Source of the DNA: Syntrophotalea acetylenivorans
GTDB taxonomy: Bacteria > Desulfobacterota > Desulfuromonadia > Desulfuromonadales > Syntrophotaleaceae
Assembly (NCBI RefSeq): GCF_001887775.1
Contig: NZ_CP015519.1
Coordinates: 1,860,001-1,924,000 of the forward strand
Length of the DNA stretch: 64,000 nucleotides
Reading direction: 5' to 3'
In this document: positions 1-64,000 of the stretch, in pieces
How the letters are laid out: every line of letters begins with the position of its first letter
How positions within the stretch are numbered: position 1 is the first letter of the stretch
Notes under the pieces: model-generated
Told to the model about the DNA's origin: nothing
The model's database searches: none
What the model saw: only the letters and a program-made list of their open reading frames with translations
Position numbers and translations under genes: made by a program

Positions 1-190
1 CGGTCACCACCTCGGCCACATCGGCCCTTGCATCGATACCATAGCGCTCAACCAACTGCAGGCGGCGATCTTCAACAGGTTCAGCAACCAGAATATCGGC
101 GGCCGGAAAAGCTCCCTCGATAAGTCCCTTGATCAGAGCTTCCCCCATGTTGCCACCACCGATGAAACCGATTTTTCCGATGGATATCAT
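1..190 (-). CDS. proC: Pyrroline-5-carboxylate reductase, N-terminal part (cut by window start)
   Basis: The reading frame runs leftward from an ATG at 188-190 and leaves the window. About 63 residues are visible. They begin MISIGKIGFIGGGNMGEAL, the Rossmann NAD(P)-binding start typical of ProC, with a GxGxxG-type glycine cluster. ProC catalyses the last step of proline synthesis, reduction of pyrroline-5-carboxylate to proline. A purine-rich stretch (AGGAAAGGA in coding orientation) lies about ten bases before the ATG. The gene diverges from the polyamine regulator to its right, with about 290 bp between them. The family assignment rests on the N-terminus only; other members of the NADP-binding F420/ProC superfamily look alike here, but the glycine motif and spacing fit ProC well. 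Confidence 0.85.
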   Translation of the reverse strand, partial: MISIGKIGFIGGGNMGEALIKGLIEGAFPAADILVAEPVEDRRLQLVERYGIDARADVAEVVT

Positions 191-368
191 AGTCTACGAA
201 TCCTTTCCTAAAAGGCTGCTGAAAACAGCTACTTGAGATATCTGCCGAATGCAAGTAAATATAATTATTCGGCCAGTGTCAAGAAGAGCCAGCCTTTTTG
301 GCTGAAAAATGAAATCTTTTCGTTGGAAACGACCGGTTCTCAAGGGTTTTTTCACCAATATTTTTTTG

Positions 369-398
369 TTGACAGCCTTACCGTTTGAAGAGTATATA
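369..398 (+). promoter_or_regulatory. Sigma-70 type promoter for the XRE-cupin regulator and polyamine genes
   Basis: A perfect -35 TTGACA (369-374) is followed after 18 bases by TATATA at 393-398 (or after 17 bases by GTATAT at 392-397). A start of transcription is expected near 405. The -35 is consensus and the -10 good, so the unrepressed promoter should be strong. The palindrome just downstream (409-425) sits where a repressor would block it. Confidence 0.7.
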
Positions 399-408
399 GC
401 ACTCCCTA

Positions 409-425
409 CTAAACAGACTGTTTAG
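409..425. promoter_or_regulatory. Palindromic operator candidate CTAAACAG-A-CTGTTTAG
   Basis: This is a perfect 8-bp inverted repeat around a single central base, starting just after the predicted transcription start. Its size and symmetry fit a dimeric XRE-family helix-turn-helix protein, and the first downstream gene encodes one. Autoregulation is inferred from position; nothing in the sequence proves which protein binds. Confidence 0.6.
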
Positions 426-478
426 CAATGGTAAACTTAAATCGCTTCCTTATGGTTTGAATAGCGTTGGAGCCTGCC

Positions 479-1030
479 GTGAAGATCGGACAAAAACTGA
501 GAAAGTTGCGCATGGCTGATTCCCTGACCCAGGAAGAACTGGCCAGCCGCGCCGACCTGACCAAGGGCTATATCTCGCAACTGGAGAATGACGCTACTTC
601 ACCGGCGATCAGCACCCTTAAAGACATCCTCGATGTCTTTGGCGTATCGATATCCGAGTTTTTTGCCGAACCCCATGAAAGCCAGGTCGTCTTCGGCAAG
701 GATTCGACGGTCATCGCCACCGAGGAAGACGGCATCCGGGTCGAACTGCTGGTACCCGGAGCGCAAAATCGCACCATGGATCCCGCCCTGATCACCCTGC
801 AAGCCGGCGAAGCCATGGAAGAGCAGTCCCTTCACGAAGGCGAAGAGTTCGGCTTTTTGCTCAGCGGCCGCATTGAACTGACCCTGGATGACAAAGCCTA
901 TATGGTAAAGAAGAACGAGTGCTTTTTTTTCCCGTCTGACCAGCGCCATGCCGTTAGAAACATCGGCAGCGGGGTGGCAAAAATTTTGTGGGTAGTTACT
1001 CCGCCCACCTTTGAATACAAAGGCAAATAA
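479..1030 (+). CDS. XRE-family regulator with C-terminal cupin domain
   Basis: The protein has an N-terminal helix-turn-helix of the Cro/C1 type (about residues 1-60, with LTQEELASRADLTKGYISQ) and a C-terminal cupin_2 domain (about 105-180, ending near FFFPSDQRHAVRN). This XRE-cupin layout is shared with PuuR, which controls putrescine use in enterics, and with other small-molecule-sensing repressors. I place the start at GTG 479, because GGAG at 469-472 gives a ribosome site six bases away; a TTG at 467 is open in frame but has no such site. The next gene begins 94 bp downstream, followed by the other polyamine genes on the same strand, so the natural reading is a local polyamine-responsive regulator. 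The ligand is an inference. A strong promoter and a palindrome precede it. Confidence 0.85.
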   Translation: MKIGQKLRKLRMADSLTQEELASRADLTKGYISQLENDATSPAISTLKDILDVFGVSISEFFAEPHESQVVFGKDSTVIATEEDGIRVELLVPGAQNRTMDPALITLQAGEAMEEQSLHEGEEFGFLLSGRIELTLDDKAYMVKKNECFFFPSDQRHAVRNIGSGVAKILWVVTPPTFEYKGK

Positions 1031-1124
1031 CGTGCTGCTTGCTCCGTCGGCAACCATCGCCGTTGGCGAGGCAACATTACAGGGATAACACTTTCAGGCA
1101 AATTATTTAAAGAGGAACAGAACC

Positions 1125-2324
1125 ATGAGCAAAGTGCTGATTATTGGTGCAGGTGGCGTAGGCCGGGTGGTGGTTCACAAATGCGCTCAGGCCAAAGAGG
1201 TCTTTACCGGAATCACCCTGGCGTCCCGGACCAAGTCCAAATGCGACGCCATCGCTGCGGAGATTCCCCACTTTCCCATCAAGACCGCCCAGGTCGATGC
1301 GGACAATGTCCCCGAGCTGGTGGCTCTGATCAAGCAGGAGCAGCCCCAACTGGTGCTCAACGTGGCTTTGCCCTACCAGGACCTGACCATCATGGATGCC
1401 TGCCTGGAAACGGGGGTCGATTACCTCGACACCGCCAACTACGAGCCTCTCGATACTGCTAAGTTCGAATACAGCTGGCAGTGGGCCTACCACGAGCGGT
1501 TCAAGGAAAAAGGTCTGATGGCTTTGCTCGGCAGCGGCTTCGACCCCGGTGTAACCAACGTCTATACCGCCCTGGCGGCCAAGAAGTACCTCGACGAGAT
1601 CCACGAGATCGACATCATCGACGCCAACGCCGGCGATCACGGCCAGGCCTTTGCCACCAATTTTAACCCGGAGATCAACATCCGTGAGGTGACCGCTCCT
1701 TGCCGTCACTGGGAAGAGGGTCAGTGGATCGAAACGCCGCCGCTGAGCACCAAGCACAGCTTTGATTTTCCTGAAGGCATCGGACCAATGAACATCTACC
1801 GCATGTACCACGAGGAGATGGAGTCTCTGGTCAAGCATATCCCGACCATTAAAAAGGCGCAGTTCTGGATGACCTTCTCCGACAACTACCTCAAGCATCT
1901 GGAGGTCTTGCAGAACATAGGCATGACCCGCATCGACGAGGTCGAATACCAGGGCCAGAAGATCGTCCCGCTGCAGTTTCTGAAAGCGGTGCTGCCCGAC
2001 CCCGGCAGCCTGGGAGCCCTAACCAAGGGCCGCACCTGCATCGGCGTTATCGCTCGCGGCATCAAAGATGGAAAACGCAAACAGGTATATGTTTACAATA
2101 TCTGCGACCATGAAGCCTGCTACCAGGAGGTCAACTCCCAGGCCATCAGCTATACTACCGGCGTCCCGGCCGCCGTCGGCGCCATGATGATGCTCACCGG
2201 CAAATGGCGCGGCGACGGGGTGTTCAACATGGAACAGTTCGACCCCGAGTTGTTCCTGGAAACCCTTGCCCCCATGGGCCTGCAGACCCAGGTCATCGAC
2301 GGCGGCGACTGGCCGGAACTGTAA
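1125..2324 (+). CDS. Carboxynorspermidine (carboxyspermidine) dehydrogenase, saccharopine dehydrogenase family
   Basis: This 399-residue protein begins MSKVLIIGAGGVGRVV, an NAD(P)-binding Rossmann GxGxxG motif, and shows saccharopine-dehydrogenase-like features along its length (for example GSGFDPGVTNVY). In the alternative spermidine pathway of many bacteria, this enzyme condenses a diamine (putrescine or diaminopropane) with aspartate semialdehyde and reduces the imine to carboxyspermidine or carboxynorspermidine. The gene directly downstream is the matching decarboxylase, which makes this assignment stronger than for a lone saccharopine-like protein. The start at 1125 has GAGGAA ten bases upstream. 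It could be called lys1-like on homology alone, but context favours polyamine synthesis. Confidence 0.9.
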   Translation: MSKVLIIGAGGVGRVVVHKCAQAKEVFTGITLASRTKSKCDAIAAEIPHFPIKTAQVDADNVPELVALIKQEQPQLVLNVALPYQDLTIMDACLETGVDYLDTANYEPLDTAKFEYSWQWAYHERFKEKGLMALLGSGFDPGVTNVYTALAAKKYLDEIHEIDIIDANAGDHGQAFATNFNPEINIREVTAPCRHWEEGQWIETPPLSTKHSFDFPEGIGPMNIYRMYHEEMESLVKHIPTIKKAQFWMTFSDNYLKHLEVLQNIGMTRIDEVEYQGQKIVPLQFLKAVLPDPGSLGALTKGRTCIGVIARGIKDGKRKQVYVYNICDHEACYQEVNSQAISYTTGVPAAVGAMMMLTGKWRGDGVFNMEQFDPELFLETLAPMGLQTQVIDGGDWPEL

Positions 2325-2359
2325 TGGTTTGAGAGTAGAAAAAAACTAAATCATTATCA

Positions 2360-2461
2360 CGCGCGTTCGCTTCGCTCACTAAAGCCGCAAAGACCGCAAA
2401 GAAGGGCAAAACCTGTCTTCTTGGCGTCTTTGCGGCTTGAGCGACTGCAAGGAGCGGGCGT
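2360..2461. repeat. Palindromic intergenic element built on GCAAAGAC-type units
   Basis: The gap between the dehydrogenase and decarboxylase genes carries an inverted repeat. The left arm at 2383-2404 and right arm at 2417-2437 pair with about three mismatches, and each arm contains two copies of a CGCAAAG-like unit. Weaker pairing continues outward to about 2360 and 2461. The loop is about 12 bases. It is non-coding and lies inside the putative operon, so the RNA would fold into a long hairpin. It shares its layout, though not its exact sequence, with elements at 3688-3793 and 48502-48600. Confidence 0.65.
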
Positions 2462-2507
2462 GAGATGGCTTTAAGGCCCAGGGGCAAGTTTTTTTTGAGG
2501 CAATAAA

Positions 2508-3662
2508 ATGACCGGCATCGACATCCCGAAAATCCTGGAACTGGCCCCCTCCCCGGCCTACGTCATCGATCTCGGCCGCCTGCGCCACAACCTGGCCATC
2601 CTTGACCAGGTACAGCAACGCAGCGGCGCCAAGATCCTGCTGGCCATGAAAGCCTTTGCCCTGTGGCCGCTATTTCCGCTGATCGGCGAAACGCTCCACG
2701 GGGTCTGTGCCAGTTCCCCCTGGGAGGCCCGTCTCGGCCGCGAAGAATTTGGTCGTGAAGTACACAGTTTTGCCGCCGCTTTCAAAGAAGCGGACATTGT
2801 CGAACTGCTTGGTATCTCCAACCACCTGGTATTTAACTCCTTTAACCAGCTGGAGCGGTTTCGCCCCCTGTGGCAGAAAGAACAGGGGCGGGTTTCAGTG
2901 GGACTGCGCATCAATCCTGAGCATTCGGAAGGGCATACGCCCCTTTACGATCCCTGCGCACCCGGTTCCCGACTGGGTATTCGCCGGGCTGAGTTCAATA
3001 ATCAATCCCTTGACGGAGTCGAAGGGCTGCATTTTCATACTCTGTGCGAGCACCTGTTTGATCCGCTTGCCCGCACGGCCAAGGTTGTTGAAGATCAGTT
3101 CGGCGAATTTCTGCCGCAAATGAAATGGCTCAACTTCGGCGGCGGTCATCATATCACCCGCGAGGGCTATGACATCGATGGCTTGGTAGAGTTAATCCGC
3201 TATTTTCAGGAAAAATACAAAGTACAAGTCTATCTCGAGCCTGGCGAGGCGATCGCCATCGGTACCGGCCTGCTGGTCAGCGAAGTGCTGGATGTGGTAC
3301 ATAATCAGCTCGATACTGCTATTTTGGATGTTTCAGCCACTTGTCATATGCCGGATGTACTGGAGATGCCCTACCGACCGGACATTCACAACGGATTCGA
3401 TGCCGGCGAAAAGGCCTGCAGCTATCGCCTCGGCGGGCCATCGTGCCTGGCCGGCGACGTGATCGGCGACTGGTCTTTCGAACAGCCCCTGTCCCCTGGA
3501 GACCGATTGGCATTTCTGGACATGGCCCACTACACCATGGTCAAGACCACCACCTTTAACGGCATTCAGCACCCGGCAATCTGCACCTTTGAGCCGGAAA
3601 ACGGGGAGCTGAAGGTGCTGCGCCGATTCGATTATGAGGATTTCAAACGACGGCTTGCTTAG
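2508..3662 (+). CDS. nspC: Carboxynorspermidine decarboxylase
   Basis: This 384-residue protein is a fold-III (alanine racemase-like) PLP decarboxylase. The PLP lysine is K48 in ILLAMKAFALWPLF. A glycine-rich GGGHHI segment, EPGEA, and the conserved CHMPDVLEMPYRPD region follow as in the NspC/CASDC family. It removes the carboxylate from carboxynorspermidine or carboxyspermidine to give norspermidine or spermidine in the cytoplasm. Length matches the family. It follows its partner dehydrogenase, although a palindromic repeat occupies the 183-bp gap. GAGG lies seven bases before the ATG. Whether the final product is spermidine or norspermidine cannot be told from sequence. Confidence 0.92.
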   Translation: MTGIDIPKILELAPSPAYVIDLGRLRHNLAILDQVQQRSGAKILLAMKAFALWPLFPLIGETLHGVCASSPWEARLGREEFGREVHSFAAAFKEADIVELLGISNHLVFNSFNQLERFRPLWQKEQGRVSVGLRINPEHSEGHTPLYDPCAPGSRLGIRRAEFNNQSLDGVEGLHFHTLCEHLFDPLARTAKVVEDQFGEFLPQMKWLNFGGGHHITREGYDIDGLVELIRYFQEKYKVQVYLEPGEAIAIGTGLLVSEVLDVVHNQLDTAILDVSATCHMPDVLEMPYRPDIHNGFDAGEKACSYRLGGPSCLAGDVIGDWSFEQPLSPGDRLAFLDMAHYTMVKTTTFNGIQHPAICTFEPENGELKVLRRFDYEDFKRRLA

Positions 3663-3687
3663 AAGTTTACATCCGAAAAACTCTCTC

Positions 3688-3793
3688 ACCGCAGAGTGCG
3701 CAGAGGACGCAGAGAAAAAAAGAAACAGAAAAACCTGAAATTTTGATTTCAGACCTTTCGATTTTCCTCTGTACTCTCTGCGCACTCTGCGGT
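3688..3793. repeat. Palindromic intergenic element with perfect 18-bp arms
   Basis: The arms ACCGCAGAGTGCGCAGAG (3688-3705) and its exact reverse complement (3776-3793) enclose about 70 bases. Partial pairing continues inward (GACGCAGAG against CTCTGTAC). GCAGAG recurs within each arm. It occupies the gap between nspC and speA and contains no credible gene. Confidence 0.8.
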
Positions 3794-3867
3794 AAATGCT
3801 TTTTGCCTTAAGCAGGAAACTGATAAACGTTCGAAACGTCTAACAACCATCCGAATTGGTGATGTCT

Positions 3868-5775
3868 ATGAAACGCTGGTCGATTAAGAGCTCTGCAAAA
3901 ATCTACAATCTGCCCAACTGGGGAGAAGACTTCTTCTCCATCAACAAGAAGGGCCATATCTGCGTTCATCCCTCACCGAGTTCCAAGTATTCTATCGACT
4001 TGCGGTCTCTGGTCGACGACCTTATCAAGCGCAACATTCAGCCGCCGATCCTGCTGCGATTCATGGACGTACTGCAGGGGCGCATCGCCGCAATCAACCG
4101 GGCCTTTAAAAGCGCGATTGCCGAGTACGACTATCCGGCCCAATACCAGACCTTTTTCCCCATCAAGGTCAACCAGCAGCGCCAGGTGGTCGAGGCCATT
4201 GCGCACTTCGGCAAAAAGCACAACATGGGCCTGGAAGTCGGCTCCAAGCCGGAGTTGGTAGCGGCTATTTTCTTCGCAACCGGGGAGAAACTGCCGATCA
4301 TCTGCAACGGCTACAAGGACAACGATTTCATCGAGATGGTCCTGCATGCGACGCGCATCGGTTACGACATAACCATCGTGGTAGAAAAGCTCTTTGAGCT
4401 GGAAAAGATCCTGGCCCTTTCGAAGAAGGCCGGCATCATTCCCAAGCTCGGCATTCGGGTCAAGCTTTCCTCCCGCGGTACCGGCAAATGGGCCACCTCC
4501 GGCGGTGACGATGCCAAATTCGGCCTGAAGATCTCCGAACTGCTGGCAGCGGTGGAGATCCTGCGGGAGCATGATTTGCTCGATACTGTGAAGCTGCTGC
4601 ATTTCCATATCGGCAGCCAGATCACCAAGATCGACAAGATCAAGAACGCTTTGATCGAAGGCAGCCGTATCTATGTCGAGATGCGCAAGATGGGAGTCGG
4701 TCTTGAGTTTCTCGATATCGGTGGCGGCATGGGAGTCGACTACGACGGTTCCAAATCGAGCGATTTTTCCAGCGCCAATTACACCATCGAGGAATACGCC
4801 AACGACGTCGTCTACCAGGTAAAGAATATCTGTGACGAAGCCGGTGTAGTCTGCCCGAACATCATTTCTGAATCGGGACGGGCCACAGTGGCCCACTATT
4901 CGGTACTGGTCACCAACATCCTTAACACCAACACCCAGAATGCCCTCCCCGATTTTGACGAAATCCTCGAAGGGGCCGAAAAGCTGTCACCAACGGTGGA
5001 AAAACTGGTCGGCATTTACAAGAGTCTCGACCGCCACTCCCTGCGGGTCGATTATCACGATACGGTGCAGTTGATTCAGGAGGCGGTGAGCCTGTTCAAC
5101 CTCGGTTACCTGAATCTACACGACCGGGCCCTGGCCGAATGGCTGTGCAGTAAAATCTTCATCAAAATCAACGGCATCGTGGAACGTCTTAAAACCGTCC
5201 CCGATGAGCTGTTGGAATTTCAGCAGAGCCTGCGACAGACCTATTTCGCCAATTTTTCACTGTTTCAGTCACTGCCCGATTCCTGGGCCATCGACCAGCT
5301 GTTTCCCATCGTGCCGATTCAGCGCCTGAACGAGAAGCCGGAGATCATGGCCTCCATCGCCGACATCACCTGCGATTCGGACGGCGAGATCACCAGCTTT
5401 GTCGGTGAGCAAGGCCGCACCGAGCATCTGCCCATCCACAAGATCGAAGCGGACGAAGACTACTACATCGGCTTCTTTCTGATCGGTGCCTATCAGGAGA
5501 TTCTCGGAGACATGCACAACCTGTTCGGCGACACCAACGCCGTCCATGTCAGCTTTAACCGTAAGACCAACTATAAGATCGACACAGTGATCAACGGCGA
5601 TGCCACCTGGGAAAGCCTCAAATACGTGCAGTACAAAGGACCTGAGATCCTCAAACACGTCCGCGATACCCTTGAAAAGGGCGTTGCCTCGGGCAAGATC
5701 AGTTTTGAAGAGACCAGTCAGTTTCTGGCCCTGCTGGATAAGTCGCTGGTTTCCTACACTTATCTTGGCGAATAG
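3868..5775 (+). CDS. speA: Biosynthetic arginine decarboxylase
   Basis: The 635-residue protein is a full-length SpeA. The PLP lysine is K100 in FFPIKVNQQ; HFHIGSQ, the glycine loop DIGGGMGVDYDGS and SGRATVAHY follow in the usual order, and CDSDGEI near the C-terminus is the substrate-binding cysteine-aspartate motif. The enzyme converts arginine to agmatine. I start it at ATG 3868, which gives the family-typical beginning MKRWSIKSSAKIYN; upstream TTG 3856, GTG 3859 and ATG 3862 are in frame and none has a good ribosome site. It closes the polyamine cluster. Agmatine still has to be turned into putrescine, and no agmatinase or agmatine deiminase gene is present in the window. A terminator follows at 5803. 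Confidence 0.95.
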   Translation: MKRWSIKSSAKIYNLPNWGEDFFSINKKGHICVHPSPSSKYSIDLRSLVDDLIKRNIQPPILLRFMDVLQGRIAAINRAFKSAIAEYDYPAQYQTFFPIKVNQQRQVVEAIAHFGKKHNMGLEVGSKPELVAAIFFATGEKLPIICNGYKDNDFIEMVLHATRIGYDITIVVEKLFELEKILALSKKAGIIPKLGIRVKLSSRGTGKWATSGGDDAKFGLKISELLAAVEILREHDLLDTVKLLHFHIGSQITKIDKIKNALIEGSRIYVEMRKMGVGLEFLDIGGGMGVDYDGSKSSDFSSANYTIEEYANDVVYQVKNICDEAGVVCPNIISESGRATVAHYSVLVTNILNTNTQNALPDFDEILEGAEKLSPTVEKLVGIYKSLDRHSLRVDYHDTVQLIQEAVSLFNLGYLNLHDRALAEWLCSKIFIKINGIVERLKTVPDELLEFQQSLRQTYFANFSLFQSLPDSWAIDQLFPIVPIQRLNEKPEIMASIADITCDSDGEITSFVGEQGRTEHLPIHKIEADEDYYIGFFLIGAYQEILGDMHNLFGDTNAVHVSFNRKTNYKIDTVINGDATWESLKYVQYKGPEILKHVRDTLEKGVASGKISFEETSQFLALLDKSLVSYTYLGE

Positions 5776-5802
5776 TCTCCCTGCAAAAGATCTAACTTTT
5801 TA

Positions 5803-5848
5803 AATAAAAGAGGCGGGATCCTGCAGGAATCCGCCTCTTTTATTGTTT
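5803..5848. terminator. Intrinsic terminator after speA
   Basis: A 14-bp stem (AATAAAAGAGGCGG with its complement ending at 5844) closes a loop of about 14 bases and is followed by a short T-rich run. The A-rich left flank means it could also end leftward transcription of the msh operon, whose last gene stops at 5870. Confidence 0.8.
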
Positions 5849-5869
5849 TACCCATTAGTGGACCAACCC

Positions 5870-8800
5870 TTAACGGTAGGTTTCCCGTAGATAGATCACG
5901 TTCGGACGCCCCCTGAAAATACCAAAGGTGGCCCGTCCCTTTGGATCGTCATCGTGGCTACCGTCGCCGTCCCAGTCGAAGCGCAGCCAGTCGAGGGAAC
6001 TTAAATCAACGGTCACGTCGATAAAGCCATCATCGCCCGGAGCGCTGAACCTCAGGTTGGCGTCGCCGACCAGCAGGGGGCTTAGCAACGAGGCACTGCT
6101 GCTGCCGGTGCCGACTGCAATGGGGATATTGGCTGTCACCTGAGTGACACCGTTATTCAGGCTCAGCTGCGTTAGATCCAAGCTGGTGCAGTTATCGTCG
6201 CTATTGAGAACAAAGGCGGTTCCGTTGTAATATTCGGCCCTGAGAGGCATGGCCAGATCGAGCAATTCCGAGCCGTAGGCATTATTTAAAATCAAACGCC
6301 CCCATCGCATCTCCTTGCCATTATCGAAGCTGATGCCATTGCCAGCCGATGCTTCTCCAAAGCGCACCGGGTTGCTGGTGGCGGCAATAGCATCCCCGTC
6401 AACAACGTTAATTTCCAGGCTGATATCGGCATCGTAAGGTGCCATGAAAGCCCCCCGGTCCATCCTCAAACCACTACCGGCGCTGAAAGTCAATAACCCC
6501 ACACCACCACCGAGCTCGGTCACCGACGGGTCGCCCGCAGGCACTTGAGAGACATCGATACTGCCAGTGGCGGCATCATAACTCTTACCGCTTAACGTAC
6601 CAGAAGACAGTTTCCACCAGTCACCGGCATAGTTCTGCGTGACTCCATTTTGCAGATTCTGAGCCGTAACGGTAATCACCGGGGCCATTACATAATCAAA
6701 GGACTGACCTAGATAGGTAAAGCCGCCGCTATTACAGGCGGTGCCAAACTGCGGGGTATTGGGGCTGGCCAAAAAATGATGGGGGGTGAAACGCCCCACA
6801 GGGTCGCTGTTGCCGGTGACATCAAGATCACTGCCAAGGTAGTTAAGCACCTCGGCACCGATAGTGACCGTACCTACTTCACTGTAACTGATGTCATCAA
6901 CCAGTGCTAGACCACTGCTATAATCAACAGCGCTCAGTGGCCCACCGGTGAGAGTGCCAAGAATACCTGTAGCTGGAGTAAATGGCGCCATAGCCGTCAG
7001 AGTGGTGTCTGCAGAGAAATTTTCCGTTACCGTCCCGTCACTGCACACTCCGGCCACTTCGACAAAGAAATCTTCTCCTGCCGCCCAGAAAGGGGCGCCG
7101 CTAAAGCTGTTGTTGTCCAAGGGCGTAGTGCCGTCGGTGGTGGCGGCAACCCGCAACCGCTCCGGTGCAACGATGAAACTATCGCTGCCGGTCATAACCA
7201 ATCCTGCTTCATCACCGCTGCCGGCAAAATAGGCCGACAGGTTTAACCGTCCGGCATCATCGTAACGGATATCCAAGCTACTTTCGGCTTGACTGTCAAA
7301 GACCAGATCAACAGGGGTACCGGGGGATGCCCCGTTGATGGTGCTTCCATTTATCTGCAGGGCCTGCGTGCCGCTGGCCGGCTGCTGGTAATCGGACCAG
7401 AAATTCACTTGGCGGGTGGTATTGGCAAAGCTGTAATCGCCAATGCAATGCTCGCCGGTGGCGTCAGCCCGCACCGCAGCGATGGTGATATCCGCTTCGG
7501 TGGTACAAGCCGTGTGATCGGGCACCTCAAACAGGAAGCCGGCTTCATGGAAAACCAGATCGCAACTTGCGCTGCCCCCACTGTTAACGCATTGTTGCGA
7601 TTGGGCCGCTGAAGGATTGCCGGTCGCTGCAAGAGTCACGGAACCCGGCGTGGTATGGCGCAGGCGGAATACACCGCTGCCGCCGTTGAGGGTCTGCACA
7701 TCGCCGCCTACCCAACCGGACGGCGACAGGGTGATGGTAACCGGGTCGGTATAGAGGCTGTTGCAATCCGCATCGGTGCAAGCGCGTACCGTCACCGCCT
7801 CGGCGGCACAGGTCAACGCCGAACCGTCGTGGATGATCTCAAAATGATCGATGGTCGTTCCACAGAAAATCTCCGCCCGCAGGCTGCCGTCCAGATTGCG
7901 CCCCTGGCTCTGCAATTGGTAGAGGCTATCAATTTGAGTCTGGTCGAGGACCTCGTCGAAAACAATAAATTCATCCAACGGTGCCCGAAAGCCCTCTTCC
8001 CCGCCGGATATTTCAAAGGAAGTACCGAGGTAATGCAGGTTGCCCTGCGCCTGCAGAGGGACCTGATCCCGGTAACTGCCGTCGACATACAACAAAGTCG
8101 TTCCCCCCTGCCCCAACAGCACCAGATGATGCCAACCATCGGCCAAGGTGCCGAAGCGAAAACTACCGGTGGCAATACTGGAATTGGCCCATCCCCCCCA
8201 ACGGTAGTTGTTTCGGCTGTCGAGCCATAATAGATCGTGGCCACCGCCGGCCATAGCTCCTAACACATGGTAACGGGAACCATCTACATTGGTGAAAGGC
8301 ATGCGGAACCAGGTGCTCACCGACCAATCGCCGTTCATGGGCACATCGTTGCCGGTGATAAAAGATTCGGTGGACTGGTCCAGTTCCGCTGCGCGGCCGA
8401 CCTTTCCGCTTGCTTCGCTGGCCACTCCCCCTTGGGCAACAGCAGCGTGACTACCTTGGGTGTCCACCGCCAGAGCACCGGCGGCGGTATAATTGCATTC
8501 ATCAAAACGCCATTCCGCCAAAGGAGCAGGCAGCGCACAGGGGTCGGCCTGGTTCATCAGATCGCTGATCTGACTGGTAGACAAGGCACCGGAATAGACC
8601 CGCACCTCATCAATAGCGCCATAAAACCGCCGGCCGGACATCTCCCCTCCACCGGTAGCCTTATCGCTACCAATATAGAAGGGATCGCTATTTAGCGGCA
8701 GGCTGGCGCTGAAGGGCCGACTGGCGACTTGGCTGCCGTTTAGATAAATCCGCATTTGCCCGGCGGCCCGGGAATAAACAAAGGCAACGTGCTGCCAGAC

Positions 8801-9757
8801 TCCCGGTTGTATCAGGCCGGCAGAGGTTGTAAGGCTGCCACTTCCCCACCACCACATAATGGAACCGTTACTTTGAACGTGGAATTCGTAGTTGGTATCT
8901 TTGGAGAGAAAGCTGTACAAGTTGTCATGCCCGGCCACGCTCAGGCTGTCTGGGTGAACCCAGGCCATAACCGTCAGTTCATCGGCAATATCGAAATCGT
9001 CGTTGTCAGGCACCTGCAGAAAACCGCTGCCGGCCAAATACACACCATCGCAGACCTTGGCCCGGCCATAGGTCACCGTCCCCTGGCTGGTGCCGGTGTG
9101 GCCGTTGCCGCTGCTGTCGGTGACATCGCCTTCCAAGGCGTAGTAGGCGACCAGTTCGATCGGCCCGGACTGGTCGTCATTGTCATAACCCTCAGTAGGC
9201 TCGCCGTTGGCCCCCGGACTCCCCAGCTCCACCCAAGGGCCCTTCCCATCAGGGTCGCGGTAAATCCCCTTGGGACTGGAGTGCAGTTGACCCGTTGCGG
9301 TGGGATACTTAAAGCTCAAACAATTCGTTGATTGCGCATGATAATCGTTAACCGAAAGGTAATCGACCGCCTGGCCACCCTGATCCCGCAATACAATATC
9401 CATCCCGCCATTTTTTTGCAGATTAACGTCCGCACTGTTGACATTGACCCTAATCCAATCTGGATAGATCTCTTGATATAGGATCTCCCCGAAGGAAAGA
9501 GAGTAATCGTGGCACCCAGCATTATTATTTTTTGCGCAAAGGCGGAGCGACCAGTTCTCATAAACCGATGAATCCAGGGGCTCCAACAGCCGCACTTCCA
9601 CCCACGTTTCACTCCCCAGATCATAGATCTCGTTAATGGTCGCCTTATTGACGTAATCAGAACAATCGTCGGCCTGAGCGGGCTGTACCAGGAGACAACA
9701 CCATACCAATAAGTACGAAGTGAAAAGCCGTATCAGCACTTTGTCGAAATTATCCAT
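5870..9757 (-). CDS. mshQ: MshQ-like large surface protein with LamG domains (candidate pilus-tip adhesin)
   Basis: This is the last gene of the MSHA operon and encodes 1295 residues. A signal peptide (about 1-29, ending PAQADD) is followed by a lamin-tail-like region (about 32-165, with INEIYDLGSETWVEVRLLE), a first LamG/concanavalin-like domain (about 200-400, YYALEGDVTDSSGNGHTG), a second (about 410-625), and a C-terminal half that resembles the DUF6701 region of MshQ proteins, ending FGIFRGRPNVIYLRETYR. LamG domains commonly bind glycans or extracellular ligands. MshQ position and architecture suggest a large extracellular adhesin presented by the pilus, possibly at its tip; this role is inferred. 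It starts 24 bp downstream of mshP. No transmembrane segment is apparent after the signal peptide. Confidence 0.85.
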   Translation of the reverse strand: MDNFDKVLIRLFTSYLLVWCCLLVQPAQADDCSDYVNKATINEIYDLGSETWVEVRLLEPLDSSVYENWSLRLCAKNNNAGCHDYSLSFGEILYQEIYPDWIRVNVNSADVNLQKNGGMDIVLRDQGGQAVDYLSVNDYHAQSTNCLSFKYPTATGQLHSSPKGIYRDPDGKGPWVELGSPGANGEPTEGYDNDDQSGPIELVAYYALEGDVTDSSGNGHTGTSQGTVTYGRAKVCDGVYLAGSGFLQVPDNDDFDIADELTVMAWVHPDSLSVAGHDNLYSFLSKDTNYEFHVQSNGSIMWWWGSGSLTTSAGLIQPGVWQHVAFVYSRAAGQMRIYLNGSQVASRPFSASLPLNSDPFYIGSDKATGGGEMSGRRFYGAIDEVRVYSGALSTSQISDLMNQADPCALPAPLAEWRFDECNYTAAGALAVDTQGSHAAVAQGGVASEASGKVGRAAELDQSTESFITGNDVPMNGDWSVSTWFRMPFTNVDGSRYHVLGAMAGGGHDLLWLDSRNNYRWGGWANSSIATGSFRFGTLADGWHHLVLLGQGGTTLLYVDGSYRDQVPLQAQGNLHYLGTSFEISGGEEGFRAPLDEFIVFDEVLDQTQIDSLYQLQSQGRNLDGSLRAEIFCGTTIDHFEIIHDGSALTCAAEAVTVRACTDADCNSLYTDPVTITLSPSGWVGGDVQTLNGGSGVFRLRHTTPGSVTLAATGNPSAAQSQQCVNSGGSASCDLVFHEAGFLFEVPDHTACTTEADITIAAVRADATGEHCIGDYSFANTTRQVNFWSDYQQPASGTQALQINGSTINGASPGTPVDLVFDSQAESSLDIRYDDAGRLNLSAYFAGSGDEAGLVMTGSDSFIVAPERLRVAATTDGTTPLDNNSFSGAPFWAAGEDFFVEVAGVCSDGTVTENFSADTTLTAMAPFTPATGILGTLTGGPLSAVDYSSGLALVDDISYSEVGTVTIGAEVLNYLGSDLDVTGNSDPVGRFTPHHFLASPNTPQFGTACNSGGFTYLGQSFDYVMAPVITVTAQNLQNGVTQNYAGDWWKLSSGTLSGKSYDAATGSIDVSQVPAGDPSVTELGGGVGLLTFSAGSGLRMDRGAFMAPYDADISLEINVVDGDAIAATSNPVRFGEASAGNGISFDNGKEMRWGRLILNNAYGSELLDLAMPLRAEYYNGTAFVLNSDDNCTSLDLTQLSLNNGVTQVTANIPIAVGTGSSSASLLSPLLVGDANLRFSAPGDDGFIDVTVDLSSLDWLRFDWDGDGSHDDDPKGRATFGIFRGRPNVIYLRETYR

Positions 9758-9781
9758 GATCCCTCAATAAGGCGAACAGGC

Positions 9782-10186
9782 TCAAGGTAGGACATCAGTC
9801 ACCCGGGCGGTCAGTTGCCGAGATATATAATGGGCATCACCATAACTGCCCCATTCGGCCAACGAGCTTATGCGGAACACGGTGAAGCTCCGCCCCCCCT
9901 CGTTAAAGGCAGTCGATTCACAGGTAACAGTCACAGTGTATCCGTCTACCTGGAAACTGCCGCTGACGCAAACGCCGCTGTTCAGGTCCCGGTTAATACC
10001 CCACTCCAGGCCGCTGCGCGCTGCATGATAAGCTCGCGCCCCCTGCAGAGCCATGACCGTGGTGCGACTCTGTACCCCGGCGGTGAGCACCATGTAACCA
10101 CCAATGGCAGACAGAACCACCAGAATAAAAATCGCCGTCACCAGCGACATGCCGCCCTGATTACGCAGTGCTCGCATGCCGTTCAT
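9782..10186 (-). CDS. mshP: MSHA minor pilin / PilX-like protein MshP
   Basis: The 134-residue protein starts MNGMRALRNQGG and continues MSLVTAIFILVVLSAIGGY, a class III prepilin-like leader followed by a hydrophobic helix. Position +5 of the predicted mature protein is threonine, not the glutamate of typical pilins, as also occurs in GspK/PilX-like tip pilins. The ATG overlaps the mshO stop codon (ATGA), so translation is probably coupled; the frame stays open further upstream but that part overlaps mshO and has no pilin features. A G7 tract in the coding strand (9893-9899) is in frame. Confidence 0.82.
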   Translation of the reverse strand: MNGMRALRNQGGMSLVTAIFILVVLSAIGGYMVLTAGVQSRTTVMALQGARAYHAARSGLEWGINRDLNSGVCVSGSFQVDGYTVTVTCESTAFNEGGRSFTVFRISSLAEWGSYGDAHYISRQLTARVTDVLP

Positions 10187-10986
10187 GGCGCATTCTCCAC
10201 ATGAATTTGGTGCAGCAGAGTCACCGATTCGCCATCTTCGGTGATCTGCAACCGCAGAGTCACCAACCCGGCGCGCTGAGCGGTGCCGGGCTGATAGGTA
10301 AAGTTGCATTGGCTGACGTTGTTGGCCATGAGGGCGGGGGTGCCGCCGGGAGTGTTTGATTGGATTGCCGAAATGCCGTAGCCGGTATAGCGGGTCAGGG
10401 TGCCGGCCCCAGTGTCACAAATATAGCTGACCGGCTGGTCAACGATAAAAAACCGTTGAAAGGGGGAGGAACGGGGAAATTGAAAGGGCGGATCAAGGAT
10501 GACCGAATTGACTGTACTGCCGGCCCCGACTCCGGCACGATTGTCACCGAAATAAGCGTTACCGTTAGTGCCGGCGCCAGAGAGATTATAGACCACAATA
10601 CTCTGGCCAGGGGTGGGGGCCGTGTCGAGATCGCCCAGCGCTTCGAAATCTGTGTCGAAACCGGTAAAGTCGAGCGTGTTTCCTGGCCCATAAGCCCGGT
10701 AGCGACCGCCGTCTACGGTATGCAGCAGTTCCAAAGCGGTACCAGCACCATTGATGCGCACGCTGTTGGGCAGCGCCTGACGAACATCACGCTGCATACG
10801 ACGCAGTGCAGTCTCCGCGCTGTCGACCAGTCTGGCGCGGCGCGAAAGATCGAGAAAACCCTGAATCGGTTGGACGATGAACATGCCGCCGAGAGCCGCC
10901 AGGATGCCGGTCACCACCAGCACAACCACCAGTTCCACCAGGGTGAAACCGCAGGACGTTCTATGGTGTGAAAGCGAATACCGCAT
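10183..10986 (-). CDS. mshO: MSHA minor pilin MshO
   Basis: The 267-residue protein begins MRYSLSHHRTSCG then FTLVELVVVLVVTGIL, a type IV prepilin signal with Gly at -1, Phe at +1 and Glu at +5. The length, and the following QPIQGFLDLSRRARLVDSAE segment, match MshO/GspJ-type minor pilins. A prepilin peptidase must process it, but none is encoded in the window. It lies between mshD and mshP in the usual MSHA order and overlaps mshP by four bases. A 91-bp gap separates it from mshD upstream. Confidence 0.88.
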   Translation of the reverse strand: MRYSLSHHRTSCGFTLVELVVVLVVTGILAALGGMFIVQPIQGFLDLSRRARLVDSAETALRRMQRDVRQALPNSVRINGAGTALELLHTVDGGRYRAYGPGNTLDFTGFDTDFEALGDLDTAPTPGQSIVVYNLSGAGTNGNAYFGDNRAGVGAGSTVNSVILDPPFQFPRSSPFQRFFIVDQPVSYICDTGAGTLTRYTGYGISAIQSNTPGGTPALMANNVSQCNFTYQPGTAQRAGLVTLRLQITEDGESVTLLHQIHVENAP

Positions 10987-11077
10987 GGGGCCTCATTATG
11001 GCTGCAGGTAAACAGGTTGAAAACCGCAAACTTTTAATCGTCGACTGCCTTCAATTTATTGACCTGTGTAGCGATTC

Positions 11078-11542
11078 TTAATAGCTGGTCCGGTAACCGC
11101 TCAAGCTCATATTGATACCGGTCGAATGCCTGACGGTGACAGTGATTTTTTTGCTATTGGTGTCACCGATACCGTTCAGGGCAGTGCTGGCGACCGTCAC
11201 ATCGACCGTATAATTATGCAAGCCGTTGATAGCGGTATCGGTCTGATCCCGCGCTCCGTTGTCACTCAGGCCGTTATAGTCATCGACATCGTCAAACAAC
11301 GCCCGAGTGCTTTCGGTGTCAATACCGTCGGGATCGGCAAAAGGTTTCAGGAGAATTTCTTCCAGGTACGACTCAGCGATGGCCAGCGCCTGATGTTGCA
11401 GCATGGGATCGGCGCTGTGAGTTACGGTGTAGTTGATGGCCAGCAACACCCCGCCGAGAGCGATACTCACCACCACAATAGAGATAATCAGTTCGATCAG
11501 GGTAAACCCCCGACTTTTACGCAAACGGGAAGATATCATCAT
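11078..11542 (-). CDS. mshD: MSHA minor pilin MshD
   Basis: The 154-residue protein begins MMISSRLRKSRG followed by FTLIELIISIVVVSIALGG, a class III signal with Glu at +5. The stretch QALAIAESYLEEIL is characteristic of MshD/PilV-type minor pilins. Its ATG overlaps the stop of mshC (ATGA), which indicates coupled translation in the operon. The C-terminus TVRHSTGINMSLSGYRTSY fits the family. Confidence 0.88.
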   Translation of the reverse strand: MMISSRLRKSRGFTLIELIISIVVVSIALGGVLLAINYTVTHSADPMLQHQALAIAESYLEEILLKPFADPDGIDTESTRALFDDVDDYNGLSDNGARDQTDTAINGLHNYTVDVTVASTALNGIGDTNSKKITVTVRHSTGINMSLSGYRTSY

Positions 11543-12006
11543 GACGCATCCACATAGCCGCTTTCACCGACAATAGTGAAGGAACGACCATCGATAGTTA
11601 CCGTCACCCCGCCGGGAGTGGCGCGACCAAGAGCATCAAATATTATGCTGAGAGAACTGGGGGAAAGGGTAGTTCCAGACGGCGCCGAACCGGCAAAAGC
11701 ACCGCTGCCTGCTGGCTGAGACACAGTCCGATTAAAAGCGCTACTATGATCAACACAGGACTGCCGCTGATGCAGAGCATAACTGCCACTGGTAATACTC
11801 AACCGCACATCGCAGCCGCTGGCGACCGCCAGCTTCTGAGCATAACGGGCCGCCCCCGCCACCTCGTCATAAAAGCCACGGCTCGTAAAATCGGTGGCAT
11901 CGAAAAAACGCGGCAAAGCCACCGCCGACAGAATGCCGAGCAAAAGAATAACTGTCACCAATTCGACCAGGGTGAACCCGCGGTTATGGGAGTCAATACG
12001 ATTCAT
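11539..12006 (-). CDS. mshC: MSHA minor pilin MshC
   Basis: The 155-residue protein starts MNRIDSHNRG, then FTLVELVTVILLLGILSAVALPRFFDATDF, a canonical prepilin leader and N-terminal helix. The segment DEVAGAARYAQKLAVASGCDVRLSI is typical of MshC/FimT-like minor pilins. It lies downstream of the major pilin with a hairpin terminator between (12094-12121), so it is probably expressed at a lower level than mshA. Its stop codon overlaps the mshD start. Confidence 0.88.
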   Translation of the reverse strand: MNRIDSHNRGFTLVELVTVILLLGILSAVALPRFFDATDFTSRGFYDEVAGAARYAQKLAVASGCDVRLSITSGSYALHQRQSCVDHSSAFNRTVSQPAGSGAFAGSAPSGTTLSPSSLSIIFDALGRATPGGVTVTIDGRSFTIVGESGYVDAS

Positions 12007-12093
12007 TATTAACCGACAGCCCTGTTGAACATTGAGAAAAATCTATTCCATGCATAGAACCCGGAGATTCCGTCTCGCAAAGCAAGCTAAAAC

Positions 12094-12121
12094 AGAGGCC
12101 CTTTCCTGGGAAAGGGCCTCT
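12094..12121 (-). terminator. Hairpin after the major pilin gene
   Basis: The 13-bp arms AGAGGCCCTTTCC and GGAAAGGGCCTCT flank a two-base loop (in practice the inner pairs open). In leftward RNA it is followed by GTTTT, a weak uridine run. A leaky terminator between pilin and minor pilin genes would give excess pilin over minor pilins; this is an inference from position. Confidence 0.7.
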
Positions 12122-12140
12122 TACCAGTGCAAGGTAAACT

Positions 12141-12530
12141 TTAGGGAGCGGGGGGGATGACGATGGTAGCGATACCTACAAAAGTATCAGTCTCTAAGGA
12201 ACCGTCCTGGATAACAGTACAGTCCGACGGGGTGCCCAAAACAAGAGGCCCTGGGGTGACAGTGTATCCATCCGGAACCCCACCATCCATCAAAGAGCCA
12301 ATATCATCACAATTATCAACATCTTCGCCCTTGGCTCCGTTTGATGCAACAAAACCGGCATAATTGATAGCCATCGCCGAACCCATGGCACCAACCACGC
12401 CGGACAAAGCGGCTTCCTCGGCTTCTTCCCTTAAATCGATAAACTTCGGTACTGCAACAGCTGCAAGGATTCCCAACACCACAATAACCACCACTAACTC
12501 AATTAAAGTAAAACCATTCTGATTCTTCAT
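12141..12530 (-). CDS. mshA: Major MSHA-type pilin
   Basis: The 129-residue prepilin starts MKNQNG and continues FTLIELVVVIVVLGILAAVAVPKFIDL, with Gly -1, Phe +1 and Glu +5, a near-perfect type IVa pilin helix. Two cysteines further on (in VDNCDD and PSDC) could form the usual C-terminal disulphide loop. I start at ATG 12530 because GGAGAGAG precedes it at good spacing; the frame is open further upstream without a pilin-like sequence. In Vibrio and Shewanella two genes, mshB and mshA, occupy this place; only one is present here, so it could also be named mshB. A terminator follows. Confidence 0.88.
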   Translation of the reverse strand: MKNQNGFTLIELVVVIVVLGILAAVAVPKFIDLREEAEEAALSGVVGAMGSAMAINYAGFVASNGAKGEDVDNCDDIGSLMDGGVPDGYTVTPGPLVLGTPSDCTVIQDGSLETDTFVGIATIVIPPAP

Positions 12531-12666
12531 TTGCTCTCTCCTTTGTTCTCCGAAATCTAGGTTGATAATACGAAGGTTGTCTCGCCCTCTTCGCTTAGGC
12601 GGGAATCCATAACCTTCAAAACACACTTACTTTTCAAACAGTCCAGCAATTGACAGACTTCGTGTC

Positions 12667-12689
12667 TCAGACGCAAAAACTCCGTCTGA
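12667..12689 (-). other. Small hairpin in the mshF-mshA gap
   Basis: The 211-bp gap between mshF and the pilin gene holds a 7-bp inverted repeat, TCAGACG (12667-12673) with CGTCTGA (12683-12689), and in leftward orientation a TTATATATT stretch upstream of it. Pilin genes often have their own promoter, but I cannot pick a convincing -35 here. A 67-codon open frame across the gap has no pilin or other recognisable feature and I do not call it. Confidence 0.35.
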
Positions 12690-12741
12690 TGCATGCCAAA
12701 TATATAACTTTTCCCAGAAGAAAACTCTTTACAGGTCCAGT

Positions 12742-13269
12742 CTAATTTGCCAGTTTCCATCGATACGGCTCACATGCATCGAGTCGCAATGGTGAGCCGG
12801 CCGATTGACCTGCCTCTGCTTGGCGAAGACACAAACGAATGCGCGCCGGACCGGATAATGGGCTTTCAAAGCCAACCACACTGCGCAAACGGTAAATCAG
12901 CGCCCCCTGAGCTTGATCGTAGTACCATCGGCCCGGAGCAATCTCATTGGGATCCGCATCCGACCGTTCACCGAGATAGCCATCAGGTTCCAGGCCCGTC
13001 TCCGCCTTAAGCAGCGCAACGGGGTTACCGCCCGGCCGGACCTCCGAGCGCACTGATTCTTTTTTGTTTGGCAATACGGATGCCAACAGCACCGCAGCCC
13101 GCAAATTGTCCACAGTCGCCTGCACACTGAGACGCTCGGTTTCGACCTGCAGATACCTCACTTTGCGCAGAAACACTCCTATCAGAATCAATACAACACA
13201 ACTTAATATTCCCCACTCGAACAGTCGCAAGGTCCAGCTTTTGTGGTGTAAAAGGCCTTTGGGTTTCAT
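12742..13269 (-). CDS. mshF: MshF-like pilus assembly protein
   Basis: The 175-residue protein starts MKPKGLLHHKS and has one N-terminal membrane segment (about residues 17-35, WGILSCVVLILIGVFLRK) followed by a likely helical stretch and a periplasmic C-terminal half with two cysteines. The assignment to MshF comes mostly from position between mshG and the pilin gene plus size and topology; the sequence alone would be hypothetical. ATG 13269 overlaps the mshG stop by one base (TGATG), which is why I prefer it over the longer upstream frame. Its precise role in MSHA assembly is unknown. Confidence 0.7.
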   Translation of the reverse strand: MKPKGLLHHKSWTLRLFEWGILSCVVLILIGVFLRKVRYLQVETERLSVQATVDNLRAAVLLASVLPNKKESVRSEVRPGGNPVALLKAETGLEPDGYLGERSDADPNEIAPGRWYYDQAQGALIYRLRSVVGFESPLSGPARIRLCLRQAEAGQSAGSPLRLDACEPYRWKLAN

Positions 13270-14504
13270 CAGCCCCCACGCATGACAGTCGCCATATTCC
13301 ACATGGGCAAGAAAACACCAAGCGCCAGCACCAGCACCATGGCGCCGATAAGTACGATCAGAAGCGGCTCGATGGAGCTTGCCAAACGACTGACATCATA
13401 TTCAACCTCGCGCTCATAAAACTCGGCAACCTCAACAAGCATGGTATCCACCGAACCGGTCTCTTCACCGACGGCCAGCATCTGCAACACCAGAGGGGTA
13501 AACATCTCGCTGGTGGCGGCACTGCGGGTCAGGGTATCGCCCCGTTCGACACTGTGACGCAGACGTCCGAGTCGTTTTTCGACAAAGGCGTTACCTACCG
13601 CTTGGGCGGTAAAGGCCAGAGACTGGATGAGCGGCACCCCTGCGCCGTAGCCCATGGCGAACCCCCGGCAAAAGCGGATCAGGGTAGCGCGATGCAGAAT
13701 GCTGCCGATCACCGGCAAACGTAACTTAAAACGGTCCCAAACCAACCGCCCGTTTTCGGTGCCGAGATAGGCCCGCCAGGCAAACAGGGCTGCCACCCCG
13801 GCGAGCACCATGGCCCACCACCAGCTAACGGCAAAGTTGCTCACTCCAAGGATGATTCGAGTCGGCAGCGGCAGAGCCGCACCCGCTCCCTGATAGAGCT
13901 TCTCAAAGGCGGGGATCACAAACAGGGTGATAACAGCCATGGCGATGGAGATAGCCACCACCACAAAAGTCGGATAACGCATGGCCGAACGAATCTGGTC
14001 GGCGGTCTCCTTCTCCCGGATCAGGTAGCGGGATATCTGCAGAAAGGACTCTTCGAGTTGCCCCGAGCCTTCTCCGACCTGAACCATGCTGGACAGCAGG
14101 GGCGGAAAGACTTTGGGATGGCGCCTTAAGGAGCCGGACAGATCCCGGCCGCTCTCCAGGTCCTCGGCCACTGCCTGCAGAGTCGTTGCCATAGCAGGCT
14201 TTCTTATCATCTCTGACAAACCGCGCAACGCCCTGAGCATCGGCACCCCGGATTTGATCAGGGTATACATCTGCCGGCAGAAAAGGATCAGGTCATCGAT
14301 ATCCACCCGCCCTTGCCGGGCAGATGCCAGACGCGCAACAACCTGCTCAAAGGGCGACACGCCGGCTTTGAGTTCGTTGATCGCCACCGGAGTCGCCCCG
14401 TTGGCCAACAGCTGGTCGGCCGCACCGGCGGCTGAAACAGCTTCCAGACGCCCCTCCAGCAACTGTCCGGAGTGGCTACGGGCTTTGTACGAAAACTGCG
14501 CCAT
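13269..14504 (-). CDS. mshG: MSHA inner-membrane platform protein MshG (PilC/GspF family)
   Basis: The 411-residue protein has the duplicated GspF-type domain: DDLILFCRQMYTLIKSGVPM in the first half, with a matching RFCRGFAMGYGAGVPLIQSL in the second half. Three hydrophobic segments (about 170-190, 220-240 and 375-400) anchor it in the inner membrane. Platform proteins couple ATPase motion to pilin extraction. The start overlaps the 3' end of mshE by 29 bases, consistent with the MshE-MshG partnership. Confidence 0.93.
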   Translation of the reverse strand: MAQFSYKARSHSGQLLEGRLEAVSAAGAADQLLANGATPVAINELKAGVSPFEQVVARLASARQGRVDIDDLILFCRQMYTLIKSGVPMLRALRGLSEMIRKPAMATTLQAVAEDLESGRDLSGSLRRHPKVFPPLLSSMVQVGEGSGQLEESFLQISRYLIREKETADQIRSAMRYPTFVVVAISIAMAVITLFVIPAFEKLYQGAGAALPLPTRIILGVSNFAVSWWWAMVLAGVAALFAWRAYLGTENGRLVWDRFKLRLPVIGSILHRATLIRFCRGFAMGYGAGVPLIQSLAFTAQAVGNAFVEKRLGRLRHSVERGDTLTRSAATSEMFTPLVLQMLAVGEETGSVDTMLVEVAEFYEREVEYDVSRLASSIEPLLIVLIGAMVLVLALGVFLPMWNMATVMRGG

Positions 14505-16260
14505 CGTCGTTTATTTCATCGTTGGAAAGGGGGTTTGTCAATAAGTCGAGGTCAACATTTGCATCGACCTGGCCGGCGACCCGCAATACCTCTTCCATGC
14601 TGGTGATACCGCTCCGAGCATAATCAAAGGCAGCCAGCGTCAGCGGCTTGAAGCCAGGCTGAAGTCGGGCCAGTTCGGCAAAACCGGCAGCATCTCCCCG
14701 ACGCAGGGCGTCCGCCAACAAGGTATCTATTTCGAGTAATTCAAACACGCCGATACGTCCCTGGTAGCCACTGTTGTGACATTGATGACACCCGGCCCCC
14801 CGCTTGAAGGAGAGCTGTCCGGCACCTTGGCCGACAACCTTATCCAACCAGTTACGCATCGACTCATCCAAAGGATCGTCTTCGATGCAAGTGTCACAGA
14901 TCCGCCGCACCAACCGCTGGGCAAGTATGGCTTGCAGGGCGCTGCCGACCACGAATCCCTCGGCCCCCATATCGAGCAGGCGTAAAGCGGTGCTGACCGC
15001 ATCGTTGGTGTGCAGGGTCGACAACACCAGGTGACCGGTCATGGCAGCCCGCAGGCCAATCTCGGCGGTTTCCTGATCGCGCATCTCGCCAACCATGACC
15101 ACGTCCGGATCCTGACGCAGGGCAGCGCGTAGCACGCGGGCAAAAGACAAACCGATCTTTTCGTGGGTCTGCACCTGGTTAACCCGCGGCAAGCGGTATT
15201 CCACCGGGTCTTCGACAGTAATGATCTTTTTTTCGCTGCGGTTCAGTTCGTTTAAGGCACCGTACAGGGTAGTCGTCTTACCGCTGCCGGTGGGACCGGT
15301 GACCAACAGCAAGCCGTGAGGCCTTCGCACCAGGGATCGGAAGCGATTGAGCAGCTCCTCGGGCATCCCGACCTTCTCCATGCTGAGCAACCCGCCGGAT
15401 TGATCGAGAAGACGCATAACCACCGATTCTCCGTACTGCAACGGCATGGTGGATAAACGCACATCGATGGAGCGACCCCGTACCTTGATATTAAAGCGGC
15501 CGTCCTGCGGCAGGCGTCGCTCAGAAATATCGAGGCCGCTCATCAGCTTGAGACGCGACACCAAGGCGCTGGCAATGCGTTTTTCCTTCATCACCTGCTC
15601 ATGCAGCATGCCATCTATACGCTGGCGCAGGCGCAGTACCGTTTCGTCCGGCTCGATGTGAATATCCGAAGAACCAACCTGCACCGCATCCTCGAACAGA
15701 GAACGCAGCAACCGAACCACCGGCGCATCTTCCAGCTCGGCATCGGACAACAGGTTTTCAAGGTCGAAGGCGCCGTCGGCTAACTCTTCATCAAGTTCAC
15801 CGGCCAGGTTGATGATCTCATCAGTACGGCGATAGACCGTATCGATGGTCGCCAGCAGGTCGGCCTCGCGCACCACCGCCTGCTGGATCGGCCGTTTCAG
15901 CAACTGGCAAAGCTCATCGTAGGAATAAATGTCGGTGGGGTCGGCCATGCCGACCAGCAGGCCGCTGGCATTGTCCTCGAGAACCAGGGCACGATAGCGA
16001 CGAGCGTGAATCTCTGACAGCGACTGAACCGCCTCAGGGCGATACTGGTAGTGCTTGAGATCGACGAAGGGAACCTTGAGCTGCTGGGCGAGAAATTTCA
16101 GAAAGCCGCTCTCGCTAATATAGCCCAGCTCGATCAGAGTATTACCGAGCTTGGTACCGCGTGTTTTCTGGGTGGCCAGCGCGGTCTGCAGCTGATCTTC
16201 ACTGATAATATCGTGCCCCACCAGCAGTTCGCCGATGCGGATTTTTTTGGGTATCGCCAT
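14476..16260 (-). CDS. mshE: MSHA extension ATPase MshE with N-terminal c-di-GMP-binding domain
   Basis: The 594-residue protein is a GspE/PilB-type secretion ATPase. The N-terminus reads RIGELLVGHDIISEDQLQTA and then LGNTLIELGYIS, which matches the MshEN c-di-GMP motif (RxG, spaced Leu/Ile, LGxxL). Walker A is GPTGSGKTTT at about 322-330; an Asp box (VVMVGEMRDQETAE) and His box (STLHTNDAVS) follow; a four-cysteine zinc site (CDTC and CHQC) lies near the C-terminus. The enzyme powers MSHA pilus extension. I start at ATG 16260 (MAIPKK), with AGGATG upstream, rather than an in-frame site 20 codons earlier. Control by c-di-GMP is known for Vibrio MshE and inferred here. Confidence 0.93.
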   Translation of the reverse strand: MAIPKKIRIGELLVGHDIISEDQLQTALATQKTRGTKLGNTLIELGYISESGFLKFLAQQLKVPFVDLKHYQYRPEAVQSLSEIHARRYRALVLEDNASGLLVGMADPTDIYSYDELCQLLKRPIQQAVVREADLLATIDTVYRRTDEIINLAGELDEELADGAFDLENLLSDAELEDAPVVRLLRSLFEDAVQVGSSDIHIEPDETVLRLRQRIDGMLHEQVMKEKRIASALVSRLKLMSGLDISERRLPQDGRFNIKVRGRSIDVRLSTMPLQYGESVVMRLLDQSGGLLSMEKVGMPEELLNRFRSLVRRPHGLLLVTGPTGSGKTTTLYGALNELNRSEKKIITVEDPVEYRLPRVNQVQTHEKIGLSFARVLRAALRQDPDVVMVGEMRDQETAEIGLRAAMTGHLVLSTLHTNDAVSTALRLLDMGAEGFVVGSALQAILAQRLVRRICDTCIEDDPLDESMRNWLDKVVGQGAGQLSFKRGAGCHQCHNSGYQGRIGVFELLEIDTLLADALRRGDAAGFAELARLQPGFKPLTLAAFDYARSGITSMEEVLRVAGQVDANVDLDLLTNPLSNDEINDDGAVFVQSP

Positions 16261-16371
16261 AAACACTACATCCTGTTGTGATACTTGGAGGGTGCCGGAC
16301 TTATCATGAACCGACTGCAAAATGTTCTGATCAGCCCGTTAAGCCTGACACCTTCCTGCCTGCAACCCCGG

Positions 16372-17745
16372 TCAAGGTTGCAATACGGTCAATCTTTGCC
16401 GTACATAGTTGTTTAGTGCAGGGCTCAGGCCCCGGCCAGCCAATGCTGCCCGGTAAGCAACGACAGCCTCGCCTGGAGACCCGGCATGTTCGCGAGCGAT
16501 GCCCAGGCCCATTAGCCAGAGGCCGTTATCCGGCTGGGTAGTGAGCAGCGCCTGATATTCCTGTGCTGCCGCCTGATATTGGCCAATACGCTGGTAAATA
16601 GCACCTAACAAGGCATGCAACTGCGGAGCGGCCAGCGGCGACCGCGTTGGAGCGTCCAGCAGGAGGTCACGAGCCTTTTCCAGCGCACCTTGGGTCATCA
16701 ACAATTCAGCGTAACGCAACCGCATGATCAACTGCGTCGGGTCGAGACGCAAACCTTCAGCCAGGAGATGACCAGCCTCAGCCTGGCGTTGTTCGCGGAG
16801 ATATTCGCTGACCAACGCCTGTCGGGCCTCCAGATGAGCCGGGTGCAGCTCCAGAGCCTGTAATAATGAAGCGGCACCGTCTTGATTCTGTCCTGCCGCC
16901 AGAGCCAGCTGCCCTTGCCGATAAGCCTGTTCAGCCAAATCTTTGGCGGAGGGTTTGACCGTTTTTTGAAACGGTGTCCCGGGAGGCTCTGTCGATGCGG
17001 TTTGTTGGGAAACTTCCCTGCCGGGCTTCGGATCGTCCGCTGCCTTATTTGCTACTGAACCGGCCTCCTCTGCATCGGAAGAAAGCTGATTTTCCAGTGT
17101 ACCCAGAGTCTCTGCAGGAGCTTCCGGGTACAGGTCCAGCAGCAAACGATAACCGGTTCCGAGTGCCTGCATGGTAGCGGAAAAATCCCGAATAGTTACA
17201 GACGGCATCGATATCAAGCTAACGGCCAATCCTGTGTCTTCTTGCCTGGTTTGCAGTCCTGCCAGCCAACGACCTTGAGTTACAGTCGGTAACTCGGCAA
17301 TCTGTCTTACTGCCACCAAGTCGATATGGAGGCTGCGACGATCTTTCGCCAGAGTAAAATGATAAATTGGCGGCCGATCAAAATCAGCTTCAAAGTGAAT
17401 AAACGAATCGACCTCCCGCAGCCGTATAGCATTGAGAGAAACGGCATCCGACAAGGGCCCAGTGCCGTTTTGGCTGTCCGTTGCCCCCTGCGCTACGGCA
17501 GGTTCGTTGTTTGGCGATGGTTTCGCTGAACTATTGTTTGTCAGCGGCGGCAACGCCGTCTTTTCAGAAGCCTGAGACCAGAACAAAAATCCAGCCAGAA
17601 GCGCTGCAGCCAAAACACCACCAATCAGCCAAGGCAAGCTTCGCCAGCTTGAGGGATTGACCCGCAGCACAGACACCGACTGTTCTTCGCCCCCCCCTTG
17701 TTGGCGTGCTTCCAAGTCCTTCAGCATCTGATTGATCAGACTCAT
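16372..17745 (-). CDS. mshN: MshN-like TPR protein
   Basis: The 457-residue protein begins MSLINQMLKDLEARQQ, the typical MshN/GspB-like start, and has one membrane helix (about 36-55). A proline/serine-rich linker follows, then tetratricopeptide repeats in the C-terminal 200 residues (for example AYRQGQLALAAGQNQDGAAS and EYQALLTTQPDNGLWLMGLG). MshN is predicted to sit between inner membrane and secretin. A run of eight G in the coding strand (17690-17697 on the given strand, as C8) encodes the GGG at residues 17-19. It is in frame, but a one-base slip here would stop translation almost at once; see findings. Confidence 0.85.
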   Translation of the reverse strand: MSLINQMLKDLEARQQGGGEEQSVSVLRVNPSSWRSLPWLIGGVLAAALLAGFLFWSQASEKTALPPLTNNSSAKPSPNNEPAVAQGATDSQNGTGPLSDAVSLNAIRLREVDSFIHFEADFDRPPIYHFTLAKDRRSLHIDLVAVRQIAELPTVTQGRWLAGLQTRQEDTGLAVSLISMPSVTIRDFSATMQALGTGYRLLLDLYPEAPAETLGTLENQLSSDAEEAGSVANKAADDPKPGREVSQQTASTEPPGTPFQKTVKPSAKDLAEQAYRQGQLALAAGQNQDGAASLLQALELHPAHLEARQALVSEYLREQRQAEAGHLLAEGLRLDPTQLIMRLRYAELLMTQGALEKARDLLLDAPTRSPLAAPQLHALLGAIYQRIGQYQAAAQEYQALLTTQPDNGLWLMGLGIAREHAGSPGEAVVAYRAALAGRGLSPALNNYVRQRLTVLQP

Positions 17746-17805
17746 GGTGACGGTTCCCTGTCTTTTTGCGCAGCACCTAGAAAAACATGAAAGATTCGTG
17801 CCTAC

Positions 17806-18648
17806 TTAGAAAAAGCGCCTCAATCCCAAAAAGCCGCCGGAGCACACATCTTCCGTATCCCGAGCCGCAGCCACTACCTGGGTGCGACCAACTTGTTCGG
17901 CTCCCCGCCCGTAGGTCGCCAGCAACGCCTTGTGCCCCAACACATTAATGAGACGGGGAATACCGCGACTGGACCGGTGGAGCTTTCTCAAAGCAAAGCG
18001 GCTGAACAAAGGCTTTTGACAACCTGCCGTCTTCAACCGGTGCGAGACATAGCCACAGGTACCGTCCAGGTCAAAGGGGGATAATCGATAGCTGAAAGCC
18101 AAGCGCTGCCGGAGCTGGCGCAAGCCGCGTCCAGCCAGTCGCTCATCAAGTTCCGGCTGACCGAACAGCACGATGTGCAGCAATTTGCGTTTGCTGGTCT
18201 CTACGTTACTCAACAAGCGAACCGCCTCCAGTCCGGAATCGGACATGGACTGGGCTTCATCAATACAGAGCACCACACGCCGACCGCTGTCAGCCACACG
18301 CAAGAGATGTTCCACGATACGGTTGAGTAGACTATGCAGGTCGGCCCATTGCAACTCGGCTAACCCCAGCTCGGTTGCTACCGCGCGATAGAGATCCAAG
18401 GGCTCAAGCAGAGGGTTGGGAAGATAGGCCGTTACGTAGAGATCATCCAGAGCGTCGAGCAGAGTACGGCAGAGCAGAGTCTTGCCGGTGCCGACCTCAC
18501 CGGTGATCTTGATAAAGCCTTCACCGCCCTGAAGCGCCACCAACAGCACATTGAGGGCCTCCTGATGCTCGGAATAACGGAAAAAGTAGCCGGGATCAGG
18601 AGTCAGGGAAAAGGGCAGTTCGGAAAGTCCGAAATGCTCAAGGTACAT
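17806..18648 (-). CDS. mshM: MshM, ExeA-family AAA ATPase
   Basis: The 280-residue protein starts MYLEHFGLSELPFSLTPDP, characteristic of ExeA/MshM proteins, with Walker A GEVGTGKTLL at about residues 50-58 and Walker B VVLCIDEAQ. Such ATPases help assemble the secretin or organise peptidoglycan for it, as GspA/ExeA does. It lacks the C-terminal peptidoglycan-binding domain of ExeA, as is usual for MshM. I use ATG 18648, as GGAGGG lies just upstream; a TTG directly before is in frame. Confidence 0.9.
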   Translation of the reverse strand: MYLEHFGLSELPFSLTPDPGYFFRYSEHQEALNVLLVALQGGEGFIKITGEVGTGKTLLCRTLLDALDDLYVTAYLPNPLLEPLDLYRAVATELGLAELQWADLHSLLNRIVEHLLRVADSGRRVVLCIDEAQSMSDSGLEAVRLLSNVETSKRKLLHIVLFGQPELDERLAGRGLRQLRQRLAFSYRLSPFDLDGTCGYVSHRLKTAGCQKPLFSRFALRKLHRSSRGIPRLINVLGHKALLATYGRGAEQVGRTQVVAAARDTEDVCSGGFLGLRRFF

Positions 18649-18679
18649 CAACCCTCCAAGGGAAATTCATCGATTTGAC

Positions 18680-20413
18680 TTACTGTGCCGGCCGGGCAAA
18701 AGGGCCACCGCGCCACTCATCATTAAGCTGGCTGCCTAGCCGTTCAAAACTATCCGTGGACTCCTGCAAGGCCTGTCTCCAGGTATCATCGCCGACTACC
18801 ATAGGGCGCAACAGAATAACCAGTTCACTTTTGCGACTGGTCACTTGGCTGTGACGGAACAAGGAGCCCACACCGGGCAATTGGCCAAGCAACGGGATCC
18901 CGGCGGTTTTTTTGCTCGACAGATTCTTCATCAAGCCGCCAATGACAACCACTTGACCGCTTTCGGCGCTGACGATGCTGTCCGACTCCCGCACGGTACT
19001 GAATGCCAGAGGCAGGGTCTGTGCCTGACCGGCGACGGTAATGGTCTTCTGTTGGTCGGTCACCTGGCTGATGGTGGGGTGAACATGCAGAGTCACCCGA
19101 CCGCCGGCATCGATCTGCGGCGTCACATCGAGAGCGATCCCGGAAAAGAAGGGGGTCAGGGTGATATCGGGACTGGTGGTGGTGGCGGTGCCGGTCACCG
19201 TATCGCTGGAAATGTCGGTAACAAAAAATTCGTCGGAACCGACTTTGATCACCGCTTTTTGATTGTTGACGGTTGCAATCCGGGGGCTGGAAAGGACCTG
19301 CACGTCGCCCTGAGTTTCGAGCAGTTCGATAAAAGCGGCAAAATCGTTGAAAGTCAAAGCGGCGCTGAAAACTCCGCCGAACGCGGAGGCGGTGCTCCCT
19401 TCAATCATCTCCGTCGGATTGAGGGGGCTGAGGATACCGCTATTCCCTGCAATATCGGAAACGCCGGAATCGCCGAAGATGGTGCCGCCACCGGTCTGGC
19501 TCAAGACTACGTCGCCGCCGGTTAATAGCGACCAGTTAATGCCACTTTGGAAGCCATCGTTGAGCTCGACCTCGAGAATTTTGGCCTCAAGAGTGACCTG
19601 TCGCTGCAGATTGCCCTGAATAGCCGAGAGATAATCGGCGACCTGACGCAACTCGGGGGGCAGCGCCCGTACCACCACCACACTGGCCTGAGGCTGAACG
19701 ATAACCCGCCGGCCGTCCTCCTGACCAACCATGGTCCGCAGCGCCGTAGTCAGTTCCTGCCAGAAATCGTTAATAGACTCGGTACCGACCTCGCTGCCGG
19801 AGACAACGGAACGCTCTCTGTTGCCGCTATTGCTCGAACCTGAATCATCGTCATCATCGCTATCGTATTCAGAAACCTGTCCCGAACTGACCCGGGTCTG
19901 GGAAGAACCACGTCGTACCAGGTTCAGATAGTTGACATGGAACAGCTGAGTTTGTATTCCGCCCCGCATCACTTGAAAACCCGTTGCGGTCTGGCGGTAA
20001 TGATAGCCGTAGACGTCGCGCAACACCTCCATAACCTCCGGAATGGTGACATTCTTCAGGGCGAGGCTAACTTCACCCTCTAACCCCGGCTGCACGACCA
20101 TGTTATAGGGTGTTCCAGTGACCAGGCCCATGAAAAAATCACCGGCCGGGATCTTCTCTGCCGCAACATCAAAACGGGGTTCTTGAACCACCGCAGGTGC
20201 CAACTCAGCCTCGGCCCCAAGTTTCGGCAACAGAGCCTCGGCAACCTCGGCGGGGAGTTCTGGAGGCACGGAGGCACCTTGTGGCGGCACCAGGTGTTGT
20301 TCAAAGTCGCTGATAGGCTCTTCTGCCCTGGGTCGCTGCGCGCAGGCCGTAAGAAATATCAGGCCCAGCACTAGCGCGCTTCGCCAAAAGGGGACATAAA
20401 GATGCTGCATCAT
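18680..20413 (-). CDS. mshL: MSHA outer-membrane secretin MshL
   Basis: The 577-residue protein begins with a lipoprotein signal (LGLIFLTAC, lipidated Cys about 24). An STN-like domain (EVMEVLRDVYGYHY) and N-domains precede the secretin domain in the C-terminal 300 residues (VTLEAKILEVELNDGFQSGI, then VQVLSSPRIATVNNQKAVIK). It should form the outer-membrane ring through which the pilus emerges. A short acidic and serine-rich stretch (SEYDSDDDDDSGSS, about residue 170-185) interrupts the periplasmic part and is probably a flexible loop. MshK follows on the promoter-proximal side. Confidence 0.93.
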   Translation of the reverse strand: MMQHLYVPFWRSALVLGLIFLTACAQRPRAEEPISDFEQHLVPPQGASVPPELPAEVAEALLPKLGAEAELAPAVVQEPRFDVAAEKIPAGDFFMGLVTGTPYNMVVQPGLEGEVSLALKNVTIPEVMEVLRDVYGYHYRQTATGFQVMRGGIQTQLFHVNYLNLVRRGSSQTRVSSGQVSEYDSDDDDDSGSSNSGNRERSVVSGSEVGTESINDFWQELTTALRTMVGQEDGRRVIVQPQASVVVVRALPPELRQVADYLSAIQGNLQRQVTLEAKILEVELNDGFQSGINWSLLTGGDVVLSQTGGGTIFGDSGVSDIAGNSGILSPLNPTEMIEGSTASAFGGVFSAALTFNDFAAFIELLETQGDVQVLSSPRIATVNNQKAVIKVGSDEFFVTDISSDTVTGTATTTSPDITLTPFFSGIALDVTPQIDAGGRVTLHVHPTISQVTDQQKTITVAGQAQTLPLAFSTVRESDSIVSAESGQVVVIGGLMKNLSSKKTAGIPLLGQLPGVGSLFRHSQVTSRKSELVILLRPMVVGDDTWRQALQESTDSFERLGSQLNDEWRGGPFARPAQ

Positions 20414-20455
20414 AGCTAACGTATCTCCCTGCTCATCTCAGTTGAGCAATTCATA

Positions 20456-20818
20456 TCAATCTTTTTCAGCAACGGCAGTCACTTTAGGTCGTTTGGGCAG
20501 AAGCTTCAGCACAAAGTCTCTGCCGCCTCGTCGCAACCGAACCTGGCCCGGCTCAATAGCCACCACTTTTGCACCGCTGATTCGATCTCCCGCCGACAAA
20601 GGCCGACCGTTGATTACGGCCACCCGTCGCTGCGGAGCAATCAGGATGGACCCCAGTTGCAAGCCCTTTGACGGAGCGTCTCCTGAAGCAGCCGGTTCAA
20701 CAAACCGCTGCGGGGGTCGGGTCGGGTCCGGCAAAGAGGCCGTGTTGCCCTTGTCGGCAGGCATCAGCATCGCCAGCATCCCGGCGCAAACAAAGACTGC
20801 CACCTGTCTCCTAAACAC
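20456..20818 (-). CDS. mshK: MSHA biogenesis protein MshK (PilP/GspC-like)
   Basis: The 120-residue protein starts at GTG 20818, eight bases inside the end of mshJ, with AGGAGG nine to ten bases upstream. It has a hydrophobic signal segment (VAVFVCAGMLAMLM) and then LPDPTRPPQ, a motif shared by MshK and PilP-like pilotin/secretin-linking proteins. A C-terminal beta-rich domain (LGSILIAPQRRVAVINGRPL) resembles the GspC HR domain. It probably links the inner-membrane complex with the MshL secretin. Confidence 0.82.
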   Translation of the reverse strand: MFRRQVAVFVCAGMLAMLMPADKGNTASLPDPTRPPQRFVEPAASGDAPSKGLQLGSILIAPQRRVAVINGRPLSAGDRISGAKVVAIEPGQVRLRRGGRDFVLKLLPKRPKVTAVAEKD

Positions 20819-21488
20819 CGATCCAGTCCTCCTTCAGACTCAGAGTATAGACCGTCACGGTTATCTTCGTCTGCGGGTATTCCTCAACGGATAGCGCCAG
20901 GTCCTGCCAGTAAACCTTGCGTGGCAATTGTTCCAACGACCGCAGATAAGCCAAGGCATCTAAATAACTTCCGGTCAGTTCAATGCGCACCCGATGACGA
21001 TACAGATTACGTTGCCGCACCTTTTCGACTTGCGAATCAACAGCTGGCTGCTTAAGCAGCGGCTCACTTGGAAGATTCTCCAACCGGGTCAGGTTGAGTT
21101 GGCGACGACGCGTAAGCATCTCCTCCAGTACTGTTACCATTTGTTGCGGACTGATAAGCTCTCCGGTCAATAATTCCAGGCGCTCATCAAGCCGGTCGAT
21201 CTCTTCCTCCAACATCACCTTTTGTTGGCGATTGTTTGCATCGGGATCTTGCGCGGCACCCGCAACCATTGCTGCCTCTTGCTGATCAAGAGCGGCAACC
21301 GTTGCAACGGCTGAACTAATTTGGGTTTCCAATGCCTGCCGGTGCATAACCATCGGCTCTATCAGCAACACATACCAGAGCAATATCAGCACAGCCAGAA
21401 ATGAAACAGCGAGCAACAACCGCTCCCGAGGGGCCCGGGCATCCAGCCAGCGGCAAAGATCGCTCACAGAACTCCGCAAAGAAGTCAT
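20811..21488 (-). CDS. mshJ: MSHA biogenesis protein MshJ (PilO/GspM-like)
   Basis: The 225-residue protein has one N-terminal membrane helix (about 24-44, LLLAVSFLAVLILLWYVLL), a coiled-coil stretch (about 55-115) and a C-terminal ferredoxin-like domain (about 135-220), the PilO/GspM layout. It should pair with the PilN-like protein upstream to form the inner-membrane alignment complex. Its start overlaps the preceding stop codon (ATGA). Confidence 0.85.
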   Translation of the reverse strand: MTSLRSSVSDLCRWLDARAPRERLLLAVSFLAVLILLWYVLLIEPMVMHRQALETQISSAVATVAALDQQEAAMVAGAAQDPDANNRQQKVMLEEEIDRLDERLELLTGELISPQQMVTVLEEMLTRRRQLNLTRLENLPSEPLLKQPAVDSQVEKVRQRNLYRHRVRIELTGSYLDALAYLRSLEQLPRKVYWQDLALSVEEYPQTKITVTVYTLSLKEDWIGV

Positions 21489-22090
21489 TGGGCTTCCTCC
21501 AGAGTACTACGCAAAATAAAATCGACGGCCTCGTTCCGTTCTTCTGAACGGCTCATAACCAGGCTGGCAAATTCAAGCCCGGCAAAAGAAGCCTGCCGGC
21601 TCAGGCGCTGCACGTAGCGAGGCACTAATTCCGCGCGAAGGGCACTTCCTTCAAGCACCAGGGAATGACCTCCTTCGGCCACTGCGATATCTCGCAACCA
21701 GACCCCCTCCAGGTCTTCCCGGGCCAGACCTTGCAAGTGTTCAGAAAAACCGGAAAACTGATCAGGGGAGTGATCCGCCAGCAGGGTCAGCAGAGGCAAT
21801 CGAGCCGCCCTTTCAGCCTTCAGCTGAGCCACCTGGCGGGCCAATGTTTCACTATATTTTCGTGTCGAATGGGTTTGTTGCAGCTCCACAATCCGCTCCT
21901 GAGCGGCCTGCTCCTGAACTTTAATGTCAGCTAGATGGCCCTCGGTACGCCATAGTTGCCAACGAACAACGCCATAACCAAGCAACAGGAGTCCAATACC
22001 AACACCGACAGCCAGCAGCAGGCGGCATGCTGCAAGGGGCGACGTCCTGACAATAACTGTCGACTGATAAAGGTTGATCTGCTGCGTCAT
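21485..22090 (-). CDS. mshI2: MSHA biogenesis protein MshI2 (PilN-like)
   Basis: The 201-residue protein starts MTQQINLYQ, the signature PilN beginning (INLY-type motif that binds PilM), followed by a membrane helix (about 22-44), a coiled coil, and a PilN-type C-terminal domain. I start at ATG 22090, which overlaps the stop of mshI1 by four bases (ATGA) and gives the conserved INLY start; the frame is open 16 codons further upstream. With the PilM-like MshI1 and PilO-like MshJ it forms the inner-membrane platform. Confidence 0.85.
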   Translation of the reverse strand: MTQQINLYQSTVIVRTSPLAACRLLLAVGVGIGLLLLGYGVVRWQLWRTEGHLADIKVQEQAAQERIVELQQTHSTRKYSETLARQVAQLKAERAARLPLLTLLADHSPDQFSGFSEHLQGLAREDLEGVWLRDIAVAEGGHSLVLEGSALRAELVPRYVQRLSRQASFAGLEFASLVMSRSEERNEAVDFILRSTLEEAQ

Positions 22091-23018
22091 AAACTCACCG
22101 TTTCCATACGCAAGGCGGCACCGATGGCCAACAGGCACTGCTCCGGCTGGTCGGGCAGCATCTGGCAGTCAAGCAATTGTGCAACGTCAAGTGGCTGCAC
22201 CGCCATGCCGAGAGCTTCTCCAAGACTAGACATAAGATCGGTAGAGGAAAACCCCAAAGGAGCCAGTGTCAGGGAGCTGATGGCTGACTGGGAAAAGTTA
22301 CTGTCAAAAAAGTCCAGAGAACGTTGAATCTCCAAGGCGACCGAATCTACCATATCCTGCCAATAGGGAGCTTCTGGGCGCAAAGCCTCGACACCGATAT
22401 TGATAGTACGGGCCAGACACAGTTTTCCTGCACGGCAAATAATTATCTGTCCGGAGTCCACGCCAAAATACAACAGCGCCACGCCCCTGTCGGCGTTGGG
22501 TAACAAATTAGCTATGTTGCGAAGAACCAATTCAGGGATATCGATAGCCTGCAGTTTCAGTTTAGTTTCTTTAAACAGTGCAACTTTCTGTCGAAGCAGA
22601 TTCTGCCGAGCCACCACCACATAGGCCGTACGAGCTCCTTCGCGCTGGGTATCGCGCGGCACCTGAAAAACATCGACCACAGCCTCTTCAATGGGAAAGT
22701 CGATAAGGTCGCGGATCTGCCATCGAACGGCGTCCCGCAATTCGTTATCCGGAACTTCGGGGGGGCAACCTGTAACATCTGATAATCATCGCCCCCCAGA
22801 GAAAAGACTGCGCGAGCGGCTGACAAACCAACTTTTTTTAGCCAATCCTGCAACAGGGAAGCCTGCTCGCCAATCCCACCGGACAAATACTCGCATTCTT
22901 TGAGATGTGGAGCGTCATCCCCCTGCGACACAATATGGGCAACGGCAAGACCATCCGGCCCCTGACACACACCGACAATACCCCGTGAAAAAGATAGTTT
23001 CTCAGAAAGGAGCTTCAT
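22087..23018 (-). pseudogene. mshI1: MshI1 (PilM-like) with a one-base frameshift at a C7 tract
   Basis: Two frames together make one PilM-like actin-fold protein of about 310 residues. The first frame (from 23018, MKLLSEKLSFSRGIVGVCQG) runs to QMLQVAPP; the natural continuation EVPDNELRDAVRWQIRDL lies one frame over and continues to 22087 (IGAALRMETVSL). The break is at a homopolymer, seven G on the given strand at 22759-22765 (C7 in the coding strand). Eight or five bases would restore the frame. The second part shows no decay and keeps coding-like sequence to its stop, so the break is recent, reversible or a sequencing error. PilM homologues are essential for pilus assembly, so a true frameshift should stop MSHA production. 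Confidence 0.85.
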
Positions 23019-23181
23019 GTTGCTGACGGCCTCGCTTGACCTTAAATGAATCTTGGACGACTCGAAGGATTGATGCTTGGCGACCCGAAAAGACGCGTTA
23101 ATTAAATTGCTGAAATTCTAGGTGTTTTCATTTCCTTAATCAAGGGAAAAAACAAACCGGAACCCCGCGAAACAATGTCAT

Positions 23182-23210
23182 TTTGTAGGTCTTTTGTAAA
23201 TTTTTGTCAA
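23182..23210 (-). promoter_or_regulatory. Sigma-70 type promoter for the msh operon
   Basis: In leftward orientation TTGACA (23210-23205) is followed after exactly 17 bases by TACAAA (23187-23182), in an AT-rich context. Transcription should begin near 23175, about 155 bases before the mshI1 start codon. This is the only convincing promoter I see for the 17-kb operon, apart from a possible internal one before the pilin gene. Confidence 0.6.
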
Positions 23211-23386
23211 CAACTTGACCAATGTTCAACGGAAACGAGATCGTCGCACATGAGAATCGGCCATAGCTAGTTCCCGCCCGGACAACCACCATGTTGCATA
23301 TCCCTCCCCGGCAACATATAATAGGTCGCTGTAATCAAAAGCACTGGCAATCGATATCGATTCCTGATATTGTGCAAAGGCTTTTC

Positions 23387-23402
23387 TGGCATGGACATTG
23401 CT
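23387..23402 (+). promoter_or_regulatory. Sigma-54 (RpoN) promoter
   Basis: TGGCATGGACATTGCT matches the -24/-12 consensus TGGCAY-N5-TTGCW with the required 12-base step from GG (23388) to GC (23400). Expected transcription start is about 23413, giving a leader of about 52 bases to the ATG at 23465. Sigma-54 promoters need an enhancer-binding activator; the palindrome at 23349-23362 is closer than typical enhancer sites, so the activator site may be elsewhere. Confidence 0.75.
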
Positions 23403-23464
23403 TTTCTTCTGGGAAGCATATTTAGCTTGCCCTGCCAATCAATTGAGAGACAAAGAGTATTTAC

Positions 23465-24052
23465 ATGCTTACAACAGATTCCCAATGTTCCACCAGCAAA
23501 GGCTCAACCTTCAACCGTCGCACGTTACTTAAGGCCGGCCTGATCGGCTTGGCCGGACTGGCCCTGCCGACTCCCGGCCTTGCTCTACTCACCGGACCCG
23601 CCGACAGAGAGCGTAGCCTTTCGCTTTACAACACCCATACCGGCGAAGGCCTGAAATCAGTAGTTTATTGGGCCGACGGTGACTACCTACCCGAGGCCCT
23701 CAAGGACATCAATTTCCTGTTGCGGGACCATCGCACAGACCAGGTCAAGCCAATGGACCCAAAGCTTTTCGACCAGCTTTATACCCTCAACACCAAACTC
23801 GAAAACCGCAAACCCTTCCAGATCATTTCCGGCTACCGTTCTCCAGAAAGCAATCGCAAGCTCCGACAAGCAAGCAGCGGAGTGGCAAAAAAGAGCTTTC
23901 ATTTGGCCGGACAGGCTGCCGATATTCGTCTCCCAGGTTGCAACCTATCACAAGTAAGACGGGCAGCCCTTAATTTGCGGGCTGGCGGCGTAGGCTATTA
24001 CCCAAAGTCAAATTTCATCCATGTTGACACCGGGCCGTGTCGCAGCTGGTAG
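23465..24052 (+). CDS. Tat-exported DUF882 (MepK/YcbK-like) peptidoglycan peptidase
   Basis: The 195-residue protein has a twin-arginine signal (NRRTLLKAG followed by LIGLAGLALPTPGLALL) and then a peptidase M15A / DUF882 domain. SGYRSPESNRKLRQ, SFHLAGQAADIRLPG and a final FIHVDTGPCRSW carry the zinc-ligand and catalytic His/Asp pattern (HxxGxAxD and HxD). In enterics MepK cuts peptidoglycan cross-links. It is transcribed away from the msh operon, from a sigma-54 promoter; both facts suggest a role in cell-wall opening for a surface structure, but that is only inference. A strong terminator follows. Confidence 0.85.
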   Translation: MLTTDSQCSTSKGSTFNRRTLLKAGLIGLAGLALPTPGLALLTGPADRERSLSLYNTHTGEGLKSVVYWADGDYLPEALKDINFLLRDHRTDQVKPMDPKLFDQLYTLNTKLENRKPFQIISGYRSPESNRKLRQASSGVAKKSFHLAGQAADIRLPGCNLSQVRRAALNLRAGGVGYYPKSNFIHVDTGPCRSW

Positions 24053-24082
24053 CACACCCAGACCGCCCCGGTTCAATAAGTT

Positions 24083-24129
24083 AAAAAGCGAGAGGCCGCT
24101 CCCTACAGGGGAGCGGCCTCTCGCTTTTT
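24083..24129. terminator. Strong bidirectional terminator between the DUF882 gene and mglA
   Basis: A perfect 21-bp stem (24083-24103 with 24109-24129) surrounds the loop TACAG. A5 on one side and T5 on the other make it work for both converging genes. Confidence 0.92.
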
Positions 24130-24151
24130 AAAAAACCATTTTGCGCCGAAC

Positions 24152-24742
24152 CTAACCGGCACCTTTTTTTAATTCGATCAAGATCTGCTTGGCGACGGCT
24201 TTGAGGGTTTCAAAAACCCCCTCTCCAGTCAAAGCACAGGCCTTGAACTCAGGAACCATGTTCGGGTTGAGAAAACCCTGCAGTTCGTCAATAGGCGACA
24301 AGTTAGGCAGATCAACTTTGTTGTACTGAACCACAAAGGGCAGGTTCTCCAACTGGTAACCATGCTCCTCAAGGTTGTCTTTAAGGTTTTCCATACTTTC
24401 TATATTGGCATCAAGACGCTCTTCCTGACAGTCAGCAACAAACACCACGCCATCGACCCCTTTGAGGATCAACTTGCGCGAAGCATCGTAGAAAACCTGC
24501 CCGGGAACAGTATAGAGGTGAAAACGAGTTTTAAAGCCGCGAATATCACCCAGAGCCAGCGGAAGAAAATCGAAAAACAGCGTCCGTTCCGTCTCGGTGG
24601 CCAACGAAATCATCTTCCCTCGAGCGTCCGGTGCTGTGCGATTGTAGATAGTCTGCAGATTGGTGGTCTTGCCACACAGGCCCGGCCCGTAATAGACAAT
24701 TTTACAATTGATTTCGCGGGAGGCATAGTTGATGAAGGACAT
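24152..24742 (-). CDS. mglA: MglA-type Ras-like polarity GTPase
   Basis: The 196-residue protein [18 protein letters not shown] continues [12 protein letters not shown] (P-loop), and has the long MglA-type insert before [13 protein letters not shown] and the base-recognition motif QYNKVDLP. MglA in its GTP state marks a cell pole and recruits motility machinery, including type IV pili, in Myxococcus and relatives. Its partner MglB lies 11 bp upstream in the same operon, and the msh pilus operon is 1.7 kb away. Length matches the family. Confidence 0.95.
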
Positions 24743-24753
24743 GAGGCTACCCG

Positions 24754-25251
24754 TCAGCTAAAAAGATTATCGATATCGTCGTCGCTTATTTCGGCGAAAG
24801 GATTTTGCGGACCACCTAGTGAACCGACCGACTCCGACTTGCGGGTGAGCTCACCAAAAACGCTCCCTAGAGCATCGCTGGCCTTTTTGACCCGCAGCCG
24901 AACCAGACCAAGAGAACTGCGATGATCGAAGATAACCACCAGAATGACTCGACCGGCCACAATGGAGATATGAATATTATCCTTCTCTCCTTCGTGAAAA
25001 AGAATAGAAAATTCTTTTTCCCCGATAAGCTTGGCCAGACCGCCAGTGGCAGCGATATTGCCAGCTGTCAATGAGGCGAGGCTGGTCGTATCGAGGTGCT
25101 CGGTCTCCCCAGTCGCCGCCATCAACTGCCCATTGCGATCAACTAAAAAAACCGCCTTGGCATTAGATTCGCGCAACAATTTGTCAGCGAGGTTGACGAT
25201 CTGCTGAAATTCCTCGTCGTACATAACCAGAGAGGCTTGAGATCCGAACAT
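24754..25251 (-). CDS. mglB: MglB, Roadblock/LC7 GTPase-activating protein for MglA
   Basis: The 165-residue protein has a Roadblock/LC7 domain (about residues 8-130, with [17 protein letters not shown] and [19 protein letters not shown]). A C-terminal tail follows (DNLFS end). In MglA systems MglB dimers stimulate GTP hydrolysis and set polarity. AGGAG sits nine bases before the ATG. It is upstream of mglA with an 11-bp gap, an arrangement conserved widely. Confidence 0.92.
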
Positions 25252-25356
25252 GCCCTATCTCCTATATAGTTTCGATACCAAAGGATTTTATAGCATCAAC
25301 CTTCTAATCTAGCAAGGACTTTCCAACCGGCGGCCAGCGACCCTCCCACATGAAAA

Positions 25357-25384
25357 GCCCCCGGCGGAATATTCCGCCGGGGGC
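25357..25384. terminator. Perfect 28-bp palindrome after nifJ
   Basis: GCCCCCGGCGGAAT and its exact complement form a hairpin downstream of nifJ. In leftward RNA it is followed by a short TTTT. It should end nifJ transcription before mglB. Confidence 0.8.
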
Positions 25385-25409
25385 CCTTATCTTACCGATT
25401 CAACTAATG

Positions 25410-28994
<3,585 letters not shown>

Positions 28995-29060
28995 TTGTAC
29001 CTCCTAAATTTGCTTGTATTTAGAGACTGCTTATAAAATACCGTTTAAAAGTTTTGATCC

Positions 29061-29085
29061 GTTCCTTCATTGAAAACAAAGGAAC
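29061..29085 (-). terminator. Weak hairpin between recR and nifJ
   Basis: A 7-bp stem GTTCCTT/AAGGAAC encloses 11 bases, downstream of recR and upstream of nifJ. The following leftward RNA is only moderately U-rich, so it may be a weak terminator or part of the nifJ leader. Confidence 0.35.
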
Positions 29086-29130
29086 CTGGCACTCAGATAC
29101 CGAAACGGTAAATGATCACCACCCATCCCC

Positions 29131-29736
29131 TCAAATGGACTGGCGACCTTCCACTGCTCGATTAACTGTTGCCTCATCGACATATTCCAGATCGCTCCCC
29201 AAAGGTATGCCGTGAGCCAGTCGGCTCACGTTAATACCAAGGGGACGGATCAGGCCGGCCAAGTAATGCGCCGTTGCCTCGCCTTCAACGCTGAAGTTGG
29301 TTGCCAGCAATACTTCCCGGACTGAACCATCAGCAAGGCGAGTCATAAGTTCAGCAATTTTGAGCTGCTCGGGACCGATCCCGTCAAGAGGCGATAAAGC
29401 CCCATGCAGCACATGGTAATGACCGCGAAAAGAGCGGCTACGCTCAACAGCGATAAGATCTTGAGGATCTTGCACTACGCAGAGCAATGTTTCATCCCGG
29501 GCAGGGTCCGTGCAAACGGGGCAGGGATCCTCCTCGGTGTAATGGAAACAGATTGAACAAAAACGGGTCCGCGCCTTCATCTCCCGAATCGCTTCAGCCA
29601 AAGCTTCAGCCTCCGCATCCGGTTGCCGCAATACGAAAAGGGCCAATCGAGTCGCCGTTTTTTTTCCAACCCCCGGAAACTTGGCCAGTTCGGCAACCAG
29701 GCGATTAAACGAAGGGTTGATTTTCCAATCTATCAT
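29131..29736 (-). CDS. recR: Recombination mediator RecR
   Basis: The 201-residue protein has the RecR layout: helix-hairpin-helix (LAKFPGVGKKTATRLALF), the C4 zinc finger (CSICFHYTEEDPCPVC), and a Toprim domain (LLCVVQDPQDLIAVERS to VLLATNFSVEGEATAHYLA). It acts with RecO (gene at 55120) and RecF to load RecA on gapped DNA. It sits at the end of the dnaX-ybaB-recR cluster, a gene order conserved in many bacteria. Confidence 0.96.
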   Translation of the reverse strand: MIDWKINPSFNRLVAELAKFPGVGKKTATRLALFVLRQPDAEAEALAEAIREMKARTRFCSICFHYTEEDPCPVCTDPARDETLLCVVQDPQDLIAVERSRSFRGHYHVLHGALSPLDGIGPEQLKIAELMTRLADGSVREVLLATNFSVEGEATAHYLAGLIRPLGINVSRLAHGIPLGSDLEYVDEATVNRAVEGRQSI

Positions 29737-29936
29737 AACTTTTTAGCCCGTTTCAAGATTTTTCAAATAACGTTCTATTATATTTTTTGGATAAAAAAAT
29801 TTTCTTAACAGCGCCCCCACTCTGCGCTCGCAGGGACAAGGAGCTCAACCTCGATTACAAACCGGGTGAACCAGCGCCCAAGCAGCTAAAGCCCCTCAAA
29901 CACCGGTCCGCACACCCCGGCAACAGCTATCATCAA

Positions 29937-30251
29937 TCACATAAGACCGGGAATATTCATACCGCCGGTAATCTTGGACATCTCTTCCTGAGCCATGGCC
30001 TGACTCTTTTTGATTGCCTCGTTAACAGCGGCCAGCACCAGATCCTGGAGCATTTCGACATCTTCCGGATCGACCACGCTCGGCTCAACCTTGAGATTCA
30101 CCAACTGCTGAGCGCCGTTGACCGTGGCTGTCACCATACCGCCACCCGCCGAAGCCTCTACCTCACGGGACTGCAGCTCTTCCTGCATACGGGCCATCTT
30201 CTGCTGCATCTGCTGGGCCTGCTTCATGATATTTCCAAGACCTTTGGCCAT
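29937..30251 (-). CDS. ybaB: YbaB/EbfC nucleoid-associated protein
   Basis: This small protein (104 residues from the preferred start) begins MAKGLGNIMKQAQQMQQKMA and has the YbaB fold signature VEASAGGGMVTATVNGAQQL. YbaB dimers bind DNA. An in-frame ATG three codons earlier (30260) lies right against AGGAGG, so ATG 30251, eight bases from that site, is the likelier start. Between dnaX and recR, as usual. The 200 bp between this gene and recR hold nothing I recognise. Confidence 0.93.
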   Translation of the reverse strand: MAKGLGNIMKQAQQMQQKMARMQEELQSREVEASAGGGMVTATVNGAQQLVNLKVEPSVVDPEDVEMLQDLVLAAVNEAIKKSQAMAQEEMSKITGGMNIPGLM

Positions 30252-30316
30252 TGTATTCATCCTCCTCGTTACGTTTTACTCAAAACCCTGCGAACCGTCC
30301 CTGGCTACAGAAAAGG

Positions 30317-32047
30317 TTACTCCTGCGGGTTCTCCTTGTCTATCGGCTTAATCTCTATAATTTCTCCACCCAGAATTTCCTGAGCCGCCTGAACGACCGG
30401 ATGATCCCGAGCCTCTTTCTCCAACTTCTCTCTACGACCCGTTTCCTGCGAACGTCGCTCTTCCGCCAGCGAAGGAGGAACTCGGCCGCCATGACCGTCG
30501 TCTACCGCCACAATACGAACATTCAGAGACTGCTGAAAAAAACCTTCAGCCAGCTTCTGAAAGACCGTCGCTGTTTCGCTATCTTTCATCTGTTCCAGAT
30601 GAAAAGAACCCGATACAAAGCCAACTTCCAGATCAGGAAGAGCAAAACACACAGGCCGCCCATGCTCCAGAATACTGCCGATGCGCGGCCGCTGTTTGCG
30701 AATATGCGCTACCAGCTCCGGCCAACCGCCCTGAGCCGCAGCGGAGGACGCTCGCGGCGGCCCGCTCACTGCAGCCGGCTCGACTGCCGTGGGCTCAGCC
30801 ACAGGCATGACCTTGGCCGGCGGCAGCTCTTCCCCATGAAACGACTGCGGGCTCGCTGCGGACGCCGGGACAGCGACCGGGGCGACAACGGGACCATTAC
30901 CGGCCAGCCGCCGCTCCAGATCTTCAACCTTACGCAACAAGGCACCGATATCCTTGCCCGGCGGCAGATGGGTCAGTCGCACCAAAGTCATTTCAAGGGC
31001 CAAACGCGGAAAGGTGGAGCCAGCCAGCTCAGCCTCGGTCTTGACCAACAGAGTCAGAACCCTCTGCAGATCTTCAACAGACCCCTGATCGGCCAATTGC
31101 TGCAATTGAGCCAGCTCATCAACCGTGGTATCCAGCAAATCTCCCGGCTCTTCTACGACCTTGATCAGAACAAGCGCCCGAAAACACTCGACCAACTCCT
31201 GACAGAACTGGCGAAATGAATGGCCCAGATCATCAACCCGGCGCACGCTGTCAAGCACCCGACGGCTATCGTGTTCAACGACTCCCTCCACCGTATCGAG
31301 CAGCAACCGGCGATCGACCATGCCCAGCAGGCCCTGAATCTCTTCGTCAGCTACCTGGTTGCCGCAAAAGGCAAGAACCTGATCGAGGGTCGACAGCGAA
31401 TCACGCATACTGCCCTCACCCCGCCGGGCAACCAGCGCCAAAGAACGGTCAGAAATCTCGATTTTTTCAGAGTCTGCAATTTCCCGCAATCGAGTCGTCA
31501 CTGCCGGCAATGAAATCTTGCGAAAGTCGAAACGCTGACAACGGGACAAAATAGTAATGGGGATTTTATGCGGCTCGGTAGTGGCAAAAATGAACTTGGC
31601 GTGATCCGGCGGCTCTTCCAGAGTCTTCAACAGAGCGTTGAAGGCGTTGATGGAAAGCATATGCACTTCATCGATAATGAAAAGCTTAAAGCGGGAATGA
31701 GCAGGCAGATAACGGATATTTTCCCGTAACTCTCGGATATCATCCACACCGGTATTCGAGGCGCCGTCGATTTCGAAAACGTCCTGACCCTGGCCTGCGG
31801 TGATCTCCACACAAGAGGGGCACTTCTGGCAGGGTTGCGGCGAGAGGCCTTGTTCACAGTTGAGCGCCTTGGCAAAAATCCTTGCCGCCGAAGTTTTACC
31901 GACACCACGCGCACCGGTGAACAGAAAGGCGTGATGAACACGCCCGGAATTGATCGCATTGACGAGAGTCCGGCTGACATGCTCCTGACCAACCAGATCC
32001 TCAAAACTCTGGGGCCGGTACTTTCGAGCCAGAACCAGATAAGACAT
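30317..32047 (-). CDS. dnaX: DNA polymerase III subunits gamma/tau
   Basis: The 576-residue protein starts MSYLVLARKYRPQSFEDLVG, the conserved DnaX beginning. Walker A GARGVGKT is at about 45-52, the zinc module cysteines (C64, C73, C76, C79) follow, then IIDEVHML and the sensor-1 region FIFATTEPHKIPITILSRCQ. Domain III and a tau-type C-terminal extension complete it. It is the clamp-loader subunit that ties helicase and polymerases together. I use the ATG at 32047 rather than an upstream in-frame site because of the family start. I do not see a clear programmed frameshift site at the usual gamma position. Confidence 0.95.
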   Translation of the reverse strand: MSYLVLARKYRPQSFEDLVGQEHVSRTLVNAINSGRVHHAFLFTGARGVGKTSAARIFAKALNCEQGLSPQPCQKCPSCVEITAGQGQDVFEIDGASNTGVDDIRELRENIRYLPAHSRFKLFIIDEVHMLSINAFNALLKTLEEPPDHAKFIFATTEPHKIPITILSRCQRFDFRKISLPAVTTRLREIADSEKIEISDRSLALVARRGEGSMRDSLSTLDQVLAFCGNQVADEEIQGLLGMVDRRLLLDTVEGVVEHDSRRVLDSVRRVDDLGHSFRQFCQELVECFRALVLIKVVEEPGDLLDTTVDELAQLQQLADQGSVEDLQRVLTLLVKTEAELAGSTFPRLALEMTLVRLTHLPPGKDIGALLRKVEDLERRLAGNGPVVAPVAVPASAASPQSFHGEELPPAKVMPVAEPTAVEPAAVSGPPRASSAAAQGGWPELVAHIRKQRPRIGSILEHGRPVCFALPDLEVGFVSGSFHLEQMKDSETATVFQKLAEGFFQQSLNVRIVAVDDGHGGRVPPSLAEERRSQETGRREKLEKEARDHPVVQAAQEILGGEIIEIKPIDKENPQE

Positions 32048-32096
32048 TGGGCTCAAAGACCTCCACATCCGAGGGATTTAGCAGCTACAAAAAAGA

Positions 32097-32226
32097 TTGC
32101 CGATACAAGTGACAGCCAGGCACCCCCGCGGCACACGGCTGAGGCCGTTACCGCTGCTCCCTCCCGGGCCTGACGGAGTTTACGGCCGTCCGTTGCGCGG
32201 GACCCGGCTGTCACTTCTATCGGCAA
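32097..32226 (-). ncRNA. ffs: Signal recognition particle RNA (4.5S type)
   Basis: In leftward orientation the ends pair (GCCGATAGAAGTGACAGCC with its near-complement at the other end). The tip carries GTCAGGCCCGGGAGGGAGCA, the conserved Ffh-binding asymmetric loop and tetraloop region. The length of about 126 bases is between E. coli 4.5S and larger forms. A T6 run follows the 3' end on the leftward strand, as for an intrinsic terminator. The location just upstream of dnaX is common. Confidence 0.93.
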
Positions 32227-32249
32227 TGGCCAGCGGCCCTTGACTTATA

Positions 32250-32392
32250 AAACTGGCGGAGAGGGAGGGATTCTCCCACTCTGTCGCCGACTTCACGTCG
32301 GCTCCGGCGTAGGCTCCCCTGCACTCGCTGACGCGGGCATCCCTGCCCGCTCTTCTGACATTAGGTCAGCGCTCGTTCCGCTTCGAATCCCT
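32250..32392 (-). repeat. tRNA-Ser tail repeat: structured element with a second copy of the tRNA 3' end
   Basis: A 24-bp exact copy of the tRNA-Ser 3' end plus flank (32413-32436) recurs at 32250-32273, 163 bp downstream on the leftward strand. Within the unit, AGGGATTC (RNA orientation, from 32392) pairs with GAATCCCT inside the copied tRNA tail (ending 32266), closing a multibranch structure. Inside are hairpins at 32286-32302 (GCCGAC/GTCGGC), 32333-32350 (GCGGGCA/TGCCCGC) and 32355-32369 (CTGAC/GTCAG). A competing stem CGCTGAC/GTCAGCG (32326-32332 with 32365-32371) can enclose the middle hairpin. The only similar layout I know is the tandem tail repeats of the E. coli tyrT operon. No coding potential. 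Confidence 0.75.
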
Positions 32393-32416
32393 TAAGGACC
32401 CGTTGTTGTTTTAAAC

Positions 32417-32504
<88 letters not shown>

Positions 32505-32618
32505 GCAGGTTGGGCAGAATACAACAAAGGTTTATTGCTGTAAAGCATTTTTGACAGCTTTTTTTAGCCGCGGACAAACTTCGGCATTACAGCCGTAAAA
32601 GGACTTTAAAAACACGAT

Positions 32619-34465
32619 TCAACAGGCTCCCGAAACAATACTCGGCAGAAAGACCCTAAACGTTGTCCCGGCGCCAACCTGACTTTCAACCGACATAAAG
32701 CCTCCGGTTTGCGCAACAATGCCGTAGGCCGTTGCCAACCCCAGACCGGTACCCTTGCCCTTTTGCTTGGTGGTAAAGAAAGGCTCGAAAATATGCGGCA
32801 GCACGTCCTCCGTGATCCCCTGACCTTCGTCGACCAACTCCAGCACCACATACTGACCCGGCTTTGCATCGAGAAATGCCTGAGCTTGCGCGCCATCGAG
32901 AAGCAGGTTAGCCGTAGAAATAGTCAACTGCCCCCCCGCCGGCATGGCGTCCCGGGCGTTAACTACCAGATTCAGAATCACCTGTTCCAACCGACCCGCA
33001 TCCGCCATAATCGGGGCAATGGCCGATCCGGGCGAAACAATCAGTTCAATCTCGGCACCGAGTAATTGCTGCAACATGTCCTTAAGGCTGGCAACAAGCG
33101 CATTAACATCCAGCTCGACAGGTTGCAGCCGCTGCCGCCGACTGAGAGCCAACAGCTGATCGGTCAATGCGGCGGCTCGCTCACCCGCCAGATTGATCTG
33201 CTCGGCGCAACGGACCTGTTGCGGGTCGACCAGCATGCCCTTCAAGGCATCGCTATAACCGATAATGGCTGTCAAAAAGTTATTAAAATCGTGTGCAAGA
33301 CCGGCGGCAAGCCGCCCCACAGCTTCCATTTTCTGGGAATGAAGCAACTGATCCGCCAAACCCCGTCGTTCCGTATCGTCAAGGAGGTAGCCGCGGACCT
33401 CGATCAGTTCACCCCGGTCATCGAAAATACCCACGGCATTCAGTATCAGATGCAACACTCGTCCATCCGGCGCTTGAGCCTCCAAAGCAACACGGTCTAT
33501 CTTGCGTTCCTGCCGCAATCGCTCCAACAAGAACTCTCGCCCCCCGGGATCGGTGTGGATATTCCGCATATCCAGACCCAAGGCCTCTTCGACCGAGCCG
33601 AAGCCGAATATCCGGGCAAAGGACGGATTACAGGCCAACAACCGACCATCGACCCTTGCAATAAAATCACCGGTCAGATCGTCTTCGAAAAACTGTCGAT
33701 AGCGCTCCTCGCTCTCTTGCAGGCGGGCCATAGCCTCCTTGCGCTCAGTTATATCAAGGATGGCCCCGACCAACCCTCCCAGGCTTCCGTCAGGCTGATT
33801 GAAGGTCGCCTTATGAAATATCACCTCTTTAATGTCGCCATCGGTGAGTTCTAAGGTACTTTCGTAACACTGAACCCCCCCTGACGGAACAGTTCCTGGT
33901 CTTTTGCATAATATATGTCGGCCATTTCTTTCGGTGCCAGGTCGTATACCGACTTGCCGACTATCTCCTCCCTGGTACAACCGAGATATTGCTCAAATGT
34001 TTTATTACATCCCAAATATCGGCCGGCAGCATCTTTCGAAAACATGGGAACCGGGATGACATCTGCAAGTGTTTTTAAATAGGTATACTGCTGAGATAAA
34101 CGCATCTGCATCTTCTTGCGCTCGGCAATATTGCAGATCTGCTCCGCCACCAGAAACACTTCGCCCCGCCGGTCGAAAATGGGGAAACAGCGAACCTCGA
34201 CATGACCGATACGGGGGTTGAATTTTTCCCGCACCAGGGTCTTTCCACTTCGAAAAACCTCCAATACATGACAATCATTACAGGGCCGACCCTGATCAGG
34301 ATAAAACAGGTTGTAGCAGTGCGCCCCCAAGCGCCGAAGGTGCTCCGGCACATACTCATAACCACCGCGCCAATTGCACATTTCAATTCGTAGATCCCGA
34401 TTGATCACGGCAAGAAAATCCGGAATCTGCTCAAAAATCTTTGTCAACAACGAGGCGTTCTTCAT
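32619..34465 (-). pseudogene. Multi-PAS sensor histidine kinase with a one-base frameshift
   Basis: Two frames make one kinase of about 615 residues. The upstream frame (from ATG 34465, MKNASLLTKIFEQIPDFLAV, with AGGAG before it) holds a first PAS domain and the start of a second, ending YYAKDQELFRQGG. The other frame continues VQCYESTLELTDGD, the rest of that PAS and its PAC segment (ILDITERKEA), a third PAS (about 250-375), a HisKA domain with phospho-acceptor GLAHDFNNFLTAI, and a complete HATPase (NLVVNARDAMP, DEGQGI, FEPFFTTK, GTGLGL). The break is at seven C (33875-33881); eight or five would restore the frame. No membrane segment is visible, so it is cytoplasmic. No response regulator lies next to it. 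Confidence 0.85.
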
Positions 34466-34659
34466 CACAATCTCCTGCCAGAACTCCGAAGGGCAGACAA
34501 GCCCCCCATACACACAAACAGGCTAGCAGTATTTATCAAAACAATCGCTTACTAGTAATAACCGACCCACCCATCCAAAGCAACAGAATGCTTGGAACCC
34601 ATCCACTCTCAAACAAGCAACCTCTTTTGCGCTTGTAAAATTAAATGCAAAGAAACTAA

Positions 34660-34698
34660 TTGACACAAAGTACCATCTGGAATATATTCCCACACATG
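34660..34698 (+). promoter_or_regulatory. Promoter and palindrome for the Fur/PerR-like gene (leaderless transcript predicted)
   Basis: TTGACA (34660-34665), a 17-base spacer and TATATT (34683-34688) form a near-consensus promoter. The perfect palindrome GGAATATATTCC (34679-34690) overlaps the -10 and could be the repressor's own operator. The expected transcription start, about 34695, falls directly on the ATG at 34696, leaving no leader or ribosome-binding site. Confidence 0.6.
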
Positions 34699-35163
34699 GC
34701 CGAAAACAATCCAAGCATCAATAACGAAAAAGTTCAGCAGATGGAGGCTATCTGCCGTGACCGGGGACTCAGCCTGACCCACCAGCGGCGGGCACTGCTC
34801 CATGCACTGAGTCAACGCACAGATCACCCTACGGCTGACCAGCTCTTTGATGATCTCAAAGAAAATATTCATGGATTGTCTAGAACGACAATCTATCGAA
34901 TCCTGGAAACCTTTGTCCGGGTCGGCCTGGTGGTCAAGATAAGCAGCCCGCAAGCCAAAGCACGCTTCGACGCCGACACCAGTCGCCACCACCATGTAAG
35001 CTGCGTTCAGTGTGGTGCAGTGGCCGACTTGCCCGTTTCTGGTTTCAATCTGCCGAGTTTCCCTGAAAACCACCCTTCGGGTTTTCGGCTTTACGATTAC
35101 TCCATCACTTTTAGCGGACTTTGTCCCCGCTGCCAACACAGCAGCAAACAATCATCCCAATAA
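34696..35163 (+). CDS. Fur-family repressor, PerR-like
   Basis: The 155-residue protein has the Fur winged helix (LTHQRRALLHALSQRTDHPT and GLSRTTIYRILETFVRVGLV) and a C-terminal metal domain with a histidine-rich DTSRHHHVSCVQC and SGLCPRCQ, giving the two CxxC structural zinc motifs of PerR/Fur. PerR-type members sense peroxide through metal-catalysed oxidation. The genes that follow, rubrerythrin, rubredoxin and flavodiiron protein, are typical PerR targets in anaerobes, so PerR is more likely than Fur or Zur. The upstream frame extends to TTG 34660, which is the -35 box, so ATG 34696 is the start. Confidence 0.88.
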   Translation: MAENNPSINNEKVQQMEAICRDRGLSLTHQRRALLHALSQRTDHPTADQLFDDLKENIHGLSRTTIYRILETFVRVGLVVKISSPQAKARFDADTSRHHHVSCVQCGAVADLPVSGFNLPSFPENHPSGFRLYDYSITFSGLCPRCQHSSKQSSQ

Positions 35164-35260
35164 GTCAACATCGACACAGCCGATTTTTACAGGTGGGCAG
35201 ACTTTATTGCCCGAATGAACTTGTTTGACCAACCATCCATTCAACTTAGGAGGAACGACC

Positions 35261-35800
35261 ATGGCAGAATTAAAAGGGAGCAAAACCGAGCAGAATCTTT
35301 TGGAAGCCTTTGCCGGCGAATCTCAGGCACGCAACAAGTACACCTACTTCGCGGCTGTCGCCAAAAAAGAAGGTTATCAGCAGATCGCCGCCCTGTTCGA
35401 AGAAACAGCCAACCAGGAAAAAGCCCATGCCAAGCTGCACCTGAAAGCCCTGGAAGGCATCGGCGACACCATTGCAAATCTTAAAGAAGCGGCTGCCGGC
35501 GAACACGAGGAATGGACCGAAATGTACCCTCGCATGGCCAAAGAAGCCCGCGAAGAAGGCTTTGTTCAGTTGGCCATCATGTTCGAGGGCATTGGCGCCA
35601 TTGAGAAAGCCCACCAGGAACGCTACCAGAAACTGCTCGAAGCCGTCGAGGCCGGCACCGTATTCGCCAAACCGGAACCGACTTCCTGGGAATGCCGCAA
35701 CTGTGGTCACCACCTGATCGACACGGGCAAGGCAGCTGAGCTTTGCGCAGTGTGCAAACATCCCCAGGCCTTCTTTGAGATCACCAAAACTAATTTCTAA
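35261..35800 (+). CDS. rbr: Rubrerythrin
   Basis: The 179-residue protein has a ferritin-like diiron domain (LLEAFAGESQARNKYTYFA, EETANQEKAHAKLH, with the second set of glutamates near FEGIGAIEKAHQERY) and a C-terminal rubredoxin-like Fe(SCys)4 domain (ECRNCGHHLIDTGKAAELCAVCKHP). It reduces hydrogen peroxide in anaerobes using electrons from rubredoxin. The start at ATG 35261 follows AGGAGG; the frame upstream is open but lacks family sequence. It lies 97 bp downstream of the PerR-like gene. Confidence 0.96.
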   Translation: MAELKGSKTEQNLLEAFAGESQARNKYTYFAAVAKKEGYQQIAALFEETANQEKAHAKLHLKALEGIGDTIANLKEAAAGEHEEWTEMYPRMAKEAREEGFVQLAIMFEGIGAIEKAHQERYQKLLEAVEAGTVFAKPEPTSWECRNCGHHLIDTGKAAELCAVCKHPQAFFEITKTNF

Positions 35801-35824
35801 TCGCTGTTTTATGCGATCAACTCC

Positions 35825-35859
35825 AGCAGGGCGGACCGACGCAGTCGGCTCGCCCTGCT
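35825..35859 (+). terminator. Hairpin after rubrerythrin
   Basis: AGCAGGGCG and CGCCCTGCT form the outer 9-bp stem, with an inner stem around CCGAC/GTCGG. No strong T run follows, so read-through into the rubredoxin gene is possible. Confidence 0.55.
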
Positions 35860-35871
35860 GCAAAACAAGCG

Positions 35872-35900
35872 TTGGAAAACATTGAATAATCGTTTATGAT
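35872..35900 (+). promoter_or_regulatory. Promoter for the rubredoxin gene
   Basis: TTGGAA (35872-35877), a 17-base spacer and TATGAT (35895-35900) resemble a sigma-70 promoter, with an expected start near 35907 and a leader of about 42 bases that includes AGGAGA before the ATG. Confidence 0.55.
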
Positions 35901-35948
35901 AGCAACGGTTAACGAAGATCGAATCTCACCATTAAAAAGGAGAACCCC

Positions 35949-36107
35949 ATGGACAAGTATGTTTGCCTAGTTTGTGGCTATGTTTACGATCCTGAAGTAG
36001 GTGACCCCGACAACGACATTGCGCCCGGGACCGCCTTCGCCGACATCCCCGAGGACTGGGTTTGTCCCATTTGCAGCGCCCCCAAAGACCAATTCGATAA
36101 AGAATAA
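35949..36107 (+). CDS. Rubredoxin
   Basis: This 52-residue protein reads [19 protein letters not shown] and then [16 protein letters not shown], the paired CxxCG and CPxC sites of a one-iron rubredoxin. It shuttles single electrons to rubrerythrin and to the flavodiiron protein encoded at 36345. AAGGAGA precedes the ATG. It has its own promoter and terminator. It is short but unmistakable. Confidence 0.96.
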
Positions 36108-36118
36108 CTCAGATTCAG

Positions 36119-36166
36119 TTCGGCCCCTGCGGATCCTTAACGGAACGCAGGGGCCGAATCCGTTTT
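36119..36166 (+). terminator. Intrinsic terminator after rubredoxin
   Basis: A 13-bp stem (TTCGGCCCCTGCG with its exact complement at 36146-36158) around a 14-base loop is followed within a few bases by TTTT. Confidence 0.85.
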
Positions 36167-36180
36167 GATACATTCGTAAA

Positions 36181-36316
36181 AACTCGCAGGCTGGCTAAGC
36201 AAAAATTTCGTCCTACAAGGCTTGGTATTTTTTCAGGGGTGAAGGCATACATCTAGTATGTCGAGGTCCTGAAAAAATGCCGCATCGCAGTAGGGCGGAC
36301 TTTTTGCGACGCCATC
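36181..36316. repeat. Nested palindromic intergenic element
   Basis: Three levels of pairing share one centre near 36253: CATAC/GTATG (36246-36250 with 36256-36260), ATTTTTTCAGG with its exact complement (36227-36237 with 36268-36278), and an outer imperfect pair GCAAAAATTTCGTCCTAC with GTAGGGCGGACTTTTTGC (36199-36216 with 36290-36307). The whole gap between rubredoxin and the flavodiiron gene therefore folds into a single long hairpin. No coding frame fits. This looks like a dispersed non-autonomous repeat, but only one copy is in the window. Confidence 0.7.
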
Positions 36317-36344
36317 CGTTTCGCGGCTCTGGAAAGGACTCGCA

Positions 36345-37529
36345 ATGAAAGCGCTACAAATCGCCGAAGGCATTTATGACGTCGGTGCCACCGATTGGAA
36401 TGTCCGTGATTTTCATGGTTACTCTACGGACAAGGGCTCTACCTACAATGCCTTTTTGATTATCGACGAAAAAATTACCCTGATCGACACGGTGAAAGAA
36501 GAATTCACCGAGCAGATGATGGAGAAAATCGCTTCGGTGATCGATCCGAAAAAGATTGACTATATCATCAGCAACCACACCGAAATGGACCACTCCGGGG
36601 CCCTGCCCCGCGTCGTACATAGAATCGGCAAAGACACACCGGTTTACTGCTCGAAGATGGGCCTGAAAAACCTCTCCGCCCATTTCGGAAACAAGATCAA
36701 CTTTCGCGCGGTTGCCGACGGTGAAGAGTTGTCTCTTGGCAAACGCACCCTGCAGTTTTTCGAAACCCGCATGATTCATTGGCCGGACAGCATGTTCAGC
36801 TATCTCAAAGAGGACAAGATCCTCTTTTCCAGCGACGCATTCGGCCAGCACTATGCTGGCCCAGAGCACTTCGATGACCAGATCGGCGAGGCGATCATGC
36901 CCCACGCCAAGAAATATTTCGCCAACATCCTTTGGCTTTTTGCGCCGATGATCAAAGGATTACTGACCAAGTTGAACGGGCTCAACCTGCCCATCGAAAT
37001 GATCTGCCCCGACCACGGTATTCTCTGGCGCGACAATCCGGCGAAAATCGTAGAAACCTATGCCGAATGGTGCGAACTGCAACCGCAACAGAACAAAGCC
37101 CTGGTGATCTACGACAGCATGTGGCACAGCACCGAGGCAATGGCCGATGAAATTGTTGCCGGACTGACCGCCGAAGGCATGGTGGCGAAACCGATGAATC
37201 TGCGCCATTGTCATCGCAGCGATGTGGTCACCGAAGCCTTCGATGCCAAAGCTATCGTGGTCGGCTCTCCGACACTTAACAACGGGCTATTTCCGACCGT
37301 GGCCGACTTTTTAACCTACCTCAAGGGGCTCAAGCCCAAGAACAAGCAGGCAGCCGCCTTTGGCTCCTACGGCTGGAGCGGCGAAGCCCCCAAGCTGGTG
37401 GCCGAACAATTGGCCGGCATGGACCTGGAAATGGTTGAAGACCCGCTGCGAGTACAATACGTTCCAGACCAGGAAGGATGCGAGAGCTGCTATGAATTCG
37501 GCCGCCGCATCGCCCAGGCAATGAAGTAA
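36345..37529 (+). CDS. roo: Flavodiiron protein (rubredoxin:oxygen oxidoreductase)
   Basis: The 394-residue protein has the metallo-beta-lactamase-like diiron domain (NHTEMDHSGALP giving HxExDH, further ligands at MIHWPDSMFSYL and SSDAFGQHYA) and a C-terminal flavodoxin domain (VIYDSMWHSTEAMADEI and GSYGWSGEAPK). Such proteins reduce oxygen to water or NO to nitrous oxide with electrons from rubredoxin. It is the two-domain class A form. The rubredoxin gene upstream supplies its donor. The palindromic element sits immediately before it; the ATG follows GGAAAGGA. Confidence 0.95.
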   Translation: MKALQIAEGIYDVGATDWNVRDFHGYSTDKGSTYNAFLIIDEKITLIDTVKEEFTEQMMEKIASVIDPKKIDYIISNHTEMDHSGALPRVVHRIGKDTPVYCSKMGLKNLSAHFGNKINFRAVADGEELSLGKRTLQFFETRMIHWPDSMFSYLKEDKILFSSDAFGQHYAGPEHFDDQIGEAIMPHAKKYFANILWLFAPMIKGLLTKLNGLNLPIEMICPDHGILWRDNPAKIVETYAEWCELQPQQNKALVIYDSMWHSTEAMADEIVAGLTAEGMVAKPMNLRHCHRSDVVTEAFDAKAIVVGSPTLNNGLFPTVADFLTYLKGLKPKNKQAAAFGSYGWSGEAPKLVAEQLAGMDLEMVEDPLRVQYVPDQEGCESCYEFGRRIAQAMK

Positions 37530-37569
37530 ATACTTGTCTCGGAGGCTGTCGGGTTTTCCATGTAACGAC

Positions 37570-37606
37570 AAGAAGGCCGCTCCTGTTTGGGTGCGGCCTT
37601 CTTGCT
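37570..37606 (+). terminator. Intrinsic terminator after the flavodiiron gene
   Basis: AAGAAGGCCGC pairs perfectly with GCGGCCTTCTT across a 12-base loop, followed by a short pyrimidine run. Confidence 0.85.
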
Positions 37607-37716
37607 TATGCAACCGACCTAAGCGACCCCTTGACTCCAACGGGCCCTGTTGATACTTTTAAAGAGCGTTGGTGCTGTTCGAATGTAGCGGCGCGACAAT
37701 CAAAAATCCATGCAAC

Positions 37717-37805
37717 GCCCTAGGGGAGTTTCTAACTGAGAGCCCGGCCACAGCGGGCAACCCTTTGAACCTGATCCGGGTCATTCCGGCGGAGGGAAGC
37801 GGCGC
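37717..37805 (+). promoter_or_regulatory. TPP (THI-box) riboswitch
   Basis: The sequence carries the conserved aptamer parts in order: a CTAGGGGAG-like P1/P2 strand, CTGAGAG, ACCCTTTGAACCTGATC, CGGGTCATTCCGGCG and GAGGGAAG. These are the TPP-binding pyrimidine and pyrophosphate pockets. The downstream hairpin with T run (37829-37856) is the likely expression platform, ending transcription of the thi operon when TPP is high. It directly precedes thiF. Confidence 0.95.
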
Positions 37806-37828
37806 GAACTCCGGGGTTTTCTTCGGTC

Positions 37829-37856
37829 AAGGTCGCCATGCGCGACCTTTTCTTAT
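37829..37856 (+). terminator. Riboswitch-controlled terminator
   Basis: AAGGTCGC and GCGACCTT pair around a five-base loop and are followed by TTCTTATT. The position, 24 bases after the TPP aptamer and ending five bases before the thiF ATG, fits a transcription attenuator. It leaves almost no room for a separate ribosome-binding site, so the hairpin could also hide the start region. Confidence 0.75.
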
Positions 37857-37860
37857 TATT

Positions 37861-38664
37861 ATGCAAATAGTACTCAACGAACAACCACTGGAAATTACGC
37901 CCGACACACGCTTGCACCAATTGCGGGACCGGGTTCAACCCAACGCGGATGTGCTGATCCGAAACGGTCATGCCGAGTCGGGTGATCCGCTATTAGCCGA
38001 AGGCGATATTCTGGTCTTTATTGAGCGCGGCCGTATCCCAACCGCTAAAGAACTCGAAGCGCAACTCGTAGCTCGCCATAGTCCCGGAGTCCATAAGCGT
38101 CTAAAACAAGCCACGGTCGGCATCGCCGGTCTCGGCGGACTCGGTTCGCCGATAGCGGTGGCACTGGCCCGCAGCGGTATCGGCCGCTTGATTCTGGTGG
38201 ACTTCGATGTCGTCGAACCGTCCAATCTCAACCGCCAGCAATATTTTGTCGACCAGCTTGGACAGCCCAAGGCCCATGCCCTCAAAGACACCCTGGCCCG
38301 TATCAATCCTTACGTGACGGTGGAGGCCCACGTCCTGCGTCTGACCCCAGAAAACGTTTCAGAGTTGTTCAGCGAGGTCGATGTACAGGTCGAGGCCTTC
38401 GATGCCGCCGAGCAGAAAGCCATGCTGGTCGAAACCTTTCTCAGCCAATGTCCCGGTAAGCCACTGGTGGCCGGCTCCGGGATGGCAGGGTTTGGCCCGT
38501 CCAACAACATTGTTACCCGGCGCGCAGCTGGCAATCTCTATCTGGTTGGTGACGGCGAAACTGCCGCGGCCCCCGGTACCGGCCTGATGGCACCGCGGGT
38601 CGGTGTCGCCGCCCATCATCAGGCCAACGCTGTGTTGCGTCTGTTGCTGGGTGAAGAACCGTAA
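37861..38664 (+). CDS. thiF: ThiS adenylyltransferase ThiF with fused N-terminal ThiS-like domain
   Basis: The 267-residue protein has two parts. Residues 1-65 (MQIVLNEQPLEITPDT to EGDILVFIERGRIP) resemble ThiS/MoaD beta-grasp proteins but end without the Gly-Gly tail. Residues about 75-267 are an E1-like adenylyltransferase (ATVGIAGLGGLGSPIAVALA, NLNRQQYF, and VEAFDAAEQK). ThiF activates the C-terminus of ThiS with ATP for thiazole synthesis. The start at ATG 37861 follows the riboswitch terminator; the frame continues upstream through the riboswitch and is not translated. This short ThiF form is common in anaerobes. First gene of thiFSGHE. Confidence 0.9.
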   Translation: MQIVLNEQPLEITPDTRLHQLRDRVQPNADVLIRNGHAESGDPLLAEGDILVFIERGRIPTAKELEAQLVARHSPGVHKRLKQATVGIAGLGGLGSPIAVALARSGIGRLILVDFDVVEPSNLNRQQYFVDQLGQPKAHALKDTLARINPYVTVEAHVLRLTPENVSELFSEVDVQVEAFDAAEQKAMLVETFLSQCPGKPLVAGSGMAGFGPSNNIVTRRAAGNLYLVGDGETAAAPGTGLMAPRVGVAAHHQANAVLRLLLGEEP

Positions 38665-38677
38665 TAGAGGAACAATT

Positions 38678-38878
38678 ATGATCACCCTGACCGTAAACGG
38701 CCGCCCACAATCGTGTTCTGCCGCAAATATCCACGAACTGCTGCAGGAGCTGCAACTTGCCTGCAGCCAGGTGGCGGTTGAACTCAATCGAAACATCGTA
38801 CCCCGCGACAACTTTGAACAAACTCCCCTGCGCGATGGCGATGAACTGGAGATCGTCCGTTTCGTCGGCGGCGGCTGA
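38678..38878 (+). CDS. thiS: Sulfur carrier protein ThiS
   Basis: The 66-residue protein starts [20 protein letters not shown], contains [20 protein letters not shown], and ends in GGG, the carboxy-terminal Gly-Gly that is adenylated and then thiocarboxylated. AGAGGAA precedes the ATG. It lies 13 bp after thiF and 28 bp before thiG in the operon. Confidence 0.96.
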
Positions 38879-38906
38879 GCATTTTAGAGAAATTATCGAG
38901 GAAATT

Positions 38907-39677
38907 ATGGACAAATTGACAATCGCCGGCCGCAGCTTCGCCTCCCGTCTGATGGTCGGGACCGGAAAATTCGCCTCAAATGAACTGATGGCCGCGGCTC
39001 TGAACGCCTCCGGCAGCGATATCGTCACCGTCGCCCTGCGTCGCGTCGATATCGACAAGCCCGATGACGATCTGCTGGCCCACATCGACCGCGACAGGTT
39101 TCTGCTGCTGCCCAACACCAGCGGCGCCCGAGACGCCGAAGAAGCGGTGCGTCTGGCGCGCCTGGCCCGGGCCGCCGGCTGCGAACCCTGGGTCAAGCTT
39201 GAAGTGACCCCCGATCCCTATTACCTGCTGCCCGACCCCATCGAAACCCTTAAGGCGGCGGAGATCCTGGTCAAAGACGGCTTTACCGTGCTGCCCTATA
39301 TCAACGCCGACCCGGTGCTGGCCAAGCACCTGCAGGAAGTCGGCACCGCGACGGTCATGCCTCTGGGCGCCCCCATCGGCACCAACAAGGGGGTCCGTAC
39401 CCGGGACAGCATCGCCATTATCATCGAGCAGGCCATCGTGCCGGTGGTGGTCGACGCCGGTCTTGGCGCGCCCTCCCATGCCGCCGAGGCTATGGAGATG
39501 GGCGCCGACGCCGTACTGGTCAACACCGCCCTGGCCGTCACCCCCGATCCGGCCCGCATGGCGGCCGCATTCGCTAAAGGAGTTGAGGCCGGACGCGAGG
39601 CCTACCTGGCCGGTCTCGGTGCTATCAAAGATCAGGCCGAAGCCTCCAGCCCCTTAACCGGCTTTTTGCGAGATTGA
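38907..39677 (+). CDS. thiG: Thiazole synthase ThiG
   Basis: The 256-residue TIM-barrel enzyme begins [22 protein letters not shown], with the Schiff-base lysine in [10 protein letters not shown], and [26 protein letters not shown] closing the phosphate site. It joins ThiS thiocarboxylate, DXP and dehydroglycine into the thiazole. GAGGAAATT precedes the ATG. Its stop overlaps the region of the thiH start. Confidence 0.96.
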
Positions 39678-39679
39678 TC

Positions 39680-40804
39680 GTGACCTTTCTAAACGAATTC
39701 AATCAATGGACTCCAGAGCGGGTGCAACAGCTGATCGATGCTGCCGGTCCCGCCCAGGTCGAACAGGCCCTGGCCAACGAGCATCTGCGCCTGATGGACC
39801 TGGCGGCGCTGCTATCACCAGCCGCCGAAGGCTATCTCGAACAATTGGCCCAAAGAGCCCATCGCCTCACCCAGCAGCGCTTTGGCAAGACCATTCAGCT
39901 CTATGCGCCCCTGTACCTGTCTAACCTCTGCTGCAACAGTTGCCTGTACTGCGGTTTTAACGCCGACAACCAGATGGAGCGCCGCACCTTAAGTCTCGAC
40001 GAAGTGGAAGCCGAAGCCCGCATTCTGCACGAAAGGGGCTTTCGCCACATCCAACTGCTGACCGGCGAAGCGCCCGGCGCGGTCGAAAACGCCTATCTGG
40101 CTGCCGCGGTGCAGAAGATACGGCCGTTTTTTTCTTCCATCTCCATTGAAGTCTATCCCATGGACGAATGCGGTTATGCGCAGATGGTCGCCGCCGGTGT
40201 CGACAACCTGACCGTCTACCAGGAGACTTATGAGCGCAGCCTCTACGACGAGCTGCACCCCTACGGACCCAAACGGGACTTCGACTGGCGGTTGAACGCC
40301 GCCGAAAGGGGAGGATCTGCCGGATTGCGTTCCATCGGCATCGGTGCCCTGCTCGGCCTGAGCGACTGGCGTAAAGAGGGATTTTATGTCGGCCTGCACG
40401 CCCGCTACCTGGCCAAGCACTTCTGGCGCAGCCGGATCAATATCTCCTTTCCGCGCCTGCGACCTGCCGACGGCGGGTTCAAACCGCTGGCACCGGTTTC
40501 CGATGCGGCACTGGTGCAGCTGATCTGCGTCATGCGCTTGCTGATGCCCGACTCGGCGCTGGTGCTGTCGACCCGGGAGAGTGCCAGCCTGCGTGATCAC
40601 CTGCTGCCGTTGGGCATCACCCAGATCAGCGCCGGTTCGTCCACCTCGCCAGGGGGCTACGGACAGCAGGCTGAATCGAGTCAACAATTCGCCATCGACG
40701 ACGACCGAGACGCTGAAGAGATCTGCTCCATGCTGCGGGCCCAGGGATACGATCCGGTATTCAAGGACTGGGATCGGGCGTTTCTCGACAACTCCAATCG
40801 CTGA
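39680..40804 (+). CDS. thiH: 2-iminoacetate synthase ThiH
   Basis: The protein (374 residues from GTG 39680; a TTG at 39674 also fits) is a radical SAM enzyme with CxxxCxxC at NLCCNSCLYCGF, and has the ThiH/BATS domain features (ISFPRLRPA and SAGSSTSPGGYG). It splits tyrosine to dehydroglycine and p-cresol, the anaerobic route to the thiazole, and so fits an anaerobe that lacks ThiO. The start overlaps or adjoins the thiG stop. Choice between TTG and GTG is uncertain, as neither has a clear ribosome site. Confidence 0.93.
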   Translation: MTFLNEFNQWTPERVQQLIDAAGPAQVEQALANEHLRLMDLAALLSPAAEGYLEQLAQRAHRLTQQRFGKTIQLYAPLYLSNLCCNSCLYCGFNADNQMERRTLSLDEVEAEARILHERGFRHIQLLTGEAPGAVENAYLAAAVQKIRPFFSSISIEVYPMDECGYAQMVAAGVDNLTVYQETYERSLYDELHPYGPKRDFDWRLNAAERGGSAGLRSIGIGALLGLSDWRKEGFYVGLHARYLAKHFWRSRINISFPRLRPADGGFKPLAPVSDAALVQLICVMRLLMPDSALVLSTRESASLRDHLLPLGITQISAGSSTSPGGYGQQAESSQQFAIDDDRDAEEICSMLRAQGYDPVFKDWDRAFLDNSNR

Positions 40805-40805
40805 C

Positions 40806-41447
40806 ATGCACCGACCGAACCCCATCGACTTCAGTCTCTACCTGATCAGCAGCATGCAGGCCCTGCCGCAAGGCCGGGACCTGCTGCAGGCTATCGAGCA
40901 GGCCCTGCAGGGCGGAGTGGATGCGGTACAGTTGCGGGACAAGAATCTACCGACCAGCGAACGCCTGGCTCTAGCAAAGGAGTTACGCACCCTGACCCGC
41001 CGTTACCGGGCACGTCTGCTGATCAACGGTTCCGTCGATATCGCTCTGGCCGCCGAAGCCGACGGTGTCCATCTCGGTACCGCCTCACTACCGATTGCCG
41101 AAGCACGCAGCCTCCTTGGCCCAAAAAGGTTAATCGGTTACTCCGCCCATGGCCTGGAAGAACTGTCCCTGGTCGCCGAGCAAGGAGCCGACTTCGCAAC
41201 TTTCAGCCCGGTTTTCTTCACCCCTTCCAAAGCGGCCTACGGCTCCCCTCAAGGACTGGAGCAACTGACCAGGGCCTGCAACACCAGCCCCATGCCGGTC
41301 TTTGCTTTGGGAGGCATCAACCTGAGCCGCATCCCAGACGTTCGTCAGGCGGGGGTTCAAGGGATTGCCGTTATCTCTGCAATTCTAGCCAGCAGCGAGC
41401 CTCTGCGGGCCGCCCGGACCCTGAAAACCGCTCTTACAGAGAATTAA
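40806..41447 (+). CDS. thiE: Thiamine-phosphate synthase ThiE
   Basis: The 213-residue TIM barrel has GVDAVQLRDKNL, LLINGSVDIALAAEADGVHLG, and ALGGINLSRIPDVRQAGVQGIAVI, the pyrimidine- and phosphate-binding segments of ThiE. It couples HMP-PP with thiazole phosphate. The ATG begins two bases after the thiH stop. ThiC, ThiD and ThiL are not in the window. Nearly 200 bp without evident signals follow before the transporter gene. Confidence 0.94.
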   Translation: MHRPNPIDFSLYLISSMQALPQGRDLLQAIEQALQGGVDAVQLRDKNLPTSERLALAKELRTLTRRYRARLLINGSVDIALAAEADGVHLGTASLPIAEARSLLGPKRLIGYSAHGLEELSLVAEQGADFATFSPVFFTPSKAAYGSPQGLEQLTRACNTSPMPVFALGGINLSRIPDVRQAGVQGIAVISAILASSEPLRAARTLKTALTEN

Positions 41448-41639
41448 CACCCAGCCCTTTCTGAATCAGCGATTGAAATCACTGCTTTATTCTAAACGCA
41501 GTCCTCTTGGCTCCAAGTTCTTGAAAATACTTTTCCCTTTAACGCCAAAGCTCATCTTGCGGAACTTCTCCCAGTCCGATAATATTTAACTACCTGACTC
41601 CATTACTTTCCTCGCGGCGCCACAGGAGCCTCCCTTTCC

Positions 41640-43409
41640 ATGGAAATCGTCCTGGTTCTGCTGATTCTGCTGATGGCTGTGGTTCTGTTTGCCAGCGAAT
41701 GGCTGCCGATAGACCTGACCAGCCTGCTGATTCTACTGGCTCTGGCAACAACCGGACTGGTGTCGGTGGAAGAAGCATTTTCCGGTTTCAGCAACCCTGC
41801 TGTTATTACCGTAGCGGCGATGTTTATTATCAGTGCCGGCATCTCCCATACCGGTGCCATGAGTCGGGTCGGCGAACGCATGATCCGCCTGGCCTCTGAC
41901 AGCGAATCGCGGCTGGTCGCCGTCATCATGGCCACGGTTGCCCTCTTTTCCGCCTTCATCAACAACATCGGCGCTACTGCGGTACTCATGCCGGTTGTCA
42001 CCGGCATCGCCCGTAAACTCAACACCAGCCCTTCCAAGCTGTTGATGCCTCTCGCCTTCGGCTCTCTTCTCGGGGGCGTCTGCACACTGATCGGTACTCC
42101 ACCGAATATCCTTATGAACGCCCTGTTGCAACAGTACAGCGGCGAATCCTTTGCCATGTTCGATTTCGCCCCCATCGGCCTGGTAATTGCCGTAAGCGGC
42201 ATTCTGTATATGGTTTTAGTCGGCCGCAAACTTTTGCCCGTACGCAAGGCCGGCAAGTTAACCGAAGAATATCAGGTTAAGGAATACATCACCGAGGTTG
42301 AGATCCTGGCTAAATCGCCCATCATAGGCCAGACCATTGCCCGCAGTCGCCTGACCCAGGATTTCAACCTGAAAATTCGGGCCATTATTCGCGGTCAGCA
42401 AAAAATTCCGCAACCGCACGGCAACAGCAAACTGCGAGAGGGAGATGTGCTGTTTCTGGAAGGGAACCCGGAAGGGATTCTGAAGGTGATGAAAGCCAAA
42501 GGGCTGGAGTTGATACCGGAGCGGGACAATCCGCCACCGAAGAAGGACACGGAAGAGATGGTCGTGGTCGAAGCGTCACTGACCACCAATAGCGATCTGG
42601 TCGGACGCACCCTGAGCCAGGTTAGTTTTCACGAAAGTCACGGTCTTAACGTCCTGGCACTGTGGCGCCAAGGCGCACCAGTGGTTCGGCAAGTCGACAG
42701 GGTCATTCTCAAGTTTGGGGATGTTTTGCTGCTGCAAGGGCCCCTCAAGAGGGTTTTGCATCTCGGACGGGGTCACGGCTTTCTGCTGCTGGGCGGCGTG
42801 CCACCGGTTCCCTACAGGCCGCGAAGGGCGCCTCTGGCTCTGTTTATTTTAGTGATGGTCATTCTCCTGGCTGCCTTCGGTGGCCTGCCAATCATGCTCG
42901 CCGCCAGCCTCGGCGCGGCCTTCATGGTCTTGGCGCGCTGTCTGACCGTGCAGGAAGCCTACGAAAGTGTCGACTGGCGCATTATCCTGCTGATCGCCGG
43001 CACCCTGCCCCTCGGGCTGGCCATGGAAAACAGCGGCGCCGCCCAACTGATCTCCGAGCAAGTGCTCAGAGTGGTCGGCCCCTTTGGCCCGTGGGTGGTG
43101 CTGGCCGCCTTCTTTTTACTTACATCCATGCTGACCGAGCTTATGAGTCATGCGGCGACAGCAGTTCTCATCGCACCGATCGCCTACCATGCCGCCCTGG
43201 AGCTGGGAGTCGATCCCAAACCTTTCTTCATGGCCGTCGCCATCGCTGCTTCCTCCTGCTTCATGACCCCTGTCAGCCACCAATCCAACGCTCTGGTAAT
43301 GGGACCGGGCGGCTACCGTTTCTTCGACTACACCCGGGTCGGTGCTCCCCTCAATCTGCTGATCTGGATATTCGGCTCTCTGCTGATCCCCCTATTGTTT
43401 CCATTCTGA
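41640..43409 (+). CDS. SLC13 / DASS-family anion transporter with two TrkA-C domains
   Basis: The 589-residue membrane protein has hydrophobic segments in two blocks (about 1-200 and 390-589). Between them lie two RCK_C/TrkA-C domains (EILAKSPIIGQTIARSRLTQ and DLVGRTLSQVSFHESHGLNV). NNIGATAVLMPVV and SHQSNALVMGPGGY match the SNT-type ion-binding motifs of this family. Members carry sulfate, or di- and tricarboxylates, with sodium. The substrate cannot be told from sequence. AGGAGCC lies before the ATG. It stands alone between thiE and lipB. Confidence 0.85.
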   Translation: MEIVLVLLILLMAVVLFASEWLPIDLTSLLILLALATTGLVSVEEAFSGFSNPAVITVAAMFIISAGISHTGAMSRVGERMIRLASDSESRLVAVIMATVALFSAFINNIGATAVLMPVVTGIARKLNTSPSKLLMPLAFGSLLGGVCTLIGTPPNILMNALLQQYSGESFAMFDFAPIGLVIAVSGILYMVLVGRKLLPVRKAGKLTEEYQVKEYITEVEILAKSPIIGQTIARSRLTQDFNLKIRAIIRGQQKIPQPHGNSKLREGDVLFLEGNPEGILKVMKAKGLELIPERDNPPPKKDTEEMVVVEASLTTNSDLVGRTLSQVSFHESHGLNVLALWRQGAPVVRQVDRVILKFGDVLLLQGPLKRVLHLGRGHGFLLLGGVPPVPYRPRRAPLALFILVMVILLAAFGGLPIMLAASLGAAFMVLARCLTVQEAYESVDWRIILLIAGTLPLGLAMENSGAAQLISEQVLRVVGPFGPWVVLAAFFLLTSMLTELMSHAATAVLIAPIAYHAALELGVDPKPFFMAVAIAASSCFMTPVSHQSNALVMGPGGYRFFDYTRVGAPLNLLIWIFGSLLIPLLFPF

Positions 43410-43460
43410 ATAAACCGCAACGACGATTCTGGCCCCCAACAACTCATTCCGCACCAGGAT

Positions 43461-44096
43461 TCATCCACCGCTACCAGCATTTAAAGGCAACCAGCGTTGG
43501 AGCAAATTCTGAAAATGGCTGGCGGTACGATTTTTAACCCTCTCCATATCAAGAGAGCGAGCTCCCACCAACATCAGGGAGACCATGGCGCAATCGACAA
43601 TTCCACAGGGATTGATTCGCTTGAATCCTTCTAGATCATTGCAAACGTTCAGGGCAAATCCATGCATGGTAATCCAGCGCCGGGCACCGGCACCGATGGA
43701 GGCGAGCTTGCCCTTTTCGGTCCAGATTCCTGTCGCCCCTTCCCGACGCCATGCAACAACATTGAAATCGGCCGCCACTTGGATCAACACTTCTTCGAGG
43801 AAACGTAGGTAGTGGTGTAGGTCACGCCGCCGACGGTTCAAATCAATGATGGGATAACCAACCAACTGCCCCGGACAGTGAAACGTCACATCCCCACCAC
43901 GGTTGACGGCTATCGTCTCCACCTTCGGATCCAGAACGTTGTGCAGGTTTCCGCTTCGCCCAACGGTATAAACGGGGGGATGTTCAAGCAACAGCAGCGT
44001 CTCCGGTGCTCGGCCGGCATACACTTCGACAGCTAATCGTTCTTGCAGTGCGTAAGACTCAGCATATGCCAGAGAACCAAGATTTTTAACTTCCAA
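43461..44096 (-). CDS. lipB: Octanoyl-ACP:protein octanoyltransferase LipB
   Basis: The protein (211 residues) has LLLLEHPPVYTVGRSG, RGGDVTFHCPGQLVGYPI, and GKLASIGAGARRWITMHGFALNV, containing the catalytic Cys-Lys pair region of LipB. It transfers octanoyl groups from ACP to lipoyl domains. I choose TTG 44096 as start because AAGGAG lies seven bases upstream of it, within the upstream open frame; a GTG at 44120 would give eight more residues. LipA is not adjacent. The stop lies 51 bp from the converging transporter gene. Confidence 0.9.
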   Translation of the reverse strand: MEVKNLGSLAYAESYALQERLAVEVYAGRAPETLLLLEHPPVYTVGRSGNLHNVLDPKVETIAVNRGGDVTFHCPGQLVGYPIIDLNRRRRDLHHYLRFLEEVLIQVAADFNVVAWRREGATGIWTEKGKLASIGAGARRWITMHGFALNVCNDLEGFKRINPCGIVDCAMVSLMLVGARSLDMERVKNRTASHFQNLLQRWLPLNAGSGG

Positions 44097-44159
44097 AGAT
44101 ATTCTCCTTGAACCAAGCACCTACCCCTGAGCAATCTCCGACAATCCTGTCTGACCACC

Positions 44160-45044
44160 CTATAAACTCTCGGCATAACCAGGCAAAGCATCGTACCAGT
44201 CACGGTCTTGGCGAGCATATGTCAGAGCCTCATCCACTTCGTTCTTTAACCGCTGGCGGTCTTTGGGATAGCTACCTGCCAACTGAAGTAAATTGGAAAC
44301 GTGGTTGGAACGTAAAATAGTTCGTTCGGGTCGCAGATGCCCGAGCATTTCGCGAATTTCCTCCAACATCTCGCCCTGGGTAAGGGGAACAATACCGCGT
44401 AGGAAATCATCGTTATGGCGACTGAAGAGAGTCAACAGGGAGAAATATTCGGGCGACAACTCCGTCACCCAGCGGGCTGTCGCCTGAGCATGTTGACGAC
44501 TGCGTTGCTTCCCGGCGAGACCAAGAATGGCTGTCACGGAAAGTTTGAGCCCGGCCTGACGGGCCTTGCGGCATTGACCCAACATTGCCTGCGCGGTGTA
44601 GCCCTTGTTAACCGCCTCCAGGGTAATGGGATCACCGCTTTCAAGGCCGAAATAGAGCAGGCGCAACTTGTGGTCCCGCAATTGCGCCAGATCTTCTGAG
44701 CTTTTTCCTGCCAGACTTTGGGGGGAGGCATAACAAGACACCCTGGTGAGTTGCGGGAAGGCTTCGCCCAGGGCAAGAAGTATCTCGGTGAGCCCGGCAA
44801 CAGGATAAATCAGGGCATCGCCGTCCGCGAGAAAGACTCGTCGAATGCTGGCTCGATGCGCAGCAGGCACAAGGTTGATCTCCCGTACAACCTCTTCCAC
44901 CGGGCGCAACTGAAAGCGTTTGTTCTTATACATGCCGCAAAAGGTACAACGGTTATGAGAACAACCAATGGTAGCCTGAAAAATCAGACTATTGGCCTCG
45001 CTTGGCGGCCGGAAAACTGGCTCATGGTAATGAAAATAAATCAT
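44160..45044 (-). CDS. Radical SAM protein of unknown substrate
   Basis: The 294-residue protein has a CxxxCxxC cluster motif at IGCSHNRCTFCGMYKNKRF, then VFLADGDALIYPV and GLESGDPITLEAVNKGYTA, matching the Elp3/MiaB-like radical SAM class often annotated as coproporphyrinogen-III-oxidase-like or B12-domain-lacking radical SAM. No auxiliary domain is visible. It probably forms an operon with the rhomboid gene 8 bp upstream. The reaction is not assignable. Confidence 0.8.
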   Translation of the reverse strand: MIYFHYHEPVFRPPSEANSLIFQATIGCSHNRCTFCGMYKNKRFQLRPVEEVVREINLVPAAHRASIRRVFLADGDALIYPVAGLTEILLALGEAFPQLTRVSCYASPQSLAGKSSEDLAQLRDHKLRLLYFGLESGDPITLEAVNKGYTAQAMLGQCRKARQAGLKLSVTAILGLAGKQRSRQHAQATARWVTELSPEYFSLLTLFSRHNDDFLRGIVPLTQGEMLEEIREMLGHLRPERTILRSNHVSNLLQLAGSYPKDRQRLKNEVDEALTYARQDRDWYDALPGYAESL

Positions 45045-45052
45045 TCTTTAGA

Positions 45053-46249
45053 TCAATCCGATTCACCGGCATCCAGCCGACGCAGATATTCCCGCGCCAT
45101 ACGCGCGGTTTCTGCGGTAGTAGCGGTATCGATAGAGGCAAGAAAATACTGGCGGGCGCTGAGCTGACCCCGCGGCTGGTGAAGCATGGCTTGACCCGCC
45201 CCCAGATAAGCATGATCGATCTGCATGCTTGCAGGACGTTCGGCAACAAAGCGCCGAAAGACTTCCAGAGCCTGTTCGTAATGTTTCTGAGCCAGCAAAT
45301 AATCTCCGATGGCCAAGACCGCTTCCGGTGCTACGGCCAGGCGCTCTGCCTGGCTGTCAAGCCCCAGATAGAGGTGAGCAGCCCGACCATAATGACCGGC
45401 CTGCAATTCCTCAAAAAGGATAGACGCCGGGTCCTGTTTCACTGCTCCCCCAGCGAAGGATGGGCGAGAGGGCGGTCCTGAATCAACAGTGTCTCCCTGC
45501 CGAATCGCCTGCACTCCCTGCCATCGGTTGAAGCCCCAAGCCATAGCCAAACCGAACACAAAACCACCGATATGGGCTCCATGGGCCACCCCCGAAGCGC
45601 GGCCGCCGTTGATCAAAAAGGGAATCAGATTGTCCAGCACCAGATAGAAACCGAGCACCAGGCGGGCGGGAAGATAAAAGGTGTTCATCAATAGGGGGAA
45701 CAGAAAGACGAAGGTTTTGACCTGGTTGCGGGGAAACCAGAGGAAGTAACAGCCGAGTACGCCGGATATGGCGCCCGAGGCACCGACCAGGGGAATCTGC
45801 GAATCGGGTACAAAGAGTGCAAAAAACAGTGTAGCCGCCGCCCCGGCCGCCAGATAACCGAGCAGGTAGCGAACCCGGCCGAGGCGTTGTTCGACGTTAT
45901 CGCCAAAAATCCACAAAAACAGCATGTTGCCGGCCAGATGCATCCAGCCGCCGTGTAAAAACATCGAACTGAACAGAGTCAGCAGGCTCGCCGAACCGGG
46001 CCGAAAACCGTAACGAAATACCACCAGGTCGTAGGCAGAAACCTGTTGCAACACCTGTTCGGCGGAGACATAACCCCGGGCCCCCATGGCCTGCAGATAA
46101 TCGAGCAGCAAAGGATCGTTCAGGTCCGGACGACTGAAGCTGAGGGGCAGGGTCAAAAATAGAAACACACCGATGTTGATCGCAATCAACAGGTTGTTGA
46201 TGTAGGGGATGCCAGGAGGGTTGGGGGTATCTCCGTAAGGCAAAAACAT
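45053..46249 (-). CDS. Rhomboid intramembrane serine protease with C-terminal TPR-like region
   Basis: The 398-residue protein has about six membrane helices in its first 250 residues. The catalytic serine is S158 in VGASGAISG and the catalytic histidine is H226 in GAHIGGFVFG; the WMHLAGNMLFLW segment contains the conserved HxxxN. The last 120 residues are soluble and helical (LYLGLDSQAERLAVAPEAVL, EQALEVFRRFVAERPAS), resembling tetratricopeptide repeats. Rhomboids cut membrane proteins near their helices. AAGGAGCC precedes the ATG. Substrate unknown. Confidence 0.9.
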   Translation of the reverse strand: MFLPYGDTPNPPGIPYINNLLIAINIGVFLFLTLPLSFSRPDLNDPLLLDYLQAMGARGYVSAEQVLQQVSAYDLVVFRYGFRPGSASLLTLFSSMFLHGGWMHLAGNMLFLWIFGDNVEQRLGRVRYLLGYLAAGAAATLFFALFVPDSQIPLVGASGAISGVLGCYFLWFPRNQVKTFVFLFPLLMNTFYLPARLVLGFYLVLDNLIPFLINGGRASGVAHGAHIGGFVFGLAMAWGFNRWQGVQAIRQGDTVDSGPPSRPSFAGGAVKQDPASILFEELQAGHYGRAAHLYLGLDSQAERLAVAPEAVLAIGDYLLAQKHYEQALEVFRRFVAERPASMQIDHAYLGAGQAMLHQPRGQLSARQYFLASIDTATTAETARMAREYLRRLDAGESD

Positions 46250-46439
46250 GGCGGCTCCTTAACGGGCATGATATAAGTAGTTCTTGTTCGAAAACCTGCC
46301 TAGTGTTCATCCGGAGGTTCTGGAAAAACACAAAATGCTGCGATTACCCACCGCAGCCCGGCTTTAATGGTATCACATAGTCTGCTGAAAAGCAGTCCGT
46401 TCTCAACCTGCCACATCGACCGCTCATCCGGAGGTTTTT

Positions 46440-47048
46440 TTGAGCCTGCTATATGCCCTTGATCTGATCGGCACTGCTGCCTTTGCCGCTTCCGGCGCCT
46501 GGGCCGGCATTCGTCGCGATATGGACCTGTTTGGCGTAATGGTTTTGGGACTGGTCACCGCCATTGGCGGAGGAACCCTGCGCGACCTGCTGCTGGGCGA
46601 CACTCCCCCCTTTTGTCTGCAGGATGAAATCTACCTCTACATCGCTATCGGCGTATCTCTGGCAACATTTTTTCTGCATCGCCGCATGGATCTGCTGCGC
46701 CACCCGTTGCTCTATTTCGACGCCGTAGGCCTCGGCACCTTTGTCGTCATCGGTACCGAGAAGGCTTTACAATTTGAAACCGGTGCCCTTAGTTCCGTAC
46801 TGCTAGGAGTGATGACCGCTACCGCCGGCGGCATGATCCGGGACATGCTGGCCAATCAGGTGCCGCTGATTTTGCGCAAAGAGGTCTATGCGTCGGCCTG
46901 CCTGGCCGGAGGAGTGCTACTGGTGGCACTGCATCACATCGCAGCACCGCGGCCCGTCGCTTTGCTGTGTTCTGCCGGGCTGGTCATACTGGTGCGGCTA
47001 CTGGCGATCCGTTTCGATTGGGCTTTGCCCAAGGCTGGGAGCAGGTAA
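46440..47048 (+). CDS. TRIC-like / UPF0126 (YicG) cation channel family membrane protein
   Basis: The 202-residue protein consists of two similar blocks of three helices. Each has the family glycine-rich motif: GGGTLRDLLLGDTPPF and GGMIRDMLANQVPLILRKE. These proteins form trimeric potassium channels. It starts at TTG 46440, five bases after GGAGG, the only good site in the area. It is co-directional with the FAH-family gene 24 bp downstream. Confidence 0.9.
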   Translation: MSLLYALDLIGTAAFAASGAWAGIRRDMDLFGVMVLGLVTAIGGGTLRDLLLGDTPPFCLQDEIYLYIAIGVSLATFFLHRRMDLLRHPLLYFDAVGLGTFVVIGTEKALQFETGALSSVLLGVMTATAGGMIRDMLANQVPLILRKEVYASACLAGGVLLVALHHIAAPRPVALLCSAGLVILVRLLAIRFDWALPKAGSR

Positions 47049-47072
47049 TTATTTTGTAGGGAAGGATGGGTC

Positions 47073-47729
47073 GTGCATCGGGTACTTCTATTGGGATCGC
47101 AGAAAACCTACCGGGTCGGCAAGATCCTCTGCGTCACCCGCAACTACCGGGCTCACGCCGCGGAGCTGAACAATGAGCCGCCCGAACAGCCGGTGTTTTT
47201 TCTCAAACCGTCCAGCAGCATCATCGGTCAGGGCGAAACAGCGGTAATCCCCCCCTGCAGTCAAAATTGCCAACACGAGGTGGAACTGGCCGTACTGATT
47301 GGCAAGTGGGGAAAGAACATTCCTCCGGAAACAGCCATAAGCCATGTTGCCGGCTATGGCATCGCCATCGACCTGACTCTGCGGGACCTGCAGCAGGATC
47401 TCAAAGCTAAGGGACTGCCCTGGAGCATGGCCAAGGGCTTCGATACCAGCTGCCCCCTGACCGACTTCCTGCCGGCCTCACAGGTTCCCGACCCTCAGGC
47501 CTTGGACCTTTCTCTGTACGTCAACGATGAACTACGCCAGCAGGGCAACAGTTCTGAGATGATCCATTCCATCCCGAACCTGATCAGCGCCGCCTCGGCC
47601 CTCTTTAGTCTCGAAGAAGGTGATATCCTGCTAACCGGCACCCCGGCCGGAGTCGGTCGTTTGATCAGCGGCGACCTACTGAAAGCACAAATCTCCCAAA
47701 TCGGCACTCTGACCATCAATATTCGCTAG
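47073..47729 (+). CDS. Fumarylacetoacetate hydrolase family protein
   Basis: The 218-residue protein has the FAH fold motifs: KILCVTRNYRAHAAEL, EVELAVLIG, GYGIAIDLTLRDLQ, WSMAKGFDTSCPL and LLTGTPAGVG, with acidic metal ligands in place. Members are acylpyruvate or fumarylpyruvate hydrolases or oxaloacetate decarboxylases; this compact form often acts on acylpyruvates or oxaloacetate. The start is GTG 47073 with AGGATG before it. Confidence 0.88.
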   Translation: MHRVLLLGSQKTYRVGKILCVTRNYRAHAAELNNEPPEQPVFFLKPSSSIIGQGETAVIPPCSQNCQHEVELAVLIGKWGKNIPPETAISHVAGYGIAIDLTLRDLQQDLKAKGLPWSMAKGFDTSCPLTDFLPASQVPDPQALDLSLYVNDELRQQGNSSEMIHSIPNLISAASALFSLEEGDILLTGTPAGVGRLISGDLLKAQISQIGTLTINIR

Positions 47730-47753
47730 GAGTCTGTTTCGCCCCTAACCCGA

Positions 47754-48443
47754 TTAATCCTGCCCCTCCCTTGCCTGCCGGGCACAATTAGCCAGATGAT
47801 GCGCCAGACGAGTCGGTTCCGGTAAACGGTACCGACCGCCGCATTGCAGGGACAATTGAACGGCGCTTTGGACACTGATCTTATGACCGGGAGATATGTA
47901 GAGGGGCTTGACGCCACTACGGGTGGTCAATACCGCACCGATTTCATCTCCGTCAAGGAGCAACGGCACACGATCGCCGCGCTGACCGCCAACAATCCCG
48001 TGCTCGCCGCATAAACGGCTCTTGGCGCAACCGACGGTGGGTAGATCGAGCCACAGACCTAGATGGCTGGCCAGCCCTAATCGCCGGGGGTGGGCGATGC
48101 CCTGGCCATCGACCAGCACCGCATCGGGGATCTGCTGCAGGCAGCGAAAGGCCTCGAGGACTACCGGCAGTTCCCGAAAGGATAGCAGACCGGGCACATA
48201 GGGAAAGGTCGTCCGCCGACAGGCAGTCACTTGCTCAACGACCGTCAGGTCGGGCAGACACAACACCACGACTGCGGCGAAGAACAGCTCACCATGGCGT
48301 TGATAAGAAACATCGACCCCAGCCACCGTTTTCAGCAAAGGCGGCAGATCCTCTTGCAGACTGATTTGGCCTGCCAGCCTCTTCTGCAGGGCGATGGCCT
48401 CCCGGCTGGACAGGTCCCAACCATGGAGCTCGCTGAAATGCAC
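47754..48443 (-). CDS. nfi: Endonuclease V
   Basis: The 229-residue protein has the Nfi signature VAGVDVSYQ (catalytic Asp), YVPGLLSFRELPVVLEAF, DAVLVDGQGIAHPRRLGLASHLG, and GVKPLYISPGHKIS near the C-terminus. The enzyme nicks DNA near deaminated bases such as hypoxanthine. It starts at GTG 48443 after AAGGGGGAA. It converges on the FAH-family gene, with a gap of 24 bp. Confidence 0.93.
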   Translation of the reverse strand: MHFSELHGWDLSSREAIALQKRLAGQISLQEDLPPLLKTVAGVDVSYQRHGELFFAAVVVLCLPDLTVVEQVTACRRTTFPYVPGLLSFRELPVVLEAFRCLQQIPDAVLVDGQGIAHPRRLGLASHLGLWLDLPTVGCAKSRLCGEHGIVGGQRGDRVPLLLDGDEIGAVLTTRSGVKPLYISPGHKISVQSAVQLSLQCGGRYRLPEPTRLAHHLANCARQAREGQD

Positions 48444-48501
48444 AGCTTCCCCCTTTAACCTTTAAGACACGCCTCTAAAACCCCGACCAAACAGATTAAA
48501 T

Positions 48502-48600
48502 CATGCACCACGAAGAACACAGAGGACACGAAGAAAACCTGTAAATCTTCATCCCTGAATAAATTAGCTCCCCTTCGTGCTCTTCGTGGCCTTCGTCGTA
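48502..48600. repeat. Palindromic intergenic element with CACGAAG units
   Basis: A left arm rich in CACGAAG and CACAGAGGACACGAAG (about 48510-48535) pairs imperfectly with a right arm TTCGTGCTCTTCGTGGCCTTCGT (about 48572-48597). The layout, short units repeated within each arm, is that of the elements at 2360 and 3688, although the unit differs. The 200-bp gap between nfi and the zinc-ribbon gene also has a 9-bp hairpin at 48615-48643 (CATTGTCTT/AAGACAATG). Confidence 0.6.
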
Positions 48601-48652
48601 ATCATCGTGTTTCCCATTGTCTTAGTCTGAGCGAAAGACAATGCCCAACGGA

Positions 48653-49102
48653 TTATAGCTTGCAACGCAAAGCCTTGGTGCCACAGGCGAACAAAATCTC
48701 CACCTTGTTCGGCTTGAACAGTGCCTTGACCACCCCCACACCGAACACCGGATGATCGACCAGATCATTGAGCTTAAAGGAACGTTCCATATTGTAAGGA
48801 ACAGTCAAACCGGGGTCGGCCTGACCGGCCGTTTCCTGCCACTCCTCCTGCAACGCTTCCCGAAGACGGTCCGCCGCATTGCGCCTGGGTGCTTTCGGCC
48901 CCTTTGGCGCGGCCGTGGTGGCTGTTTTTGCAGCTTTTACCTTCCTGGGCGGCCGATAATTATGATCGCCGCCGCAGGTATTACAGCGCACACGAGCCGG
49001 TTTTTCTTCAACCATGGCGATAATAGTGTGATTGGTAATTTCCTTGCAGCGGGTGCAGCGAGCGTCAATATGATCTCCGGCTTGTTTCTCTGTATTAACC
49101 AT
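48653..49102 (-). CDS. Zinc-ribbon protein of unknown function
   Basis: The 149-residue protein has an N-terminal zinc ribbon with paired cysteines C16/C19 and C40/C43 (DARCTRCKE and VRCNTCGGD), a basic, alanine- and proline-rich linker (about 50-75) and a small C-terminal domain (about 100-149, LNDLVDHPVFGVGVVKAL and KVEILFACGTKALRCKL) that resembles CarD-like or helicase-C-terminal Tudor modules. That suggests a nucleic-acid- or RNA-polymerase-binding role, but I do not recognise the protein. It follows ppdK on the same strand with its own terminator between. Confidence 0.75.
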   Translation of the reverse strand: MVNTEKQAGDHIDARCTRCKEITNHTIIAMVEEKPARVRCNTCGGDHNYRPPRKVKAAKTATTAAPKGPKAPRRNAADRLREALQEEWQETAGQADPGLTVPYNMERSFKLNDLVDHPVFGVGVVKALFKPNKVEILFACGTKALRCKL

Positions 49103-49195
49103 AGTTCCTCTTTGTGCAAATGAAAAGCCACAGGAAATGATTTTCCTGCGGCAGCGAATTGTGTTGCTGCGACACCGTGAAACAGCGATAGAAAA

Positions 49196-49217
49196 GCCCC
49201 CGGGAATCCCCGGGGGC
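49196..49217 (-). terminator. Terminator after ppdK
   Basis: GCCCCCGGG and CCCGGGGGC form a GC-rich stem around a short loop; leftward RNA continues TTTTC. It ends ppdK transcription before the zinc-ribbon gene. Confidence 0.85.
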
Positions 49218-49245
49218 CTGGGTGTCTCAGTAGCGTTGGTTTCGA

Positions 49246-51906
49246 CTATTTTTCCAGTAAAGCAGCGTGGGCTGCCGCCAATCGGGCAATGGGCACCCGG
49301 TAGGGGGAACAGGAAACGTAGTCGAGTCCGTTGTCGTGGCAGAAGATGACACTGTTGGGTTCACCTCCATGTTCGCCGCAGATACCGAGCTTGATACCCG
49401 GCCGGGCCTGGCGACCTTTTTCGCAGCCGATCTTGACCAGCTGACCTACACCTTCCTGATCGAGGACCACAAAGGGATCTTCGGCCAGCACTTCGCGATT
49501 AACGTAGAAAGGCAGGAATTTGCCGGCATCGTCGCGAGACAAACCGAAAGTGGTCTGAGTCAGGTCGTTGGTGCCAAAGGAGAAGAATTCGGCCTCGCCG
49601 GCAATTTCATCGGCGGTCAAGGCGGCACGGGGCAGCTCGATCATGGTGCCGATCAGATACTCGACCTGAATACCGTAGCGGTTGATCACTTCTTCGACAA
49701 CGCGCACAGCATTGGCCCGTAGAACTTTGAGCTCGTTGACGTGGCCAACCAGCGGAATCATGATCTCCGGTACGATCTCATACCCCTCATTCTTGACCAA
49801 CTCGCAAGCCGCTTCCATGATGGCCTGAACCTGCATGTCGTAGATCTCGGGGAAAGTCATGCCCAGGCGGCAACCGCGATGACCGAGCATGGGATTGAAT
49901 TCGTGGAGGAATTCGGCCTTCTGCTTGAGGAGCTGAGGCTGAACCTGCATTACAGCAGCCAACTCATCGATATCCTTGTCCGTATGAGGCAGGAATTCGT
50001 GCAGAGGCGGATCGAGCAGGCGGATGGTGACCGGCAGACCCTTCATCTCACGGAACAGACCGAGGAAATCGCCCTTCTGCATGGGCAGGATCTTGGCCAA
50101 GGCCCCCTTGCGGCCTTCGACATCTTCGGACAAAATCATTTCCCGCACGGCCATGATACGGTCATGCTCAAAGAACATGTGCTCGGTACGGCAGAGGCCG
50201 ATGCCTTCGGCGCCGAATTGACGGGCGACCTGGGCATCCAGAGGCGTATCGGCGTTGGTACGCACCTTGAGACGACGGAACTTGTCGACCCAGCTCATGA
50301 GCAGACCGAAATCGCCGGTCAGCTCCGGTTGTACGGTAGGCACCGAACCCTTCATAACCTCGCCGGTAGAACCGTCGAGGGTAACGATGTCGCCTTTTTT
50401 GAAGACTTCACCGCTGTTGGTTACAAACTGCTGAGCGGCATAGTCGACTTTGATACCGCCACAACCGGCCACACAGCACTTGCCCATGCCGCGGGCAACT
50501 ACCGCCGCATGAGAGGTCATACCGCCGCGAGCGGTAAGGATCCCTTCGGCGGCGTGCATGCCGTGAATGTCTTCGGGGCTGGTCTCGATACGCACCAGGA
50601 TTACCTTCAGGCCGAGCTTTTTGGCCTCTTCGGCATCTTCGGCCGAGAAGACGATTTCGCCTCCGGCAGCGCCGGGAGAAGCCGGCAAACCGGTCGCGAT
50701 GACATCTTTAACCGCCTTGGGATCGAGAGAGGGATGCAGCAACTGGTCGAGCTGACCGGGAGCAACGCGAAGCACCGCCTCTTTTTCGTCGATCAGGCCT
50801 TCCTGAACCATGTCTACAGCAATTTTGATAGCCGCCTTGGCGGTACGCTTGCCGCCACGGGTCTGCAACATGTAAAGTTTGTTTTTCTCGATGGTAAATT
50901 CGATGTCCTGCATATCCCGGTAGTGCTTTTCCAGGGTCTGCTGAATATCCATCAACTGCTGGTAGCAGTCGGGCATCACCTCTTCCAGGGACGGCAAAGA
51001 TCCGTCGCCGCCGGCCTTATTGATAGGCTGCGGGGTACGAATCCCTGCCACCACGTCCTCGCCCTGCGCATTGAGCAGGAATTCACCGAAGAAATGGTTG
51101 TCGCCAGTCGAGGGGTTTCGGGTGAAGGCCACGCCGGTAGCGCAGCTGTTGCCCATATTGCCGAAGACCATGGCCTGCACATTGACCGCGGTGCCCCACT
51201 CGGCGGGGATGCTGTTAAGCTTGCGGTAGGTAATGGCCCGCGGATTCATCCAAGAACCGAACACGGCATTAATAGCCCCCCACAATTGCTCCTTGGGATC
51301 GGTGGGGAACGCACGACCGAGGGTTTCCTTGATTTTATTTTTGAACAGTTCAACCAACTGCTTGAGGTCGTCGGCGGTCAGGTCGGTGTCGAGTTCGACA
51401 TCGCGTACTTCCTTCATGTGTTCCAGAAGATGTTCCAGTACCGAACCGCTCATCCCCATAACGACATTACTGTACATCTGGATAAAGCGCCGATAAGAGT
51501 CGTAGGCGAAGCGAGCGTCACCGCTCTGCTCAATAAGACCCTGTACCGTATCGTCGTTGAGACCGAGATTCAGAACGGTATCCATCATGCCGGGCATGGA
51601 GACCCGACCGCCGGAGCGAACGGATAGCAACAGCGGGTTTGCGCTGTCGCCGAACTTCTTATCCATGGCCTTTTCAAGCTGCGTCAGATTCGCTTCAACT
51701 TCCGCTTCCAGGCCTTCGGGATAGCACCGATCATTTTTGTAAAACTCGGTGCAAAGCTCGGTCGTCAAGGTGAATCCGGCAGGCACCGGCAAGCCGATAG
51801 CGGTCATTTCCGCCAGGTTGGCCCCTTTTCCCCCGAGCAAATTTTTCATCTCCGCAGTGCCCTCAGTTACGCCGGCACCAAAGAAGTAAACATATTTGAC
51901 CGCCAT
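49246..51906 (-). CDS. ppdK: Pyruvate, phosphate dikinase
   Basis: The 886-residue enzyme has the N-terminal nucleotide-binding domain ([40 protein letters not shown]), the swivelling phosphohistidine domain ([20 protein letters not shown], catalytic His in TSHA) and the C-terminal PEP/pyruvate barrel ([17 protein letters not shown] to [14 protein letters not shown], catalytic Cys in ICGEHGG). It interconverts pyruvate, ATP and phosphate with PEP, AMP and pyrophosphate, feeding gluconeogenesis from acetyl-CoA via NifJ. AGGAGGA precedes the ATG. It follows glyS by 69 bp and may share its transcript. Confidence 0.97.
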
Positions 51907-51975
51907 GAACCTGTCCTCCTGAATATGGGTTAGTCGAGTCTGTTTCCCGACAAAATCTACATTATTATTGGGTCG

Positions 51976-54042
51976 TTAATCGGCAAGTTTGGAAAAATCG
52001 GCCACCTGTTCAAGCAACCGGGCAACTGCCGTCAGCAGCGCCAGACGGTTGGTCTTGACCCGTTCATCGTCGGCCATGACCATGACCCCGTCAAAGAAGG
52101 CGTCGACCGGCGCCCGCAGTGCGGCTACGGCCTGCAGGACATCACCATACTCGCCCTTAGCCACCAGTTGCCGGCACTCTTCGGTCGTCTGCTGCACGGC
52201 CTCGAAGAGGCCTGTTTCACAATCTGCCTCGAAAAGCGAGGGATCGATCGCAGCATCCACGCCGCCCTTGATTATATTACCAACCCGCTTGAAAGCAACC
52301 ACCAACTGCTGATAATCATCACGGCTGCGGAAAGCGGCCAGTGCCTCAACGCGGGCCAGAGCTTCACCTGGCTCGTCGAAGGCGATACTGAACACCGCAT
52401 CGACCACGTCCTGCGGGTGACCCTGGGCCACCAACTGGTGGAAGAAACGCTGACGGATAAAGGTTTCAACATCGGCAGCAACCTCCTCCGCCGGCCGATT
52501 CAGCTTGGACTCCAACAAGGCGACGCTTCGTTGGATCAAAGCCGGCAAGGAAAGGTGATAACCCCGCTCCAGCACGATATTCAAAATCCCGAGCGCGCTG
52601 CGTCGCAAGGCGTAGGGATCAGCGGTACCGGTGGGTATCAGACCGACTCCGAAACAACCGCAAATGGTATCGATTTTGTCGGCAATGGAGACAAAGGCCC
52701 CAACGCTATCCGAGGGCAGTTCGCCACCAGCCTGTATCGGCAGGTAATGTTCGTGAATGGCCAGGGCAATCCGCTCGTCTTCCCCTTCCAGACGGGCGTA
52801 TTCTCGCCCCATGACCCCTTGCAGCTCAGGAAATTCGTAAACCATGCCCGTTTCCAGATCGCACTTGGCGAGCAAGGCCGCCCGCTCGGTCAGGGCGACA
52901 GCCGCTTCATCGAACTGTTTGGCAAGGTCTGCCGCCAACTCTTTAAAGCGCATGACCTTTTCGTAGCTGGTGCCGAGTTTGGCCTGATAAACAACATTTT
53001 TCAGAGCATCGAGACGGCTCTCCAGGGAGACCTTGCGGTCTTCGTCCCAGAAAAACATGGCATCGGCCAGACGGGCGCGTAACACCCGCTCATTCCCCCG
53101 GCTCACCACCGCCGGATCCTCGACTTTGGTATTGGAAACGGTAATAAAACGCGGTAGCAAAGCCCCATCTTCATCGACCAGAGTGAAGTAGCGCTGGTGT
53201 TCGCGCATGGTGGTAATCAGCAACTCGCGGGGCAAAGCCAGGTAGCGCTCTTCAAAAGACCCGGTTACGGCCAGTGGATATTCGACCAGGTAAGTGACTT
53301 CGTCAAGCAGCGCCGAATCGGGGTTAAGACGGCCGCCGGCCTGCTGAGCAGCCTGTTCTACACCTTCGGCGATCATGGCACGACGTTTAACGGGATCGGC
53401 AATAACAAATTGAGCTTCCGCCGCCGCCAGATATTGCTCGACGTTTTGTACCTCGAAAGCTTCGGGTGCCATGAATCGATGCCCCCGGGAGATCTTACCG
53501 CTTTCAAGGTTGCCATAACTGAAAGGCACTACCGCCCCGTCGAACAGAGCAACGATCCAGTGCATAGGCCGGGCAAAACGAATATCGAGATCTTTCCAGC
53601 GCATCGACTTACGAAAAGACAGGCTGCCGATCAGGCGCGGCAAAATTTCAGGTAACAGTTCGGCGGTTGGCCGCCCTTCCACTACCTTGGAAAGATGCAG
53701 GTATTCGCCTTTATCCGTTTCGACCCGGGACAGGTCTGCGACTTCGACCCCGTTGCTACGGGCAAAACCGAGAGCCGCCTTGGTCGGATTGCCTTCGCTA
53801 TCGAAAGCCACCTTGACCGACGGCCCGGCCACGTTGAGTTCCTGGCGTTCCTGATGCAGGGACACGCCGCTGACGGCAATAGCCAACCGGCGTGGGGTGG
53901 CAAAGGTGCGAAGATCCTCAAAAGCAATGCGGGCTTTCTCGAATTCCTTCGTCAACAGCCGTTTAAGGTCGGCCATGGCGACCGGCAAAAAACCGGCCGG
54001 AATCTCTTCGGAACCCAGCTCCAGGAACAGTTCAGCAGACAT
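51976..54042 (-). CDS. glyS: Glycyl-tRNA synthetase beta subunit
   Basis: The 688-residue protein starts MSAELFLELGSEEIPAGFLP, the classic GlyS beginning, contains SFRKSMRWKDLDIRFARPMHWI and an HD-like segment, and ends with the anticodon-binding DALR region (ALRAPVDAFFDGVMVMADDE). With GlyQ it forms the alpha2-beta2 enzyme. It lies downstream of glyQ with an 86-bp gap that contains a hairpin (54079-54104). Confidence 0.97.
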   Translation of the reverse strand: MSAELFLELGSEEIPAGFLPVAMADLKRLLTKEFEKARIAFEDLRTFATPRRLAIAVSGVSLHQERQELNVAGPSVKVAFDSEGNPTKAALGFARSNGVEVADLSRVETDKGEYLHLSKVVEGRPTAELLPEILPRLIGSLSFRKSMRWKDLDIRFARPMHWIVALFDGAVVPFSYGNLESGKISRGHRFMAPEAFEVQNVEQYLAAAEAQFVIADPVKRRAMIAEGVEQAAQQAGGRLNPDSALLDEVTYLVEYPLAVTGSFEERYLALPRELLITTMREHQRYFTLVDEDGALLPRFITVSNTKVEDPAVVSRGNERVLRARLADAMFFWDEDRKVSLESRLDALKNVVYQAKLGTSYEKVMRFKELAADLAKQFDEAAVALTERAALLAKCDLETGMVYEFPELQGVMGREYARLEGEDERIALAIHEHYLPIQAGGELPSDSVGAFVSIADKIDTICGCFGVGLIPTGTADPYALRRSALGILNIVLERGYHLSLPALIQRSVALLESKLNRPAEEVAADVETFIRQRFFHQLVAQGHPQDVVDAVFSIAFDEPGEALARVEALAAFRSRDDYQQLVVAFKRVGNIIKGGVDAAIDPSLFEADCETGLFEAVQQTTEECRQLVAKGEYGDVLQAVAALRAPVDAFFDGVMVMADDERVKTNRLALLTAVARLLEQVADFSKLAD

Positions 54043-54078
54043 AGGGGATGCTCCGTCCTTCTTCTACTAAAAGAACAA

Positions 54079-54104
54079 ACCACGGAAAGGTTTGATTCCG
54101 TGGT
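54079..54104 (-). terminator. Hairpin with T-rich tail between glyQ and glyS
   Basis: A perfect 9-bp stem ACCACGGAA/TTCCGTGGT around eight bases is followed in leftward RNA by TTTGTTCTTTT. This looks like a weak intrinsic terminator or processing site inside an operon whose two products are needed in equal amounts. Confidence 0.5.
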
Positions 54105-54128
54105 GCAATTAACAAAAAATCCGTCCCG

Positions 54129-54998
54129 CTACCCTTTAAGGAGCGGGAATCCCATCTTCTCCCGCAGGGCAACATACCCTTCGGCACAGAGACGGGACAG
54201 AGTACGAACCCGCCCGATGTAGTGGGCCCGCTCGGTAACCGAAATCACCCCGCGAGCATCGAGCAGATTAAAGGCATGGGATGCCTTGAGTACGAAGTCG
54301 TACGCAGGAAAAACCAGTTGTTTTTCTACCAGCCGGGAACATTCCTTTTCGTACATATCGAACGATTTGAACAACATCTCAGTGTCAGCCACCTCGAAAT
54401 TGTAAGTCGAAAATTCAACTTCGGTCTGATGGTGGACGTCGCCGTACTTGATGCCCGGCGCCCATTCCAGATCGTATACATTATCGACTCCCTGCAGATA
54501 CATGGCGATCCGCTCGCAGCCGTAGGTAATTTCCGATGACACCGGTTTCAGGTCGATACCGCCCACCTGTTGAAAGTAGGTAAACTGGGTAATCTCCATA
54601 CCGTCCAACCAGACTTCCCAGCCGAGTCCCCAAGCACCGAGGGTCGGAGATTCCCAGTCGTCCTCGACAAAACGGATGTCGTGCTGGGACGGGCTGATAC
54701 CGAAGCTTTTCAGGGAATCAAGATAGAGTTCCTGAATGTTCATGGGCGACGGTTTCATGATCACCTGAAACTGGTAATAGTGCTGCAACCGGTTGGGATT
54801 TTCACCGTAGCGACCGTCGGTAGGACGCCGCGAAGGCTCGACGTAAGCGACCTTCCAGGGCTCGGGACCGAGGACACGTAAAAAGGTGGCCGGATGGAAA
54901 GTACCGGCACCTTTTTCCAGGTCATAAGGCTGTTGAAGGATACACCCCTGGCCGGCCCAGTAATTTTGTAGGGAAAGAATGAGTTCTTGAAATGTCAC
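54129..54998 (-). CDS. glyQ: Glycyl-tRNA synthetase alpha subunit
   Basis: The 289-residue class II synthetase begins [19 protein letters not shown] and has motif 2 ([21 protein letters not shown]) and motif 3 ([13 protein letters not shown]). It carries the catalytic site of the alpha2-beta2 glycyl-tRNA synthetase. It is the first gene of glyQ-glyS-(ppdK). Confidence 0.97.
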
Positions 54999-55119
54999 AA
55001 TGCCTCCAGGCTTTTGCCGCCGGCCGGAACGTAAGCGGCTCTTAGGCAGCGGGGTTATCAGGGGTGCAAAGGTAGCTTTTTTTACCGGCTCCTGTCAACC
55101 CAAATTGGCCCCTGAAAAG

Positions 55120-55896
55120 CTAGCGAATAGCCGCCACGCGGGCCTTGCCAACCAACATCTGTTCCATGAAGGACAGAGACTTGGGCGGTCGGCTCAAGTG
55201 CTGGCGAAGAGCATCGGCCAACACCTTGCCCCCCTCGGTTAAAGTCCGTTCGCTAAACCGGAACCCTTCAAACAGAGTCAGCGGCGATTGCAGAGAGCGG
55301 CCCAGGGTTCCGAAGGTCATAACCGAAACCTTCAGGGGAACCGATGGCGAAGCGCAGTCGAGACACAGACAGCCGCCAGCTTTTGCGGAAAAGGCGGCCT
55401 GATCTCCGTCAAGGGCAACATTGCAGGCGGCGCAATGCAGAAAATGAGGAGCATAGCCGGCCAGGGCCAGCAGCCGCAACTCAAACAGCAACCGAGCCTC
55501 CAGAGACAGTCCTTTCTTTGCCAGATGATCGAGAAAGGCTTGCAGCAGATGAAAAACCTCGGACTGTACCTGTTGCTCTCCAAACAATCCTTCTACCAGC
55601 TCGCAACCGTAGGAGGCCAGAGCCAGAGCCCCGATATCCTTGCGCAATCCGCTGCGCAGATCGATAAGTTCGGCCTCTTGCAAGAACACCATGTCGCTGC
55701 CGGCCTTATCGGTCCAATGCAAGCGAACCTGAGAAAAGGGTTCAAGGGCGGTACCGAACCGCTTGCGGCTCTTACGGGCGTTGCGGGCAAAACCTTTCAG
55801 CAAGCCCTGCTCCAGAGAAAAACAGGTGACAATACGATCTGCGTCTTTGTAATCGAGATGGTGGAGAATAATAGCTTCGGAATTCTGTTGCTGCAT
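55120..55896 (-). CDS. recO: DNA repair protein RecO
   Basis: The 258-residue protein has the N-terminal OB fold (EAIILHHLDYKDADRIVTCF, GLLKGFARNARKSRKR) and a C-terminal zinc region with CAACNVAL and CLCLDC. With RecR it loads RecA. An in-frame start lies close after the stop of the preceding region; it may be in a transcript with mgtE, 74 bp upstream. Confidence 0.94.
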   Translation of the reverse strand: MQQQNSEAIILHHLDYKDADRIVTCFSLEQGLLKGFARNARKSRKRFGTALEPFSQVRLHWTDKAGSDMVFLQEAELIDLRSGLRKDIGALALASYGCELVEGLFGEQQVQSEVFHLLQAFLDHLAKKGLSLEARLLFELRLLALAGYAPHFLHCAACNVALDGDQAAFSAKAGGCLCLDCASPSVPLKVSVMTFGTLGRSLQSPLTLFEGFRFSERTLTEGGKVLADALRQHLSRPPKSLSFMEQMLVGKARVAAIR

Positions 55897-55970
55897 AAAA
55901 CGACCTTCTTACTTTCTTTGTTGCCTGAACTTTCAAGGCGGGCCAGTCGTACGACCTTCACCGAACCGAC

Positions 55971-57326
55971 TTAATGGAGATGGGAGATAAACAGCGTTGC
56001 GGTACCGAAATAGATCAGAATGCCGGTAATGTCGTTGGCCGTCTGTACAAAAGGACTCGATGCGATAGCCGGATCGATCCCGACTCGCTTGAAAAAGGTC
56101 GGAGCCAGGGCCCCCATGCTGGCCGCCACGGTCATGGCCGAAATCATCGCCAAACCGACGACCAGGCCCAGAAACGGGTTGCCATGCCATATTAAAGCCA
56201 CCAGCCCGACGGTAATTCCGCAGACGGCACCCATGATAATGCCGACTCGAAGCTCCTTGAGAATAACCTGCCGCAAGGAGGATAAATCGATGCGCCCGGT
56301 GGCAAAGCCGCGCACTACAATGGTTGCCGATTGACCGCCAACGTTGCCGCCCATGCCGGTGATAACCGGGATGAAAGTAATCAGGGCAATCACCTCACTG
56401 AGAGTGGCTTTAAACTGCCACATCAGATAGCCGGTGATAACACCGCCGAACAGATTGGTAATCAGCCAAGGCAGCCGCAGCTGGGCGACCTTAAAAGATT
56501 TATAACCGTACAGCAACTCTTCTTCGCTGGCACCGGCCATCTTGTAAATATCTTCGGTGGCCTCCTCGCGCATGACATCGATAACGTCGTCAACGGTAAT
56601 CAGGCCGACCAACTTGTTCCATTCATCGACTACCGGAATGGCAAGAATATTGTATTTGGCGACCAACTGCGCCACCTCTTCCTGGTCCTTATCGGTGCGC
56701 ACATTGATCACATCGGTGACCATCACATCTTTGAGCTGAGTAGCCGGCGAGACGGTCAGCAACTGGCGCAAAGACATGACCCCAACCAGATGGCCATGGG
56801 CGTCGGTCACATAGACATAGAAAACCATCTCCACATCTTTGGCCTGCTGCAGATCAGCGATAGCCTGCTGCACGGTAGTTTCCTCGCGCAGGCTGAAGAT
56901 TTCCGTGGACATGATGCCGCCGGCGGTATCTTCGGCATATTGCAGCAACTGCTCGATCTCTTCCGAATGCTCATCCTGCATGGTGGTGAGGATCTCTTCG
57001 GCGATCTCCTCGGGCAGGTTACGGATGATCTCGACGGCATCGTCGTAGGGCATCTCTTGCAGCACTTCGGTGATGGTTTCGCGACCGATCTGCTCCAACA
57101 AAAATGCTCCGGTGCTATGTTCCAGCTCCGAAAGCACACTGGCCGCCATTTCGGTATTTTCAATGAGATTGAACAGAATCTGCTGTTCTTTGGGTACCAG
57201 GTAAGAAAAAAGGTGGGCAATGTCCGCCGGGTGAGACTTGGCCAGCACTTTGCTCAGGTTGGGGTAGGCTCCGCGCCGGACCAGGCGCCGCACGGTATCA
57301 AGGAGCATTTGCAGTTTCTGGTCCAT
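55971..57326 (-). CDS. mgtE: Magnesium transporter MgtE
   Basis: The 451-residue protein has the MgtE N-domain (about 20-130), two CBS domains (about 135-255, AGGIMSTEIFSLREETTVQQ and LAIPVVDEWNKLVGLITVDD), a connecting helix and a five-helix membrane domain (about 285-451, FIPVITGMGGNVGGQSATIV and PFVQTANDITGILIYFGTAT). It is a gated Mg2+ channel. TTGACA at 57393-57398 in leftward orientation is a possible -35 without a good -10. AAGGAGA precedes the ATG. No Mg riboswitch is evident in the short leader. Confidence 0.95.
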   Translation of the reverse strand: MDQKLQMLLDTVRRLVRRGAYPNLSKVLAKSHPADIAHLFSYLVPKEQQILFNLIENTEMAASVLSELEHSTGAFLLEQIGRETITEVLQEMPYDDAVEIIRNLPEEIAEEILTTMQDEHSEEIEQLLQYAEDTAGGIMSTEIFSLREETTVQQAIADLQQAKDVEMVFYVYVTDAHGHLVGVMSLRQLLTVSPATQLKDVMVTDVINVRTDKDQEEVAQLVAKYNILAIPVVDEWNKLVGLITVDDVIDVMREEATEDIYKMAGASEEELLYGYKSFKVAQLRLPWLITNLFGGVITGYLMWQFKATLSEVIALITFIPVITGMGGNVGGQSATIVVRGFATGRIDLSSLRQVILKELRVGIIMGAVCGITVGLVALIWHGNPFLGLVVGLAMISAMTVAASMGALAPTFFKRVGIDPAIASSPFVQTANDITGILIYFGTATLFISHLH

Positions 57327-57421
57327 CTGTGACTCTCCTTGACAAGGGTAAGGGACTATAAACGCGTAACTTTAGCACCCACTGTACAATTCTGTCAACG
57401 GAGCAGATTTATAAAACAACA

Positions 57422-57454
57422 TCGGCAGCGGTACAGAAAACGGACCGCTGCCGA
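57422..57454 (-). terminator. Intrinsic terminator after the DUF1318 lipoprotein gene
   Basis: A perfect 10-bp stem TCGGCAGCGG/CCGCTGCCGA is followed in leftward RNA by TGTTGTTTT. Confidence 0.88.
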
Positions 57455-57500
57455 AAGATTGTAGAAAACCTTCAGAGACCTATAAGCCCTGCGAATTTTT

Positions 57501-58085
57501 TTACTTACGCTGCCAAACGCCGCTAGCATCCTGCAAGTACCAGCCACGGCGGGCCTGCTGGCGCCAGGACTCGGCAAAGATAGCCTGTACCTCAGCGGCC
57601 TTGTCAGGAAAATCATTGGCACGGGCGATTTCTTGATAAAGCCGCAAACGATCGCTGTTTTCTTCGCCGACCAAGCGTTTAGCCTGGCCGCGGGAACGAA
57701 GATCCAGACCGGCTAGATCACGAATAGCCAGCAGGCCATCCGCATTGAGACCGACCTGCCCGCCTTGCAACAATGGCTGCAGCGCGGCTTTCCGCTGCTT
57801 CATCGCCTCTTTGATCGCACGAATCTCCGGAGTACTGACATTGATGTCCTGAGCGGCATAAACCGTTGTCGGACCCAGCAATCTCAACCAACTACCGACA
57901 TCGGGAGCGGGCCTGGTTTCGGACGGCGGCTCGGCGGGCTGCCCATTGCGTTCGCCCCAGACCTCATTGACGATACGGTCAGCGGCGTTGCGCACCTCTT
58001 CCGCCGGAAAATAGATATTGATGGTAACGCAGGACAGCAGGGCACAGACAGCCGTTATGGAAAAGATCCAGCTGAGCTTCTTCAT
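57501..58085 (-). CDS. DUF1318 (YdbL-like) lipoprotein with YnbE-like N-terminus
   Basis: The 194-residue protein has a lipoprotein signal (ALLSC, lipidated Cys19) followed by VTINIYFPAEEVRNAADRI, a linker with prolines, and a YdbL-type DUF1318 domain (about 92-194: EIRAIKEAMKQRKAALQPLL, ENSDRLRLYQEIARANDF, ending GWYLQDASGVWQRK). In E. coli ynbE (a small lipoprotein) and ydbL are separate genes next to ydbH. Here one protein seems to combine both, next to a YdbH-like gene, with a repeat in the 234-bp gap. It probably acts in the periplasm with the YdbH-like protein in lipid transport; that is by analogy. Confidence 0.8.
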   Translation of the reverse strand: MKKLSWIFSITAVCALLSCVTINIYFPAEEVRNAADRIVNEVWGERNGQPAEPPSETRPAPDVGSWLRLLGPTTVYAAQDINVSTPEIRAIKEAMKQRKAALQPLLQGGQVGLNADGLLAIRDLAGLDLRSRGQAKRLVGEENSDRLRLYQEIARANDFPDKAAEVQAIFAESWRQQARRGWYLQDASGVWQRK

Positions 58086-58127
58086 TGCGTTTCTCCCCTC
58101 GACTAGCAGATTAATCTGAACTTACCT

Positions 58128-58290
58128 AGTGTCCAGTGCGGGTAGTTGTATCAAATAATTCTGAGATATTTTTGGTCCTGCCAAGGCGTCGCCAATGCAG
58201 GCCTAGCCATGCGCTAAGTCAAATTGGCGCAACGCAGGCAGGGCCGAAAAGGGCCAGAATTGGAAGATAGAATTAACCGCACGGGGCACT
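58128..58290. mobile_element. MITE-like inverted-repeat element
   Basis: The element begins AGTGTCCAGTGCGG (58128-58141) and ends CCGCACGGGGCACT (58277-58290), imperfect terminal inverted repeats. Pairing continues inward for about 65 bases per arm (for example GGTCCTGCC with GGCAGGGCC, and CGCCAAT with ATTGGCG around a loop containing GCCTAGCCATGCGC). No coding frame. I cannot find a clear target duplication at the edges. I recall similar sequences in Geobacter-type genomes, but cannot check that here. Confidence 0.65.
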
Positions 58291-58319
58291 TGTCACTATA
58301 AACCCGACTCCGGGCAAAA

Positions 58320-61300
58320 TCAATCGGCCCGCTCGATACGTTGCAACCGTTTGAGCATCTCTGAAAAGGAGATGGTCGATGGCGGGGCGATGATATCTAT
58401 CTTGGGCGGCAGGACACCACCGTAGACAAGGTAGCGGTCCGTATTCGGGAGAGCGGTGCCTCTCAGATGAAACACGTCCCGATTCAGGTCGCAGGCGATA
58501 CCGATTTTACGATAGCGATAAAAATCGATAAAGCGATAGATTCCCCTTGATAAGGCTGCCGAAAGGCCGCCCTGACTCAAAATCGACAGATTGCTCAAAG
58601 CCTTGACACTGATGTTGCGGCGGCCTTCAAGACGGCTCTCGACAACCGCGGTAAATTTGGCCGGCGTGGTTCCGAACAGTCGCAGATCGCGAACATAACC
58701 GTCAACGATGCCATTCATGTCACCGAAGGAGAAAGCCCGGGTCAGCTGGTAGAGGTCGATGGCCTCGAAATCGAGAGCGGCAGTGAGTTGGGGATAGCTG
58801 AAATCGGAGATATCGAGGCCTATTTCAGCGATGCGAATGCGACCGCCCAAAGCATCGATACGTGCTTCCCCGGCAGAACTGAGGAGCCCCCCCTGGTAAC
58901 GGATGCGGCCGAGATCGGCATCGAGTCGACCGGCCATGGACACCAATCCGAGATCGCTTGTCAACCGTTCCAGGTCGACGCCATCGATGGTGAAATGTCC
59001 GGTCAGCAACAAGTCTTCCTGATCAGTGCCAAGAAGCAAGTCGGCTACAGCTATACGGCCTTCAGCCACCTGCAACACTACAGGGACCTGAAATCTGAAG
59101 CCGTTGCGCTGCGAGACAAAGTGCAGCGGTGTCTCGGCCAATTGTGCCGGCCCCAGTTGCAGCCTCCTGAACCGCAACTCCCCGTTTCTCGGTAAAGAAT
59201 CAGGCTCCGTCGAGCCCGCCCCAAAGGCGAAGCTGAAGGGCAGCCTGCCCCGCAAATCTTCCAGCAATAAATCAGCTGCGGGCAATTCCAGGGATACCTG
59301 GCGGGGCAGAATTTCGCCTTGCAACTGCCAGCCGCCACGGTTATGCACTGTGAAATCGGCCTGCAAACCACCGGAAAGTTTTGCTGCCACCAGGGTCGGT
59401 TGACTTTCAGCCAACAGACTCCGAAGCAAATCGGCAGCGGGACCGGCCAATTTTGGCAACAACAATCCCCCGGACAGATGAATTTCGTCGGAAGATATCA
59501 GACCGATGCCTTGCAGCGTGGCGATCTTTCCCAACCGAAGGCTCCATTGCTCGGCCTCCAGCCGTCGAGGGACAGAATGCCAGTCCAAGCGAACCTCCAC
59601 GCGGGTCGGCAAGTGCGCCAACTCGGCATAGTATTGCCCCCAAAGCGCTTCGGCTACCGCAAGGTCTGCCTGCAGCACCGCCCGCAACGGTTGCCCGGCG
59701 CGGCCATTCAACTGCCCCCGGACGGCGATCCGGGCACCGGCAAAACCCGACAAACCATCCTCCGACAGCCATTCCAAATCCCGCAGCTCCAGAGCACCGA
59801 GCCGGGCCTGCCAGCGTTTGGCCTGCCAGTCGGCGGAGCCGTTCAGAACCACCCCTCCGGATATGTGTCCAGGCCCCTTCAGTTGTGCAGCAGCGTTCAC
59901 TTTATTGAGACTCAGGCGCCCTTTCTGAAAACGCAGCCGGGTGCTGCCGCTGAGGCTAGCTATATCCAGATTTTCTCCGGCCAAGCGCCGACCCTTGAAA
60001 CTAATTTGGCCGGTCACGAGCCCACCGGGACCGCCGTTAAGGTGCAATCGGCTTGAGCCGCTATCCAGAGACAAGCCAGCCCAGACCATTCGACGGCTGC
60101 CGAGACTGGCCGACATGACCCACTCGCCTGACATTCGGCGCTTCAATACTCCCTTTCCGGAAAACCCGTTCAGACCCTGCAAAGCCTCCGGCCGCAGACG
60201 CGGCCCGAGAAGCGGTCGCCAATGAGACCAGTTTGCAGGCAGTATTTGCAGTTCAAGACGCCCTAAACCGCCCTCGGCAATGAGCAGTTCGCGGTCCTTT
60301 ATCTGCAATCGGGCTTGCCCCATAAATTCTTTACCGGCAGACCGAATATCGGCTCTCAACCGAAGAGGCGCCAGATCCATCAAGTATTTTTTATTCTGGC
60401 GAACTCCAGACCGGCCTTTCAGTTCGACCTGAACCCGCACATCTTTTTCCTGAGCGGAAAAATCGGCCTCCATGTTGAAACCACCGGCAATGCCCAGAGC
60501 CGGCCCACCGAGCAACTGGGTCTTGAGGCGCCCGGGTTCGGCAACGGGTAAGGACAATTGCCCCTGCAGCACTCCCGCACTCCAGTTAGCGGAAAGCTTG
60601 CCGGGATTGTCACCAGCGAGCAGAAAAGTCCCCTGCCCTTGCCAGCCGGCCTTTGCGGCGCCCAGCTTGAAATCAAGCTTACCAAACGGAAGAGTCAACC
60701 TGTCTTTTTGAATGAGGGCCGCAGCCAATCTCAGGGAGAACTGTGGCCCTTCCTGTTCGTTCAAGCGGAAAGAGAGTTCAGCATCCCGCAGGGAAAAGTC
60801 CCAATCGGCAGGCAGGATTGAAGGCAGCTGCAAGCCGGAACGGAGCCGCTCGTAAGAAGCCCGATCGAAGCGCGTCAAATGGATCCGACCGTTGCCTCCC
60901 ACAAAACCTTCAGGGGGCACCGACAGGGACAAATCTTCGGCCAGCAGAGGGCGGCCGTCCCAACTGAAATCATGCAAATCCAGATGCAGGCCTTGCTGCC
61001 AGTCCGCACCACCGGCCAATTGCAAAGAAATGCCATCGTCTTCCCCCAACACCCCCTGTAACCGGAAGTTGTAAATGCCCTCCTTGCGCAAATCGATTTT
61101 CACCTGACGCAGGCTCAGCAACCGTTCGGCCAGGCGGTAGTCGATACGGCCGTTGCGCAACATGAGCCGGCCAATATTAAAAGGGGGATGAGCGGGAAAG
61201 CCATTGCCGGAAGGCGGTGAGGAGGTTGGCGCTTGCAGAAACAGAGTCGGAGATTCGATTTCGAGGGCGCTGAGGCGGCCCTGAAGCAAATCTTTCAGTC

Positions 61301-61565
61301 CCAGTTCGAGGCGCACCTGCGGCACCTCGACTCGATAATAATCGGGTCGCTGCACATGCAGTGTATCGACTTGCAATACACCTTTTTGCCAATTTAAGCG
61401 ACCGATAGACACCTCGGCCGACAATCTCTCGGCAGCCAGAATGGCCAGGCGAGGACGCAGCAGATCATTGAGCAGGGGCTCGGAAAAAACGTAAAGCCCC
61501 GCCACCAACGCCACAAGCAATAGCGCCAGCGTACCCAGGAGATATCGACAGCGAAGCCATTTCAT
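58320..61565 (-). CDS. YdbH / AsmA-superfamily bridge-like lipid transport protein
   Basis: The 1081-residue protein starts MKWLRCRYLLGTLALLLVALVAGLYVF (single N-terminal membrane anchor) and is otherwise a long beta-rich periplasmic protein with repeated short strands, as in AsmA, TamB and YdbH. The C-terminal third (MNGIVDGYVRDLRLFGTTPA and GGLSAALSRGIYRFIDFYRY) matches the YdbH end. In E. coli YdbH with TamB and YhdP carries phospholipids to the outer membrane. I start at ATG 61565; the upstream extension is polar and lacks the anchor. A DUF1318 lipoprotein gene follows, as expected. Confidence 0.82.
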   Translation of the reverse strand: MKWLRCRYLLGTLALLLVALVAGLYVFSEPLLNDLLRPRLAILAAERLSAEVSIGRLNWQKGVLQVDTLHVQRPDYYRVEVPQVRLELGLKDLLQGRLSALEIESPTLFLQAPTSSPPSGNGFPAHPPFNIGRLMLRNGRIDYRLAERLLSLRQVKIDLRKEGIYNFRLQGVLGEDDGISLQLAGGADWQQGLHLDLHDFSWDGRPLLAEDLSLSVPPEGFVGGNGRIHLTRFDRASYERLRSGLQLPSILPADWDFSLRDAELSFRLNEQEGPQFSLRLAAALIQKDRLTLPFGKLDFKLGAAKAGWQGQGTFLLAGDNPGKLSANWSAGVLQGQLSLPVAEPGRLKTQLLGGPALGIAGGFNMEADFSAQEKDVRVQVELKGRSGVRQNKKYLMDLAPLRLRADIRSAGKEFMGQARLQIKDRELLIAEGGLGRLELQILPANWSHWRPLLGPRLRPEALQGLNGFSGKGVLKRRMSGEWVMSASLGSRRMVWAGLSLDSGSSRLHLNGGPGGLVTGQISFKGRRLAGENLDIASLSGSTRLRFQKGRLSLNKVNAAAQLKGPGHISGGVVLNGSADWQAKRWQARLGALELRDLEWLSEDGLSGFAGARIAVRGQLNGRAGQPLRAVLQADLAVAEALWGQYYAELAHLPTRVEVRLDWHSVPRRLEAEQWSLRLGKIATLQGIGLISSDEIHLSGGLLLPKLAGPAADLLRSLLAESQPTLVAAKLSGGLQADFTVHNRGGWQLQGEILPRQVSLELPAADLLLEDLRGRLPFSFAFGAGSTEPDSLPRNGELRFRRLQLGPAQLAETPLHFVSQRNGFRFQVPVVLQVAEGRIAVADLLLGTDQEDLLLTGHFTIDGVDLERLTSDLGLVSMAGRLDADLGRIRYQGGLLSSAGEARIDALGGRIRIAEIGLDISDFSYPQLTAALDFEAIDLYQLTRAFSFGDMNGIVDGYVRDLRLFGTTPAKFTAVVESRLEGRRNISVKALSNLSILSQGGLSAALSRGIYRFIDFYRYRKIGIACDLNRDVFHLRGTALPNTDRYLVYGGVLPPKIDIIAPPSTISFSEMLKRLQRIERAD

Positions 61566-61728
61566 AGGCGAACCGGACCGACAGGCCCTTGCGCACCGAC
61601 CCGTCAAGGACTTCTCAAGAAGAAAGCAAACCAGTCAAAGCGTTGTGAAGCGCTGATTCATCTAATTGTACAGTGTCCAAAGGGGTCTTGTTGTTGGATT
61701 GTTCGACATTTCCGGCCAAGAGACCCTT

Positions 61729-64000
61729 TTAGTGAGCTTCCCGCCAGTTGCGGCCGGTGCCCACATCCACCAGCAATGGAACCGACAGGCTTGCAGCACC
61801 TTCCATCTCTTTCCGCACCAGGGAACGCACTGCATCCAATTCTCCTTCGGGAACATCAAAAACCAGTTCGTCATGAACCTGCAGAACCATGCGGGTCTGG
61901 AGCTTCTCCTGCTGTAAACGACGAGAAATGGCGACCATGGCGATCTTGATGATATCGGCGGCGGTGCCTTGAATAGGATAGTTGATGGCATTACGCTCGG
62001 CATAGCCCCGCACCGCGCCGTTGCGGCTGTTTATTTCAGCCACCGAGCAACGACGGCCGAAAAGAGTGTTTACATACCCCTGTTGCCGACCTTCTTCCTT
62101 TTTCGCCTCCATGAACTCCAACACCTTGGGATAGCGGGCAAAGTAGCTGTCGATATATTCCTGTGCTTCTTTACGGCCGATCCCCAGGGACTTGGCCAGA
62201 CCGAAAGCACTCATTCCGTAAAGGACACCGAAGTTGATGGTCTTGGCACTGCGGCGCATCTCCGGCGTGACCAGCTCAAGAAAGACACCGAAGATCTCGC
62301 TGGCGGTGCGGGTATGGATATCCTCGCCCTGGGCAAAAGACTCCTTGAGGGCCGGCTCATCGGCCATATGGGCCAGAATGCGCAACTCGACCTGCGAGTA
62401 GTCGGCGGCCAGCAACAGGTTGCCCTCCGCCGGCACGAAGGCCTCGCGAATCCTCCGTCCCTCTTCGGTGCGGATCGGAATATTCTGCAGGTTCGGCTCA
62501 CTGGAAGAAAGCCGGCCGGTAGCCGTCACGGCCTGGTTGAAGGAGGTATGAATGCGCCCGGTATCGGGATGGACCAACCTGGGCAAGGCATCGCAGTAGG
62601 TACTCTTGAGTTTGGCCAGGGAGCGATACTCGAGGATACGGGCGGCGATATCGTGCTCCTCCGCCAGCTTGGTCAATACTTCCACGTCCGTCGACCAACC
62701 GGTTTTGGTCTTTTTACCCCGGGGCAGATCGAGCCGTTCGAAGAGTACCTCGCCAAGCTGTTTAGGCGAAGCGACATTGAAGGGCCCACCGGCTATGCGG
62801 TGAATTTCTTCTTCCAGGGTCCGCATTTTGCCTTCCATCTCCTTGGACAGATTGTTGAGGAATTCACTGTCGATGCGAATGCCGGCCCATTCCATATCGG
62901 CCAGTACCGCCAGCAGCGGCATTTCGATTTCGTCAAAAAGCTGCTGCTGCCCGGACTCAACCAACTGTGGCGCCAGCTTCTGCTGCAAACGCAAGGTGAT
63001 ATCAGCATCTTCGGTGGCGTAGGTCAGAGCTTTTTCAATCTCGACTTCCTCAAAGCCAATGCGATTACGGCCACTGCCGCAGACCTCGCTGTAGCTGATG
63101 GTCCGATAGCCAAGCAGGTCGCCGGCCAGATTATCCAGAGAATGGGACTTGGCCGCCGGATTGGCCAGGTAGGAAGCCAGCATGGTGTCGAAGCTCAAAC
63201 CGGCCACTTCGAGCCCGGCCCGGCGCAACACCAGCAAATCGTATTTACCGTTCTGAGCCACCTTGACCCGCTTTTCATCTCCCAACAGCGGCTGCAACCT
63301 GTCCAAGACCATCTGACAATCGAGCTGCTCAGGGGCGCCGAGGTAACGATGTCCGACAGGGACATACCAACCCTGTTCCGCTTCGATGGCAAAGGACAGA
63401 CCGACCAGGTCGGCCCGCAGGGGATCGAGAGAGGTGGTTTCCGTATCGAAGGCCACCATTTCGGCTTTCTGCAACGCCGCAAGCATGTCGTTCAGCTCGG
63501 CCTCGGTCAACACCAGGCGATAACCTTCGCCACTGGCGCGCTGGTCGCTGGAAAACTCCTGCAGCAACTTATGGAATTCCAGCTCCTTGAACAAGCCGGT
63601 TAGCTTCTCCCGGTTTGGCTCGCTGATCATCAGCTGTTCATAGTCGATTTCCAGGTTCAAATCGTCGACCAGGGTGACCAGCTGTTTCGACAACAGGGCC
63701 TGCTCACCGAACTGGCGTAGATTCTCCTGGCGTTTCTTGCCCGAGACCTGGTCGATGTTGTCCAACAGATTCTCCACCGAGCCGAAATCCTGGATCAACT
63801 GGCGAGCAGTCTTCTCGCCGATACCCGGCACCCCCGGCACGTTGTCGGAACTGTCACCGGCCAGGGCCTGCACCTCGACCACCTTGTCCGGTGTGCCGCC
63901 GAAACGCTCGGCGACCTCCTCCAGACCAACCACCTGATCCTTCATGGTATCGAGCAGCCGAATCCGTTCGTCGACAATCTGCATCAGGTCTTTGTCGCCG
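61729..64000 (-). CDS. polA: DNA polymerase I, 5' end cut by window
   Basis: About 757 codons are visible. They include the end of the 5' nuclease domain (GDKDLMQIVDERIRLLDT, GVPGIGEKTARQLIQDFG), the 3'-5' proofreading domain with intact acidic residues (MVAFDTETTSLDPLRADLVG, YATEDADITLRL), and the polymerase domain (LLLAADYSQVELRILAHMAD, MRRSAKTINFGVLYGMSAFG, VLQVHDELVFDVPEGELD). The gene continues beyond position 64000 in the same frame, so the ATG is outside. C-terminus GTGRNWREAH is family-typical. It precedes the YdbH-like gene by 163 bp. Confidence 0.96.
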   Translation of the reverse strand, partial: GDKDLMQIVDERIRLLDTMKDQVVGLEEVAERFGGTPDKVVEVQALAGDSSDNVPGVPGIGEKTARQLIQDFGSVENLLDNIDQVSGKKRQENLRQFGEQALLSKQLVTLVDDLNLEIDYEQLMISEPNREKLTGLFKELEFHKLLQEFSSDQRASGEGYRLVLTEAELNDMLAALQKAEMVAFDTETTSLDPLRADLVGLSFAIEAEQGWYVPVGHRYLGAPEQLDCQMVLDRLQPLLGDEKRVKVAQNGKYDLLVLRRAGLEVAGLSFDTMLASYLANPAAKSHSLDNLAGDLLGYRTISYSEVCGSGRNRIGFEEVEIEKALTYATEDADITLRLQQKLAPQLVESGQQQLFDEIEMPLLAVLADMEWAGIRIDSEFLNNLSKEMEGKMRTLEEEIHRIAGGPFNVASPKQLGEVLFERLDLPRGKKTKTGWSTDVEVLTKLAEEHDIAARILEYRSLAKLKSTYCDALPRLVHPDTGRIHTSFNQAVTATGRLSSSEPNLQNIPIRTEEGRRIREAFVPAEGNLLLAADYSQVELRILAHMADEPALKESFAQGEDIHTRTASEIFGVFLELVTPEMRRSAKTINFGVLYGMSAFGLAKSLGIGRKEAQEYIDSYFARYPKVLEFMEAKKEEGRQQGYVNTLFGRRCSVAEINSRNGAVRGYAERNAINYPIQGTAADIIKIAMVAISRRLQQEKLQTRMVLQVHDELVFDVPEGELDAVRSLVRKEMEGAASLSVPLLVDVGTGRNWREAH

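Follow-up and report, generated by a model that had tools for sequence, protein, structure and literature searches.

Is mshI1 of Syntrophotalea acetylenivorans SFB93, the PilM-like gene of an MSHA-type pilus operon, a phase-variable gene or a misread one? The window, by which we mean the whole stretch of 64,000 nucleotides analysed here, carries a complete operon of this type on the minus strand, which by Pfam matches begins with the PilM-like gene at 23018, ends with an mshQ-like gene at 5870, and holds PilM/N/O-like genes, a secretin, an MshE-type ATPase, a T2SSF-type platform protein, and pilin genes together (Table 1). The names mshI1 to mshQ were assigned from operon order plus Pfam. Apart from mshI1, the operon genes gave single-frame matches in congeners, the pilin-like genes being matched over part of their length. 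Beside the pilus operon, at 24152-25251, an Arf/Ras-type small GTPase gene and an adjoining 165-aa gene show 94-98% identity in congeners, and we take these two to be an MglA/MglB-like pair.

The sequence-only reading had described mshI1 as split one base out of frame at seven C, and comparison with congeners bore this out. The frame break is present in the assembly at a C7 tract on the coding strand (seven G on the plus strand), where mshI1 lacks one base relative to congeners. Starting at the ATG at 23018, the 5' frame passes through the tract and stops at 22557 (153 aa). The 3' frame is open from 22785 down to its end at 22087, and measures 217 aa if its first listed start is used. In three congeners the homologue is a single open frame of 336-350 aa, and these proteins matched the 5' and 3' frames of mshI1 with identities of 80/86%, 60/86%, and 80/84%, respectively. 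For two of the three queries, of 310 aa each, the matches (1-88 and 86-309) joined precisely at the tract; for the third the 5' match continued beyond it (1-112). Neither Pfam nor NCBIfam gave a match for the 5' fragment, and no second lesion was seen within mshI1. The length of the tract is ordinary, as nine G/C runs of at least 7 occur in the window.

Table 1. Features of the MSHA operon and of split genes in SFB93. Plain coordinates refer to the window; those with an L prefix refer to sample stretches of the genome.
Feature	Location	Strand	Remark
C7 tract of mshI1	22759..22765	-	break point, one base below congener frame
mshI1 5' fragment	22557..23018	-	153-aa ORF; ~88 aa ahead of the tract match congeners
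mshI1 3' fragment, PilM-like	22087..22740	-	listed from first TTG; Pfam PilM_2 4.8e-9, NCBIfam pilM 1.2e-11; congener identity 83-85%
7-bp G/C inverted repeat flanking the tract	22760-22766 and 22791-22797	.	24-nt loop
mshI2, PilN-like, intact	21485..22138	-	Pfam PilN; single-frame congener match
mshJ and mshK-like, intact	20456..21488	-	T2SSM, T2SSB; congener match
mshL secretin, intact	18680..20413	-	Pfam Secretin 3.9e-40; congener match
mshM and mshN (TPR), intact	16372..18651	-	Pfam, congener match
mshE (T2SSE + MshEN) and mshG (T2SSF), intact	13269..16320	-	Pfam, congener match
pilin-like genes (N_methyl) and large mshQ-like gene (DUF6701, laminin-G), intact	5870..12626	-	Pfam, congener match
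PAS/HisKA/HATPase sensor kinase, split at G7 (coding strand)	33875-33881	-	fragments 33851-34513 and 32619-33980; 11 kb from mshI1; one base short
mfd	L044:18536-18542		one-base-short split
FAD-dependent protein	L128:18436-18442		one-base-short split
nudC	L145:15102-15107		one-base-short split
metH part	L100:10823-10828		one-base-short split
histidine kinase (second)	L050:2263-2268		one-base-short split
DUF3426 protein	L051:14915-14920		one-base-short split
VimE-like protein	L130:17913-17918		one-base-short split, weakly confirmed
alternate F1 ATPase beta	L042:1550-1554		one-base-short split
ABC exporter	L130:11224-11228		one-base-short split
EI24/CysZ protein	L113:16362-16366		one-base-short split
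AcrB-type pump	L110:1040-1044		one-base-short split
split mutS	L134:13634-16253 (own genome about 733.6-736.3 kb)	minus	

The conservation of the tract was examined in relatives. A search of 40 genomes, including that of the window, gave a match in 35, and the best 14 relatives among these 35 (L002-L015) were used for the tract comparison. All 14 carry the gene as one open frame of 318-356 aa and none has the C7 tract, the longest C run being 6 bases in a different family; at the tract codons the three congeners read GCTCCGCCT or GCTCCGCCC. The run, absent from all 14 relatives, therefore originated within this lineage only, through synonymous changes in the Ala-Pro-Pro codons. The dN/dS values against the three congeners were 0.19-0.22 for the 5' part of mshI1 and 0.07-0.11 for the 3' part, so the gene is under purifying selection and has retained its function up to the very recent past, if not to the present. 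The sequence-only reading had named a C-free sequence in relatives, joined with fixed decay elsewhere in the gene, as one finding that would speak against it; the congener codons bring the former in part, and the latter was not found.

These comparisons bear on the proposal that the run, changing between C7 and C8 by reversible slippage, is a selected contingency switch turning MSHA pili on and off. The repeat does lie inside the ORF, where it sets the frame exactly at the break point of a pilus gene, and a precedent exists in another MSHA operon, since a C8 tract in mshQ of Vibrio cholerae is listed as mutagenic in PMC5854121. The tract of mshI1, however, is neither kept in relatives nor longer than codon usage and composition predict; on the contrary, coding sequence holds fewer G/C runs of at least 7 than synonymous-codon shuffling would give (34 vs 57.9 +/- 6.0, in a 744-kb part of the genome sample described below), and the same type of break is found in mfd, nudC, and other non-surface genes. 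The accompanying premise that MshI1 is needed for pilus assembly is also insecure, for in PMC4624765 an mshI deletion in V. cholerae did not reduce surface MshA pili but increased them, although the MshI of that species is listed there in the PilN superfamily and is not PilM-like. Among the open-licence PMC papers listed by full-text searches on MSHA phase variation, none pointed in its title or the beginning of its abstract to a C-tract switch in a PilM-like MSHA gene. Taken together, the absence of the run in 14 relatives, the depletion of long G/C runs, and the purifying selection make a selected switch quite improbable, and of the two possibilities raised by the sequence-only reading, phase variation or sequence error, it is the second that gained support.

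Could the tract instead be read through by programmed -1 ribosomal frameshifting or by transcriptional slippage, so that the apparently broken form is functional? The missing phase is indeed that of a -1 slip on a C heptamer. Nevertheless, neither the tract nor a split gene occurs in any of the 14 relatives, and identical splits at other runs point to one common, non-functional cause. The G/C hairpin that could form at 22760..22797 is likewise not significant (DNA fold -7.6 kcal/mol, z -1.29). We therefore regard read-through as hardly credible. The G6 arm of the inverted repeat results from two substitutions relative to congeners that change SLAVDD to SLGGDD; this AV to GG swap sits in an otherwise conserved stretch, and a templated (quasi-palindrome) change might look so.

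Split genes were also surveyed beyond the window, which together with 74 further stretches of 20 kb amounts to 1.544 Mb or 48% of the genome with 10,000 bases read as N (GC 52.8% sampled vs 53.4% published, PMC5331500), by recording where coding potential switched frame at a homopolymer. Counted per run-strand, hits at G/C runs were 15/854 for runs of at least 6 and 363/70,214 for those of 3-4, an odds ratio of 3.4 with p 7e-5; at A/T runs they were 23/3680 versus 464/77,352 (odds ratio 1.04), with no enrichment. A split was taken as confirmed when a single gene could be traced across two frames, through Pfam or NCBIfam matches of its halves or through intact genes in congeners. The 15 G/C hits at runs of at least 6 represented 13 places, nine of which proved to be split genes, eight well confirmed and a VimE-like deacetylase weakly; the eight are mshI1, the PAS sensor kinase, mfd, an FAD-dependent protein, the C-terminal part of metH, a second histidine kinase, a zinc-ribbon/DUF3426 protein, and nudC. 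Among the four unconfirmed places, three (L038, L042:8741, and L051 minus) were dismissed on visual inspection, and L138 matched no family. From 32 hits at G/C runs of 5, five pairs were scanned and four confirmed (an alternate F1 ATPase beta, an ABC exporter, an EI24/CysZ protein, and an AcrB-type pump); the fifth, MlaD-like L035, was not confirmed as split, and L157 was left out.

The 13 verified splits, at G/C runs of 5-7, thus lie in unrelated genes and are every one a base short, a direction that has p 2.4e-4 against equal odds, a rough figure as the cases at runs of 5 had been picked for looking split. None of the 23 hits at A/T runs of at least 6 was confirmed, where the A/T-7 and the stronger A/T-6 hits were viewed and one pair was scanned (L161, no family). 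Congener contigs are syntenic with 38 kb of the window, and in this part two genes and no others are split, mshI1 and the sensor kinase, each at a 7-base G/C run; the latter is open over 618-646 aa in the three congeners. Since the sample covers 48% of the genome, a rough extrapolation from the 13 verified splits suggests about 27 of them genome-wide.

The way in which the genome was obtained offers an explanation. The chromosome of Pelobacter sp. SFB93, now S. acetylenivorans, comprises 3,218,469 bp with 74 annotated pseudogenes, and it was sequenced with PacBio RSII on one SMRT cell and assembled with HGAP and Quiver at 87x, short reads being unmentioned (PMC5331500); PacBio CLR reads are the only source of the assembly. 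For Streptomyces albus SM254, assembled with HGAP and Quiver at 262x with a QV over 50, PMC4832174 states that short reads fixed 205 residual indels, "nearly all" of them in G or C homopolymers, in a passage that gives no direction, loss or gain, for them. Deletions in long-read assemblies are tied to homopolymers in general, according to PMC12007338, the examples of which are mostly nanopore. Two S. acetylenica genomes from the same group and by the same method have 132 and 44 pseudogenes, though they belong to one species (PMC5331499). Losses in one direction at G/C runs, in unrelated genes of a PacBio-only assembly, form the pattern of residual consensus undercalls.

From the split with its place and direction, the unbroken gene in relatives, the way the genome was sequenced, and the repeated one-base losses at G/C runs of unrelated genes, we infer that the base missing from mshI1 is a reading error and not a real deletion, and we put the probability that the C7 is a consensus undercall at about 0.65. 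The living strain would then most likely carry one extra C and an intact mshI1, whose PilM-like product would act in the cytoplasm as the partner of MshI2 and MshJ, which are PilN/PilO-like. Several observations stand against this reading. None of the 31 G/C runs of at least 8 had a frame-switch hit. A sodium-transporter-like gene (L136 near 9229, minus strand), beside a CG repeat and a G5 run, is split in the opposite phase (+1 or -2), and mutS is broken by a gained base outside any run. Moreover, none of the broken genes listed is proven essential: an intact atpD is present and the split ATPase beta is an alternate form, so the idea that it is the sole beta subunit was ruled out and dropped as proof, and because congeners lack the 5' half of metH, essentiality is not claimed for that gene.

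The mutS break deserves weighing, because, if it is real, SFB93 lacks mismatch repair and the loss in the C run could be genuine slippage. The two open frames of mutS measure 273 and 648 aa, versus 873 aa for the protein of a congener and 891 and 908 aa in relatives. On this account the base would be truly missing in the sequenced culture through a slippage mutation, possibly aided by the broken mutS or by relaxed laboratory selection on pili and involving no selected switch, and the strain would be without full-length MshI1 until a reverse slip. A gained base away from a homopolymer is less typical of polished PacBio error, and the freedom of mshI1 from other decay would fit a recent loss. 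In delta-mutS Vibrio lines, too, most single-base indels lie in homopolymers; yet insertions and deletions were nearly equal there, with a slight deletion excess in V. fischeri and none in V. cholerae (both as given in PMC5854121), whereas all 13 verified G/C-run splits of SFB93 are losses. Nor was any A/T-run hit confirmed, despite A/T runs of at least 6 outnumbering G/C ones about 4:1 (1840 vs 427); the survey, with uncalibrated sensitivity for A/T runs, thus did not show the mix of gained and lost bases at A/T and G/C runs alike that is expected of a mutator. A real deletion is possible and the less probable explanation. The farther-reaching idea that mutS is genuinely broken and SFB93 a slippage mutator, in which C7/C8 switching in mshI1 and changes at other G/C runs are real and frequent and pilus output varies among cells of the type culture, seems improbable.

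Frame breaks were also sought in two further scans. A homopolymer-independent scan for frame switches by coding potential alone gave 132 events in the sample of the strain's own genome, with 13 losses versus 6 gains near G/C runs of at least 5, and 51 losses versus 62 gains elsewhere, that is, no loss excess; it was rejected as too noisy, since the events listed were mostly antisense shadows and gene junctions. A homology survey with 337 matched queries and 333 kb aligned found at least 14 break places in the same sample, a raw count inflated because several comparators had been fetched for an already known split (L116-L118, L122-L124, L171-L174, L179, L181-L183, L185-L187, and L192-L194). With comparators not so chosen, breaks were found in mfd, the FAD protein, mshI1, and the sensor kinase, each one base short at a 7-base G/C run, and in the L136 transporter in the other phase; for mshI1 and the sensor kinase, the congener contigs used had been chosen for the pilus operon. 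Other candidates were discarded: the break at the N terminus of dnaX (window 32026-32077) reflects conserved sequence upstream of dnaX and no split, that at a T8 run in L039 falls in a spacer between two intact genes read in antisense, and those at L136 6276, L161 15191, and L128 17892 were of low identity or ambiguous.

Two other genomes served as imperfect controls, each over 400 kb. In the comparison genome G006, which we take to be the Sanger-sequenced S. carbinolica, two G/C hits were checked and neither held up, and PacBio-sequenced S. acetylenica had some splits at A/T runs. In S. acetylenica, a genome from the same group and method as SFB93, two split genes were noted: a second-copy gene of the DNA polymerase III alpha type, broken close to a G8 run (L083:834-866), and a Na/Pi cotransporter-PhoU gene, broken close to A/T runs (L084:7592-7642). 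That the split polymerase is the essential DnaE was ruled out, as it is a second copy, and it was dropped as proof.

The case of mshI1 probably illustrates how a PacBio-only reference can mimic a contingency locus. Part of the 74 annotated pseudogenes of SFB93, including mfd and nudC, may be false. If mutS were truly broken, the type culture of this acetylene fermenter would be a mutator, with consequences for all physiological work on it.

Among known systems, the poly-G tract of pilC in Neisseria type IV pili gates a pilus-biogenesis protein by homopolymer length, and it is longer than C7 and varies within populations. Both pilC and mshI1 have a homopolymer in a pilus-biogenesis gene, the tract of mshI1 being known from one assembly. 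The C8 of V. cholerae mshQ is similar in being a C homopolymer in an MSHA operon gene at which a length change shifts the frame; mshQ, however, is adhesin-like, unlike the PilM-like mshI1, and its change was seen in mutation accumulation lines, mainly delta-mutS (PMC5854121), whereas the C7 here comes from a single assembly. With S. albus SM254, whose errors were proven by short reads, unlike the supposed ones of SFB93, which is known from its assembly alone, the likeness lies in the data themselves: both genomes rest on PacBio, HGAP, and Quiver, and the residual errors of SM254 were almost all in G or C homopolymers (PMC4832174).
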